A DNA stretch of 64,000 nucleotides, taken from NCBI GenBank assembly GCA_963580285.1, contig OY757012.1, forward strand, positions 166,148,652 through 166,212,651. The letters are read 5' to 3'. Within the stretch, counting starts at the first letter, position 1. Every line of letters starts with the position of its first letter. The stretch comes from Lucinisca nassula (taxonomy: Eukaryota > Mollusca > Bivalvia > Lucinida > Lucinidae). The notes beneath the pieces were generated by a model, which was not told where the DNA came from, did not search any database, and worked only from the letters and a program-made list of their open reading frames with translations. This document shows, one piece after another, positions 1-64,000 of the stretch. A program made the position numbers and the translations under genes.

Positions 1-103
1 TGGGTTTTATGGAGAAATAAGGGGCACTGTCCTTCAATTATCACAACAACGCCACCCTTCCTCTTGCTATGGATCAGTATTGATGAGAAAAGTGTATGAT
101 TAC

Positions 104-263
104 CCTCCATTTTTTCGTACGTAAGTTTGAAACCGGACAGAGAGAAGAATCCATCTGAGAAAAAGTGAACATACAATCCATCTGAAACGGTCTCCCCTCC
201 AATTACGCCCACATGACTTCCGCATATCCATAACTGATCTGCGGTTTTGCTTCTCTCTAAAAC
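104..263 (-). CDS. CUB domain, C-terminal half (host gene exon)
   Basis: This minus-strand exon encodes the second half of a CUB domain, an extracellular beta-sandwich module used in protein-protein or calcium-dependent binding. The reading runs from a phase-0 acceptor (TTTCAG|GTT) at 263 through a WICGSHVGV segment (the last CUB cysteine) to the typical strand motif SDGFFSLSGFKLTYE. The most likely donor is G|GTAATC, giving a phase-1 exit at 104 and the symmetric 1-1 module expected for a CUB domain. The exon joins in frame to the 17714-17913 exon, 17.5 kb away, which ends in phase 0. The donor is the least certain part: the frame stays open further toward position 1, and a GTACG donor a few codons earlier is possible. 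Confidence 0.7.
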
Positions 264-591
264 CTGAAACAATGTTTATTTCAACTTTTCACCCTAGATT
301 TCAGGAGTGGACACGTTCATCTTTGAATCTGGTATGTCCATTCTTGCAAACTATGGGATTTAGTCAAAGCATTAACAATATTACAAACAATGTAGATTCA
401 AATGTGACGCAACGCTCCTCCTCATCTGTAAAAACCTGGGTTGAAATGGTTAATTCTTTTGAAAGAAAATTTCTCAAAACAATTTCTGATATCTTTAAAA
501 AAATATTTCATAAGCAATGGCATCCGAGTAGACAAAGCATGCCTTTGTCATAGGCTATAAGAGATATTCGCTGTGATCACTTTTCGACAGA
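264..591. other. Intron sequence, nothing recognised
   Basis: This is the start of the large intron between the two CUB exons. A 93-codon open frame at 272-553 on the plus strand shows no motif, has a low-complexity Ser/Asn composition and lies opposite the intron. I do not call it a gene. Confidence 0.4.
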
Positions 592-871
592 CATTACGAT
601 AACACACCTATGCGGCATAGTGCATATTTCTCATCTCCAAAATGGCTACTTTTCTGATGAAAATCCGTGATATTTTTCTTATTTATACTGCAAACATAGG
701 TAATAGATGCTCGTTAGAACCCCCTGAATGAGGGGGTTCTAACGAGTACCCACAACCTATGTTCTGGAGCAGAAATAAGCAAAATAACGAATACCTCCGT
801 AAACCCCAGTTTTCTTTCTATATAAAGTGGGGGTTAAGGGGTGTTCATTTCACGGACTTGTTCTCGTGATG
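592..871. mobile_element. Palindromic MITE, subfamily B
   Basis: A ~280-bp element whose left end begins CATTACGATAACACACCTAT and whose right end is CACGGACTTGTTCTCGTGATG-like. At its centre (about 706-768) is a near-perfect palindrome of the CTCGTTAGAACC / GGTTCTAACGAG type flanked by GAGCAGAAATAAG. The same architecture recurs at 46994-47272. No transposase frame is present. Confidence 0.7.
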
Positions 872-893
872 ACAGCATTTAAAGTTATAGAAA

Positions 894-975
894 CATCACG
901 AAAACACGCCTATATAATTTTGCCCCCCTTAAACCCCACTTTGATATGTGAAACTGGGGTTTGCAGGGGTTAACA
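894..975. mobile_element. Truncated MITE, subfamily A (left end only)
   Basis: It begins CATCACGAAAACACGCCTAT and carries the AACCCCAC...GTGGGGTT-like inverted pair seen in full copies, but stops before the central palindrome. It is followed to about 1050 by short direct repeats of GACGTTGCAC/T-ACGT and a consensus CRE octamer TGACGTCA near 1040; I do not claim function for these. Confidence 0.65.
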
Positions 976-1074
976 TGACGTTGCACTGACGTAGATATGA
1001 CGTTGCATAAACGTCACGACGTTGCACCGACGTTGATGTGACGTCATAATTACATCATGTGCCTGCTTGGAAAT

Positions 1075-2722
1075 GTGTTAAGGTCAACGCATACCAAAAA
1101 TTTGAATAAGTTACAATGGGATAAAATCCCAGATGCTGCATTCAAGGTAAGTGGCTCACTGGCTCCAGTGAAACAGCTTTTTGAAGATATTTGACCATAT
1201 ATGGTCATGACGGACATCTTGGTCATGCGACCTGGAAATCTTCATATGAAATTTTAGTCAATTTTCCCAGCAGTTTAAATAAATATCAGGTTTAAATTTA
1301 GATAAATGATTATGTAACCCAGGTCCATGGTTTAGGAGTGACCTTGACCTTTGATACTCATGTAGTTTCATTTACGCATTCAGTGATTGTTTAAATAAAT
1401 TTTAAGTTCGCCAGTAACATTGATTTTAGAACATTGTCCACGTTTCCGCACATATAAGCATATACAACCAAAGCCAAGATAGTGTCCTCATTTGGACAAA
1501 TTGTGATGGCCTCGAGACCCAAGGGCTACATATAAAAAATCAAGACAGTCAGCTCATTGGTCCTAGAGAAGTTTTTGATATGTTTTGCCATATATGGTTG
1601 GTCATGGCGGTCATATGGAAAATGTGACAAAACTCATATTCATTGATTTTCATTTCCCTGTTCCTAAAACTTGGTTACAAATGACCAAGTGATTTCTAAG
1701 GAAATATCTGAATGACCTTGGGCCAAGGTCAAAGAATGACCTTGACCTTGAATGCTCATGGTGTTTCATTTACTCATATGGCTACACTCATCAACAAATT
1801 TTCAGATCACAGACGTCAATAACTTCCGAAAAATACAAGGTTTTGACTTCTTCCTAATATATTTAAAGCCTATGCAACCAAAGTTGACCTTAGCCTAAAT
1901 TTGGTCAAGTTTCATGAACATCAACAGACTTGTTCCAAAGAAAAAGAATTTTCAAGTTTTTTTATATTACCTGATATGAATCTGGCGGCCAATTTGGTAA
2001 TTAGACCAAACGTAAATTGATGAAATTTGGTTACAAATGGCTCAGTGGTTCCTGTGAATTTCATATCTGCATGACCTTAGGCCAAAGCCAACCTTGAATA
2101 CTCATGCCGTTTAATTCGCCCATTTAGCTTACTGCATCTACCAATATTTAGACCAAAGGCTGCAAAGGTTTCTGAAAAATATTGTTTTTTTCCAATACAA
2201 AAGCCTGTATGACCAAATTTGACTTTGGCTTAAAATTGGTTAAGGTCATCCGGGGGTCATCATTCGAACAAACTGGCTTAAGTTCCCAGTGCTATATACC
2301 AAGTTTCATGATAATCGACCAATTGGTTTAGGAGAATATTTCTGAAAGGATTTCACCGTATATGGGCATGGCGGCCAACTTGATCACGCGAAGTGATTGA
2401 TTTTTGTTTTCTTGTTCCTAAAATGTTTCAATACCATTGTACTTTCAACCACCCACTAACTGCATCTTCCAATTTTCAGAAAACAGGCTGCAAAAGTTTC
2501 CGGAAAAAAATACATAGTTTTCACTTTTTCCCACACAAAAGTCTATGAGTACAAATTTGACCTTGGCGTAAAATAGGGCAAGGTCATCCAGAGGCTATCA
2601 TTTGAACACATTATGTTGGACCCGAGTCCCCAATGGTATATACCATGTTTCATGACAATCGGCTTGCTGATTACGGAGAAGAAGATTTTTATGCCCCTGG
2701 TAGTTAAAGCGGGGACGTATTG
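1075..2722. repeat. Degenerate satellite-like repeats, ~380-440 bp period
   Basis: The phrases 'GGTCATGGCGGCCA', 'CAGTGGTTCCTGTGAA', 'TGACCTTGGGCCAAGGTCA' and 'CTGCATCTACCAATTTTCAGA' recur in order about four times. The same phrases reappear at 6690-7150 and 10915-11050, so the family is dispersed. No coding frame is present. Confidence 0.6.
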
Positions 2723-4313
2723 TTAGCTCACCTGTCACGTAGTGACGAGGTGAGCTTTTGGGATCACTTTTTGTCCGTCGTCCGTCGTGCGTTTGTGCGT
2801 GCGTCCGTGCGTCCGTCCGTATTTTTTTTCTTCAAACGACATCTCCTCCTAAACCACTGATCGGATTTTGACCAAACTTCAAAGGAATGTTCCTAAAGTG
2901 GTCACCTTTCAAAGTTGTTCAAATGGTTCCGGTCCATTGCACATCTAGGTCACAGGAGCCAAAAATAGATTTTTTTTCACCGAAAACTTCAATAATCTTC
3001 TCCTCTGAAACCACAATGCCCAGGTCTTTGATATTTGGTATGGAGCTTCATCTAGTGGACCCCTACCAAGAATGTAAAAATTATAGTGCTTGGGCGAAAA
3101 ATGCCCCCGCCCCAGGTTCCTTAGGTTCCATATGAGATTATATAGGAATAAATCTTTAAAAATCTTCTTCTCTGAAACCACAAGGCCTAGGTCTTTCATA
3201 TTTGGTATGGAGCTTCATCTAGTGGACCCCTACCAAGATTGTTAAAATTATAGTGCTGGGGCAAAAGATGCCCCCGTCCCGGGTACCTTAGGTTTTACAT
3301 AGGATTATATAGGGAAAAATCTTTAAAAATCTTCTTCTCTGAAATCGCAAGGTTCAGGCATTTGATATTTGGTATGAAGCTTCATCTAGTGGACCCCTAC
3401 CAAGATTGTTCAAATTATAGTGCTGGGGCAAAAATGCCCCCGCCCCGGGGCCCTTTGGTTTTACATGGGCTTATATAGGGAAAACCTTTAAAAACCTTCT
3501 TCTCTGAAACCGTAAGGCCCTGATCTTTGATATTTGGTATGAAGCTTCATCTAGTGGACCTCTACCAAGATTGTTCAAATTATAGCGCTGGGATGAAAAA
3601 TGTCCCCGCTCCAGGGCCCTTTGTTTTTAGTGGGGCTTATATGGGGAAAGTCTTTAAAAATCTTCTTCTCTGAAACCGCAGTGCCCAGATCTTTGATATT
3701 TGGTATGAAGCATTATCTAGTGGACCCCTACCAAGATTGTTCAAATTAAAGTGCTGGGGCCGAAAATGCCCCCGCCCCGGGGCCCTTTTGTTTTACAGGG
3801 GCTTATATTGGGAAAATCTTTAAAAATTGTCTTCTCTGAAACCGCAAGGCCCAGATCTTTGATATTTGGTATGAAGCTTCATCTAGTGGACCTCTACCAA
3901 CATTGTTCAAATTATAGTGCTGGGTCAAAAAATGAATCGCCCTGGGGCCCTTTGGTTTTACATTGGCTTATATAGGGAAAACTTTAAAAATTTTCTCTGA
4001 AACCGCAAGGCCCAGGTCTTTGCTGTTTGGTATGAAGCTTTATCTAGTGGACCCCTACCAAGCTTTTCAAATTATAGTGCGGGGGTGAAAAATGCCCCCG
4101 CTCAAGGGCCATTTGGTTTCACATGGGCTTAATGGGGAAATTCTTTAAAAATCTTCTTCTCTGAAACCGCATGGCCCAGATCTTTGATATTTGGTATGAC
4201 GCTTGATCTAGTGGACCCCTACCAAGATTGTTCAAAGTATAGTGTTGGGGCCAAGAATGAAATAGAGACACTGATACTCAGGTGAGCGATTCAGGGCCTT
4301 CTGGGCCCTCTTG
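2723..4313 (-). mobile_element. Helitron-like satellite-bearing element E1 (minus orientation)
   Basis: Read on the minus strand it begins CAAGAGGGCCCAGAAGGCCC, then ...CGCTCACCTGAG, and ends GGTGAGCTAA, the same ends as the block at 13588-16132. Between them lie about eight tandem copies of a ~165-170 bp unit (phrases CTTCTTCTCTGAAACCGCA, TTTGATATTTGGTATGAAGC, CTAGTGGACCCCTACCAAG). Inside the 3' end is a stretch of GTCCGTCGTCCGTCGTGCGT type repeats. A terminal hairpin followed by CTAA fits a Helitron-like 3' end; no Rep/helicase gene is present, so this is non-autonomous. Confidence 0.6.
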
Positions 4314-6690
4314 TTTTTGCTCTGTCTGTTTGTTGTTTTTGTTGGTTTGTACGTGGACAACTTTAACGTCGGTCATAACTTTTGAACCGTTGGAGATAGA
4401 GAATTCATATTTGGATAGAAGGTTCCTTGTGACAAGAGCTTTACATTCATGCAAAAAAAAACAAAAAAAAAAAACATTTGACCTGTGAACTTGACTTTTG
4501 GCCTACTTAAAAGCAAAAAATTAACATTGGTTATAACTTTTGGACCGCTTGAGAAACAGACTTCATCAGAAATAGTTTATTGGTTTAGACTCATATTCTA
4601 GACAGGTTTTTAATTATTTGGACCCCATTTTGATTTATATCAGTCTTTGAATCGACTGCCTATTCGAAATTCGCAAAATTGCAGTATGTTTCCTCTGGCT
4701 GTCTTTGCCGGATCATTACATGGTCACTGATGAGGCTTTATTAGCCGAAACTACGTAGTATGACCCATCTTCTTTCTTATGAGTGTTTTCATTGCTCTTA
4801 AAGGAACTCATGTTTGATTTTTATTTGCCTTCACTGCAGCTGGTGTTGTGCCGTGTGGCGGCCGTAAAACGTCTCCCCGTACATCAACCATAGTGCAGGT
4901 TATATTTTACTTTTGGTCCATTGAGATCAGCGCGAATATTCTGAGAAATCAGAAATAATTTATTTGTTTAGACTCATATTCTAGACAGGTTTTTAATTAT
5001 TTGGACCCCATTTTGATTTATATCAGTCTTTGAATCGACTGCCTATTCGAAATCCGCAAAATTGCAGTATGTTTCCTCTGGCTTTCTTTGCCGGATCATT
5101 ACATGGTCACTGATGAAGCTTTATTAGCCGAAACTACGTAGTATGACCCATCTTCTTTCTTATGAATGTTTTCATTGCTCTTAAAGGAACTCATATTTGA
5201 TTTTTTTTTGCCTTCACTGCAGCTGGTGTTGTGCCGTGTGGCGGCCGTAAAACGTCTCCCCGTACATCAACCATAGTGCAGTTTATATTTTACTTTTGGT
5301 CCTTTGAGATCAGCGCGAATATTCTGAGAAATCAGAAATAATTTATTGGTTTAGACTCATATTCTAGACAGGTTTTTAATTATTTGGACCCCATTTTGAT
5401 TTATATCAGTCTTTGAATCGACTGCCTATTCGAAATTCGCAAAATTGCAGTATGTTTCCTCTGGCTTTCTTTGCCGGATCATTACATGGTCACTGGTGAG
5501 GCTTTATTAGCAGAAACTACGTAGTATGACCCATCTTCTTTCTTATGAATGTTTTCATTGTTCTTAAAGGAACTCATGTTTGATTTTTATTCATATTTGG
5601 TATGTATGTTCCTTGTGACAAAAGCTTTACATTCTTGTAAACAATTTGACCTGTGACCTTGACTTTTACCTTTGACCTACTAAAAATAAAAAAATAACAT
5701 TTTGGTCATAATTTTTGAACAATTTGAGATACAGCTTTCATATTTTGCATGTAGGTTCCTTGTGACAAGAGCCTTACATTCACACAAAAATTTGATAAGT
5801 GACCTTGACCTTTGACTTACTTAAAATAGTCAAAACCTTTGAACCGCTTGAGATACAGCCTTCATATTTGGCATGTATGTTCCTTGTGACAAAAGCTTTA
5901 CATTCATGCAAAAAATTTTGACCTGTGACCTTGACCTTCGACTACTTAAAATTAAAAATAACATTTTGGTCATAACTTTTGAATCATTTGAGATATAGCC
6001 TTAATATTTTGCATGTAGGTTCCTTGTTACAAGAACTTTACATTCACACAAAAAAAAATTGACATGTGACCTTGACCTTTGACCTACATAAAAGAAACAG
6101 TTAAAATTGGTCATGAATTTTGAACCGTTTCAGATACAGCCTTCATATTTGGTATGTAGGTTCCTTGTAACAAGAACTTTACATTCATGCAAAACATTTT
6201 GACCTGTGACCTTGGCCTTTGACCAATGTAAAAGAAAAAATAACACTTGCGTCATAACTTTCAAACAGTTTAGGATAGGGCCTTCATATTTGACATGTAG
6301 TTTCCTTATGATAAGAGCTTTACATTCATGCATTTTTTACCATGACCTTGACCTTTGACCTACCTAAAAGAACAAATAAAATTGTTCATAACTTTTGAAT
6401 CGTTTAAGATAGAGCCTTCATATCTGGCATGTAGGTTCTTTGTGACAAGAGCTGCAAAAGTTTTTGACCTGTGACCTTGACCTATGACCTACTTTAAAGA
6501 AAAAAATATTATTGTTCATAACTTTCAGACCGTTTAAGATAGAGCCTTTATATTAGGCATGCAAGTTCCTTGTGCCAAGGGCCTCTCACTCAAACCAAAC
6601 ATCTTGACCTGTGACCTTGACTTTGAACTGTGGCCAACTTTAAAAAAATGATCATGCCCGGGGACATATTCGTGTTTCACAAACACATCT
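4314..6690. repeat. Tandem ~130-165 bp repeat rich in TGACCTTGACC
   Basis: About ten degenerate units share the phrases 'GTCATAACTTTTGAACCG', 'AGATACAGCCTTCATATTTG', 'GGTTCCTTGTGACAAGAGC', 'TTTACATTCATGCAAAA' and 'TGACCTGTGACCTTGACC'. The array is interrupted by a LINE insertion (4570-5592), with TTCAT at both junctions as the apparent target duplication. Nearly every unit has one or more TGACCTTGACCTTTGACC runs, i.e. nuclear-receptor-type half-sites. Confidence 0.65.
4570..5592 (+). mobile_element. LINE 3'-end, tandem multimer (L1)
   Basis: Three head-to-tail copies of the 3' end of the LINE whose ORF fragment lies at 55772-56443. The anchor ATCAGAAATA occurs at 4565, 4948 and 5331, exactly 383 bp apart. 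Each unit contains the end of the ORF (CTGCAGCTGGTGTTGTGCCG), a 3' UTR with ACTACGTAGTATGACCCATC, and a TTTGATTTTTAT tail. The first unit lacks the ORF part. The copies are nearly identical, so the multimer is recent. Confidence 0.75.
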
Positions 6691-7190
6691 TGTTGAAGTT
6701 CTTTTCACCTTATATCGGCATGGCGGCCATCTTGGTCATGTGACCAAGTTGAACTAAACCAGTTTTCATTTACGTGTTCCTAAAAGCTTTCATATGAAAT
6801 TTGGTGACATATGGCCCAGTGGTTTCTGTGAAAAACAAGTTTCAGTCTAAATGACCTTGGGTCAAGGTCAAGGAACAGTCCTGTAGTTTCATTCACTCAT
6901 TTAGCTTACTGCATCTACATATTTTCAGACCACAGACTGCAACAGTTTCCAAATAATACTCAGTTTTGACATTTCCCCATACAAAAGTCTATATGACCAA
7001 ATCTGACCTTGGCGTAAAATAGATCAAGGTCATCCGAGGGTCATTGTTTTAACAACTATGGTGGGCCCGAGTCCCCAATGCTACATACCAAGTTTCGTGG
7101 CAATCGGCTCACTGGTTTCGGAGAAAATGTTTGAAGGGTTTTTGAAAGGTTTTGAAAGGATTACCCTTTAAAAGAACATTTTAGGGGCCC
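6691..7190. repeat. Dispersed satellite-like repeat, further copy
   Basis: Same phrase order as 1075-2722 (GGCATGGCGGCCATCTTGGT, CAGTGGTTTCTGTGAA, TGACCTTGGGTCAAGGTCA). No coding signal. Confidence 0.5.
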
Positions 7191-7196
7191 GCAAAT

Positions 7197-7740
7197 TTTT
7201 GCGGGTGCCCTAAAGTAATCACCCTGTCTGTCCATCTGTCCGTCTTCATATTTCATATTTTTTCTTAATAGCTTAAAAACCGTCAAACGCATCATTTTTA
7301 AACTTTAAATATAAGGTCTCAATAACATTACATAATTTCCTGGTAAGCTATGTAACTCTAGCTACAATAATCTCAGAGTTATGACCCTTTGAAAAACTAA
7401 AAAATTAAGCTTTTTCGTCTTTTTTCATCCTTATTTTAGAAAGCCGCTGTAGATATTCAGATGAAACATCCTATAGTTATTGACAGTTGCCCTTTAGTAA
7501 TACCCTGTCTGTCCGTCCGTCTCTCAGTTCGTCTGTCTGCCCGTCTGTCAATCAACATTTTCCAGTTTTTCTTAATCACTTACAAACTTCCAAGCGCATT
7601 AAATTCAATTTTAAATGTAGGATCACTAAAACATTACACAATTTTTATTACAAGTTACGTAACTCTAATTACAATACTCTGATAGTTATGGCCCTTTGAA
7701 AAACTAAAAAAAAAGCTTTTTTCGTCTTTTGTTTTCATCA
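7197..7740. repeat. Tandem duplication, ~285 bp unit
   Basis: Two diverged copies (about 7200-7435 and 7488-7735) share 'CCCTGTCTGTCC', 'TTTTTCTTAAT', 'ACATTACA(T/C)AATTT', 'GTAACTCTA' and 'TTATG(A/G)CCCTTTGAAAAACT'. Two overlapping short open frames here are by-products of the T/C-rich sequence. Confidence 0.6.
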
Positions 7741-8333
7741 AAATTTCAACTCTTCTGATAGGTAACAGGACACTTCGGCCCCAAAACCACCTCGGCCCCT
7801 AGACACTTCGGCCCCTAGACACATCGGCCCCCAAACCACCTCGGCCCCACATATAATTGAAACCCTAGACGGGTCGGCCCCTGGACACCTCGGCCCCTAG
7901 ACACGTCGTCCCCATATACCTAGACACTTCGGCCCCACTTTGCTTTTCACGGGGCTTCCACTTTAATAAGAGATCGGGTTGGATGCCCGATGTTTTTTTT
8001 TATTATTATTATTATTAGTAGTAGTATTTGCTGATTGGATTATTTTGATAGGGAACCTCGAATATTTGAACCTATAATATATATATTTATTATATATTAT
8101 AACGTAACTAAATAGAAAATCTATATGTTAATTTTAGAAGAACGGAAGATACATTTGAAAATTCTCCTCTTTTATTTCAATGTATAATTCTAATTGCATT
8201 GCGGCATGCTTAAGAGCAGGCTGTTTTTTGTTTTTTTTTCTACTTTCTGCTCTTTTGATCATCTATAGGCTTTTTTATTATCCGAATAATTCCACACCGC
8301 TAAAATACTTTTTAATTTCAAAAAGTTATCCTT

Positions 8334-8457
8334 ACTAATTGGATGGAAATCTGGAAGGATCGGTGGATGGGGCCGTAACCCCCCCCCCCCCTCCTTACTA
8401 ATTGGATGGAAATCTGGAAGGATCGGTGTATGGGACCGTAACCCCCCCCCCCCCTCG
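8334..8457. repeat. Direct duplication, ~63 bp unit with poly-C
   Basis: Two adjacent copies of TTACTAATTGGATGGAAATC...GGATCGGTG followed by GTAAC and a run of 11-13 C. Confidence 0.8.
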
Positions 8458-8543
8458 GTTTCGTCAACAATGGTGATGATGGGGGATAATCTTATATTTG
8501 TTAACATATTTATATATTTACTTATTTGTTAATTTATTTATCC

Positions 8544-8865
8544 GGCCTCGGTAGCTAAGTCGGATGCGCGTATGACTGGTCATCAGGAGGACGCGGGTTC
8601 GATAGTTCGATACCTACCGGGGTCGGCAACTTTCTTTCGTCCTGGAGACTGACTGATTATGAAATCTTTTCTTCGGTCATTCTCTCCCTTCTGCTGATTC
8701 AATAAGGGCAATTGTCGCTTTCTAGCGAAAAAAAAATGTGCACTGTAATGGTTAACCGCGTACGTATAAGCCTGCCCAGGTTAAGTGTGGATAGGTAAAC
8801 TGACCGGCTCGAAAATGAACTAAAATAGTGTTGACTGGGCCGTTAAACTCCAATACCAACAAACA
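8544..8865 (+). mobile_element. tRNA-derived SINE (copy S1a)
   Basis: The head GGCCTCGGTAGCTAAGTCGG resembles a tRNA 5' half with an A box, and GGGTTCGAT...ACC is a B box. A ~230 bp body follows, ending in GTTGACTGGGCCGTTAAACTC and CAAACAA. Homologous copies lie at 18632-18855 and 61169-61470. The head has an insertion duplicating GTTCGATA, so it is not a functional tRNA. Confidence 0.75.
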
Positions 8866-8867
8866 AT

Positions 8868-8898
<31 letters not shown>

Positions 8899-8900
8899 TT
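8866..8900. repeat. (TTTA)n microsatellite
   Basis: Pure TTTA repeats directly after the SINE tail. Confidence 0.9.
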
Positions 8901-9319
8901 AGGTAATCATCAGTGTTCAGGTTCGCTGAACTAGAATTATCCTCGTAAGTAAACTAAATTAATATAATGTATGCATGCAATTACAAAAACTCGTGAAAAA
9001 CGGTGCAGATCCGGTTCAGAGGACAGAAGCATTCTGATCAGGGTCTACACTGTTTGCAAAGATAAGGATTATCGTGTTCAGCGGGGTAAGGATTAATGAA
9101 TTTCAGGTTAGTACACTTTTAAGCAAAAAGTTTTACAAGAACAATTAATTATTGACTTAAATTAGTAAAGTGTGAAGCTCAATAAACAACCAGGCGTTAC
9201 TAATCCCTTTACCCCAAATAAAGAGATCCTTGATGATAAACATATCATTGTTATCAATTTTCACACATTTGATTGTCATTCTAGCTCTTATTAAAGACAG
9301 TAACGAGTATATTGTATAC

Positions 9320-9320
9320 T

Positions 9321-9375
<55 letters not shown>

Positions 9376-9378
9376 TTA
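9320..9378. repeat. (TTTA)n microsatellite
   Basis: About 15 uninterrupted TTTA units. The predicted YLFIYLFI peptide across it is an artefact. Confidence 0.9.
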
Positions 9379-10134
9379 ATCACATTTCTGACTATCAGCT
9401 ACTCAAATTACTTGATGCACGTGTACTTTATGTATATATTAGTGGCAAACAGTGTAGAGCTGGATGTGCACTGTGTGCAAAGTCTTCACTGCTCGTATTT
9501 TTGTAGGAATTCCTCAGTATGTTTCCATTTTTATCAATTTTTACACATTTAGAAATTCCAATTTGATTGTCATTTCAGCTCATATTCAAAGACGGACAGT
9601 AACAAGTATAGTGTCTAATTTATTTATTTATCTATTTAATTAATTTATTTATTAGTAACATTTCTGACTATCGGACCCTCAAATTACTTGATACATGTAT
9701 ATTGTATTCATTTAAAATTCGCAAACTGAATGACAGTGTAGATCCAGATCAGATGTATCTGGATGTGCACTGAGTGCAAAGTCTTCAAGGCACTATATAT
9801 TCATGTAGAAAAGGCTCCTTGACTATCAGTATCAAATATTCACAATTCGAACAACCCGCTAAACCCCATTTTTCGTGATGCTGACTCAAGACCAACGTTA
9901 CGGCTGAAGGCGGCGGGGATTAGCTGTCCTTAAGAGTGTAGTCCAAGTTAACCTGACAATGTCGTGTATGCGTTGTTATATTTATTATAAACGTCTCATT
10001 GGTTATTTGTTATTTTAATATGAAATAAAAATAGCAATTGATTAATTTGACCTTGTTTCCTAACAACTTAATTGAAAATCCCGTAAAACCGAAATTATAT
10101 AACACACAACCTGTATCTTGGAGCAGAAATAAGA

Positions 10135-10395
10135 ATTACGAAAACATGCCTATACAAATACATTGTAAACTTTACTGCCGAAAAAACGAACATCATAAAC
10201 GGAAGAATTGTGGTATCTTTATTATTTCTGCTCAAATAAGATAAATAAGGTTTATCCCTGTAAACCCCAATTTTACTGTATAAAAGTGGGGTTCAGGGGA
10301 GTCAAAATTATAATGTATGCCCCTATGAGCCCCTGTTTTCCCATATAAACTGGGGTTAAGCGGGGTCTTCATTACACGGGCTTGTTAGCATGATG
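10135..10395. mobile_element. Composite of palindromic MITE ends (A and B types)
   Basis: The left end ATTACGAAAACATGCCTATA is of subfamily A; the right end CACGGGCTTGTTAGCATGATG-like is of subfamily B. Two AACCCC...GGGGTT inverted pairs lie between them, and the central CTCGTTAGAACC palindrome is missing. This looks like recombination or nested insertion of the two subfamilies. Confidence 0.5.
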
Positions 10396-10404
10396 TTTTG
10401 TTTG

Positions 10405-10620
10405 TTAGATTTGACGTTTAACGCTCCAATCAACACTGAATCGGTCATTTGGAGACGTTGCCTCCAATTTTGTGGGAATTTTACCCGGCATTGAGATGAA
10501 ATGACATCTCAAGCCCTGCAGCCCAATGAAACCAATAGGGTTTATAAGTATGAACGGTCCGACTTTTCCTGGCCAGGCTTAGAACCTCTAAGCGGTTCAC
10601 CAGTACTCATGCCACGAGCT
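10405..10620. mobile_element. SINE-like repeat, second family (copy S2a)
   Basis: It shares a ~210 bp sequence with 47755-47965 and, inverted, with 60815-61065. Diagnostic phrases are TTTGGAGACGTTGC, CAATGAAACCAATAGGGTTT and CTCTAAGCGGTT. The edge TTTGACGTTTAACG is the reverse of the GTTAAAC(C)TCAAATCAAAC tail. Confidence 0.6.
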
Positions 10621-10858
10621 GTCGGTTTCTTGAAGTCCCGGTGGGCGGGGCCGATTTTAACACAATATAATTGCTCATACCCTAACAGATATCAAAAGTG
10701 GGGCCGAGATGTCTTTGGGGCCGAGATATCTAGGGGCCGAGGTGACAGTGGGGCCGAGGTGTCTAGGGCCGAGGGGACTAGGGCCGAGGTGTCTAGGGCC
10801 GACTTGGTTTTGGGCCGACCTGTCTAGGCGCCGAGGTGGTAGTGGGGCCGAAGTGTCT

Positions 10859-11214
10859 GGAAATCCTTCTGATAGCGCTGCGGGGCCCTAGTCAGTTTCA
10901 CGGACAGCTATAGTATCTTATATGGACATGGCAGCCATCTTGGTCATGTGACCTGGACCCCTCGAACAAACTTTCGTTCCGCCATCCCATGAGTGCTTCA
11001 CATGAAATTTGACGTCAATCGGCCCAGAGGATGTTTTAAAGTGTTGACACACAGACAGACGACAAACAGACAACGGACCCTTTCCATACTGGAAGCCCAC
11101 CTACATGTATAACCCTTCTGCTCGGGGGAGCTTAAAACTCTAATCCCCCACCCCCTACACACAGACACCATATTTCTCAGATTCTCGGAAAGTGGATGTG
11201 AGGGAATGTTTTTG
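10859..11214. repeat. Short remnants of satellite-like repeats
   Basis: 10915-11090 is a further copy of the GGACATGGCAGCCATCTTGG family with an ACAGACAGACGACAAACAGA stretch, as found at the 3' ends of the E elements. No gene seen. Confidence 0.4.
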
Positions 11215-11863
11215 ACTCGAACTATGCCATGTCCTAGCCTTTCTAAGATTTGATTGCTGTCCTCATTACCTGCAAGTTTAATGAGGATGTGATGAAAAAT
11301 TAAGTCACTAGCACTCGAGAAAAATTTTACCCATTATATGTCTATGGGATACAAAAGGAAACTAACTCTCATGTGAATAAGCCGAACTGCCCACAACTCG
11401 AACTCGTTCAAGATCTTATAGATGTCCTCATTGTCTAAAACTTTTATGAGGATCAGATCAAAATTTCCGTCGCTATCGCCCGGGCAACATTTTACCCATA
11501 ATACGTCTACGGGAGATGAAAGGGCAAGCGACTCTCATGTGAATAGGCCGATCTGCCCAAAATTAAACCGCTTTCAACTGATTACCTGCAAAGTTAAACA
11601 GGATCAGATCAAACATAAAGGCTACCACCCGCACAACATTTTCGTCATTATATGTCTATGGGAGGCGAAAGGGCAAGTAACAATCATGTGAATAATCCGG
11701 TATACCCGCAATTCGAACACATCACAGATCTTATACATGTATAGCTGTTCTCTTTATCTTTTTCATGAGGATCAGATCAAAAATAAAGGCGCTGTTGTGC
11801 GAACAAAATTTTCTCCATAATACATCTACATTGTATTGGATACGAAAGGGCAAGTGACACTCA

Positions 11864-12121
11864 CATCACGCCTATATAATTTTGACCCTCTTGAACCCTA
11901 CTTTTATATAGTAAAACTGGGGTTTACAGGGGTAAACCATATTTTTCTTATTTCTGCCCTAAAACATTTAGTGTTGGTACTCGTTAGAACCGTCTCGACG
12001 AGTACTTACAGTCTATGTTTTGAGCAGAAATAAGAAAAATATCGCAACTTTTCATCTTAAAATTTTCGTTTACATCCACGCTTTAATTTACACTGTATTT
12101 GTATAGGCGTGTTTTCGTAAT
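11864..12121. mobile_element. Palindromic MITE, subfamily A
   Basis: Left end CATCACG lacks the next eight bases of the consensus and continues CCTATATAATTTTGACC; right end is GTATAGGCGTGTTTTCGTAA. The central palindrome is partly decayed (CTCGTTAGAACC/GACGAGTAC). Confidence 0.75.
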
Positions 12122-12455
12122 CTATGAATAATCCGATCTGTCCCAAATTCGTTCAAAAATTCGAACTCGTCCAAGATTGTATAGCTGTTCTCATAACCTG
12201 TAAGTTAAATAAGGATTCGATCAAAAATAAGGTCGCTATACCCCGGACAACATTTTCCACATTAAATGTCTAGGGAAGACGAAAGGGCAAGTAACTCTCA
12301 GGCGAATACGCCGATCTGCCCCAAATTCGTTCAAGATTTTGTGGCTGTCCTCATTACCTACCAGGTTAATGAGGATCAGACCAAAAATATAGTCCCAACC
12401 ACCCAGATAACATTTTCGTCATTATATGGGCCCCGTCAAGCGATTTTGGTACTTA

Positions 12456-12545
12456 TCGCCTATGCGAGCAGCGAAGGTTCAGGCGAGTCTGCGCATCAAC
12501 GCAGTCTCGCCAGAACCTTCGCTGCTCGCTCATACAAGCAGTGAA
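12456..12545. repeat. Hairpin-forming insertion
   Basis: The arms GCGAGCAGCGAAGGTTC and GAACCTTCGCTGCTCGC are perfect inverses and enclose a second inverted pair GGCGAGTCTGCG / CGCAGTCTCGCC. It looks like a miniature foldback element. A short open frame crossing it is not coding. Confidence 0.7.
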
Positions 12546-13392
12546 TCAAGAGGAACCTTCAGACAGAAAGCCATATCATTGGCCCCTCTGAATGGCTGGG
12601 CATGCGCAGTTAAAATTTGTCATGACGGAATGTTCGAAGACACAAATTCGCTTGGCGGCGCTCAATTATTATGTCTATGGGAATATGAATAATCCGATCT
12701 GCCCCAAATTCGAGCTCGTCCAAGTTCTGCCTTATATTCGAGCTTGGCCAAGACGGAATGGCTGTCCTTATTAACTACAAGTTTGTTGGGGATCAAATAA
12801 AAAATAACGCATCTGTCGCCCGGACAACATTTTTCCCATTACAAGTCGAAGGGGCAAGTAACTGTGGCACAAACATTCCTATCTGCACCAAATTTGCACC
12901 AAATTTGAACTTTTCCAAATCAGATGGCTGTCTTCATCACCTACAAGTTTGTTGAGGATCAAATTAAAATAAGGCGTCTATCGCCATTATAAGACAATGG
13001 GGATGAAAGGGTAAGTAAGTCAGACACGAATAAACCGATCTACCCAAGTTTGAACTTGTCCTATATTTTATGTCTGTTCTCATCTACAAGTGTGATTAGC
13101 ATCCGATCAAAATAAAGTAGCAATCAGTGCCTTGGCAACAAAAGTTAACGACAGACGGACGACAGACGGATGGGCGGACGCGGAGAACAGGCCACGGCAT
13201 AAACTGACCTGGAGCAGGGCTCCAGGCAAGCTAATAAACAATACTTGATTTTCATGGATTATCAAAGTATATAGAAATTGGATACTTCAATTAACCCAAC
13301 AGTGCGTGTGTTATTTGGAAACTGGGAAATACCTTTGCGCACTAGGCGGATCCGGAAGGAATAATCGGTGGATTCTGTGTTCGCATCTGCAC

Positions 13393-16218
13393 CATCACGA
13401 AAACACGTCTATATAATTTTGACCCCCTTGAACCCCACTTTTATATAGTAAAACTTGGGTTTCCGGGGGTATACCTTATTTTTCTTATTTCTGATCTAAA
13501 ATATAGATTTTGGGTACTCGTCAGAACCGCCTCGATGAGGCGGTTCTAACGAGTGCCCACAATCTATATTTTGAGCAGAAATAAGAACAAGAGGCTCAAT
13601 GAGCCTAAACCGCTCACCTGAGGAACTTAAGTTTCAACAATTCACAGACTTGACTACTAAATCTGCTAATAGAATCCAGCCCATTGACCCTTACAGGATA
13701 TAAGTCATCATTATTGCATTGCATTCCAAGTTTGAAACTTCTAGCTTCTATAGTTCCTGAGAAATCTTTGACGAAAATTTAACATTGGTCAAAATGGAGA
13801 GAAAGAAGAATGAAAGAACAGATGAACAAATAAGCTGAGAATACACAAAATAAGTCATCATTATTCTATTGAATACCAAATTTGATGCTTCTAGCTTTTA
13901 TAGTTCCTGAGAAATCTTTGATTAAAAATTTAACATTGGTCTATTATCTCTATATGGAGAGAAAGAAGAATGAAGGAACAAATGAACCAGACTAGCTCCA
14001 AAACCTAATGCAGCCTTTCCCCTTGCCCAATGGTGCTACACATAAAATTTAAACAAGATTAGTCGACTGCCTTCTGAGATATGCTTCATTGAAAGTGTGG
14101 ACGACGGATGGACGGACGACAGACGACGGACTCCGGAGCCTTGGTATACTATCAGCTCACTGGAGCCTTTGGCTCAGGTGAGCTAAAAATTCAAGTCGCT
14201 ATTTCTGTCACAACATTTTCCCTACGTTAAATCTATGGGCAAATTTTTTTGTCTCTCAAGGTCACGTAACTCCGAGGTCAATATTCCGATTCGGCCCAAA
14301 ATTGAACTTAACCGAGATTTTATGCCTGTCCTCGTTAACTGCAAGTTTGAAGCTGATATGAATAAAAATAAAGTTGCTATCGTGGTCACAACGTATTTTT
14401 TTATGCTCAAGGACAGGTAACTCCAAGGCAAATATTCCGATTCGGCCCAAAATCGAACTTAACCGAGATTTTATGTCTGTCCTCATTACCTGCAAGTTTG
14501 AAGCTGATCTGAAAAAAAATTCAAGTCGCTATCGTAGTCGCAACATTTTTCCCTAATTAAGTCTATGGGCAAATTTTTTGTCGCTCAAGGTCACGTAACT
14601 CCGAGGTCAATATTCCGATTCGGCCCAAAATTGAACTTAACCGAGATTTTATGCTTGTCCTCGTTACCTGCAAGTTTGAAGCTGATATGAATAAAAATTA
14701 AGTTGCTATCGTGGTCACAACGTATTTTTTTATGCTCAAGGGCAGGTAACTCCAAGGCAAATAATCCGATTCGGCCCAAAATCGAACTTAACCGAGATTT
14801 TATGTCTGTCCTCGTTACCTGCAAGTTTGAAGCTGATCTGAAAAAAATTCAAGTCGCTATCGTAGTCACAACATTTTCCCTATGTAAAGTCTATGGGCAA
14901 ATTTTTTGTCGCTCAAGGTCATGTAACTCCGAGGTCAATATTCCGATTCGAACTTAACTGAGATTTTATGCCTGTCCACGTTACCTGCAAGTTTGAAGCT
15001 GATCTGAATAAAAATAAAGTTGCTATCGTGGTCACAACGTATTTTTTTATGCTCAAGGGCAGGTAACTCTAAGGCAAATAATCCGATTCGGCCCAAAATC
15101 GAACTTGGCCGAGATTTTATGCCTGTACTGGTTATCTGCAAGAATGAAGTCGATCAGAAAAAAATTGACGGAGCTAGAGTGATGACAAGCTTTTTCCTAT
15201 GTGAAGTCTATGGGAGCTAGATGTTGCCATGGCAACCAGAGTTCCACTCAGATCTGCCTGAAAACCTAATGAAGCCTTTCCACTTGCCCAATAATGCGAC
15301 ACATGAAATTTGATCAAAGTTGGCCAAGTAGTCTTTAAGATATACATTTTTGAAATTCCCATTAACCCTAATGCAAAAACACACAAGGGCAGGTAACTCC
15401 TAAGTGAATGATCCGATTCTGCCAGTTATCGAACTTGACCGAGATTTCATGGCTGTGCTGGTTATCTGCAAGAATAAAGCCAATCTGAAAATAATTGAAG
15501 CAGCTACGGTGATGACAACATTCTCCCCATGTTAAGTCAATAGGCAATTTTTTCAACGCTCAAGGCCACGTAACTCCTGAGTGAATGATCCGATTCAGCC
15601 CAAAATCGAACTTGATCGAGATTTTATGCCTGTCCTCGTTATCTGCAAGAATGAAGTCGATCAGAAAAAAATTGACGGAGCTAGAGTGATGACAAGCTTT
15701 TTCCTATGTTAAGAACGCTCAAGGGCACGTAACTCCTGAGTGAATAATCCGATTCAGCCCAAAATCGAACTTGATCGAGATTTTATGCCTGTCCTCGTTA
15801 TCTGCAAGAATGAAGACGATCAGAAAAAAATTGACGGAGCTAGAGTGATGACAAACTTTTTCCTATGTTAAGTCTATGGGAGCTATTTGTTGCCATGGCA
15901 ACCAGAGTTCCAATCCGATCTGCCCGAAAACAGTATGCAGCCTTTCCCCCTACCTGATAATGCTTCACATGAAATTTGATCAAGATTGGCCCACTGGTTC
16001 CGGAGATATACTTCTTTGAAAGTGTGGACGACGGACGACGACGACGGACGACGACGACGGACGACGACGACGACGGACGCCGGCTCGTGGTATACTAATA
16101 CCTCACATGAGCCTTCGGCTCAGGTGAGCTAAAAATGTCACAATTTTTCATCATAAAATTTTCATTTTTTTCGGCGATAAAGGTGGCAATGTATTTGTAT
16201 AGGCGTGATTACGTAATG
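13393..16218. mobile_element. Palindromic MITE, subfamily A, split by element E2
   Basis: The left part (13393-13587) runs CATCACGAAAACACGTCTAT through the intact central palindrome (CTCGTCAGAACCGCCTC / GAGGCGGTTCTAACGAG) to GAGCAGAAATAAGAA. The right part (16133-16218) resumes AAATGTCACAATTTTTCATC and ends GGCGTGATTACGTAATG. The two parts abut without gain or loss relative to other copies, which fixes the boundaries of the inserted E2 block. Confidence 0.8.
13588..16132 (+). mobile_element. Helitron-like satellite-bearing element E2
   Basis: It starts CAAGAGGCTCAATGAGCC and ...CCGCTCACCTGAGG, and ends GACGACGGACG repeats, the hairpin GAGCCTTCGGCTC and GGTGAGCTAA. A second copy of this 3' end occurs internally at 14151-14186, so the block may be a dimer or one element inside another. 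From 14190 to 15900 there are about ten ~165-170 bp units ('CGATTCGGCCCAAAAT', 'CCGAGATTTTATGCCTGTCC', 'GTTACCTGCAAGTTTGAAGC'). The host MITE proves the exact ends and shows no duplication, or at most AA. No coding capacity. Confidence 0.7.
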
Positions 16219-16385
16219 AATTGTAAACTTTTGCAAAGGAACATAGCATCCAATTGTTGTAGAGCAGTGCCCACATCCGCAAAGTAACTGGGCTGCGGAA
16301 TCGGGCCTGAAAATTGCCAAAAACATTCTAAGACAGACTGTCGTGCTTGTTGCATTAAGAACATATCGGTGCACTCCTCCCGCTG

Positions 16386-17131
16386 CAAAAGGACTGATTT
16401 ACTCCTTCAGATCTCATGATTGGTAGAAATCCGCGTATAAATATTCCTTCTCTTCACAAAAACTGCAACTGAAGTGCCCCAAATGTGAACAAGTGAAGAA
16501 ACCCGTTTAAAAGCTAAATTCTTGCATAAATACCTATGCGCATAGCTGTTTGAAGCCATTGTCAAATGGACACAAAGCCGTGCTCAATTAGCAAAAACCA
16601 TGTTCAAATCATGTTATTCGCGTGCCGTTTGAACATGGATTTTGAGCTTTTGATATCACAAGACGGGCCTTGTTTTGTTGACGTTGCGTTGAGCGACGTA
16701 ACCTTATCGCCCTGAACGTAGCGTTTACGGGTATTATGGTGATGTCATAGGGCTATTGCATGACAACGTCATTGAAAACATCATTCTGAACTGCCGCCAT
16801 TTTGGTTTGCCTGACGCATTTGAAGAGTTTATATGGAATTTGTATTAAGCATGTGGGCGTTTTCGTCAACATTTGCTGTCGGAATCGTAAGTTATGCAAG
16901 AAAAACAATCATCCATGATTATTTCATTGCATTAACATTTGCCGGATCCCTCGGAGATATTTGAACATTCGGCCTAGTGGCCTTATGTTCAAACAGCTTC
17001 CTCGGGACCCGGTGAATGTTAATGCATGAAAAACCATGGTTAATCCCTATAGCAGTACAGGACTATTTCTTCAACAAACATCATGCAGTGCGAAACTTAC
17101 CTGCAGTATCGCAAGGAGACAATGTTAGAAT

Positions 17132-17134
<3 letters not shown>
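16386..17134. other. Intron sequence, nothing recognised
   Basis: Unique-looking sequence. GTTTGAAC/GTTCAAAC occurs several times (16550, 16605, 16640, 16990), suggesting an old inverted-repeat element, but I cannot define ends. Confidence 0.3.

Positions 17135-17201
<67 letters not shown>
17135..17201. repeat. (CT)n microsatellite
   Basis: About 32 uninterrupted CT units. The Ser/Leu repeat peptide predicted across it is an artefact. Confidence 0.95.
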
Positions 17202-17206
<5 letters not shown>

Positions 17207-17402
17207 TAACCTCGGCCATCATTTTTTCTTCTTTCTTTTGATTGTTCATATGTTTGTGTACATTTATCTTTTGTTCATAAATTGTACAAAATTATGGGGT
17301 TGTGGGGAAAGGGCCGTAACTTGTAGGAACTTGTAGCCAAACTCATTTGCTGTTCTGAAAGGCAATGAGATATTATTAACTTAACTTTCCGTTTGTCCAG
17401 TT

Positions 17403-17660
17403 CATCACGGAAACACGCCTATATAATTTTGGCCCCCTTCAACCCCACTTTTATAAAGAAAAACTGGCGTTTAAGGGGTACACATTATTTTTCTTATTTC
17501 TGCTCAAAAACATATATTGTGGCGTCGAGGCGGTTCTATCGAGTCCCCTCAATCTGTTTCGAGCAGAAATAAGAAAAAATATCACACTTTTTCATCTTAA
17601 AATTGCTATTCTTTGGCCAAGAAATTGACAATGTATTTGTATAGGCGTGTTTTCGTAATG
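17403..17660. mobile_element. Palindromic MITE, subfamily A
   Basis: Ends CATCACGGAAACACGCCTAT and ATAGGCGTGTTTTCGTAATG; the central palindrome has lost part of its left arm. It ends only 53 bp from the CUB exon at 17714. Confidence 0.85.
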
Positions 17661-17713
17661 TACATCAGATTTTGTGTATCAAATTATATGGAAACTGGAA
17701 ATTCTTTACTTAC

Positions 17714-17913
17714 ACGCAGTGCATCTTTTGAACATTTAGTCGACTTCTCCATCTCCACAGAAACGATATAAAATTGAACTGTTTGGCCCTCTGGTACTTC
17801 TATCATCCATAACATATCGATGTTATGGTCATATACACCGTCCATATTTCGATCTGGTGACAAAATACTGCCAGATCTATCCGTCAGTTTTGTAACAGTG
17901 TCTTGGGATGTTC
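17714..17913 (-). CDS. CUB domain, N-terminal half (host gene exon)
   Basis: Minus-strand exon of 200 bp. The acceptor GATTGCAG|GA (phase 1) is at 17913 and a strong donor CGT|GTAAGTAA (phase 0) is at 17714. The peptide contains LTDRSGSILSPDRN (the CUB start, 'G-I-SPxYP'), then MLWMIEVPEGQTVQFYI and KCSKDALRV, matching the strand order of CUB domains. The first CUB disulphide appears absent because the usual Cys before Trp is Met here. Phase 0 at the donor fits the acceptor at 263, and together the two exons form a phase 1-1 CUB module. The protein is presumably secreted or membrane-anchored and also carries the kringle at 59393-59674. Confidence 0.8.
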
Positions 17914-17982
17914 CTGCAATCAAAGCACTAATAACACTGGTAAGTCGATTAGGAAAATAGTTATTGCAACGTTTCGTCCCGT

Positions 17983-18262
17983 CATCATGAAAACAGTCCT
18001 ATATAATTTTGACCCTCCTGAACCCCACTTTTTTACAGTAAAACTGGGGTTTACAGGGATAAACCTTATTTTTCTTATTTCTGCTCTAAAATATAGATTG
18101 TGGGTATTCATTAGAACCGCCTCATCGAGGCGGTTCTACCGAGTACCCACAATCTATATTTCGAGCAGAAATAAGAAAAATATCACAATTTTTCATCTTA
18201 AAATGTTCGTTTTTTCCGCGAAAAAGCTTAAAATGTACTTGTATAGGCGTGTTTTCGTAATG
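17983..18262. mobile_element. Palindromic MITE, subfamily A, near full length
   Basis: Ends CATCATGAAAACAGTCCTAT and TATAGGCGTGTTTTCGTAAT. It holds the AACCCCAC...GGGGTTT pair and a ~105 bp central palindrome (18073-18178) from TTCTTATTTCTGCTC through CCTCATCGAGG to GAGCAGAAATAAGAA. This is the best copy in which to see the whole structure. Confidence 0.85.
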
Positions 18263-18631
18263 GTTGTAAGCAATCAATGTAGACACTGATCGATCTCCGC
18301 CAGTGACTCAGTACATGAGTCCACTTTGGATTTTACTTTTTACAAAGCGCTCTGGCGTCAAGGAGAGATGCGCTGCTATAAATAATAGGTACCTGGATTT
18401 TCTACAAGGTCAGCAATTCTCTCGTGGACGAAAGCTTGCCTTTAGTAGCTTTTGGTTGATTGATAAACACACATCGATTAAAACAATAGGCATAAAAACG
18501 AAGAAACATTTAAGCCGCACCAGAAGAAAAATTTTGTCATCACGTTTAGTCCATGTTTTTTAAAAAAACACTGTAGATCGCAATTTATATATGGAAAAGT
18601 AGGGTGTAAAAGGCTAAACTAGAGGGCTAAA

Positions 18632-18855
18632 CGCCGACCTCAGTAGGATAATGGTGATCAGGAGGTCGTGGGGTCATTCGATACCTGCTGGGTCGGCAAC
18701 ATTATTTCGTGGAGATTGATTAAAATATCCGTTTAGCTTTCCAAGAAGCTCGTTGTCCGTTTCTGGCAAAAGTATGTGCACTCTACTGGTTAACCCCTTA
18801 TATATTAACCTGCCCTGGTAAAGTATGTTTTGGTATTTTGGATGGCTCGTTATGA
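18632..18855 (+). mobile_element. Degenerate tRNA-derived SINE (copy S1c)
   Basis: It matches S1a/S1b over the head (GCCGACCTCAGTAGGATAAT, GTCATTCGATACCTGC, GGTCGGCAAC) and body, with deletions in the A-box region. The following 18860-18925 shares 'CTACACTGTTTGCAAAGA' and 'TCGTGAACAGCAGG' with 9035-9090, another dispersed repeat. Confidence 0.55.
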
Positions 18856-19164
18856 CCTAAAAACTGTGGACTGGATCTACACTGTTTGCAAAGAAAAGGG
18901 TTGTCGTGAACAGCAGGATAAGAGTTAAGACAGCAGCTCTACTTTACTTTACTGTATAGCTTTGTTTCTTGACAACGTGCAAATGATTTATTTGTTGATT
19001 TATTTATCTGATACCAAAAACAGACCCGCGCAAGCGCGGGATAGATGTGTGTGCATCACTAGGTTTGACGGAAAATTCTATTGCTATTACAGTGTTACGA
19101 GCCAAGCGTAGCGGAAAAACAACAACAAACAAACAAGAAACAACAACAACAAAAAAGGTCTTTT

Positions 19165-19455
19165 AAACAATATATATATATATATTTATTATAATAATAA
19201 TCAAAACGATGGTAATAATAATAATTTTATCTTGTTTCTACTCCAAATGCTATTACTACTACTTATACTACTGCTTCTATCACTGTACTACTACCGCTAC
19301 TTCAACTATTATTGTTATAATTATTATTAAAGTGATGAAATTAAATGGATAAACACTAAAAAATAGCTAATAATGCTTGTAAGAAAGAACATGTAACAAT
19401 AATAATAATGATAACAAATAATAACAATAATAATAATAATAATGATAATGATGTG
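19165..19455. repeat. AT-rich simple sequence, (ATT/AAT)n-like
   Basis: Runs of AATAAT, TATATA and TACTACT. No gene. Confidence 0.8.
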
Positions 19456-19729
19456 TTGTTTTGATGTTGGAAAGGAGGGTGTTAAGTATAAAAAAGACCA
19501 GACTTTTTTGCTGATTGTGCTTATCGGTTTATAATTTCGCTAAGGCTGTACTCGCTGATCAATCATGGTCGAATTCAACTCTGTGAAATATACATTGTTA
19601 AATTCAACACAGGTTTATACGTCAATTTAGATATTCAATCTATGGAATTCAACAAAAACAAAATGTACAACCGGCATTTGATTCTGCAAATTCACCGATC
19701 ATGTAAGTTTATTACGAAATGGCTTTAAT

Positions 19730-19960
19730 CATTACGCAAACACGCCTATACAAATTAGTCTATGTCGAATGGGACAGAAAACCTGTCCCGTGCAAATTTC
19801 ATGACGATTTTTGGCGACCTATATCAAATTAAACTTTGGTGCATGTGCAACAATGTCAACCAGTTCGGAACTCTGAGGTCCGCGTCTGAGCTGAATAATG
19901 ACGTCATCAAAATGGCGGCTATAACGCTGTCTATATATACGTTTATAAATAGTAATAGAA
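19730..19960. mobile_element. MITE A end fused to a ~190 bp dispersed segment
   Basis: CATTACGCAAACACGCCTATACAA is a MITE A end. The following segment (TGCAAATTTCATGACGATTT, CAGTTCGGAACTC, ATGACGTCATCAAAATGGCG) is the reverse complement of 40690-40880, which also adjoins a MITE A copy. The short open frame here is not conserved in the other copy. Confidence 0.6.
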
Positions 19961-20078
19961 ATTCAAGTAATTGAGTCTAATTGAGATTGAAAAGTTTTAA
20001 AAGTCTTTGCCTTCTAAAATTTTATCAAAGAAACGACAGTTATACAAAAATGACTTTTTTAATGCAAGAGAACATAGG

Positions 20079-20308
20079 GCCTATATGAGCCAGTGCATGA
20101 CAAAACATACTATAAGAAGATACTCAATCAACCTGCGCACCCATCCACTATGACAAGACTATTTGCTTATGTATCCCTGCATAGATCGTAGCCTATAGTA
20201 GGTACATGCAATCAGCGAACGCGCAGGCTGATCTGAGTCTTCGCTGGCCGCTCAAACCTTCTTATATGTTTTGTCATGCGCTGGCTCATATATTATATAG
20301 GGGTATTT
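20079..20308. mobile_element. Small TIR element (MITE C)
   Basis: CCTATATGAGCCAGTGCATG... with ACAAAACATACTATAAGAAG on the left mirrors CTTCTTATATGTTTTGTCAT and GCGCTGGCTCATATATTATA on the right. Arms are ~40 bp with a ~140 bp core. Confidence 0.65.
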
Positions 20309-20607
20309 TTGGGGTATCTATAATGTTAACTTGACACAAATCTTACCGGGATAATATATGCACGATGTATTTTCACCATCTATTAATAGCCGGATATTGT
20401 TTTCTCTGCGTGACGTAATTCACTACGCGTTTGTTTTGTCTGTTGCCACGAGCCATAGACCACGCTTGTAGCCTTGTAATTGATTGATTTCAATCCTTTT
20501 GTTTGACAAATAACCACGCATTGAAAGTGTTATTTCGCTGTTTATATTTCATTTTCGTGCTGTTTTTGTGACAGTTTTGTCTACCTACATTATGCGTTTA
20601 ATATAGC

Positions 20608-20844
20608 TGTAGAACTTTCAGTTCGGTATTCCGTTTTACCGCACCACACCATGACCGGACTAACCAAAACCGGAAGCTGACACGTTTTCCTCTACAGAGG
20701 CCTCTTGGGATTTCTATGGCTTTGGCGAACGACGTACTATTCCGTTAGCTGAAGCATCCAAGGCTATCCACCAAAGAAGACACAAAACGACTCACTACTA
20801 GCGACCACAGGCCACTGTAATCGGTGAGTATCAGATTTTCTACA
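20608..20844 (+). repeat. 5' LTR of element 1
   Basis: 237 bp, from TGTAGAACTTTCAGTTCGG to CAGATTTTCTACA, matching 33037-33273. TGTAGAA and TTCTACA form the short terminal inverted repeat. The last 25 bp hold a consensus 5' splice site. Confidence 0.95.
20820..20831 (+). promoter_or_regulatory. Splice donor near the end of the 5' LTR
   Basis: TCG|GTGAGTAT, with the cut after 20823, is close to the metazoan consensus. Element 2 has CA|GTGAGTAT at the equivalent place (49857). Paired with the acceptor at 28643 it would give a subgenomic mRNA that skips gag-pol. Confidence 0.55.
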
Positions 20845-20845
20845 G

Positions 20846-20857
20846 TGGCGCTGCGAC
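20846..20857 (+). other. Primer-binding site
   Basis: TGGCGCTGCGAC begins one base after the LTR and would pair with a tRNA 3' end in CCA. I cannot name the tRNA from sequence alone. Confidence 0.55.
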
Positions 20858-20900
20858 AAAACATCATATTTTCCATATTTTTGCTCCGAAAGATTGCCCT

Positions 20901-21190
20901 TTCACAGCGACCTTGCAGGAAGACATACGAGACGATAAAGATCATTGTACATCGAGGAAGTCTGTCATTGCAAATATGATATCAACGGTCGTATTGACCT
21001 CTTCAAGCTGTTAAAGAACATTTTCATCGGTCATCTACAAGATTTTCACAGCGACCTTGCAGGAAAACATACCAGGCGATAAAGACCATTTGCTTTGGGC
21101 ATGAAGTAACTTTGCCAATGCAAATGTGATATCAACGGTCCTCTTGACCTCTAAAGGTTATAAAGAATACTTTCATCGGACATTTAGATA
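20901..21190 (+). repeat. Tandem duplication in the 5' leader of element 1
   Basis: Two units offset by ~144 bp share TTCACAGCGACCTTGCAGGA, CGATAAAGA, GCAAAT(A/G)TGATATCAACGG and TTTCATCGG. The leader otherwise has no coding sequence up to the Gag start at 21353. Confidence 0.75.
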
Positions 21191-21725
21191 TTTTTATTAG
21201 CTCCTGACTGAAATTTCAGCTTTTCTTAACGAGTACCCACAACATAAAAAAAAAAAACCAGGAATAGAAGAATATAATTTGTATTATTTTCTGACTTGTT
21301 CATTTGTCCCCATTATCTGCTTTCCAGTACAGGTTTTGCCCTGCAAGATATAATGGCTTCTAACGTGACAGAAAAGGTGAAAATTAATTTTTGTGCACCA
21401 AGGGAACTTCTCAACCTCCCAGGGATTGGTAGGAATTTATGTGATGCCATCTTAGACCTCAGGGATTCCAAAGGTAACCTCAAGGCCGAAGATTTGGGCA
21501 GTGTCAAATATCTACATGTCACTCAGGACTTGGTAGATAGGATTGACTTTGAACCTTACGAGCCCAACCCACAACCTAACCCGGCATTTAGAACATGGCA
21601 AGATCAATTGTCATCCCGCATAGATCAAGCAATAGAGGGTTCGGGTTTAAAAGGCCCGCCAACACAGTACCTGTGCCCACCTGCATCTAGCCAGTCGACT
21701 GACACAAGTATTTACCAGTCTTTGG

Positions 21726-21948
21726 CGTATTTATGTTGTTGTTTGTTACTTACTGTGTGTATCACTTGTGTCTTTTGTTTTGGATGGCCATATGGCCATT
21801 TTGTGGGAAAGTAACTGTCCTTATGGCCTTCCTTTGTGTAGGTTTCCATTATGGTCTAGTCGCTTAATGTTTGTATTTCTTTCCCTTTGGTGTCTTTTAT
21901 GGGTGGAGTAAGTTAATTGTATCAATTCCTGATCTTTGTTTTACTTCT
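21726..21948 (+). mobile_element. 5'-truncated retroelement R, copy R1
   Basis: Reverse complement of the 29355-29580 sequence, from GGCGTATTTATGTTGTTG to GTTTTACTTCT. Flanked by TCTTTGG at 21719-21725 and 21949-21955. The 3' terminus TTTACTTCT equals that of R3. It interrupts Gag. Confidence 0.85.
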
Positions 21949-23379
21949 TCTTTGGGACAAACCCAGCCTACTGCCGGTACATCCAGGGGAGTTTTCAGTA
22001 GCATGTCACAGCAGGGGAGTACCCCGCATCCCTTTCAGATGGGATATGGGAGTTTGCAGCAAACTCCGCAACAGTCTTTGGGATTCATGAATCCGCAACC
22101 CAATTTAGCATATCAAATGCCATACAGAGATGCCCGTCTAGAACCAAATTATTATTTACCACCTAAGGGTAACCCAAACTTTAATATGGGCACTAGAAAT
22201 GAATCTTCGCAAAATTTCACAGCGATGCCAAGCCAGTATTTGAATGAACAGGGCCAAAATCAGACCCAACCAGGTTATTCGGCCTCTCAATTTCCAAATA
22301 GACTACCCAAGGCGGATTGGTTACCAAAATCATTGTATTACGACCCCCCTCAAAACTACTTGGGAAGCTTTTTACTTAAAATTCCATAATTTTGCGAGAG
22401 TGAAACACTGGACCTCTGAAGAGTGCAAGTCAAAGCTATTGTATGCACTTGAAGGTAAGGCATCAGAATTTTTTGCAACTCTACATGAACGGGAACCTAA
22501 TCTACCCTATTATGATGTAATCAGCACGATGGAGGCCCGTTTCGCATTCAGGGAATTGCCGGAAACATCCCAGTTGTCTTTTCTTAACTGCAGCCAGAAC
22601 CGAGATGAGAAAATAGGAGAATGGGCAGATCGTGTACTCACACTGGCAACCAAAGCTTATCGCAATTTGCCAGACGAGCACATTCAGAAACAGGCAGTGT
22701 TACGCTTTTGCCATGGCTGCTACGACAAGAATGCCGGTATGCATGCAGCAAACAAAATGCTAAGTCGTATGGAGGAGGTCATTGATTGTGTTAAATGGTT
22801 TTAATATAACCAACAGATTTTTCATGACAGATCAAGGGACAGAAAAAGTGTCAACATGATAGGAGAAAGTTAGTCCTATAGTTTTTCCGAGCCACAAGCA
22901 CGAGTAACTTCATCTAACTATAGTGGTGCTGAGGCATCGGGGTATCCAGCATTTGGAGACAACCCGCCACAAATGGGTGTGCAAGTGTGGTCAACTACAT
23001 TGCAGGATCAGTCGTCCAAGGCTCAGTCCTGGGAACCCCAACGAAGCAGATATATGTCTTATAGGGGATCCCGTCCAGCTAGCCCTAAAAGTCAGAACGA
23101 CGGTGACCAAGGCAAAACACCGAGTAGTGCTCCCACCATGGAGGATAGACTGGCACGACTCGAACAGAAATTTGAAAAGCTGATGGAAAGTCTACTTAAG
23201 GCTGATGAGTCCAAGTTCCAGACCAGACTGCCTGCCTCGCCTACAAGGAGTGATACAGCCACTGGGAGATCTTCATCTCCGTCACGCTGTTTTGGCTGTA
23301 ATGAAGAGGGTCATTTTAAAAGAGATTGCCCTAAATGGAAGAAGGTATCATTCAGCGTTAACCGGGTGAATGAAGATGA

Positions 23380-23386
23380 TTTAAAC
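23380..23386 (+). promoter_or_regulatory. Putative -1 ribosomal frameshift heptamer, gag to pro
   Basis: T TTA AAC in the gag frame is a classical X XXY YYZ slippery site. After a -1 slip the next codon (CGA at 23386) lies in the frame that stays open through the protease to 24846, and the gag stop is only 25 nt downstream. GC-rich sequence follows (GGGTCGGACCC, AGGCCTAGGCCCGGCC), able to form stems 10-40 nt later. Confidence 0.65.
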
Positions 23387-24846
23387 GACGGTGGGTCGGA
23401 CCCAGAGGCCTAGGCCCGGCCCTTCAAGGCAACAAAGGCCATTTTACAGAACCTGACACCAGTGAACAGGACGATGCGCAGTCCGATACAGAATGTGAGA
23501 CGCTAAAGAATTACGGAGATTGGATTGATGGGGTTTACTGTCAGAAATTTGGTACATCTACCCCGAAAGAGAAAGCTCTAAGTACCTCTAAGGAATATGA
23601 AGATTGGCTGGACTTGAAGTATGAAGAAACCTTCAGCAGCCTGTCACTAAACAGTTCGGATTTAGAAGAGTCTTTGAAAACGAAAGATACTGTGAACACA
23701 GATTCAAGTAACATTAAAGAGGGGTACTTGGTACAGAATGATACTGAAAACGCGGATGCTTTTCAGGTTAAAGAAGGGTACTTGGTACCGAAAGATACTG
23801 AGGACGCGGATGCTTTAAAGGTGAAAGAGGGGTACTTGATGCCGAAGGATACTGAGAACGCGGATGCTTTAAAGGTGAAAGAGGGGTACTTGATACCGAA
23901 GGATACTGGAAACGCGGACTGTAGTAAAGTTAAAGAGGGATACATTGGTACGACAATTACTGGAAAGAAGTCTTCATGCAGTATTGAAGAGGGATTCATG
24001 GTACCGAAGTTACTTGGAAATCACAACCTTGAGGAAGGATGCGGGGTGCCCAATCCTTCAAATCGGGAGCCAGAGGCCAGAGTGGCCGATAATATCAAAG
24101 AGTCGCAGGGGATTGTAAGTTATCCGCTCAAACTCCAACCAGTTGGACGGGAGTTGACCTCCGAAAATTCGGTAAAGTTTAATGACCTTGATAGTTTTAT
24201 TTTAGGTCCTACAGGAAGTCAGTCGATGCATCCCGATGGTGAGACCACCACTTGGGAGGATATCACCATCTGCCAATTACGTTCATCATCAATGTTAAGA
24301 GTTTCAGTAGTTTTGCAGGACAGACCACTGAGAGCAGTAGTGGATACAGCCGCTGAAGTCACAATTTTTTCTGATAGGGTTTTTACAGAAATGGACCCCA
24401 AACCCCCCTGCTTGAAGAATGTTACATTACTCACAGCAGGGAGAGATATGAAAATGCATGGCTTCGTTGTAGGTCCTGTTAATTTGCAGTTGGGTAGCTG
24501 CATTTTTCCAGAAGCTGTCTATGTGGCCCCAATTCAGGATGATAAGTTATTGGGTCTGGATTTCCTGTTGAGACATGGTGTTGATATTAAATTGGAAGAA
24601 CTTTATCTTAGTTTCAGGGAAAAGGGTGAGAAAATCCCCATTGAGGTGGAGAAGTCCAACAGTAAGGATAATACTGTTGCTCGGGTCACTATACATAAGA
24701 CCACTAAAATTCCCCCAAATTCTCTTGTCAGGCTCCAGTGTGAAATAGCAGATAGACTAACAGATTACATTATTGAACCTGATCTTGATCTTGGCGTTGT
24801 TATTCCTAGAACTTTGCACTCGGGTGGTTCGAATATTGCATGTTGA
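23386..24846 (+). CDS. pro: Retropepsin-like aspartic protease region with KEGY repeats
   Basis: This frame is open from the -1 frameshift site. Four exact-length 54-bp repeats (23716-23931; KEGYLVPKDTEDADALKV-like, 18 residues) and a fifth partial one form an acidic linker. The protease follows: LRAVVDTAAEVTIFSD carries the catalytic DTA triplet (D codon at 24343) and DKLLGLDFLLRHGVDI is the downstream flap/ILG-like motif. Retropepsins act as dimers to process Gag-Pol. The frame ends at a TGA (24844) although homology to the pro-RT linker continues in another frame from 24840, so one shift separates it from the RT. Confidence 0.8.
   Translation, partial: RRWVGPRGLGPALQGNKGHFTEPDTSEQDDAQSDTECETLKNYGDWIDGVYCQKFGTSTPKEKALSTSKEYEDWLDLKYEETFSSLSLNSSDLEESLKTKDTVNTDSSNIKEGYLVQNDTENADAFQVKEGYLVPKDTEDADALKVKEGYLMPKDTENADALKVKEGYLIPKDTGNADCSKVKEGYIGTTITGKKSSCSIEEGFMVPKLLGNHNLEEGCGVPNPSNREPEARVADNIKESQGIVSYPLKLQPVGRELTSENSVKFNDLDSFILGPTGSQSMHPDGETTTWEDITICQLRSSSMLRVSVVLQDRPLRAVVDTAAEVTIFSDRVFTEMDPKPPCLKNVTLLTAGRDMKMHGFVVGPVNLQLGSCIFPEAVYVAPIQDDKLLGLDFLLRHGVDIKLEELYLSFREKGEKIPIEVEKSNSKDNTVARVTIHKTTKIPPNSLVRLQCEIADRLTDYIIEPDLDLGVVIPRTLHSGGSNIAC
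23716..23931 (+). repeat. Four 54-bp coding repeats
   Basis: Each unit is 18 codons beginning AAAGAGGGGTACTTG. Only a few differences separate units 2 and 3, so the array expanded recently. Confidence 0.9.
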
Positions 24847-26693
24847 ACCTAACTGATCGCTCAGTTAAACTTAAAAGGAAACAACAGGTGGCTAAAGCAT
24901 TCCCTATTTGCCACGTCCGTCCTATTTCATTGGATAAAATGGGGAACACTTCACTAAATCCTAACACATTAATTAATGAGTTTGATTCTGTTGTAGAAGA
25001 TGGGGCCTCAGAACCTACTAAACGGTCCATTTTGACAGAGTTACCAGAACACGCTAAACCGGATAGCAGCTATACTGTCCCCAATATAGCCCATCCTCAT
25101 CAAGTAGACCCCCATGATTTTCATTTCACTGTTGCAGAAATAAGCCTACCGGATGAGAGTGAACAAAAAGGTCAGCGTGAACCAATAGTATTGCCGGACC
25201 ACCTCAAGGAACTTTTTCACCGTTCTATAGAACATCTTAATAAAGAAGAACAGTGTCATTTGGCCAACTTATTGGTCGAATTTGAAGATGTTTTTGCAAA
25301 GTCCGAATTTGATATGGGAAATTTTTCAGACATAGAACATGACATCGATACAGGTTCAGCAAAATCGAGAAACAGAGAATGAGACGAACTCCAGCTGGTT
25401 TTGCTCATGAAGAGGAGGCTCACCTCGAGAAGATGTTAAGAGCTGGTGTTATTCAACCATCTATTTCAGAATGGGCATCTGCGTCCGTGTTGGTCCGAAA
25501 ACGGGATGGTACCGCGAAATGGTGCGTGGACTATAGAGCCTCAAACTCTGTTACCACCAAAGATGTTTTCCCTTTACCATTAGTTAATGATTGTCTTGAC
25601 ACTCTTGCAGGGAACCAATGGTTTTCGAAGCTCGATGCAAACTCTGCTTATTGGCAGATCAAGATCAGTGAAGCAGATCGCAGGAAGACTGCATTCATTA
25701 CTAAATATGGTCTCTTTGAACATGTTATAATGGGATTCGGGCTCTGCAATGCTCCGGCCACATATGCCCATGTGATGAACCTTGTATTACGAGGAATAAT
25801 GTGGAGTATTGTCCTTGCCTTTTTTGATGACATCCTTGTATTAGGTTCCACTTTCTTTGATCAATTGATCCCACTTACGGGAGGTGCTGCTGCGTTTTCG
25901 CAGACATCAGCTGAAACTAAAGCCAAAAAAAAATGCATTATGTTCCAGAAAAAAGTGGATTTTTTAGGCAGAATCATCAGCGCAGAGGGTATTGAACTTA
26001 CAAAGGCCGATATACAGTCAGTCTTGGAATGGCCTACCCCAAAGAACACTAGGGAAGTAGAACAGTTTTTAGGCTTAGCGAATTATCATCGAAATTTCAT
26101 AAAAAGTTTTGCCCACCTTGCTGTTCCTCTTTATAGGTTGACTGGAAAACATACCCTCATCTGGCAACAGAATCATCAAGAAGCCTTTGAAGGGCTAAAG
26201 AGGGCTTTAACCAGCCCGCCTGTGCTAGGTTTACCCAATAATTATGATCTGTTTATTTTAGATACGGATGCCTCGAACCAGGCTATAGGGGCTGAGTTAA
26301 TAAAGTTGCAGGAAGGTGAAGAAAGGTTTATTGCATATGGCAGCTATGCTTTGACCGCAGAGCAGCTGAACTACTGCACCACAAGGAAAGAGCTTTTGGC
26401 TCTGGTGCGCTTCACCAGACAATTTCGCCATTATCTCCTAGGGAGACAGTTCCTAGTTCGCACAGATCAAAACAGTTTCAGATGGCCTTAATTTCAGAGA
26501 GCCTGATGGGCAATTAGCCCGCTGGCTTGAAGAACTGAGTCAGTACGATATGGTTGTAAAACATCGTCCAGGGAAAAAACACGAGAACGCCGATGCCCTG
26601 TCAAGAATACCGCGAGCTGAGTCTTTTGACTGTTCAAACTATCGCTTAGGGATTAAATTAGAGGATATCCCATGTGGTGGGTGTACCAAGTGA
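24840..26693 (+). pseudogene. pol: Reverse transcriptase and RNase H of element 1
   Basis: The linker (24840-25382) passes, with a shift near 25362, into the RT. Recognisable RT blocks are EKMLRAGVIQPSISEWASAS, WCVDYRASNSVT, FSKLDANSAYWQIKI, a fingers/palm GFGLCNAPATYAHVMN and the catalytic FFDDILVLG (consensus YxDDILV). RNase H follows, with DTDASNQAIGAEL and the catalytic segment KELLALVRF, and ends out of frame at GKKHENADALSRIP (to 26693) after a shift near 26485. Between 25865 and 25933 the peptide is unlike any RT, while another frame matches the family; an A9 run (25925-25933) closes this pair of compensating shifts. RT order and motifs are typical of Ty3/gypsy. Confidence 0.88.
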
Positions 26694-26750
26694 ACTAGAG
26701 CCCATGAGAAGTGGTCTCGTTTCACAGAAGAAGTTGATAATGTCGTCTCC

Positions 26751-28340
26751 TTGACCTGGCGACAGGTGGCAGCAGAGTCCATTATCACAGAAGACTCAAC
26801 AGAGGCTGAAGATCAGAGATTTTTCACATATATCCAGGATGTGGCAGAGTCTGAGACAGTTGACCAAGAGGGCCCTGGCATGGATTTTTTCTGTCAGCTA
26901 GTTCTTCTGACAGACCCATTAAGTGAGACTATCATCTGCAAATCTTCTAGTGGGCCAGAAAAATGGGTTAATGTAAAGGAAGAAGATGCTATGACTGCTG
27001 GGGTGAACCCCAAACGAACCACGGTATCACAGGTTGCCTCGAGTGATTTACCAGACCTGTTGAACGATCTGAAGGAAGAGCAGCAGAAAGACCCAGACCT
27101 GGAGTATCTGAGAGAATGTTGGTTGGCAAAAAAGTCACAGAGGTTGCAAAAAAATACTCTCATGGCAGCTAGTCCGGCGGCAAAGTTTTACTGCATCAAC
27201 AAAGATTTATTTCAGTGGGATGACAATCTAATCTGGAGAAGGCGTAAATATGAGGACCAACCCTGACGTTTGGTAATACCAGATACACTGACAGAAGTAG
27301 TGGTAGAGATGTGCCATAAAATACCTTCATCACGACATCAATCTGCAGAACGTACAGTCAACAGGGTAAAACAGAAGTATTTTTGGTATGGGATATCAAA
27401 ATGGATTACCAACTACGTAAGCATGTGTGAGACCTGTAACCGTAATAAAAACCTAACAAGAATGCCCGATGTCCACTGACTAAATTTCACGCCGGGGCAC
27501 CGCTTGAACGGGTTCATATTGATTTCCTAGGACCACTTCCAAAGACAGAGAGGGGAAATGAACATATTCTGATGATTGTGGACAAGTTCACAAAGTGGGT
27601 GGAGTGTATCCCGTTACCCTTGCAGTCTGCTGAGATGACGGCCCAAGCAGTGGTAAACGATTTCTTCTCTAGATTTGGTTACCCGTTTCAAATAATGAGC
27701 GACCAAGGCCGGAACTTTGAAAGCAAGTTATTCGCAGCACTATGTGAAGCGATGCAAATTCACAAGACCAGGACCACCCCACTACAGACCTTCAGCCAAT
27801 GGCCAGGTTGAGAGATTCAACCGTACCCTGATGGACGCTGTCCGTTGTTTTGTTGCAGGTAATCAAAGAAATTGGGATCTGCATTTGGCCAAGATAGCTG
27901 GCGCTCTGAGATCAGCCGTGAATCGGAGTACTGGATTTACTCCAAATATGATGATGCTGGGCAGAGAAGTCAATCAGCCCGTTGACCTTTTGTTTCCCAC
28001 AAAAACCACAGAAATGTCTGCAGATCATTATGTAGCCGAGCTGCAGAAATCATTGAAAAAGGCACATGATGTGGCACGGAAGAACCTTTAGACGACACAG
28101 GAACGGATGAAACGAGATTATGATCTCAAGACGTATGTTAGGGTGTATGACATAGGAGACCCAGTTTATATTTTAGACACCGCTACCATCAAGGGCCAGT
28201 GTAAAAATCTGAGCCCGCCCTGGAAAGGCCCGGGAATTGTGGTGAACAAGTTCACCCCGTACTTATACCGGGTGAAGCTAAAAAATGCCGTCTTCACTGC
28301 AAACCACGACAGGCTTAAACCCTGTAGAGATAGGAGGCTA
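26751..28340 (+). pseudogene. int: Integrase of element 1
   Basis: After a ~170-residue charged linker come the HHCC zinc site (CHKIPSSRHQSAERT ... MCETCNRNK) and the catalytic core. The three acidic residues are visible: D in RVHIDFLGPLPKT, D in QIMSDQGRNFESK, and E in NGQVERFNRTLMD. The C-terminal part has KRDYDLKTYVRVYDIGDPVY and the GPGIVV...YRVKL segment of the GPY/F-type module. Breaks: TGA at 27264, a shift near 27468, a shift near 27780 and TAG at 28089, both stops being single in-frame changes. Integrase joins the cDNA to target DNA; the 4-bp duplication at the ends fits. Confidence 0.88.
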
Positions 28341-28427
28341 CCAGAATGGCTGGATAGATTTAGATCAAATTTCAGGGATATCCTAAAGAAAGATGAGCCA
28401 GATGACAATGTGGGCACTCATCAGCCC

Positions 28428-28613
28428 GTATACTGTATTTGCAGGAAACATGATCGTGGTGATGTAATGATTCAGTGTGACTCTTGTAGTGAATGGTTCC
28501 ATGGTACGTGTGTTGGAGTCACTGCAAACGATGCACTACAAATAAAAAAATACAAGTGCCCGCCTTGCATCTCTGGGTCTGGGCGAAACAGGGCACATCT
28601 GGTACCTTCTTAG
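28428..28613 (+). CDS. PHD finger fused to the integrase C-terminus
   Basis: In frame with the integrase, VYCICRKHDRGDVMIQCDSC continues with EWFHGTCVGV and KYKCPPC: a C4HC3 PHD finger with the Cys spacing and the Trp before His typical of histone-tail readers. Known PHD fingers bind methylated or unmodified H3; here it could guide integration, by analogy with chromodomain-bearing Ty3/gypsy integrases. That role is inference. The frame stops at TAG 28611, immediately before a splice acceptor. Element 2 keeps the same domain at 51856-52011. Confidence 0.9.
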   Translation, partial: VYCICRKHDRGDVMIQCDSCSEWFHGTCVGVTANDALQIKKYKCPPCISGSGRNRAHLVPS

Positions 28614-28646
28614 TTTTGTGCTAACTTCCTTCTTCTGTTTCAGGCA
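28614..28646 (+). promoter_or_regulatory. Splice acceptor upstream of ORF3
   Basis: GTGCTAAC (branch-point-like), a pyrimidine tract TTCCTTCTTCTGTTT and CAG| at 28643 directly after the PHD stop; the ORF3 ATG lies 3 nt into the exon. Element 2 has the same arrangement (CAG| at 52073, ATG at 52076). Confidence 0.7.
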
Positions 28647-29354
28647 ATGGAAGGAAGTGAAGGGGAAGCTATCCCGCAAGCTATGGACATTGATAGGGGG
28701 GACACCCCGCAAGAAGCTGGTCAGGAATCCGGCACACAGAAAGATGACCACTGGGGTGTTAATTCGCCCGCCCGTTTAGAGACTGGATCTCCGGATGATG
28801 AGGAAATGCTCGTCTTATCAGCAGTTGGAGAAGAGTCGGTGGGGAGTACCCCGGAACATTGGCAACAAAGATATGACCAGTATTTGCAAGACTCGCCAAT
28901 TACACCACAGAAGCCCAAGGAGTCAGCTAAGCCCAAGGAATCTACTAAGAACCAGTCACCTACTAAACAGGATAAGATTGACTCCCTGTTGGTAACAATG
29001 CAAAGAAGGGCGGAGTACTTCTTTCAGCAAACTGCCACCACTAATCTGCCTACTGGAGGGGAAGTACAGGATAGGAGGGCTAAGGCGGAAGAAACAGTTC
29101 AGTGGGCTCGCCTAATGAACTACGATGAGGTATTGGTGGATGCCCAGGTCTTTCTTAATACCCTTGGGGTCACGACCCCGTCAATAGATGCTGTGACCAT
29201 GGCAGAGCTAGTGATGGGGCAGTATAACCTAGCAAAAAGACAAGGAGATGAGTCCTGGCTGCGAAGAGCCAGTCAGTCGGCTACTTTATTCTTCCAAACG
29301 GATTGGGTTGACAGCCATCTCCAGCGTTGGACAAAGGGTAAACCTTTGGTAAGT

Positions 29355-30829
29355 AGAAGTAAAACAAAGATCAGGAATTGATACAATTAACTTACTCCAC
29401 CCATAAAAGACACCAAAGGGAAAGAAATACAAACACTAAGCGACCAGACCATAATGGAAACCTAAACAAAGGAAGGCCATAAGGACAGTTACTTTCCCAC
29501 AAAATGGCCATATGGCCATCCAAAACCAAAAGACACAAGCGAGACACACAGCAAGCAACACACAACAACATAAATAAATCGCCACAGAAGAGCCGCCTTG
29601 GAACGGTCAGTGGAAGATTTCCACTGGGGGGCTTAAATCGATTTTACGTGGCCACAATCCTCGCCCTTACTTCCGTCGCGATTTAGACAAATAATTTGTT
29701 CAGTCCGCATGAAGGCTCCTAACTCATCAGTGCAACATCTCCGTGAACACAAAAATCAAAGAACCACAGAGGTGAGACAACGGTGAGGACTCGACAGCAA
29801 GAAACCACTGAAATGCTGGAGCAAAAGAAAACCAACAGTTAGACTCCGATGAGCCCGACCAGAGACAGAGCATCAGGCACCAACCGACATTATCTCTCTA
29901 ATTTTCAATAAGCCTTTACGTTGGAGCCGTCATAGAATCTGAGGCCTGACCCACCGGCGTGCAATTAAAGAGGGAAGCAAAGTTGCCAACCGTGATTGGG
30001 TTAACTACCATGCATGCAGTCTGTCGTATAATATCCATGTTGTACCCAATCTTTTTATATCGAAGAATGATTTTACGAAATTGGGTGCTGAAGTCATTGC
30101 GGTTATATATTTTTCTGAATTTATATGCTAAGTCACCATAAAATTCGGGTTCCGATAGACCTTGTTGCAGAAGAGATTTAAGTCCAATATTGAATTTTGA
30201 AATTAAATCAGAATGGCGTCTATAAAATTTTGAAAAGGCTTTGCGCAGTTTATGGTACCGATAACCCTGGTTAAGGAGTTTAGCCGTTAATAATTTATTA
30301 CGAGTGTTGAAGTCAGTTACATGACTACACACTCTAGCAAATCGAATTAATTGCGAAATATAAACGCCATAGGATGGCGCACGAGGAACATCACCATCCA
30401 AAAAAGGAAAATTTACAATCTCAAAATCAAAGTCATCGCGTTTATCATAAATTTTGCACGAAACAAATCCATCTACAATAGACAGATGTAAATCCAAAAA
30501 CGGGGCCTCAGTATCAGAAGAATTTGCTTTATTTAACTGAAGTTCTAGGGGGTAAATCTGACTGATCAAACCATCAAAATAGGTATTATCAATATTTAAT
30601 AAATCATCTAAATATCTAGAAGTAGAGCTAAAAGCTTCAATAATTTCAGATTGGTTATCAATGGAAAGCGACAAAATGAAGTCTCTTTCATAACAATACA
30701 AGAACAGATCAGCCACAAGAGGTGCGCAATTAGTACCCATCGGAATACCCACAATTTGTCTAAATAACTTAGTACCGAATCTAATATAAACAACCCGTCG
30801 ACATAAACCCTCAGCAACTATACCAGCCA
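29355..30829 (-). mobile_element. Retroelement R, copy R2, with reverse transcriptase fragment
   Basis: Minus-strand insertion into ORF3, beginning with the family 3' end AGAAGTAAAACAAAGATC at 29355. Its coding part (29916-~30825) has FRQIVGIPMGTNCAPLVADL, the catalytic SRYLDDLLNIDN, and a C-terminal NPITVGNFASLFNCTP. The PMGTNCAPL / Y-L-DD set resembles Penelope-like RTs more than LINE or LTR RTs, but I cannot fix the class. It is 5'-truncated inside the RT, and only the right edge (30829) is approximate. A long 3' UTR (29355-29915) includes GGCCATATGGCC. Six copies are in this window. Confidence 0.75.
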
Positions 30830-32097
30830 TGACAGCCATGCCTAAGGATTGGCGAGTGACCGAAGTGGGACAGGATCTTCCCACTGCAAGGTTCAATGCA
30901 GCAGCCTCTGAGAATGTGCCAGAGCCTTCACCTTCATCTAGGGATAAATCCCGTGACTCTGGTACTGCCCGCAAATCCAGCGAAGGAAGCGTTAGTCTTA
31001 GGGGTGAACTCCAGCAAGATCATATCTCCCGGCATAGACACAGACAGGGTGAGGAACGGCGTCACGAGAGTAGGAAGACATCGTCTTTGCGGGACAAGTC
31101 TCCAGTCCGACAATCCAGGCACAAGCGACATGCATATTCTAGATCGTCTCGTTCTTACCTGTCACCAGTCAGAACGCCAAGTTCAAAACATCCCAGGTCA
31201 CCTGTTAGACCACCCCGTGCGGAGGAACCAGCAAGGTCCCACGATTCAGGCTCACGTAAACGTCGGGCTACTGAAGGAGTTAAGTCCCTGGAATCGGCAA
31301 GTAAAAGGCACAGGAAGTCCATACCTCACCAGTTCTGTCCTGTCAGCGGTTGTACCATAGCCACCAGGTTCTTGAAGGAGCATGTCCAGTCTGAACACCT
31401 CCCAAGTTTATTTCACCAACTGGAACCAGAGGACAGGTCGATGGCTTATACTCATCGACAGCGTCTGCATGGACTTACCCAGCTAGCTTCCAGCATCTTG
31501 GGACCTAATTCTTTACCTGAGGACTTAGTGGCATATCTTAATGCCCGGCTGCAAGATGTTATACATGTTCCCACCAACATTTGGGGGCCGCTTCAAGGTG
31601 ACATGAGAGCCTTATGCCGATTTGCGAGATGGCACATTCCAGTCAGTTTTGAAGTATTCCCCAAGATCAACTCGCCTGCAGCACTGCTTTATTGGAGGAT
31701 TCTTGTATTTTAATTGAGCCAATTGACAGATGCTGAGAGGACAGAATTTCACCTCACCTATGATGCTGGACACCGTTTTGGGGAAATTCCCCGTAGGACA
31801 TCCATTGAAGAATCGCTACATGCAACCACATCCGCTGGAAAGCCTGGGGAACCATCTCTTAGATGCCCCGTGGAAGAACCACTCCCAACAGTTGGGAACA
31901 CTGAAGAAATTGGTTCCGAAGATGTCCCACACCACACAGGTGCAGACTCCCTCCGCATTGTGGAAAATTTGGTCCCACGAGACCGCAGAGGTGTTATCAC
32001 CGTATATCCGCCACCACCACTCAGGGTCACAGTTGGAAATGAACAAGATGGAAGAACACTGAGAAGTTCCACTTACACCTCAGAAGTTAATTTCCCC

Positions 32098-32915
32098 GCT
32101 GCTTTTGATAGTCATTTCCACCTCGACAGGACAGCTAGGAAGTTAGGTGTTGATGATGTTACAGCAGTGACAGTTGATGATATCCTGGAATACTCCCTTC
32201 CTCATGCGCCTTCTAATCCCGTAAAACTGATCGGTGGAGTTATGGTTTTCTGTGACCCAGAGACAAAACTAACACTCCCTCTGATGGATGGCAGGTGGAA
32301 AATAGCTGTTGGACTGCACCCGAAGAAGGTTTCCCAATATACATAAAGTTACTTGGATACTTTGAAAACCCTTCTAGATTCCAATCCATTAGTGGCTGCT
32401 CTGGGAGAGATTGGTTTAGACAGAACCGAGCCAGATTATCTGTGGGCTGAGCAGGACAAAGTCTTCAAACAACTACTGACTCTTTGTCACCCTAGTAAGG
32501 TGCTGGTCCTTCACTTTAGGGGATCCTCTAACCGGCATTGTTCTGACGTCCTCATGGCGGCTCTGCAGTATATTCGGAAGGCATGCCCAGTAAACCAGGA
32601 AATTCACCTACACTGCTTCACAGGTCTCCAAAGTGATGTGGAGAATTGGTTGGAAATTTTCCCAATTGCTATTTTGGGTTCACCGCAAGGGTTACTGCCC
32701 ACACCGACGCTCAACTAGATGCCCTGAAGTATGTACCCAGCGACAGGATCCTGCTGGAGACAGACTCGCCATATATGCCAGTTGACAGAAACAACCAGGT
32801 GAACACACCGGCCTACTTGGGAGATGTAGCCAAAACCGTTGCTCGCTGCAGAGGAGTGTCATTGAGGGAGCTGTTGGCGGTCACTGTGACCAATGGCCAA
32901 CGGCTGTACCAGTAG
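32098..32915 (+). pseudogene. TatD-like metal-dependent hydrolase domain of ORF3
   Basis: TatD proteins are TIM-barrel metal-dependent DNases. The ligand motifs appear in order: HxH in AFDSHFHLDRTAR (32113-32121), E in ALGEIGLDRTEP, H in VLVLHFRGSS, H in EIHLHCFTGL and D in RILLETDSPYMPV. GLHPKK and YFGFT also fit. All ligands survive although the frame is broken by TAA (32344) and a shift in a T-run near 32658. Length, about 270 residues, equals that of bacterial and eukaryotic TatD. Element 2 holds a homologue at about 53540-54277. Confidence 0.85.
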
Positions 32916-33018
32916 CTCCAGACCTCAACAGGGGTTTGTCCCCGCATAGATCTCACTAGGGGTTTAACCCCGCATAATCCTGCTGCTGATATGGAGGGCC
33001 GATTGGCAGGACTCTTTG

Positions 33019-33036
33019 AAAGAAAAGGGGGAGGAG
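33019..33036 (+). other. Polypurine tract of element 1
   Basis: AAAGAAAAGGGGGAGGAG directly before the 3' LTR, the plus-strand primer site in LTR retroelements. Confidence 0.85.
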
Positions 33037-33273
33037 TGTAGGACTTTCAGTTCGGTATTCCGTTTTACCGCACCACACCATGACCGGACTAACCAAAACC
33101 GGAAGCTGACACGTTTTCCTCTACAGAGGCCTCTTGGGATTTCTATGGCTTTGGCGAACGACGTACTATTCCGTTAGTTGAAGCATCCAAGGCTATCCAC
33201 CCAAGAAGACACAAGACGACTCGCTACTAGCGACCACAGGCCACTGTAAACGGTGAGTATCAGATTTTCTACA
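33037..33273 (+). repeat. 3' LTR of element 1
   Basis: 237 bp matching 20608-20844 with about six substitutions and no length change; ends TTTTCTACA, followed by the TAGC target duplication. Confidence 0.95.
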
Positions 33274-33818
33274 TAGCTTACTCTTTTATCAATATTTCTA
33301 TATGTATGTCTATCTGTCTGTCAATCTGTCTGTCCGTTGTACCTTTTTCTATTCCTATTTCCTGTGAGCCTGTCTTCCCCAATCTGATTAGTTGAACTAG
33401 TTTTTGTGTATGTTTATTTCCTGTTGATTCATATTTGTTCTGAACTATGTCCGACGTCGACGAGGGTGGACCAAGTGACCCAAAGAGGCCGCGTATGGAA
33501 ATTGTTTGGAACCTTTGTATTGTCTGTCAAACAGACGATAAAGCCAAGCTTCTGTTGGAGAAACCGAGCTCTTACGAACAAATACTTGATTCCATCCATA
33601 CTCGCGGGCAATACGGGGATGGGATATACCCAGAGAGAAGTAGGCAGCTTGGTGATATATCAACCACTTTGCTGAAAGAAAAAGGTGTAACTTGGCATAA
33701 AGAGTGTTACAAAAACACCACAAGTAAAAACAATATTGCAAGAGCGAAAGCTCGATATGAGAAAGCAATAGCAAGCCGTGCTGGACCAGGCTATGTTTTA
33801 GAGGAATCTAAACAAAGT

Positions 33819-34011
33819 AGAAGTAAAACAAAGATCAGGAATTGATACAATTAACTTACTCCATCCATAAAAGACACCAAAGGGAAAGAAATACAAACAT
33901 TAAGCGACCAGACCATAATGGAAACCTAAACAAAGGAAGGCCATATGGACAGTTACTTTCCCACAAAATGGCCATATGGCCATCAAAAATTAAAAGACAC
34001 AAGTGATACAC
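33819..34011 (-). mobile_element. Retroelement R, copy R3
   Basis: 193-bp 5'-truncated copy starting AGAAGTAAAACAAAGATC. Flanked by ACAAAGT at 33812-33818 and 34012-34018. Removing it with one duplicate keeps the host frame open. Confidence 0.9.
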
Positions 34012-36354
34012 ACAAAGTCGGGCTAGCCCGATACTAACCCGTCGGTCTGTTGAACCTTTTGATAACAGAGTACGTTTCTTTTGCCAAAAAGGGCGAGACA
34101 AAAAAGCATGCATTTATTAAACTGAAAACAGACAGTGCTGGTAAGAAATTACGCAAAGCAGTGGAGAAGTCAGGGAATGAAGTTTTCCGTGTTCGTCTTA
34201 GTACTGCCATCAATCCTGACGATGCTCATGCAATTGATGTAAGGTACCAAAACATCTGTTACGTTAACCATGTAACAAATGTATTGTGGGCCGAGCCCCA
34301 AGACAGTTCGAAGTCTAAAACGGTCGAATCTGAATTGGCAGCCGAAATTTAATTTCTTGGCGAAGTTGAGAAAAGTCTCAACAGAGGCCAGATTTTAACA
34401 ATGAACGATTTAGTAATAAAGTTCCGAGAAATTAGAGAAAGCAATGGGGTTGAACAATCAGGGATTTTCAAAAATTCAAACGAAACAAATCTTGACAGAA
34501 AATACTGATGACATACAATTCTGTAAGCCCAGCAGATTAAATGAATCTGAAAGGGTAACTCTGAAAAAGACAAGTTACAGGGCCACTCAGGCTTTTGAGG
34601 AAACCCAAATAGAAACCGACATGCAAAATATGTTCAGTGTTGCCAAAACCTTACGTAAACAAATGTTGAATGTCGAGTCTTGGAGGTTCTCCGGCTCTGT
34701 AGATAACAACGAGATACTTGGTAAGTGTGTACCTAAACCGCTAGTAATTTTCTTGCGATGGTTAATTCAAGGACCTTCAAAACTTGCCATGGATGACGAC
34801 AATGTTGATGAGCAGGTTCACAAAAGAGCTTTGACCCTAGCTCAGCATGCAATGTATGCTTGTTTAACAAGAAAACAGCTCAGTGAAAATAAGAAAACCC
34901 TAACATTGCAGCATTCTAATGAATGGCCATTACAATTAAGTGTTGGTTTGACGGTACATACAACATTCCGCAGCAAGGAACTAATAGACTTTCTGCATGG
35001 ACTTTGCCTATCAGTAGATTACAGGCGTATCATAGCAGTTGAAACTCAGCTCGCTAATCAAGCTGTAGTAAGCATGTATGGAAACGAAGGAGTCTATGTC
35101 CCTAGAAGCTTCATTCCTGGGAGACATATTTTCTTTGCTGTAGACAACTGTGACTTTCAAGAAGATACTGCGGATGGAAAAAATACATTGCATGGCACAG
35201 TCATGAATATATATCAGAGAATCAGTGACAACGATGGAGTAACCAGCTTTGCCTTTGATGACAAGATTAGAGATCGCCGCCTTTACGACCTCCCCAAAAC
35301 CATCACTGAGATTGAAGAATGCAATTTATCAAACGATACGAAGCCAAACTGTGAAATATTTAGCACATTTCCAAATCAGATAGGAACTGAGATTGCAAAT
35401 ACCAAAGAATTGTGCTGGCTTGCAGCAGCTTTCGTTGGTCTCAAAAACAAAATGGAACCGGAGTTAGAACCGGACTCTGGGACTCTACGGCAAGCTGGTT
35501 GTCCACCAACATGGTCAGCTCTAAATTCTATTTTTGAACAAGCAATTGCCTTTGACCAGAGTTGCTACACCGCCATTGATTGCTGCTCCAGCACATGCAT
35601 TTTCCACACTTCTCACGGTAATAAAACAAGTTCAGAAGATAAACACAGTTCTTGTTGGAGATGAGCACAAGACCGTTGTAACACTTGACATGGGTCTGTA
35701 CAAACCTGCTCAAAAACTGCTCATGACAAAGAAGAATGAACTCAAAAATATTGTGCTACGTCCGGGTGAACTCCACATAGTTATTGCTATGCTACAGACA
35801 ATTGGCTGTTTCATTGACAATTCGGGAATTGACGCAGCTTGACTTCATGCCGACCTGTATGGTCAAACGACTATAAAACAGATACTAGATGGTAACCGTG
35901 TGAAAAGGGGAGTGAGAGCACATACCGTGACCCTCCTGTCGATGTTCACTAGGAATATGGAAGCATTTTCTAAGCGAGCCCCAGAAGTCGTCGATGAATG
36001 CAAAGCTAAGTTCAGGAAATTCGTTGAGAACTGCAATGATTTGTCATCCCTTGAGAAAATTTCCAGGAAAGCGATCCCGCGTTATGGCACGAGTTCTCAA
36101 CAGGACGTTTTGGTGGTGAACAAAACCAAAGTTGCTTCTTGTGCGCTTGGTGCAGATCATGCATTGGAGCAGGTAAATCGTTGGATGAAGGTAGCTGGAG
36201 GAATAGTTGGAATAACTCAGAATCAAACCGCAAGGACAAGGTTCTTTTTGGTAGTCCCGGAGTTAGCGAGACTTAAGGCAGAGTCAAAACAATTAGCCAA
36301 CCTTGACCAAAAACCCTCATCAAAGCATTACGAACTGTCAAACACAGCTCGTAA

Positions 36355-36717
36355 TAAGTTTTATAAAAGGGTTATCCTTTGGAAGCAAGGAATACACCAC
36401 AGAAGTGAAAAATATGGAGTGTACATGTTTTCTGGGCCAGACTAGCTAGTTTCGGCCAATTAGGCCTCATCAGTGACCCTCAGATATTTTCTAAATTCCA
36501 CAATGGAATCAATGATCCCAAAGAACAAGAAAATATTATCTACACTATGATGTAGGGCAGGGAGACGTTTTACCGCCGCCACACATTCCCAGACACCAGC
36601 TGTAGTGAAGTTAAATATGTTCTATAAAAGGGTTATCCTTTGGAAGCTAGGAATACATCACAGAAGTGAAAAATATGGAGTTTACATGTTTTCTGGGCCA
36701 GACTAGCTAGTTTCGGC
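36355..36717 (-). mobile_element. LINE 3'-end dimer (L2)
   Basis: Two copies of a ~105 bp segment (36355-36459 and 36613-36718; AGGGTTATCCTTTGGAAGC ... ACTAGCTAGTTTCGGCC) flank ~150 bp containing GGCCTCATCAGTGACCCTC and GGGAGACGTTTTACCGCCGC. The last motif matches the C-terminal coding end of LINE L4, so this is a tandem 3' end in minus orientation. Confidence 0.6.
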
Positions 36718-36810
36718 CAAGGACTTCGGAAACTTTGTAAAGACATTTGCCCCGGAAATTATAAAATTCTCAAATTTAACCAAACGAACTCATCACAGAG
36801 GCAACTTAAA

Positions 36811-37755
36811 GGTAACACTTTGTTCTATTATGATATGCATTTTGGTCTACAGCTCAAATATTAATTTTGTTGATTTTTGGCTTAATTGAGTCAAGTTTCT
36901 ATAAAGTTGCATAGGAAACAGAAACTTTTAATAAGTATATGTCCCCCCCCCCCTTTGCCCAATAAAACAATTTGGCATACATTTGTATTTTTAACTTATA
37001 CATCCTCTGACCAACTGTCGTGTTTGGGCAAGGGGGGGGAAGGCTGTGAAAAATCCTAAAAACCAACATGCATGCTTAGCGCTATCATTGAAAAACTTCA
37101 CAGGATTTGGAACTATACTGTATCATTATACAGTAGGGTTTATTTTTAAACTAAGGACATATTTATGCCTGGCTGAGCATATATAGTGTACATACAGAAT
37201 ACAGGTATGTTATACCTGAATGAGCAGGCTACCTGTCTTCTATAAATAACAGGTGTATATCTAATATTATTATTTATGTACAGGTGCGTCCATTTGTGAT
37301 GAGCACTGTACCTCCTGGTGTAAAATGCATTGAAGTAGTGCACCTGCGTTTTATGTGTGCATAGCACTATATGTTAAAATTTTGAGTTGTAATAGCCCTA
37401 ACTTGATATCAACTTGAAATTGAAACATGGAATTGTCATTTTTTACCTTATATTTTTTTTTTCAAAAATTATCTCCCCCGCCCACTTCAATGTGGAATTT
37501 TTCTACTAGTGTGCCATCCTTCTACATTTGGTAAATGCCATGATGTTCGACATACGTCCGTTTTTAGTATACATTAGGTCAATTCCATATATACACACTA
37601 CAGACGCTTGCAGAAGCTTTCAAAATTGAGGCATAAAACCCCCCATAGTTTCCGAAGTCCTTAGGCCTCATCAGTGACCCTCAGATATTTTCAAAATTCC
37701 ACAATGGAATCAATGATCCCAAAGGACAAGAAAATATAATATATACTATGATGTT
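36811..37755. other. Probable intron of the FEN/CXC gene with LINE remnant
   Basis: An exon-like end (GGCAACTTAAAG|GTAACA) is followed by AT-rich sequence without frame. Near 37665-37755 a second copy of the LINE 3' segment (CCTCATCAGTGACCCTCAGA) precedes coding sequence again, with TTTTTCTTAG as possible acceptor. GGACTTCGGAAAC at 36720 reappears inverted at 37650, hinting at a rearranged insertion. Confidence 0.4.
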
Positions 37756-37984
37756 TTTCTTAGCTTTGTCTCTTTCATCGACATTACAAGGATTTACAAA
37801 CCCGTTTGAATACGAGGTTGATGACATTGTCAATATAGTAACAAAAGCTGTAGTTCCTGAAAATGTCCAAAGTGACCTGGCAAAGATCGAGAAAGTAGGA
37901 TGACTTTCTTGAATCATTACTGAAGTCACAGCGAATAAATGTCTGGGACCCCATGAAAAATATTTCACTTAAAACATGGAAAGT

Positions 37985-38307
37985 AGAAGTAAAACAAAGA
38001 TCAGGAATTGATACAATTAACTTACTCCACCCATAAAAGACACCAAAGGGAAAGAAATACAAACATTAAGCGACCAGACCATAATGGAAACCTAAACAAA
38101 GGAAGGCCATAAGGACAGTTACTTTCCCACAAAATGGCCATATGGCCATCCAAAATTAAAAGACACAAGTGATACACACAGTAAGCAACAAACAACAACA
38201 TAAATAAATCGCCACAGAAGAGCCGCCTTGGAACGGTCAGTGGAAGATTTCCACAGGGGGGGGGGGCTTAAATCGATTTTACGTGGCCACAATCCTCGCC
38301 CTTACCG
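37985..38307 (-). mobile_element. Retroelement R, copy R4
   Basis: Starts AGAAGTAAAACAAAGATC after GGAAAGT and runs through GGCCATATGGCC to CCTCGCCCTTAC, with a G9 run. It interrupts the FEN/CXC gene. A matching duplicate on the right is not evident. Confidence 0.8.
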
Positions 38308-39851
38308 CTTCATTGAAGGAAACAAAGCTTAAAGTTGGCGACAAAACCGTGGAGTTGAAAGAAGACAGGGGTTTGTTTGCAAGAATGCTCATTGTCGCCA
38401 ATTCTAGACCTGACATAAACCTGGAGAGAACTATAGGCACTTATGAGCTATCAGTTGTGCCGAGGTCGTTGTTTGCAGCAGATGGATTAATGAATCATTG
38501 CTCTGACAAAAGTCAACTAATGGCTATTCTGGAAAAACAAGCGGTGCAACCTGTTTTGTCAAACGACGCACCTACTGTAACCAGCGAAACAGGCAGAGTT
38601 GCAGTTGTTGACGCGATGGTTATAGTGCAAGGCCTGGACAAGCCCAAGTCCATCAAGACATGCAAAGATCTTTCAGATCATTTTTGTCAGAAAGTAACAC
38701 GATTTTACAACCGTTACGAAGAAGTGCATTTGATTTTTGACAGATACGATGTTGAAAGATCACTCAAGACAGAAACTCGAACAAGAAGACTTGGCAGTAA
38801 ACAAAGCATTGCATATCGTATCACAGACTCAAGTCAAATTGAGAATGTATCTATGAAAGTGCTGCTGTCAAGTTCAACAACAAAGGATGAGTTGACAGCT
38901 TATCTTTCTGTCAATCTGATAGAATATGTGAAAGAAACAGACAAATCATATGTGGTAACGTATCGGGACAAGGTCGTAGCTACTTAAGGCGACTATAAGC
39001 ACCTCGCCAGTAGTCAGGAAGAAGCAGACACGAAAATAATCATCCATGCAGTCGACGTGTCCAGAGAAGGAGTATTTAAAATTGATATTCATTCAGCTGA
39101 CACGGATGTCTTCATTCTGTACCTTGCCCATTTTGACAAATTACCAGAGGATACACTCTTTGTCACAGGAAGTGGCCAGAGGAGAAGGAAAATAAAGCTA
39201 GCAGCTATATGCTATGCCCTTGGTGATCTCAAAAGCAGAGCCCTTATTTGATTGCATGCCTTTTCCGGTGCAGATATTACTGGGTCAATGTCAGGCAAGG
39301 GTAAAATATCATGTTGGCAGGCATTCAGTAACGCAGAATCCTCTATTCATGAAGCATTCAACAAGCTTGGCCAGGTCCCATTGGGGGACGACACTAGGAC
39401 AGCTCTCGAAAAATATGTTTGTCTGCTGTATCGTCCAGGAACATCAATAAGTAATCACACTGAGTTAAGGTGGTGGATGTTTCGTCGAAAACAGGCAGAA
39501 TCCAACAAGTTACCACCAACTAGAGCTGCTTTCCTTGAAAGTGTAGAGAGGTCCCACTATCAGTGCATCATATGGAAATCTGCAACTGAACCTACTCCCA
39601 ATATACCATTGTCTGAAAACCATGGTTGGAGACGGGATGGTGACATTTATATCCCTAATATGACTACCTTGCCTCCTGCTCCAGAGACCCTGCTCCAGCT
39701 GGTAAAATGTGGTTGCAATAAATCTGCTTGCGACACTTCGCGCTGCAAATGCAAGTCCAATAATTTGTTTTGCACTGACTTGTGCTCTTGTGGAGCTGAA
39801 GCAGATGCATGCAAGAACATTGATGCTGAGTTTTATGACGGCGACTTTTGA

Positions 39852-40689
39852 GGAGTCTAGCGTGCCTTTAGTTTGGCAAGTTATGTCCTTTCAGGGAAAT
39901 TTATCTTAATGATAGCAAAAACTTCGGTCATTAATCAAAATAGTATGTTACTGTTTTGTGTGACTGGAGTACAACGTACAATACTGTGGTAATGTACCTG
40001 TGATAGATAGCATACTGTATTCATCTCAGGCATCGGCCCTGCTTCTATAAGCGTCCCGTTTCCCAAGAAAATGTAAGGATAGCTCTTTCCGCATTTAAAG
40101 AACAATTTACTTACTTAACCAAAATTGAATATTTCTGAATCAGTAGCCTTAATCTACTTTAGAATTTATCATGCAAGGAATGTTGTGTCCCCCCTATATC
40201 TCAGGGTCTCTGTATTTTATGACCAAACCATCCCAATGAGTCTGTGATTACTGTTTCTCACTTGATATGCGTAAACATCAAAATGCTTATGACAAGTGAC
40301 ATTTTACTTAGTTCCCAGTCTAGAATGTGCATTCTGGTAGGAGCTTTCTCCATATTATGGACCGCTTCTTTTTATCAAATGTTAATTGCACGGGGCGTTT
40401 TTGGAGCAAATATGGTATTGGATTCTAAAGCAACAAAATTGCAATGCTGTTTAGATAATTGCATATTTTACATTTTAACAGACTTAAATGCACAATCTGG
40501 TAGAAGCTTTGTGTATATTAAGCACCCCTGCTTTTTATCAAATTTTAAGCGCCCGGGGCGTTTTATGGAGCGAGTACGGTATTGCGTTATGGTGCACATG
40601 TTGATAATACGAACATTTTCGTATCACACATAAGGACCCACAAAGACATTTAAAGTGATGAAAATAACTTTTATCAAACTTACATACTT
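39852..40689. repeat. Non-coding, with a ~165 bp tandem duplication (40280-40600)
   Basis: Two units share 'ACATTTTA', 'TCTGGTAG(G/A)AGCTTT', 'CTTTTTATCAAAT' and 'CGGGGCGTTTT'. The 129-codon frame across them is a product of the duplication and has no motif. Confidence 0.55.
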
Positions 40690-41142
40690 TCAGTTTCATT
40701 AAATATGAATGTGTTTAAATAGCGCTATGGCCGCCATTTTGATGACGTCATTATTTTTACCAGACGCGGGTCTAAGGGCGACGAACTGGTTGAAATCATT
40801 TCATATGCCCTAAAGTTTAATTTGGTATAGGTCGTCAAAAATCGTCATGAATTTTGCACGAGATTCCCATTCGACACAGACTAAATACATTACCACCTTT
40901 ATCGCCGAAAAAAATGAAAATTTTACGATAAAAAATTGTGATATCTTTCTTATTTCTGCTCAAAATATAGATTGTGTGCACTCGCTAGAACCACCTCATT
41001 GAGGCCGCTCTAACGAGTACCCACCATCTATATTTTAGAGCAGAAATAAGAAAAAATAAGGTATACCCCCTGAAACCCCAGTTTTACCATATAAAAGCTG
41101 GGTTCAAGGGGCTCAAAATTATATAGGTGTGTTTTCGTGATG
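40690..41142. mobile_element. MITE A with fused dispersed segment
   Basis: Right end TATAGGTGTGTTTTCGTGATG-like, central palindrome slightly decayed (CTCGCTAGAACC/GCTCTAACGAG). The left ~190 bp (GCCGCCATTTTGATGACGTC ... GAATTTTGCACGAGATTCCC) is the reverse complement of 19760-19955. Confidence 0.7.
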
Positions 41143-41269
41143 AATGACATATCATTGCCATTTTCTTTCAAAAATGGATAAATGCAACCACAATCGAGTC
41201 ACATCTTTGTGTCATATCTTTTCTTGTTAACCCTGATTATTATTAATCCTACTTTTCAGCTACGTATGA

Positions 41270-42030
41270 CACAATTGCACAATAAATCTTAAAACCATAG
41301 TTCGAAATTGAAACGCCAGTTTGAAGTTTTCAAACTAGGGGTTGAAATTTTCAAGCTACGATTTCAACGCAAACTGCACAATAAGTCTTTAATCAACGGA
41401 TTAAACTACCAAACTGGGGTTTAATCATTTTTTGTACATCAGATGTAAAAATAGCGGTTTAAAGAAACCATAGTTTGAACGTTGAAACCATGGTTTGAAG
41501 AATTATTGTGCAGTTTTGAAACATTGGTTTGAAGTTTTCAAAACCAAGTTTGAAAACCTTAAACCTGGGTTTCAAGTTCAAACTGTGGTTTAAAGCTTAA
41601 CTGTCGACTTGGTTTGCCGTATTTTAAAAATGATAATGAAATATTCTTTGTCTTCACCCAAGTGTCAAAGTTCGAACCTTAGTTTGAAGATTTGTTGTAC
41701 TTTTGGCATTGAAACTGGGATAAGAAGTGTGAAAACAAAGGATTGGAGTAATTATTATAAGAAAATAAAAAAAAACGCGTTTTAAACATCACGAAAACAC
41801 GCCTTTATGATTTTGACCCCTTGAACCCCACTTTTATATAGTAAAACTGGGGTTGACAGGGGTAAACCTTACTTTTCTTATTTCTGCAATTTTTCATCTT
41901 AAAATTCTCGTTTTTTTTTCGGCGGCAAAGTTAACAATTTATTTGTATAGGCGTGTTTTCCTAATGGTTGAAACTGTGTTTTGAAGAATTAAATACTTCA
42001 AACCGTGGTTTAACGGTTTAGTATAAAGTT
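41270..42030. repeat. Cluster of AAACC(N)GGTTTGAA semi-palindromes
   Basis: More than a dozen variants of GAAACCATGGTTTGAAG / AAACTGGGGTTTAATC recur at irregular 20-50 bp spacing, interrupted by MITE A9. ACTGCACAATAA-type phrases also recur. No coding frame. Confidence 0.6.
41787..41966. mobile_element. Internally deleted MITE, subfamily A (A9)
   Basis: Both ends present (CATCACGAAAACACGCCTTT and GTATAGGCGTGTTTTCCTAA). The whole ~100 bp central palindrome is missing at TTATTTCTGC|AATTTTTCATC. Confidence 0.85.
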
Positions 42031-42620
42031 CGCTGGCCATAGATACGTATTTCTTCTACACAATGAAGGCAAATATGGGAAACAAAGCTGTGACAGCGTA
42101 ACGTGTCATTTTAATATTTGATATTTTCAAATTTTCTAAGGGGAAAAAGACCTGTGAAGTTTTCAAGGACATTGCATTGCTAGAAATTCCAATGTTTAAA
42201 ATTAAAACTTCAGTATTCATTTCAGTGTGTCATGTTCACTAAGCAAATTTCATGTTCAAATGACGCAGACAAAACTAAAATGAGTTATAGAAAACTTTAT
42301 AGAGTAATCGCTTTCTTAAAACTTGGTGAACTGTAACCTTAAAAAGCAATGCACTGCTCCACGTCATAATCGTACTACCCGCCGAATTGAGCTTGGTCTG
42401 GCGAAAATTATAGGAACAATAAGCCAGAAATAAGATAATAACTGATAATCTGTTTGACAACTATGTTAGAATTTGATAAACTGTAAACTTGAAAGAATAT
42501 GCACGGTCTTACTGTACATTAAGTAAGTGTAAACTGTAGGAGTTAGAAAAAGTCCATTTTTTCACGGGGGCGGGGGTGTAAAATGTCTATCAAAAGAAAA
42601 AACTATCAGTTTATCTTAAA
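42031..42620. other. Nothing recognised
   Basis: AT-rich sequence without repeats I can match elsewhere in the window and without a supported frame. Confidence 0.4.
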
Positions 42621-45600
42621 AACAGGGCCAAGATGGCACCAATTCGCTCACCTGAGTGTTACTGTCTCTAGTACATTCTATAGGACTATGATTCGCCTTG
42701 ATATGACTATGTACTTATAAAATTTGTTGAAAATATATGTTTTGGGGTGGCATTGTGAGGTTTAGGAACTGTGTTGCACAGGCTTTTGGAGGAATTTGAT
42801 AGTGCTTGGCATATTTTGGGCGTTTCAACAACTTAGGATTATGTCAGTTGCGGTCAATTATCCTCACCTCACTATTCGTGGGCAGGGTAAGCCCTTGTTA
42901 ACCAGTAATAAGTACATAATTATTCTTTCGCCAGTAACTGAAACTGTCCGTCTTGAATCAGCAGAAGGGTGAGAATGATGGTAGAATATATTGCATGATT
43001 AATTTCTATTGAAGTACATGTATGTAGCCGGACTGGGTCTAACATCTGCTAATTCTAGCTTATCAGTCAGACTAGCTTCCAACAGTTATTGCGTTAAGCA
43101 GCCCGACTCCCAACCTATACGCCATAGGTCACAGTAATGAAGGTTGTGAGCCCCTAAGTTTTGAGAAACTAGACAGTGCTGTTATACCAAATATTAAAGG
43201 CCTCGGCCTTCTGGTTTCTGACAAGAAGATTTTTAAAGGTTTTTCTTATGAATGTTTTCATTGCTCTTAAAGGATTTCATTTTTGATTTTTTATTTGCCT
43301 TCACTGCAGCTGGTGTTGTGCAGTGTGGCGGCCGTAAAACGTCTCCCCGTACATCAACCATAGTGCAGTTTATAATTTACTTTTGGTCCTTTGAGATCAG
43401 CGTGAATATTCTGAGTAATCGGAAATAAATTATTGGTTTAGACGCATATTCTAGACAGGTTTTTAATTATTTGGACCCCATTTTGATTTATATCAGTCTG
43501 TGAATCGACTGCCTATTCGAAATTCGCAAAATTGCAGTATGTTTCCTCTGGCTTTCTTTGCCGGATTATTACAGGGTCACTGATGAGGCTTTATTAGCCG
43601 AAACTACGTAGTATGACCCATCTTCTTTCTTATGAATGTTTTCATTGCTCTTAAAGGATTTCATTTTTGATTTTTATGTCCCTATATAAGACTATGTAAA
43701 ATATGTGGACCCCTGGGTTGGGCCATATTTTGCCCAATGGCCATAGTTTGAGAAATCTTTGCAGAGGTCCATTAGCTAAAGCTGTGAACCAAAACTCAAA
43801 GGCCTTAGCCTTCTGGTTTCAGTCAAGAAGATTTTTAAAGGTATTCCCTATATAAGTCTGTGTAGAATAGTGGGCCCCAATGTGGGGCCATTTTGGCCCC
43901 AGGGCTGGAAGTTGAACAATACTGGCAGAGGTCCACTAGACGAAGCTTTGTACAAAATATCAAAGCATTGGCCTTCTGGTTTCAGACAACAAGGGTATTA
44001 AAGGTTTTATAAGATGGTGAACAAGGTTTCAATGCAATTTGACCATGTGACCTACTTTTGATCCAACTTGACCCAGATATTACCAAGACAAACATTCAGG
44101 TGAAGTGTCATGAAGATCGAAGCAAAAGTATGGCCTCTAGAAGGTTAACAAGATTTGAATAGAAATTTATCTAGTGCCCTAGTTTTCGACCTGACATGAC
44201 CCATATTCAAACGCGACCCAGATATCATCAATCAGATATTCTGGTAAAGTTTCATGAAGTTTGCAGCACAATTATGGCCGATAGACGATGAACAAGGTTT
44301 TAACGCGATTTGACCTTGTGACCTAGTTTTTGGTTTACAATTACCCATATTTATAATCAACCCAGATATATTCATGGTAAATATTCTGGCAAAGTTCCGT
44401 TAAGACTGAAGGAAAATTATGTTCCCTAGATGGTGAAGAAGGTTTCAATGCATTTTTAATTAGTCGCCTAGTTTTTGATCCGATATGACCCATATTCAAA
44501 CTAGAACCAGATATCATCAAGGCAAACATAATGGTAAATTTGCATGGAGATCGAAGCAAAGTTTTAAAGAAATTTGATTAGTGCCCCATTTTTTTACCTG
44601 ACATGACCCATATTTTAACCTAACCTTGAAATCATTCAGACTTCCATTCTGGTAAATTTGTTATGCAGATTGACAAAAAGGTGTGGCCTCTAGAGGATGA
44701 TCAAAATATTAACACAATTTGACCTAGTGACTTAGTATTTTTACCCGACATGACCCATATTCAAATTATATCCAGATATCATCAAGGCAAACATTCTAGG
44801 AACATTTCATGAAGATCGAAGCAAAATATTGGCCTCTAGAGGGTGAACAAGGTTTAAAAGAAATTTGATCTCGTGAGATAGTTTTTGACCTGATATGACC
44901 CATATTCGAACTTTACCTTGAAATCATCAAAACAAACATTCTGTTAAAGTTTCATGAAGATTGAAGGAAAATTATGGCTTCATCAAGGTGAAAAAGGAGT
45001 TAAAGAAATTTGACCTAGTGGCCTAGGATTTTGACCTGACATAACCCATATTCTAATTGGACCTTGATATCATCAAAACAAAAATTCCGGAACAAATTCA
45101 AGCAGAATGAAACAGTAGTGTGGTCTCTAGAGGGTGAACAATGTTTTAATGCAACCTGACCTAGTGATATAGTTTTTAACCCGACATGACCCATATTCGA
45201 ACTTGACCCAGATATCATCAAGGCAAAAACTCTGGTAAAGCTTCATATAGATAAAAGAAAAGTTGTGGCCTCTAGAGGATAAACAAATTTTTAATGCAAT
45301 TTGACCTAGTGACGTAGTTTTTCACCAGACATGATCCAAATTCAAATTCTATCCCAATATCATCATCAAGGCAAACATTCTTCTAAAGTTTCATGAAGAT
45401 CAAAGCAAAACATAAGCTTCCAGAGGGTGAACAAGGTTTTAAAGAAATTTGACCTAGTGACATAGTTTTTTACCCGACATGACCCATTTTCGAACTTGCC
45501 CTTGAGATCATCAAGGCAAAAATTCTGGTAAAGTTTCATGAAGATTGAAGTAAAATTATGGCTTCATCAAGGTGAAAAATTATTTTACGAATTTGTCCTA

Positions 45601-46808
45601 GTGACCTAGTTTTTGACCTGACATGACCCATGTTTTAACTTGTCCTTGATAAAATCAAGACAAAATAAAAAAAAGAAATGCTGGTAAATTTTAAGGAGAA
45701 AGTAGCAACAGTGTGGCCTCTAGAGGGTGAAGAATATTTTAATGCAACTTGACCTAGTGACCTATTTTTTAATCCGACATGACCTAGCTGCTAACTTGAC
45801 CAAGATATCATCAAGACAGACGCTCTGGTGAAATTTCATGAATAGTGAAGCAATACATTGACCTCTAGAGGGTGAACTAGGTTTTAAATTTGACCTACTG
45901 ACATAGTGTTTGGCCTGGCATGATCCATATTTAAACTCGACTTTGATACCATCAAGGCAAACATTCTGGTGAAGTGTCACGAAGATTGAATCACAATTAT
46001 GTATTCTAGAGGGTGAAGAAGGTTTAAAAGAAATTTGACCTAGCGATGTAGTTTTTAACCTGACATGACCGATATTCGTACTTGACTTTTATAAATATTC
46101 CGGTTAAGTTTCATGAAGATTGAAGCAAAATTGTGGCCTCTAGATGGTAAATAATGTTGTAATGCAATTTGACCTTGTGACCTAGATTTTGATCCGACAT
46201 GCCCCATAATTAAACTCGACCAAGATATCACCAGGAATAACATTATGGTACAGTCTTATGAAGATTGAAGAAAAAAATTTGGCTCTATATGGTGTGAAGA
46301 AAAAAATTTGGCTCTATATGGTGAACAATGTTTTAAACTAATTGACCTAGTTACTTAGTTTTTGACCTGACATGACCCATATTCGAACTTGACCTTGATA
46401 TCATCAAGGCAAACATTCTGGTAAGAACGTTTTTTAAAAAATTGTCCTAGTGACCTAGTGTTTGACATGGTCCATATTCAGATTCAACCTTGATATTATC
46501 CAGGCAAATATTCTGGTAAAGTTTCATAAAGATTGAAGCAACATTCTGGCTTCTAGAAAGTGAACGAGGTTTTAAATAATTTGACATAGTGACATAGTTT
46601 TTTATTTGACATGACCCGTATTCAAATTTGGCCCAGATATCATCAAGGCAAATATTCTGGCAAAGCTTCATGAAGATTGAAATAAAACTGTGCCCTCTAG
46701 AGCGTGAACAAGGGAAATGTTTACGACGGACGACGCACAACGCAGGTACGAGGGACACAGGGTGATTTCAATAACTCACTTTGAGCACGTCGCGCCTAGG
46801 TGAGCTAA
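42621..46808 (+). mobile_element. Helitron-like satellite-bearing element E4 (4.2 kb)
   Basis: Starts with AACAGGGCCAAGATGGCACC and TTCGCTCACCTGAG, ends ACGACGGACGACG-like sequence, GCGCCTAGGTGAGCTAA. From ~43900 to 46720 there are about 19 units of ~140-145 bp with 'GGCCTCTAGAGGGTGAACAA', 'AATTTGACCTAGTGACCTAG', 'CTGACATGACCCATATTC', 'GATATCATCAAGGCAAACAT' and 'CTGGTAAAGTTTCATGAAG'. Short minus-strand frames across several units are repeats of one another and not genes. It hosts LINE copy L3. Confidence 0.6.
43240..43678 (+). mobile_element. LINE 3'-end dimer (L3)
   Basis: Begins with the 3' tail (CTTATGAATGTTTTCATTGC), then ORF end (CTGCAGCTGGTGTTGTGCAG), 3' UTR and a second tail. Same 3'-end tandem organisation as L1. 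Inserted in the leader of E4. Confidence 0.7.
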
Positions 46809-46899
46809 AAATAGGTTAGAAAGAGCTGCTCACGACAAGACTCATTGGCTGGCCATTCCAACTCACCAAGCGTATCACCTACGCTATTTCTCTTCAAAC

Positions 46900-47459
46900 C
46901 ATCATGAAAACACGCCTATATAATTCTGACCCTCGAACCTCACTTTTATATGGTAAAACTGAGGTTTACTGGGGTAAACCTTATTTTTATTATCATCATG
47001 TTAACAACTCCGTGAAATGAACACCCCTTATACCCCAATTTATTAAGAGAAAAGCGGGGTTTAAGCGGGTATTCATTATTTTTATTATTTCTGCTCCAAG
47101 ACATAGGTTGTGGGTACTCGTTAGAACCGCCTCAATGAGGCGGTTCTAACGAACACCTACGACCTATGTTTGGAGTCTAAATAAGGGAAATATCACAAAA
47201 TTTCATCAGAAAAATAACCGTATTTTGCGCTATGAAAGAATGCCTGTGTCTCACGGATTTGTTTTCGTAATGTTTGTGATCTAAAATATAGATTGTGGGT
47301 ACTCGTTAGAACCGCCTCGTTGAGGCGGTTCTAACGTGTATCCACAGTCTACGATTTGAGCAGAAGTATATATGAAAAATATCACAAATTTTCATCTTAA
47401 ACTTTTCGCTTTTCCGGCGATAAAATTTACATTGTATTTTATAGGCGTGTTTCGTAATG
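46900..47459. mobile_element. MITE A split by a MITE B (nested)
   Basis: MITE A left end CATCATGAAAACACGCCTAT at 46900; it is interrupted at 46994 and resumes near 47273 with ATCTAAAATATAGATTGTGG, an intact palindrome and GGCGTGTTTCGTAATG. Confidence 0.8.
46994..47272. mobile_element. MITE B inside MITE A
   Basis: CATCATGTTAACAACTCCGT to CACGGATTTGTTTTCGTAAT, with palindrome CTCGTTAGAACCGCCTC/GAGGCGGTTCTAACGA. Confidence 0.8.
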
Positions 47460-47754
47460 ATTGGTTCATCACGCAGCCGTCCTCTGGACCTTCACAGTCG
47501 GCTAATCTTTTAACATAATTTTGAATTTTATTTAAGCAGGCAAAAGTGTTATTTCGCAATAATGTGGGTGTTTAAGGGGAATGGGAACACCTACAGGGGA
47601 GTCAACTCCTGCAAAAGTATCTTTGTCTCCCATGTCAGTAGGGGTCAACTCTTAAAGGAAAGAGTTTGCTTTTAAGGAGCAAATTGTTTCCTTTTAAGTG
47701 TATACCCCTTTTTTCAGTGGGACAGGGCTTATAGAAAAGCGAATTTATTTTGTT

Positions 47755-47965
47755 TGATTTGAGGGTTAACGTCCCCGTCAACACTGTAAAGGTCATTTTG
47801 GAGACGTTGCTTCAAATTTTGTGGGACTTTTACCTGACACTGAGATAAAATGACGTCTCAAGCCCTGACGGCCAATGAAACCAATAGGGTTTATAAGCAT
47901 GGACGGTCCGACACTCACACCGCTTTACCTGGGCAGGCTTTGATCCTCTAAGCGGTTTACCTGTA
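47755..47965. mobile_element. SINE-like repeat, second family (copy S2b)
   Basis: Same sequence as 10405-10620 (GGAGACGTTGCTTCAAATTT, CAATGAAACCAATAGGGTTT, CTCTAAGCGGTT). Confidence 0.65.
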
Positions 47966-48239
47966 CTCGTGTGTGTGTCAGATTTAGCTCTGCGTGGAAG
48001 CATCATGCAGCCCATATATTTCTTCAAGCCCCGATGGGCGAGGGCCGATAGGAAAGCGAACAGGAAGTCCCTTAGGTTATCTCCCTTTGAAAAATGGCGT
48101 ACAAATCTGCTAGGTCTTCCCATTCCCCTAAATGTCCGTTTCGTGTATCACTACATTTTTTCTTGTCGATAGATTCTTTTCGCATTTTTCTTTCCTCTTT
48201 GCTCATGTTGCTGATATTGTTTGCGTATTTGTTACATTG

Positions 48240-48435
48240 CTTTTTGCAAACCTATTCACCTTATTAGCATTATCTACTGCTTCCTAGTCTGAAGGCTAAC
48301 AGTGTTGGAAAAACAGGTAACCAGACCCCCTGACCTTGAAAGGTCAGAGGGGTCTGGTCACCTGTTTTCCAATATTGACAGTCTACAAGCTGGGAGCCAG
48401 CAAATAATGCTAATGTGGTGAATAATGACAATAAA
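48240..48435. repeat. ~190 bp imperfect palindrome
   Basis: Central perfect stretch GGTCTGGTCACCTGTTTTCC mirrors GGAAAAACAGGTAACCAGAC around CCTTGAAAGG. Outer arms TTCACCTTATTAGCATTAT and ATAATGCTAATGTGGTGAA continue it. Likely a foldback or MITE copy. Confidence 0.75.
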
Positions 48436-49432
48436 AGTTGAATCGGATCCTGTTTTTCCAATATGTGCTATTCCGGTGCATTCCTGTGCCCCATTGATTA
48501 ACAAGAGGAATGAAATCCCAGCGGTCACTGTACTTATGCCATGATGAATGTTCAGTCATTCGATAACTGAGTGGAAAATATTGGGAGGATGTACATTGGT
48601 TTCGTCACGTAATGGAAGACTATAATGAAAAAATAATCTTTATATGTTCCAAAAAATCTAGAAAATTGGGTTAAATTCCGGAAATTAGATTAGAACTTAT
48701 AATTGAGAACAATATCGCTGTTATTTAGATCCAACCGACCGCAGCACGTTTATCGTTCTTAGATATTTCTTTGATTGACGCAGTTTGCTTGCATTTGCCT
48801 GCTTTTGTTCACATATATATCAATTATCAATTGTACACTTTTGTTTTGGGAGGGCCGCAACAAATGTTGTTTGAACTTGTGGTCCGAACCTTTTGCTGTG
48901 TTGATGCAATAATATATGATTAAACGAAAAACTAACTTATACGGTGGCAGGTTCGGGTGAATGAATTGAACGCCTCCGAGATTATGGACATTTTAGTTCT
49001 GATCGCAGTTAGTAGGCACTTAATAATGATAATATATAAAGGTATAATTGACGTATTATCGATCGTGTTGCATAATAAAATAATTGCAATATGTGAGAAC
49101 TCATTAGAACCGCTTCTATGCGGCGCTCCTGATGATCACATGGACGTACATTTTTTGTGACAAACAGAGGAAAATCAAAGTAGATTATCTCTAAATATTT
49201 GTTATCTGGGGTTTTGGCTTTAGTTATGGGTTTAAGGCCCTTTCAAGATTATTTCCCTTATTTTGAGCCGACTGTAAATCAAACGTGGGCGAAAACCAGA
49301 GGAACCGGAGAAAAATCACCTGATCTTCCATGGCGAAACTTGGCGTATAACATGCGGCATGATACCTTGAGCTGTCGATAGAATATCTTAGGATCTTAAG
49401 AATATTATGAAAATGTGCATTCTATGGTTATT
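48436..49432. other. Nothing recognised
   Basis: AT-rich sequence with two 60-67 codon frames lacking motif or homologue. I do not call them genes. Confidence 0.4.
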
Positions 49433-49545
49433 GTTCTGTTGTTTTTTCTTATTGCCAAAACCATAGGTTGTGGTTGCTTATTTAGGTGTTTTACCTAGTA
49501 GCCACAGCCTAAGTCTTATATTGGCAATACATACATGCAAGAACA
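49433..49545. repeat. Hairpin element
   Basis: TTATTGCCAAAACCATAGGTTGTGGTTGC... mirrors ...AGCCACAGCCTAAGTCTTATATTGGCAATA around TTAGGTGTTTTACCTA. Ends about 12 bp before element 2. Confidence 0.55.
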
Positions 49546-49557
49546 AACCATAGCAAA

Positions 49558-49895
49558 TGAAGTGAGATTCGGTAATTAGTCACACCTCTACGGTAAACTG
49601 AGTGACCCAACGGTAAATTGGGTGACCACCCTTGAGTAAAGAGGGCGCTGTTCCCGCGTGACTGGATGATGTTTGCCATCGTTGCTATGCTGTCTCGAGA
49701 TCTCTGCGGAAAACAGTGTTGATGCTAACTCCTGATAGGTCAATAAGGGAACGCAGGGGGCCGTGTGCAGAGCAAGAGAGCGACCTACTTCACTCTGATA
49801 TCTGGTTATTGCAAGAAGACGTAGAAGTCGACTGCTGTCCAAGGGGCATACTTTCAGTGAGTATTTTAGCTTATATGTCCCTGGAAAATATTACA
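49558..49895 (+). repeat. 5' LTR of element 2
   Basis: From TGAAGTGAGATTCGGTAATT to GGAAAATATTACA; matches 54702-55044. A CA|GTGAGTAT donor lies at 49857. Confidence 0.92.
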
Positions 49896-49896
49896 A

Positions 49897-49910
49897 TGGT
49901 GCCAGAAGTG
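49897..49910 (+). other. Primer-binding site of element 2
   Basis: TGGTGCCAGAAGTG starts one base after the LTR, as in element 1 but with a different sequence, implying a different tRNA primer. Confidence 0.6.
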
Positions 49911-49973
49911 ATGCTTTTTGGACTTTCACGCTGAATTTCTGAAATATTCTTGCTTTATTGGAAAAATTTGTAC

Positions 49974-50098
49974 TTTCGCGAGCCACAGGGGCAGTTGGTG
50001 AGGTGGCTAGAGGAGCCCATGCAGTATAATATGGTGCTGAGGTACCGCCCTGGTCGTAGACATGGAAACGCGGACAGTTTGTCCAGGATACCTCCTGC
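49974..50098 (+). pseudogene. C-terminal remnant of RNase H
   Basis: FREPQGQLVRWLEEPMQYNM then RPGRRHGNADSLSRIPP, collinear with element 1 at about 26493-26620. Upstream pol and gag have been deleted. Confidence 0.8.
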
Positions 50099-50165
50099 GT
50101 GGGGGGGGGGGGGGGGGTGGTAAATTCATGTCAGGAGTACGTCCAGGGGATTAGCCCTGTGGCGG

Positions 50166-51742
50166 GTGCAAGTATTGTGTTCGAGCGCACAAGAATTGGG
50201 GCTCGTTGAGGAGGTTGACGAGGCAGTTCCACTGGCAACAGAGGGGATGCACGGATTCTGGTTAAAGGGTGGCCACCATGGATTAGGATCAGGCACGTAT
50301 AGTATCAATGTGGAGACTGAGTCCGTCACGAGAAGTGGATGCAAACATGAAGTAAGTCTGGGTAACGACAGTGGCAAGACAGTTCAGGCTGTAAACATGG
50401 AACCCATAATGCCTAGCTCCCATAGGGACACGTCAGAGAGTCCAGGAGGGAATCTGTTCCATGCTGAAATCATCTTCAAAGCAGAAGGCATTGAAATGCT
50501 GACAGTTGGTGTGACTGGCAGTACCACGCAAGGCTGCAAAGCTTCGTGCTGGGGGTTTTCAGTGGATGAGCTGAAAGAGGCTCAGGCCAAGGATGGAGAT
50601 CTTATTTTTATTCTAGACTGGTTAAAGGCTTCAATCACCCCAGGAAAGGGGGAGTTGTTTATTGCTAGCCCTGCAACTAAGTCATACTGGTTGAATAAAG
50701 AGCAGTTTGTCCTCATTGACGGAGTGCTGTTCCAGGAGGACAAGACTGGGGATAAGAAACTTGTCATTCCTGAGACACTGCGGAAAGAGGCTGTCAAAGG
50801 ATGCCATGATCTGCCTTCGGCAGGGGATAGCAAGGACAAAGGAACGGGTCAAAGAAAAGTTCGCTTGGCACGGGCTAGGGAAGTTTGTGGCCAGTTATGT
50901 AACTGGGTGTGAGCTGTGTAATCGATGTAAAAAAAGGAACTAGACAAAGGAAATGCCCACTTACAGAATATCAGGCTGGTGTGCCTATGGAGAGAGTCCA
51001 TCTTGACTTCCTGGGACCCTTACCCAAGACTTCCCGGGGTAATGAACACATTCTAATGATGGTAGACCAATTCAACAAATGGGTAGAGTGTGTGCCGCTA
51101 CCATCTCAGACTGCTGAGGAAACTGCTAGGGCTGCAGATGATCATTCCTTTTGCAGGTTTGGTTACCCCCTTCAAGTGTTTTCAGACCAGGGCAGGAATT
51201 TCGAGTCCAAGTTGTTTTCTGAATTATGCAAGGCAATACAGATGCACAAGGCACGGACTACGCCATATAGAGCATCCTCAAATGACCAAGTAGAACGCTA
51301 CAACCGCATATTGATGGATGCCGTTAGGTGCTACATTGGAAAAGCCCAGAATCATTGGGATTTGTACCTTCAACAGATAGCAGGGGCCTTGAGGGCATCA
51401 GTAAACCGTCAGACTGGCTATACTGCAAACAAGCTCATGTTGGGTAGGGAAATAAATACCCCAGCGCATTTAATGTTCCCCCAAGTCCAAGCTAAATGTG
51501 ATACCCCAGAGAATTATGTTGCCACCCTAGTCCGTTCCCTACAAAAAGCTCATGACACGGCTAGCGCGACATTGAAGACTACCACTAAACAGATAAAACG
51601 CGATTATGACCTTAGGGTTCTCGAGCGTACATATGCGGTTGGCGACCCATTGTATATTCTCGACTCCGCAGCAATTAAGGGACAATGCAAGAAATTAGGA
51701 CCTCCATGGAAGGTCCCTGGGGTAATAGTCAACAAGCTCTAA
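50166..51742 (+). pseudogene. int: Integrase of element 2
   Basis: A charged linker (50166-50650) is followed by the zinc site (KGCHDLPSAG ... GCELCNRCKK, split over two frames by a shift near 50825 and another at an A-run near 50935). The core is intact in one frame, with D in VHLDFLGPLPKTSRG, D in QVFSDQGRNFESK and E in SNDQVERYNRIL, then KRDYDLRVLERTYAVGDPLY. A stop at 51740 falls at the position equivalent to 28255 in element 1. The core differs from element 1 at many synonymous and conservative sites, so the two are separate lineages. Confidence 0.85.
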
Positions 51743-51855
51743 TCTTATCTCTATAGGGTTAAACTAAATTGAAACCATGTAGGGATAGAACACTGCCGAT
51801 GTAGATCCGCCGTTGGAAGGAGAATCCTGGACCAGCTGAAACGTCGGATGAAAAA

Positions 51856-52011
51856 GTCTATTGTTTCTGTAGAAAACCATACCAAGGCCGCTTTATGATC
51901 CAATGTGATCACTGCGATGAGTGGTATCATGGGGCTTGCGTTGACATTACGGCATCAGACGCGCTATATATGTCTCAGTACAAATGTCCAGATTGCCTGC
52001 AAAGGAGGTAA
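51856..52011 (+). CDS. PHD finger of element 2
   Basis: VYCFCRKPYQGRFMIQCDHC, then DEWYHGACVDI and YKCPDC: a complete C4HC3 set ending 4 residues before TAA at 52009. It aligns residue for residue with element 1. Confidence 0.9.
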   Translation, partial: VYCFCRKPYQGRFMIQCDHCDEWYHGACVDITASDALYMSQYKCPDCLQRR

Positions 52012-52039
52012 TTCATTTGCCCTAACCAGGGGGGGGGGG

Positions 52040-52075
52040 ATGCTGATAACGAAGTCTATTTGTGTCGTTTCAGTT
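52040..52075 (+). promoter_or_regulatory. Splice acceptor upstream of ORF3 in element 2
   Basis: GCTGATAAC (branch-like), TATTTGTGTCGTTTCAG| at 52073, ATG at 52076. A G10 run lies just before. The arrangement equals that of element 1 although the bases differ. Confidence 0.65.
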
Positions 52076-54277
52076 ATGAATTCTGCCTTTGACCCAGAGA
52101 AATGGAGTGTGATTGCTGAGAATAATCTCAAGGATGTTGAGGCTGCTACCTAGGCACAGCGCCTCCTGCCTGTTGGAACCGTACTGGACCTCCTAATCAC
52201 TAGCAGAGACCATCGCCGCCATTACTTTGTGTTGTTGGGTCAAGCCAGGCTGGCCCGCAGCAGAGATTACAGAGTTTGGTTGCGCAGGGCAGCGAGGGAT
52301 GCAAGGGAATCTGGTATGTGGGAGAATGGGTGGATCGACGCTCACCTGAGTCGTGTTGGGAGAAGGCCTACCGTTAGATATCCAGATCAGACTATACCCG
52401 TAGCTGGGACATGTCAGCAGGATATTCGTCGGGATGATTCACTGTATACCACCGTTAGAGTGGATTTTCGGGCAGGTGCTGAAGGGACGGAACTACCTTC
52501 CGTGGAACAAGAGGAGATGTTGTTGGCTGGAGGGGATTTGGCAGAGTCAGCAGAGGTGAGCATTGGTGAGGAGCAGTTGCTGCTGGAGATGGACTACACT
52601 TTCCCAACGGACAGCGCAGGTGTGATTTCTCAGACCTCTGTCGACGTCAAGGAGCCCAGTGAGCAAGTGACAGGACCCAAGGAAAGACCTTCGTCTCACT
52701 CGGAACGTCGTAGATCCCCTCACTCGGAACGTCTAGATCCCCTCATTCGGAACGTCGTAGATCCCCTCACTCGGAACGTCGTAGATCCCCTCACTCGGAA
52801 CGTCGCAGATCCCCTTACTCTGACCGTCATAAATCGTCGAAGGAGGGTAGGCGTGTCCAGGACCGCCGATCCCCACGTCGTACATCCGAAGATCATGGTA
52901 GTTCTCGTCGTGACTGTATGAGGTGTTATGAAGATCATAAGAGCGAAGCGAAGGGCACCTCCCATTCAAGGCCAAGATCGAAGAAGGCCAGGGTAGAGAC
53001 CGCTTTGGTACCCAGAGGAGGAGGTGTGACGGTTGAGATACCAATGTTGAGCCCACCAAGACCTGGTGGTACCTATGTTATCAGCACTCAATCGGGTGGG
53101 GCACAGTGTCCCATTCCCAAATGCAGTCATCTGAACAGCAGGACTCATGCGTTCGCCACTCATTTGCCGTTGATTTTCCAGGAGGAAATCTCTGGTAATG
53201 ACGTAACAAGCAGAAGGATCGGTGCTCTTACAATGGTTGCTCAATGGTTGCTTTGTAGTCGGAACAATCTGGATGATTTGGTGACGTATTTCCAAATGCT
53301 GAACGTTCTGTCCACAGTTGACTGCTCGCCTAATCAGTTACAGCAGCGTGCTATGGCCGAAGTGTGCATTGAGCTTGAGAGGGACTCCACCATCTCTGTT
53401 TCTAGTACTCATCCTAGAATCCTTGTCACCCGGGGTGTGCTCCTTCATTTACTGTCCAGAGTACAACCACAGACCCATATTGCATCCTTAAGGACCCTTT
53501 ATCGTCTGACGGAGGAGGACGAGACTATGTTGCCAAAGCCTGCCATTGCTTTTGACAGCCACTGTCACCTAGACAGATGTCGGAGAGACTTGAAACTACC
53601 ATCCGATGCCAGTTTGCAGCAGATCTGTAGCAAGGCGAGACCGGACGATGAACACAAGGTTGATCTGGAGGGTGTAGTAGCCAACTATTGTGACCCCGAA
53701 ACCTATCCCAGCGTTGAGGAGATTCGAAGACTCACCAGTCAGGGCTCATTTGTGACAGTGGGGCTTCATCCCAAGAAGACCATTACTGAGAAGCAGCAAC
53801 AACGCCTTGAAGAGTTGGCAGCACTACCTGAGGTCTCTGGTTTAGGCGAAGTCGGAGTCGACCATACTGAACCTATCAACACCTGGGCCGACCAGACAGC
53901 CAGGCTGTATCGGGTCCTCAGATGCCGACCCATTGATCCTGGAGTTCTGGTGCTCCATTGCAGAGGATTGAAGAATGCTGACATTCTTAGATCATTGTTG
54001 GAGTTACGTGTCGGTAGTACACAGTTGATTCATCTTCATTGTTTCAATGCTGCTGTGGTCGCTAGGTGGTTGGGAGTTTTCCCGTACACATATTTCGGGT
54101 TTACCAAGATGGTGGGAAGCTTTTCTGGTGAATTGGCACAGGCGGTCAGGGACTTGCATGAATCCGGTGGTGATTGGGATGGTAGCGGCGGTGTTGGCCA
54201 AGATTAGAGGTGCGAATTGGAAGGCTATTCTGACAGTTTGTAGAGACAACGCCTTGAGGTTGTACAGAGATAGGTGA
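52076..54277 (+). pseudogene. ORF3 of element 2: helical module, SR repeats, zinc finger, TatD-like domain
   Basis: The start ATG follows the acceptor. A TAG at 52151 interrupts the frame early. The module LLGQARLARSRDYRVWLRRA ... WIDAHLSR matches ORF3 of element 1. A 24-bp repeat encoding HSERRRSP (about 52696-52820, five to six units) forms an SR-like basic tract; one unit lacks 2 bp and shifts the frame near 52735. A C2H2-like finger QCPIPKCSHLN...THAFATH follows, then the TatD-like domain: FDSHCHLDRCRRD, VGLHPKKT, GLGEVGVDHTEP, VLVLHCRGLK, LIHLHCFNAA and YFGFTK. The ETDSPY segment with the last metal Asp is deleted near 54170, and the C-terminal VLAKIRGANWKAI continues in another frame. 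Confidence 0.8.
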
Positions 54278-54701
54278 CCTCCCAGCCTCGACTAGAGGGG
54301 CTTGAGTAAAGGATTTGGGTGCCAGGCGCTCAATTCCGATACTCTAAACATCCAGCCTAGCCTGAACTTTCAGCACAACTGTCTATGGAGTTATAACGTT
54401 GCTTGTTGTCCTCCCAGTGATATTTGGGGCGTAAGCAAGTCCCTGTTATCAGCACATGACTATGGTACAACGTACATGACTATGGTACAACGTACATGAC
54501 TTTGGTACAATGATACAACGTACATGGCTTTGGTGCATCGTACATAACTGGTACAACGTACGTGGCTTTGGTACAACGCACCTGGAAGTGTGGTGCAACA
54601 CACAATCTGACCTATTCCATAGCTCTGCGCGTGCCAGGTGGCATCCCTGTCCGTTTGGTACAACGATGATGTCCACGTTTCCAAGGATAAAGTGGGGGGA
54701 G

Positions 54702-55044
54702 TGTAGTGAGATTTGGTAATTAGTCACACCTCTCCGGTAAACTGAGTGACCCACCGGTAAATTGGGTGACCACCCTTGAGTATAGAGGGCGCTGTTTCCG
54801 CGTGACTGGATGACGTTTGCCATCGTTGCTATGCTGTCTCGAGATCTCTGGGGAAAACAGTGTTGATGCTAACTCCTGATTGGTCAAGAAGGGAACGCAG
54901 GGGGGGGGGGGGGGTGCAGAGCAAGGGAGCGACCTACTTCACTCTGATATCTGGTTATTGCAAGAAGACGTAGAAGTCGACTGCTCTCCAAGAGACATAC
55001 TTTCAGTGAGTATTTTAGCTTATATGTCCCTGGAAAATACTACA
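54702..55044 (+). repeat. 3' LTR of element 2
   Basis: TGTAGTGAGATTTGGTAATT to GGAAAATACTACA, preceded by AGTGGGGGGAG as polypurine tract (54691-54701). Contains a G16 run where the 5' LTR has GGGGGCCG. Confidence 0.92.
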
Positions 55045-55521
55045 CAAAGGAAATTGCCTTGGAACGGTCAGTATACTCAGATTCAATGAAACACACCACT
55101 TTTATAATTCTGATTTCTTCAGTTTAAGGTAAAAATGACTGACTTTTTCAACTGATAAATACGGTATTGTAAAGTTGTCACCGAAGCAACAGTTTGTTTG
55201 ACACGATTTCATGATGTGCATGTGCACGTACAAAATGCAAAAATGGCAAAAGTTTCGTAATTGAGATATTTTTGGCGCTTTCTTTACTGTCTATCTTCTT
55301 ATACTGAGTCGGTCACATTTGGCCATTACCTCAGTTGGGTGCGTAGCTAAATTTAGAATTTAGCTTAAAAAAAAAAAGAGAGAAGTCACTGGATGAGTCC
55401 TTAAAACTATTTACAATCTGAATAACAGAGGTATACTAAAACGCATACCTCTGAGTCTCAATCTTACACTGTATGGGCTTTGAACTCCTCTGCAGTCTTA
55501 GCATTCACCACAGAAGAGGGA

Positions 55522-56470
55522 AATAAAAATAAAAAATGAGTTCCTTTAAGAGCAATGAAAACATTCATAAGAAAGAAGATGGGTCATACTACGTAGTTTC
55601 GACTAATAAAGCCTCATCAGTGACCCTGTAATGATCCGGCAAAGAAAGCCAGAGGAAACATACTGCAATTTTACGAATTTCGAATAGGCAGTCGATACAA
55701 AGACTGATATAAATCAAAATGGGGTCCAAATAATTAAAAACCTGTCTAGAATATATGTCTAAACCAATAATTTATTTCTGATTTCTCAGAATATTCACGC
55801 TGATCTCAAAGGACCAAAAATAAAATATAAACTGCACTATGGTTGATGTACGGGGAGACGTTTTACGGCCGCCACACGGCACAACACCAGCTGCAGTGAA
55901 CTGGGGAATAGTCCTAGGGAAGAATGAATTTTTCAGGGCATCACTGTAGGACTTGTACCTGTGATACTGTGAGTTGTTTACTTTTGATGCCCTTGTTCGA
56001 GTTGAAACTGTCACAGGGGTCAAATATTTATCCTTATTAACGGCCACTGTACCTGAATGTATCTTATAGAAGAAGGTTAAAGAGGACTGCTCACGACGGG
56101 CCTCTAGGGATGGCCATTCTAGCTCGTTAAGCATGTCACCGACGCTGCTTCTATTGCGCCATCGTCGGCAGGTCCATCGAGCAGCTGTCCTCTGCACCTT
56201 CTCCACCTGCTGAATCTGAGTTTTAACATAGGGATGCCAAATGGGCGATGCATATTCTAGCTGAGGGCGAACCAATGTTTTATATGCAACATCCTTTGTC
56301 TGCCTAGGTGCAAAAGTCAAGTTTCGTCTAAGAAATCCTAAAGTCCTAGTTGCTTTTGATGTTATTTCTGAAACGTGTTGACCCCAATCAAGATCATCAG
56401 TGATGGTGATACCAAGATATTTGGCGGATTGAACCTTCTCCAAGATTTGCTGGTGTAGTTTACTGTCATT
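55522..56470 (-). mobile_element. LINE fragment with RT C-terminal ORF (L4)
   Basis: Minus-strand frame 55772-56443 encodes QSAKYLGITITDDLDWGQHV, KATRTLGFLRRNLTF, YKTLVRPQLEYASPIWHPYV and MLNELEWPSLEARREQSSLT, the post-palm region of jockey/CR1-like RTs. The 3' UTR has CATACTACGTAGTTTCGACT and the tail TTTTTATTTTTATT. It is 5'-truncated and is the parent family of L1 and L3. Confidence 0.8.
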
Positions 56471-56528
56471 ATAAGGTTCGAATTCTTTACGTTAAAAAGC
56501 CAGCAAAACATTTCATAAGAACCAGCCA

Positions 56529-56690
56529 ATGGGACGTCTAAGTAACGTCGATCGTCATAGTGCCCTTGGCATGGTTGAAGGTGGGCTTTCACACAGTCAA
56601 GTTGCAGAGCGTATGGGTTGTTCTCACACTACAATTGCTCGAGAGGCACAATGCTACGGGGTCTTTGGACGATAGACAACGCCCTGGACG
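56529..56690 (+). pseudogene. Tc1/mariner transposase N-terminal HTH fragment
   Basis: MGRLSNVDRHSALGMVEGGL then SHSQVAERMGCSHTTIARE is the paired-like helix-turn-helix of Tc1-type transposases. The following linker is frameshifted (GGTCTTTGGACG) and the catalytic domain is absent. Confidence 0.75.
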
Positions 56691-57309
56691 TGAATGTGTA
56701 GGACCGGTATATTGTTTTGAGTCAAGTTACATTTGAGGTATAGTACTAGTGGTGCGTTTTCATTGAATCTGAGTATATTTAACTTCGAGGGATGGGGGCT
56801 TGAATCGTTTTTACGTGGTCATGATCCTCGCCTATGTTTCTGTCGCGACGCGACCTAGATAAATAATTTGTTTAGTCCGCATAAACAAAATGATAAGGAA
56901 TGCAAAAAAAGCTTTCTAACTCATCAGTGCTAAAACAAATGACTGTAGAGATATGACATCGATGAGGACTCGAAAGCGTGAAATAACTGAACTACTGGAG
57001 CAATAGACCCCACTGGACCCGACCAGAGAAAGAGCATCAGGTACCAACCGACATTACCTAAACATATTAGAAATATTTTACGCTGGAGCCGCCACAGAAT
57101 CTGAGGCCTACCCGCCGGCGTGCAATTAAAGAGGTAGGCAAAGTTATCAACCGTGATTGGGTTAACTGCCATGCATGCAGTTTGTCCTATAACATTTATG
57201 TTGTACCCATAATCCTTTTGTATCGGAGAATGACTTTACGCAATTAGGTAATTCATAGCAAGTATATATACTGTATATTTTCTAAATTAATATACCGATG
57301 GCTCTTTTA

Positions 57310-57755
57310 CAATATAAGAATCTTATATCGGTGTGAGGGGTGGATAAAAAAATCCGTTCCAAGGGTCACTGCCCGGCATCACGAGGCTTGCCGAGTGATG
57401 CCGGACAGTGATCCTGAGGGACGGATTTTTCTATCCACCCCATCACACCCATATAGGATTCTTTTTCTTGCATACCTTCAATTTCTTAGCGCAGATTTTC
57501 AATGCTGCAGTCACTTCGGTTCGACGTCCGCCATATTGTGATGACACTACAGGAATGTTTAGTGACGTCAAGTAACGTGCAGTGACATCAACCTTAACGA
57601 CGGCGCATACGAGGTCGTAATCAACCAGTTCATTTATCAAACACGCGATTATATTCGATTTTGGGTCGGAACACCAGAGTCAGGACATAAATTTCTATCC
57701 CAGGATAAAATCACGGATTTCCTTGTCTGGTGTGCAAGAATGGTTGTTTCGAACC
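57310..57755. mobile_element. Long-hairpin element H, copy 1
   Basis: GTGTGAGGGGTGGATAAAAA ... CACTGCCCGGCATCAC mirrors GTGATGCCGGACAGTG ... TCTATCCACCCCATCACACC, arms of ~60 bp around GAGGCTTGCCGA. It continues with ~300 bp (CTTTTTCTTGCATACCT to TTGTCTGGTGTGCAAGAATG) shared with 62630-63008. Confidence 0.75.
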
Positions 57756-57839
57756 AGTTCTTGAGTCCCTAGGGGATTTTCTCTATATAAGAAATGGTAA
57801 GGAAAACCTTAGGATTTTTTGTCTTTTATCTTGCAAATG

Positions 57840-57935
57840 TATGCGGTGTGTACTCATTAGAATCGCCTCATTGTGTACTCATTAGAATCGCCTCTATGAG
57901 GCGATTCTAATGAGTACATACAGCATACATGTGTG
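57840..57935. repeat. Palindrome with duplicated left arm
   Basis: GTGTACTCATTAGAATCGCC occurs twice in tandem, followed by its inverse GGCGATTCTAATGAGTACAT. It resembles the centre of the A/B MITEs with sequence changes. Confidence 0.7.
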
Positions 57936-58312
57936 TTACAGAACACCGAAAAGAAGTCCAAAAATTATCTCCGTTATGCCTTCTGGCAGTAACCCTCTGC
58001 GGCTTCTCATCTGGGCCAGCAATGTATGCCAATGTACCCCTTTTGGTATTTCCGGTACTAAATGGGTTAATCGTTTATGATACCGATAATCCTGATGTTA
58101 ACAATTTATTAGGAGTGTTGAAGTCAGTTACATGACTACATACTCTGGCAAATCCAACCAATTGCGAAATATAAACACAGTGTCTGCAATAGATAAGAAT
58201 AAATAAAACACGGGGCTTCGGTATTAAAATATTTTGCTTTATTTAACTGAAGCTCTTGGGGGTAAATTTGACTGACCAAGCCATCGAAGTGGGTATTGTC
58301 AATATTTAACTG

Positions 58313-59392
58313 AACATCGTTTTTTTTTCTATATATTCATTGGGGTTTAACATGGATTTTTTAACGCAGAATATATACTGAGTCAAAAAAGTTCCTGTAC
58401 GTAAAATCGCTTCTTTTACTAAAGCTACTACAGAAAAAACTACATGAAGTTTGTAATGTTTTGGTAAGAAGACGCCTTTTTCCGTGTAAAAGCCCTATTC
58501 GTTTTGTTTTCGTAAACATATCACTGCAGCATATTGCTTTCAACAACCAAGGGGTCACTGTGTCATTTTCACAGAGAAAATCATTAAAACCTGCTATGAT
58601 TTAACATCAAAAAATTTACCTGTACCCTACATTTCTAAAATTTGATACAAGTTACATTTCATTAGATACCATTTGCGTCTATTCACAAAAGATTTGGAAC
58701 TTTAGTTGCATCAGCAACGAGAAACAGGCTATCATATATTAACCTCAAATTCTTAGAAGTTGTGTGCAAATGCTGCTTTCAATGGGAACTCCATAGAAAA
58801 TCGCAATCGATAGTGCTACATGCTACAGGATTTTTCTGTATGTTTCACCATTATGATGAACAGCAATAGTGGAAACAAAGCGTTTGTTTGAAAAATGGCA
58901 AAAATTGATAGACAGGAATAAAAATTACAGCAGTTCGAAAATTGCTATACTTTTAATTGCAAGGGAGATAATTTGAGAATTTCACAAATTAAAATCTCGC
59001 TTATAATGCGACATCACGAGATATTGCAAAAGTAAGGTGTTATCCGATGTTCAGACGGCATTTTCTTCCATCTTAGACAAAAAAAGAGATTTCTGCGCAT
59101 GCGCAATGTCCATTTTCTACCAAAATCTTTCTAGACACATATTACAAGACAACTCTGGAGCAGAAAGGTATGAGCAAATGCAAGTTTGGGCATACTCTAG
59201 CTAAACGTTCGATTTACATGTCTACATCCAAATTTAGCTCAATAGCTGCCAGATATCTAGTGAGTTTCACCCGGAAGTTGGTATAGTTACTTTTTTGACT
59301 AAGTATATATATTCGAATTGCCCAAAGTAAGTGAGACGTCGGGTTTCGGTCATTGCAGTTAAAGTGTATGTACTACCAAAACTAAACCCTAC
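58313..59392. other. Intron sequence, nothing recognised
   Basis: No frame with a motif and no repeat matched elsewhere. It lies immediately downstream (minus strand) of the kringle exon. Confidence 0.4.
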
Positions 59393-59674
59393 CGTTGCAT
59401 ATAGAAAGCGTACAATATCCCCACGAGATATAAGGATCGACTGTGTAACAATAAGGTCTTCCACCGTAACCAAAGTTCCGACAGTAGTTGCTTGCGGCTA
59501 CAACAGATCCGTCGTTGGGAAAGAATTCGTCCCTGTCCATAGTGTGGTTCTGCGGGGAATAAACCGCCCAAGCTTGGCACGTCAGTCCGTTATTTGTAGT
59601 AGACACTGTTCCGGTATAGGACATGGATTCAATCTTTAATACGCATTGTAAGAGGCGTGTCGATGATGCCAAAC
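59393..59674 (-). CDS. Kringle domain (host gene exon)
   Basis: Minus-strand exon of 282 bp with acceptor GACACAG|GT (phase 1) and donor AACG|GTAGGG (phase 1), a symmetric module exon. Six cysteines are in kringle spacing: QCVLKIESMSYTGTVSTTNN, LTCQAWAVYSPQNH, NYCRNFGYGGRPYCYT and WGYCTLSIC. FPNDGSVVAASNYCRN and PYCYTVDP are hallmark kringle strings. Kringles are disulphide-bonded modules that bind lysine-type or protein ligands in secreted or surface proteins. It lies 41.5 kb upstream of the first CUB exon on the same strand with matching phase. Kringle plus CUB occurs in Kremen-type and several invertebrate-specific proteins; I saw no WSC exon between them, so I do not name the gene. Confidence 0.85.
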
Positions 59675-59787
59675 CTGTGTCAAAGTTAAAAGTCCAGTTA
59701 TCACGGCTTGTCAAATTAAAGCATTTTATTAACGGTTAAAACGTTAACATTGTTTAAAGCACAATTTATCATATCAAATCGCTGTTA

Positions 59788-60054
59788 CATCACAAAAACA
59801 CGCCTATTTAATTCTGACACTTTTATATAGAAAAACTTGGGTTTACAGGGGTAAAACTTATTTTTCTTAGTTCTGATCTAAAATACAGATTACGTGTACT
59901 CGTTCGAGCCGCCTCGTCGAGGCGGTACTAACGAGTACCCAAAATCTATATTTTGACCAGAAATAAGAAAAATATCACAATTTTTCACACTAAAAGTTTG
60001 TGATTTATCGGCGAAAAGTTTACAATGTATTTGTATAGGCGTGTTTTAGTAATG
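59788..60054. mobile_element. Palindromic MITE, subfamily A (A11)
   Basis: CATCACAAAAACACGCCTAT to GTATAGGCGTGTTTTAGTAA; central palindrome CTCGTTCGAGCCGCCTCGTC/GAGGCGGTACTAACGAG. A 25-bp orphan left end lies at 60243-60268. Confidence 0.85.
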
Positions 60055-60466
60055 ATGTGTCTTGTGACCACACGTGAAATAAATAACACATTGTTACTGG
60101 TGCTCAACGTCATGACGCCGTCCGTTTTCAACTGAATTGCATAAAACCAATTTTAAATTGCTAAATGTTAACCAGAATCTTACATTGGTGGCTTAATCAT
60201 ATGAAATTTATAAAACGTGTCTGTGCGTTTTTTAAATTTCATATCATCACGAAAACACGCCTATATAATCATATTTACTTGCGCGGGTGTACTTAATAGT
60301 TTAACCAAACAATACTTTAATTTCGAATGCGAGTGACATCAGGATATTAATTTTGAAGAAAAAAATGTCACATGGGCCAACTTTGTTCTGGTCTCCGCTA
60401 AGCATGGAATATCCAGCTTTGCAAGCATTTTGCTATTGAAGAACAGGCTAAGTATTGTGCAAGGTT

Positions 60467-60540
60467 TATTTAAGCAAGAACACGTCTAAATCTTTTTTGG
60501 AGTTAAGCAAGAACACGTCTAAATCTTCTTGGGAGTTTTA
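60467..60540. repeat. Direct duplication, ~33 bp unit
   Basis: AGCAAGAACACGTCTAAATC occurs twice, each followed by TTTTTGGAGTT / TTCTTGGGAGTT. Confidence 0.85.
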
Positions 60541-60589
60541 TGAATTTGTTCGGAACCAGAGAAAGGACATGCATTTTTTTAATACGTTG

Positions 60590-60725
60590 TGCAAACAGGA
60601 TATCAAGTTGTGCGAACAAGATATTATCTTGTGCGGGCAAGATAATATGTTGTGTCGACAAGATATTATCTTGTGCGGACAACATAATTTATCTTGTGCG
60701 GAAAACATATTATCCTGTCCGCACA
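60590..60725. repeat. Array of short palindromes (CAAGATAATATCTTG type)
   Basis: Six ~22-24 bp units alternate TTGTGCG(G/A)(A/G)CAAGATA and TTATCTTGTGCGG, so both strands read nearly alike. Overlapping Cys-rich frames on both strands arise from this. Confidence 0.75.
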
Positions 60726-60814
60726 ACTTATAAAATAAAACAAAAATCATGTCCTTTCCCGGGTTCCGTAAATTTGGGCTAGTGTTCATCTATATCTCGA
60801 CATATATGCTTCCA

Positions 60815-61065
60815 CGCAGAGCTGAATCCGGCCCGCACACTAGTACTGGTAAACCGCTTAGAGGATCTAAGCCTGTCCAGGAACCGCGGTGCGAGGTGGA
60901 TCGTCCATGCTAATAAACCCTATTGGTTTCATTGGGCGACAGGGTTTGAGATGTCATTTCATCTCAATGTCGGGTAAAAGTCCTACAAATTTGGAAGCAA
61001 CGTCTCCAAAATGACCTTTACAGTGTTGACGGGGACGTTAAACCTCAAATCAAACAAAACAAAAA
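60815..61065. mobile_element. SINE-like repeat, second family (copy S2c, inverted)
   Basis: Reverse complement of the 10405/47755 copies, ending GTTGACGGGGACGTTAAACC and CAAATCAAACAAAAC, a poly-tail typical of the S1 family too, so the two SINE families share a 3' end. Confidence 0.7.
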
Positions 61066-61168
61066 TATCTCGACATACCTGGTAAATGTTTTTCAAGCTA
61101 CTGACTGGATTTTGTGTCATGTCTTTGTAATAATATTTTTGTTTACTGGAATTACTGTAGCGGTAACC

Positions 61169-61470
61169 GGCCTCTGTAGCTCAGTCGGACACGCGTATGA
61201 CTGGTGATCAGGAGGACGCGGGTTCGATACTTGCCGGCGTCGGCAACATTCTTTCGTAACTATTGATCATGAAATCTTTTCTGCGGCCATTCTCTCCCTT
61301 ACGCTGATTCAAGCAGAGCAGTTGTCAGTTTCAGATGAATGAATGTGCACTGTACTGGTTAACCGCTAACGGATAAGCCTGCCCAGGAAAGGTGTGGATA
61401 AGTAAACAAGCCGGCCCAAAATGACCTTAATAGAGTTGACTGGGTCGTTCACGTCCAATACAAACAAACA
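61169..61470 (+). mobile_element. tRNA-derived SINE, best copy (S1b)
   Basis: Head GGCCTCTGTAGCTCAGTCGG (A box) and GCGGGTTCGATACTTGCC (B box) spaced as in tRNA; body as in S1a; tail GAGTTGACTGGGTCGTTCAC and CAAACAAAC. Confidence 0.8.
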
Positions 61471-61639
61471 GAAGAGGGTGTAGCAGTACGACGCAGTTCG
61501 GTAATCTTGCGCACCCACAGATAAACCAGCCGAAATGCAGTCTGATTTGAGGTCGGCATCTGCTGTAGCCCTGACATCTGATGGCTGGACATCGAGGGCA
61601 CCTGAGAGTTATGTTATATAACTTCACACTTTGTGAACT

Positions 61640-61800
61640 TAAAAGTATGAAGTGTACCCTTTTATGGACCAGACTAGCTAGTTTCGGCCAATTAGGCGTC
61701 TTCAGTGACCCTCACCCTGGATTTAGGAAGCTAGTTTATGTACTTGAATCCAAGCAGGGTCCATTTTTCAAGGACGGTGGAACCTAATTTGTATGATAAG
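61640..61800 (-). mobile_element. LINE 3'-end fragment (L5) in the hAT pseudogene
   Basis: Contains ACTAGCTAGTTTCGGCCAAT and GTCTTCAGTGACCCTC, the 3' end seen in L2. Flanked by ~110-bp direct copies of hAT coding sequence (61531-61639 and 61807-61915). Confidence 0.55.
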
Positions 61801-62629
61801 GTGAAAGCCGAAATGCAGTCTGATTTGAGGTCGGCTACTGTTGTAGCCCTGCCATCTGATGGATGGGCATCGAGGGCAACTGAGAAATACGCTTTATAAC
61901 TGCACACTTTGTGAACAATGACTGGATTCTGTGCAACCGTGTGTTTTCAAACTAGAGTCGTAGGTGATGCCCATACAAGCCTTAACCTTGCAGAAGTATT
62001 CAAATCTGCAGCAGTTAATTGGAATCTTAAAAGAGACAATGATTCTAAATCTATCTATAACAACAGACAATACCAGTAATGTTGTAAATGCAGCAAAAGA
62101 AGAATTGTTGCACGTAAGATGCTTTGGACATATATACAATTATTTTGGCAGCTCAAAAAGGTTGTGAAATTCTTCAGATGGAAAGACTACTGGGTCGTGC
62201 TAGTAGAATTGTCTCAATTTTCTATAGGTGTGATTGTGTTAATTTGACCATAGGAGTGATTATGCTAACAATATATGAAAATCAAAACAGCTCTTCTTGA
62301 AATCCCACACCATAAACATATACAAGATGTTAAAACTAGATGGGACTCCAGCCATGACATGTCAGTACGCTACATTGAGCAGCAGGCTGCCATTCAAGCA
62401 GTGTTTCTCAACAAAGATCTGAAGTGAAATGCTAATGACATTTTCACTCTGTCAGATGGGGATGTGTCTGGCATCAGAAGCATAGCTGGAGTGTTGGCGC
62501 CCCTGGAATCAGTAACTACCATAGTATGTGAGGAAAATCAACCAAATGTATCTATGATTTATCCTATGAAGGAGGACTCCTTGCTGTTATGAGAGTGGGG
62601 GATTCAGATCCACACTTGGTGAAGAATAT

Positions 62630-63008
62630 AAAAATCTTATATAGGTGTGAGGGGTGGATTGAAAAATCTGTCCCGAGGGTCACTGTCCGACATCACAAGG
62701 CTGGCCGAGTGATGCCGGACAGTGATCCCGAGGGACGGATTTTTCTATCCACACCTCACACAAATATAGGATTCTTTTTCTTGCATACCTCCCATTTCTT
62801 TGCGCGGATGTTTAATGCTGCAGTCACTTCGAGTACCGACGTCCGCAATATTGTGATGACAGTGCAGGGATGATTACGGGGTCGTAATCAACCAGTGCAT
62901 TTATCAAACACGCGATTACATTCGATTTTAGGTCGGAACACCAGGGTCAGAACATATATTTCTATCCCAGGGTAAAATCACGGATTTGCTTGTCTGGTGT
63001 GCAAGAAT
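62630..63008. mobile_element. Long-hairpin element H, copy 2
   Basis: Same structure as 57310-57755 (GTGTGAGGGGTGGATTGAAA ... GATCCCGAGGGACGGATTTT). It splits the hAT frame between PHLVKNIK and VKSAI. Confidence 0.75.
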
Positions 63009-63751
63009 GTCAAATCAGCCATCACCCAGATAATGTTTAACAGTAATGTTTAAACAGGACAACTCTTTCCAAATCGAACACCTTGAAGGTAAGCTATTCA
63101 AGTTATATGCAAGGCAACCAGTTATAGTCATTTGTTTTCAAACTGTTAATCCTTGAACAAATATTTTTGTTAGCTTGAGATAGCTGTTTTTATGACTCTC
63201 TCAAGATTATTTCACTTACTCAAGCTAATTTTGAATGAGAGGAGAAATTAAAGAAAAAAAAGTTGGTTGTAAGTCTTTCTTACCCCAAAACTAAATGCTA
63301 ATCTATTGGAATTATTTTTCATACATGTTTGTCCTTTCTTGCAAATAGTAAAGACCCTGATCAGAACAAGATGATCTAGGCCTTCACTCTTTGCAAATAC
63401 CTTTATTTGTTCGTGAACTTATCTCAGAGTCATTTTCATTCTTCTTTCATTCTTTTATGTTTCAAGGACACGGAACCTAACACTCTGAAATTTTGTGTTG
63501 AAGTCAGAGCCCTTGACCTACGGTTTAAGAGCCTACCTTACCTCTCTGATGAGAACAGACTCAAGATATCCACAGATTTTACTATAAGGATTGTTACAAT
63601 GAATAAGCCAAAGGTACTTAAAACTGATTGATTCGAAGGTGAATAGCAAGTGACACTTATACATTACATAAGATAAATATCATTTATTAAGCTTCCATCG
63701 CAATCGAACTAAAATAAATTAGTATAAACTATTTGAAATAGAGATGAAGGC

Positions 63752-64000
63752 AATGATCAGGAATCGATACAATTAACCCACATCTCCCAGGGAAAGCAAC
63801 GCAAACATAAAATAACCAGACCCTAAGCGGAAAGCCACAGGACAGTTACTTTCCCACACTATGGCCAATTTGCTGTCCAAACCCAAAAAATACAAGCGAT
63901 ATACACACTCAAAGACAAACCATACCCAAAACAAACCGCGACAGAAGAACAGCATTAAACGGTCAGTGGAACGAATTCCACTCGCCTTTACTTCCGTCGC
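63752..64000 (-). mobile_element. Retroelement R, copy R6, diverged and cut by the window end
   Basis: GATCAGGAATCGATACAATT, GGACAGTTACTTTCCCACA, GGCCAATTTGC, ACGGTCAGTGGAACGAATTC and CCTTTACTTCCGTCGC follow the order of the R2 3' UTR. Confidence 0.7.

Follow-up and report, generated by a model that had tools for sequence, protein, structure and literature searches.

A damaged Ty3/gypsy-type element of Lucinisca nassula with a PHD-ended integrase and a TatD-type third gene

The insertion at 20608-33273 (element 1) within a 64-kb stretch of DNA, here called the window, is best explained as a damaged copy from a Ty3/gypsy-type lineage in which a PHD finger ends the integrase and the third gene, ORF3, is of TatD type; together with the splicing, targeting and nuclease roles proposed below, this reading is given a probability of about 0.6. 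Element 1 is a bounded element with a PHD finger on its integrase, and both the finger and ORF3 are also found in a second element of the window (element 2). ORF3 is a multi-domain gene, and the class II TatD active site is complete in most of its relatives. The suggestion of an earlier note on this DNA, that an LTR lineage had recruited a TatD-type nuclease and a finger of chromatin-reader type, is supported by element 2 and by long ORF3 relatives.

The earlier note had also proposed an LTR element at these coordinates, which was borne out by a pair of 237-bp LTRs (six mismatches between the copies), by the termini TGTAG...CTACA and by a 4-bp target duplication, TAGC, on both sides. Paired TG..CA LTRs with a short target duplication and the gene order protease, reverse transcriptase, RNase H, integrase agree with Ty3/gypsy identity, the integrase of element 1 being identified mainly via that of element 2 (54-55%), which itself has an rve match. 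The features outside ORF3 are as follows.

20608-20844, + strand: 5' LTR, TGTAG..CTACA, with TAGC at 20604-20607
20846-20864, + strand: candidate primer-binding site, beginning TGG 1 nt past the LTR, placed by position
21353-21718, + strand: Gag N-terminus with a ComEA/EEPD1-like helix-hairpin-helix (HhH; Pfam HHH_3 7.8e-6)
21719-21954, - strand: inserted repeat copy splitting gag
22244-22804, + strand: capsid-like region of Gag, PNMA match (PF14893 1e-7)
22973-23413, + strand: zinc knuckle of CCHC type in Gag, CFGCNEEGHFKRDC, recognised by eye
23614-24846, + strand: linker made up of in-frame 54-bp repeats, followed by the aspartic protease
25379-26491, + strand: reverse transcriptase/RNase H (RVT_1 1.4e-17, RT_RNaseH_2 1.9e-28)
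27717-28613, + strand: C-terminal half of the integrase (rve_3 0.0029 only, below cut-off)
28434-28568, + strand: PHD finger at the integrase C-terminus (PF00628 2.8e-10; PHF2 2.8e-14, CFP1 3e-13)
33037-33273, + strand: 3' LTR, with TAGC at 33274-33277

The candidate primer-binding site was placed by the rule that such a site lies just after the 5' LTR. The HhH claimed earlier for the Gag N-terminus is probable: a phmmer comparison with the PDB matched EEPD1 (1.9e-6; ComEA, 0.1), but the HHH_3 score of 26.3 bits narrowly missed the gathering cut-off of 27, and this assessment covers the copy in element 1 of this window.

The PHD finger, also predicted earlier, scored 40.5 bits against a cut-off of 24. 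In the PDB it matched 56 sequences, the best being PHF2, CFP1, PHF8, JHDM1D and Spp1, with BPTF also similar, and it shows both the zinc-ligand pattern and the likeness to known readers that mark the H3K4me3 type. By sequence, the finger thus resembles the H3K4me3 readers PHF2, PHF8, CFP1 and Spp1. The PHD pattern was found in 54 of 103 matches to the integrase query, and each of these 54 proteins also contains the integrase C-terminus; among the remainder, 18 continue without a PHD, 23 stop before it, and eight align into the PHD but miss the pattern. At the expected cage positions, the residues Y-M-W occurred in 42/54 relatives and M in 53/54; W is not independent evidence, because the search pattern required it.

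ORF3 follows the integrase and comprises, in order, a helical N-terminus, an SR-rich linker, a C2H2-like/helical domain and a class II (HxH) TatD domain.

28647-29350, + strand: N-terminal part, acidic and then a helical domain (53% to P0050)
about 29351-30828, - strand: retroelement fragment within ORF3 (1.48 kb; outer boundary approximate)
30829-31713, + strand: SR-rich linker and C2H2-like/helical domain (47% to P0050; C2H2 pattern at about 31336-31398)
31714-32915, + strand: C-terminal part with a linker and the TatD domain (HxH beginning near 32098)

All of the SR-rich, C2H2-like and TatD-like parts described in the earlier note were present, but not in a single open frame: two in-frame stops lie near 31713 and 32346, the frame changes near 32650-32700, and the inserted fragment carries an RT-like ORF on the minus strand (29916-30974). 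The three non-TatD pieces were 45-53% to P0050/P0052, and the two TatD pieces 68-72% to P0051, P0052, P0053, P0059 and P0067. The C2H2 assignment is a sequence pattern (C-x4-C...H-x4-H), and this part had no Pfam match at E 1 or better; for the segment with the SR-rich linker and the C2H2-like/helical domain, residues 163-294 were modelled confidently. The TatD domain was likewise modelled confidently, with Foldseek TatD matches down to E 3.9e-13.

A chance match to TatD was ruled out by three PF01026 matches over both elements, at 43.8, 62.6 and 61.7 bits against a curated cut-off of 27; the two in element 1 fell in the frames 32353-32718 (2.6e-11) and 32646-32915 (5.1e-17). The relatives considered were 70 matches (P0001-P0070), a cut chosen by the analyst. 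The six active-site positions could be aligned in 58 of the 70, and 56 of these 58 were canonical at all six. In element 1 all six residues of the class II site (HxH, E, H, H, D) are present and are divided among three different frames; element 2 keeps five, with D outside the aligned frame. About two thirds of the ORF3 model consists of disordered and helical parts, as might be expected if ORF3 were a structural or chaperone protein in which catalysis was dispensable; the conservation of the active site in the relatives argues against this, and such a role appears improbable. The TatD tree that the earlier note had asked for placed 64 of the 70 relatives and element 2 in one clade against 110 other TatD proteins (support 0.934), six relatives with TatD stretches under 180 aa having been omitted.

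Element 2 (49558-55044, CAAA target duplication) is without gag and reverse transcriptase and retains integrase, PHD finger and TatD gene.

49558-49895, + strand: 5' LTR, with CAAA at 49554-49557 and the candidate splice-donor motif GTGAGTAT at 49857
50909-51742, + strand: integrase core (rve 7.1e-12)
51856-51999, + strand: PHD finger, by similarity
52076-54292, + strand: ORF3 (PF01026 9.3e-17; TatD from about 53551)
54702-55044, + strand: 3' LTR, with CAAA at 55045-55048 and GTGAGTAT at 55006

Its ORF3 has one in-frame stop and shifts frame at about 52918 and 54160. Because both copies are broken, no activity can be claimed for the locus. The LTRs of the two elements showed no significant similarity to each other, and third codon positions were the most diverged in all six aligned segments. 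Only in the two elements of the window was ORF3 observed next to a PHD-integrase, the relatives of each being known as proteins.

These observations bear on the possibility that the TatD gene stems from a single capture of a host TATDN2-like gene, or is adjoining host sequence, in the element 1 copy. Some mollusc ORF3-type proteins (P0012, P0021 and P0026) are annotated as TATDN2, and vertebrate TATDN2 likewise combines a disordered N-terminus with a C-terminal TatD (PMC12709183). However, the TatD gene lies inside LTRs and target duplications in two elements with dissimilar LTRs, so that the earlier note's concern that relatives might lack ORF3 did not materialize. Nor is the gene confined to this copy, the other concern raised there: long ORF3 relatives of about 680-1053 aa, one of them from sea urchin, are known from other sources, and the relatives cluster in groups of up to 52 members (P0062). 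Capture in element 1 only is contradicted by these findings and is considered very improbable. Since relatives of both the TatD ORF3 and the PHD integrase occur in molluscs and sea urchins, the nuclease gene and the PHD finger do not look accidental to the element 1 copy.

Candidate splice sites for ORF3 were found in element 1.

20824-20831, + strand: candidate 5' splice donor, GTGAGTAT, close to the end of the LTR, the best-scoring donor listed before 21360
28624-28643, + strand: candidate 3' splice acceptor, a pyrimidine tract followed by CAG, lying 3 nt upstream of the ATG of ORF3

The acceptor scored highest among the 3824 plus-strand AG sites of the window. The motif GTGAGTAT, picked after element 1 had been inspected, occurs four times on the plus strand of the 64 kb, once per LTR of both elements; at least four copies occurred in 14 of 100 shuffled controls. 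In element 2 the donor scored 1.5, three donors in its leader scored higher (3.9, 2.5 and 1.9), and the acceptor CAG, 2 nt before the ATG at 52076, scored 3.0, a value reached by 21 of 1220 ATGs, counting its own. The scans thus favour a spliced ORF3 RNA, strongly in element 1 and weakly in element 2. Because GTGAGTAT is present in every LTR and an acceptor lies just before the ORF3 ATG, ORF3 is probably translated from a spliced subgenomic RNA like that of retroviral env.

In retroviruses and errantiviruses, env is a third gene expressed through a spliced RNA, with a donor in the leader and an acceptor before the ORF. The candidate splice sites here are similarly arranged, but the ORF3 product is nuclease-like and not a membrane protein. 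The position and splice arrangement could suit an envelope-like gene in disguise; however, the ORF3 domains are a nuclease and a zinc finger, and in a simple hydropathy scan of 22 hand-picked long relatives a 19-residue window reached 1.6 in only two (P0016, 1.62; P0057, 1.67), and none of the first windows did (highest 1.28). As that scan gave just two marginal windows, and none at the start, for a membrane segment or signal peptide, the envelope reading was rejected as extremely improbable.

In the preferred reading, of a lineage with a PHD-ended integrase and a TatD-type third gene, the PHD finger would read H3K4me3 and direct integration to active promoters, by analogy with the nearest solved PHD fingers. 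Chromodomain Ty3/gypsy elements (chromoviruses) also carry a histone-reading module at the integrase C-terminus, and here a PHD of H3K4me3-reader type replaces the chromodomain. CR1-like elements, which are non-LTR and without integrase, reportedly include some with esterase and PHD domains, a retroelement precedent for the module. Ginger1 transposons have a gypsy-type integrase with extra C-terminal domains, Ulp1 and PHD in Ginger1-9_HM, but are DNA transposons with terminal inverted repeats, and the available portion of their description makes no mention of TatD (PMC2836005).

The roles of the ORF3 protein are the least certain part of the proposal. Its zinc finger and SR linker may bind nucleic acid while the TatD domain cuts; the enzyme may be nuclear, may target DNA or RNA ends of the element, abasic sites or RNA in hybrids, and may act while reverse transcription or integration is under way or afterwards. 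Alternatively, ORF3 could serve counter-defence as a 3'-5' nuclease, shortening small guide RNAs or breaking down nucleic acid of rivals or of the host and not the element's own intermediates. TatD enzymes degrade single-stranded substrates starting at the 3' end (PMC10085689, PMC12709183), silencing is raised for an exonuclease ORF3 of bdelloid elements (PMC5408684), and QatD of a bacterial anti-phage system is a TatD nuclease, the QatD family match lying far under its cut-off. No RNA-silencing partner was apparent on inspection of the element sequence, and a counter-defence role seems rather unlikely.

The nearest published precedent is the exonuclease-type ORF3 of bdelloid LTR elements: Juno and Vesta likewise have, downstream of pol, an ORF3 that codes for an enzyme and not for an envelope, sometimes a 3'-5' exonuclease, but in rotifers and of DEDDy exonuclease or GDSL type, not TatD (PMC5408684). 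PHD appears in the text of that paper only in the reference list. TATDN2, a class II TatD protein, resembles ORF3, as judged from its description, in having an HxH TatD at the C-terminus past a long disordered region, but is a host gene (PMC10085689, PMC12709183). A search of the open-access literature, with Repbase outside its scope, found no LTR element bearing TatD or a PHD-integrase, in agreement with the earlier note, which knew of no named element with this set; a TatD mention that it did turn up concerned a human retrocopy.

Promoters marked by H3K4me3 are rich in RNA:DNA hybrids. It is conceivable, if doubtful, that the PHD-integrase and ORF3 form one targeting system in which the PHD docks the integration complex on H3K4me3 promoters and TatD clears RNA or processes ends, that mollusc 'TATDN2' genes are largely ORF3, and that animal TATDN2 perhaps shares its ancestry. 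Animal TATDN2 is an RNase that acts on R-loops and has a role in germ cells.

In conclusion, the short list of enzymes carried by LTR elements as a third gene is extended by a TatD nuclease, and the set of chromatin readers on their integrases by a PHD finger; the occurrence of relatives of each in molluscs as well as in sea urchins suggests use rather than accident. Steering of integration by an active-promoter mark is a testable model with a published, engineered parallel, in which the ING2 PHD finger fused to the LEDGF integrase-binding domain shifted the sites of HIV-1 integration toward starts of transcription (PMC8149907). Transposon genes may also inflate the number of TATDN2 genes counted in invertebrate genomes, and may in the same way affect the published view that this gene is conserved across metazoans (PMC12709183).

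The earlier note had placed a TatD-like coding region within a Ty3/gypsy LTR element, and the limits of that element (element 1) were found to enclose it. The LTRs begin with TGTAG and end with CTACA, and TAGC is present on either side of the element; because the LTRs and the flanking TAGC bound element 1, the sequence coding for TatD is part of the inserted unit. Self-comparison of the window identified a second, diverged element (element 2).

20608–33273: element 1, with 237-bp LTRs that differ at six positions
21719–21954: within element 1 gag, a shorter copy of the repeat inserted in the ORF3 region
about 29351–30828: retroelement fragment inserted in the ORF3 region of element 1
49558–49895 and 54702–55044: LTRs of element 2 (338 bp and 343 bp), 93% identical

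Pfam analysis of element 1 identified a PNMA-type capsid match, protease, RT and RNase H, as well as a weak integrase match (rve_3, 0.0029) that was under the cut-off. ORF3, which follows pol as the third gene, consists of a helical N-terminus, an SR-rich linker, a C2H2-like/helical domain and TatD. This copy is damaged, and its ORF3 region contains, in addition to the inserted fragment, two in-frame stops (near 31713 and near 32346) and, at about 32650–32700, a change of frame. The inserted repeat was also found at 33814–34014 and 37977–38305, and its copies, including that in gag, have one end in common and a variable other end, as is typical of a retroelement that truncates at its 5' end. 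In the longest copy (29351–30828) there is an RT-like minus-strand ORF with GIPMGTN and YLDD, which we take to be Penelope-like and for which no Pfam match was found. Further repeats in element 1 were a duplicated block of approximately 144 bp in the untranslated leader (20900–21186) and, between gag and protease (23664–24016), five in-frame 54-bp tandem copies encoding 18-residue repeats of the type KVKEGYLVPKDTENADAL. Directly after element 1, a gene-like region with a cysteine-rich end (33447–39851; ORFs 34444–35664, 38283–38987 and 39252–39851) resembles a further repeated gene or a host gene, and a long array of degenerate tandem repeats with a unit of approximately 145 bp is located at 44012–46713.

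Element 2 has a target duplication of CAAA and encodes, between its LTRs, an integrase (Pfam rve, 7.1e-12), a PHD finger and an ORF3 with TatD (9.3e-17); neither gag nor RT was found there. In a blastn comparison, its LTRs gave no significant match to the LTRs of element 1 (best E 0.39). At the protein level, the two elements were 47–55% identical in the integrase C-terminal half and PHD finger (54–55% for the integrase C-terminal half), 39% in a stretch N-terminal to that half, and 36–40% in TatD, and no alignment was obtained for the C2H2 piece. Codon position 3 was the most divergent in all six aligned segments (identity 0.18–0.37, versus 0.50–0.76 at positions 1 and 2), an excess that is a mark of past protein-level constraint.

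The PHD finger that the earlier note had proposed for the integrase was borne out by a search with the integrase C-terminus, in which 54 of 103 proteins carried the PHD pattern, and all 54 of them also contained the integrase C-terminus. Eight others aligned into the finger and were missed by the pattern, 23 stopped before it, and 18 continued without it, which suggests that related elements lacking the finger exist. The PHD-bearing matches with a named source belonged to Lytechinus pictus, Mytilus galloprovincialis, Haliotis rubra and Diadema antillarum; the Nucella match stopped before the finger, and neither of two Crassostrea virginica matches had one. The nearest solved fingers were those of PHF2, PHF8, CFP1, Spp1 and BPTF, which are H3K4me3 readers, and the cage residues were kept in most PHD-bearing relatives.

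Searches with the element 2 ORF3 and with an alignment of 14 ORF3 relatives returned at least 47 and at least 89 proteins, respectively, each with about 8000 scored candidates. The long relatives P0001–P0006 (638 to 751 aa) share one layout, which was also found in further relatives of 791 to 1053 aa, including P0048–P0056 (except P0053, 512 aa), P0062, P0063 and P0065. Not all long relatives are whole: the last active-site Asp is lost in P0062, and P0065 ends before it. Outside TatD, the three pieces of element 1 ORF3 were 45–53% identical to P0050 and P0052, and its TatD pieces 68–72% identical to P0051, P0052, P0053, P0059 and P0067. Named sources were Mercenaria, Ruditapes, Dreissena, Mizuhopecten, Mytilus and the urchin Diadema antillarum, and the annotation names include TATDN2. 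Judged by these sources, the window is probably of bivalve origin. Relatives labelled TatD family hydrolase in Thiodiazotropha and Sedimenticola MAGs are taken to be host DNA within symbiont assemblies. An ORF3 fragment (P0007) and an integrase fragment that stops before any PHD (P0234) each come from a contig of length 1,183,644, possibly the same one. The 'TATDN2' gene beside POGK and ZMYM1 in a legend to the giant squid Hox cluster (PMC6962438) may belong to this type of ORF3.

Among the 70 relatives P0001–P0070, a cut-off chosen by the analyst, all six active-site positions were aligned in 58 and canonical in 56; the last Asp differs in the other two (P0044 and P0062), and some position was unaligned in the remaining 12. 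Its HxH start places the ORF3 TatD in class II, with TATDN2, TATDN3, YcfH and YjjV (PMC10085689). NCBIfam TIGR00010 (TatD) matched P0049, a long relative, at 5.3e-32, under the curated cut-off. In a tree of 65 ORF3-type sequences (64 of the 70 and element 2) and 110 other TatD sequences (61 database proteins of unsorted taxa and 49 taken from loci of prokaryotes or viruses, three of them viral), which contained no vertebrate TATDN, the ORF3 type formed one clade with support of 0.934 that included Mercenaria and Mizuhopecten proteins named TATDN2 (P0012, P0021 and P0026). The match of the ORF3 profile to bacterial YcfH (6.3e-30) was stronger than those to human TATDN3 and TATDN1 (2.4e-12 to 1e-11), and no chain named TATDN2 was among the 16 matches. 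The model of P0049 (862 aa, 27 sequences; mean pLDDT 70, pTM 0.44) was confident near 120–199, 365–510 and 588–861 and poor over most of 1–82 and at 212–362 and 514–584, and TatD structures accounted for all 17 Foldseek rows with E < 0.001. Modeling of the window piece 30829–31710 gave a confident zinc-finger/helical domain (residues 163–294) with no solid PDB match.

With simple textbook splice-site matrices, the CAG at 28641–28643, 3 nt 5' of the element 1 ORF3 ATG, scored best of 3824 plus-strand AG sites in the window. The candidate acceptor 2 nt 5' of the element 2 ORF3 ATG (52076) was modest, its level being reached at 21 of 1220 ATGs, its own included; that start is supported by 42–47% identity of the translation to the N-termini of P0004, P0006 and P0001. 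The gene model start of P0050 back-translates to a pyrimidine tract and CAG followed by MEG, which would fit an acceptor ahead of the ORF3 ATG. The candidate donor GTGAGTAT has four copies in the 64 kb with both strands counted, all sense and one in each of the four LTRs. Three points count against it: the motif was picked after element 1 had been inspected, at least four copies occurred in 14 of 100 shuffles, and three other donors in the element 2 leader had higher scores. From these sequence features, we infer that ORF3 is probably expressed from an env-like spliced RNA.

Consistent with the earlier note, which knew of no named element with this set of domains, neither a TatD-carrying nor a PHD-integrase LTR element was found among the open-access papers surveyed. 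The nearest elements found there are bdelloid LTR elements, whose ORF3 is DEDDy or GDSL (PMC5408684), and Ginger1-9_HM, with Ulp1 and PHD (PMC2836005). Beyond the anatomy, conservation and active site established here for the element and its ORF3, the proposed mechanism is that ORF3 would be made by spliced expression, that its enzyme would act in the nucleus, and that the PHD finger would steer integration by H3K4me3. A published parallel to such steering is the fusion of the ING2 PHD finger to the LEDGF integrase-binding domain, which shifted HIV-1 integration toward transcription starts (PMC8149907). TatD enzymes act both as 3'-5' exonucleases and as endonucleases at abasic sites (PMC10085689); TATDN2 has been described as an R-loop RNase required in germ cells (PMC12709183). 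A counter-defence role for ORF3 is considered slightly less probable than roles in which the element-encoded TatD-type enzyme could trim cDNA ends, handle abasic sites or clear RNA at the target.
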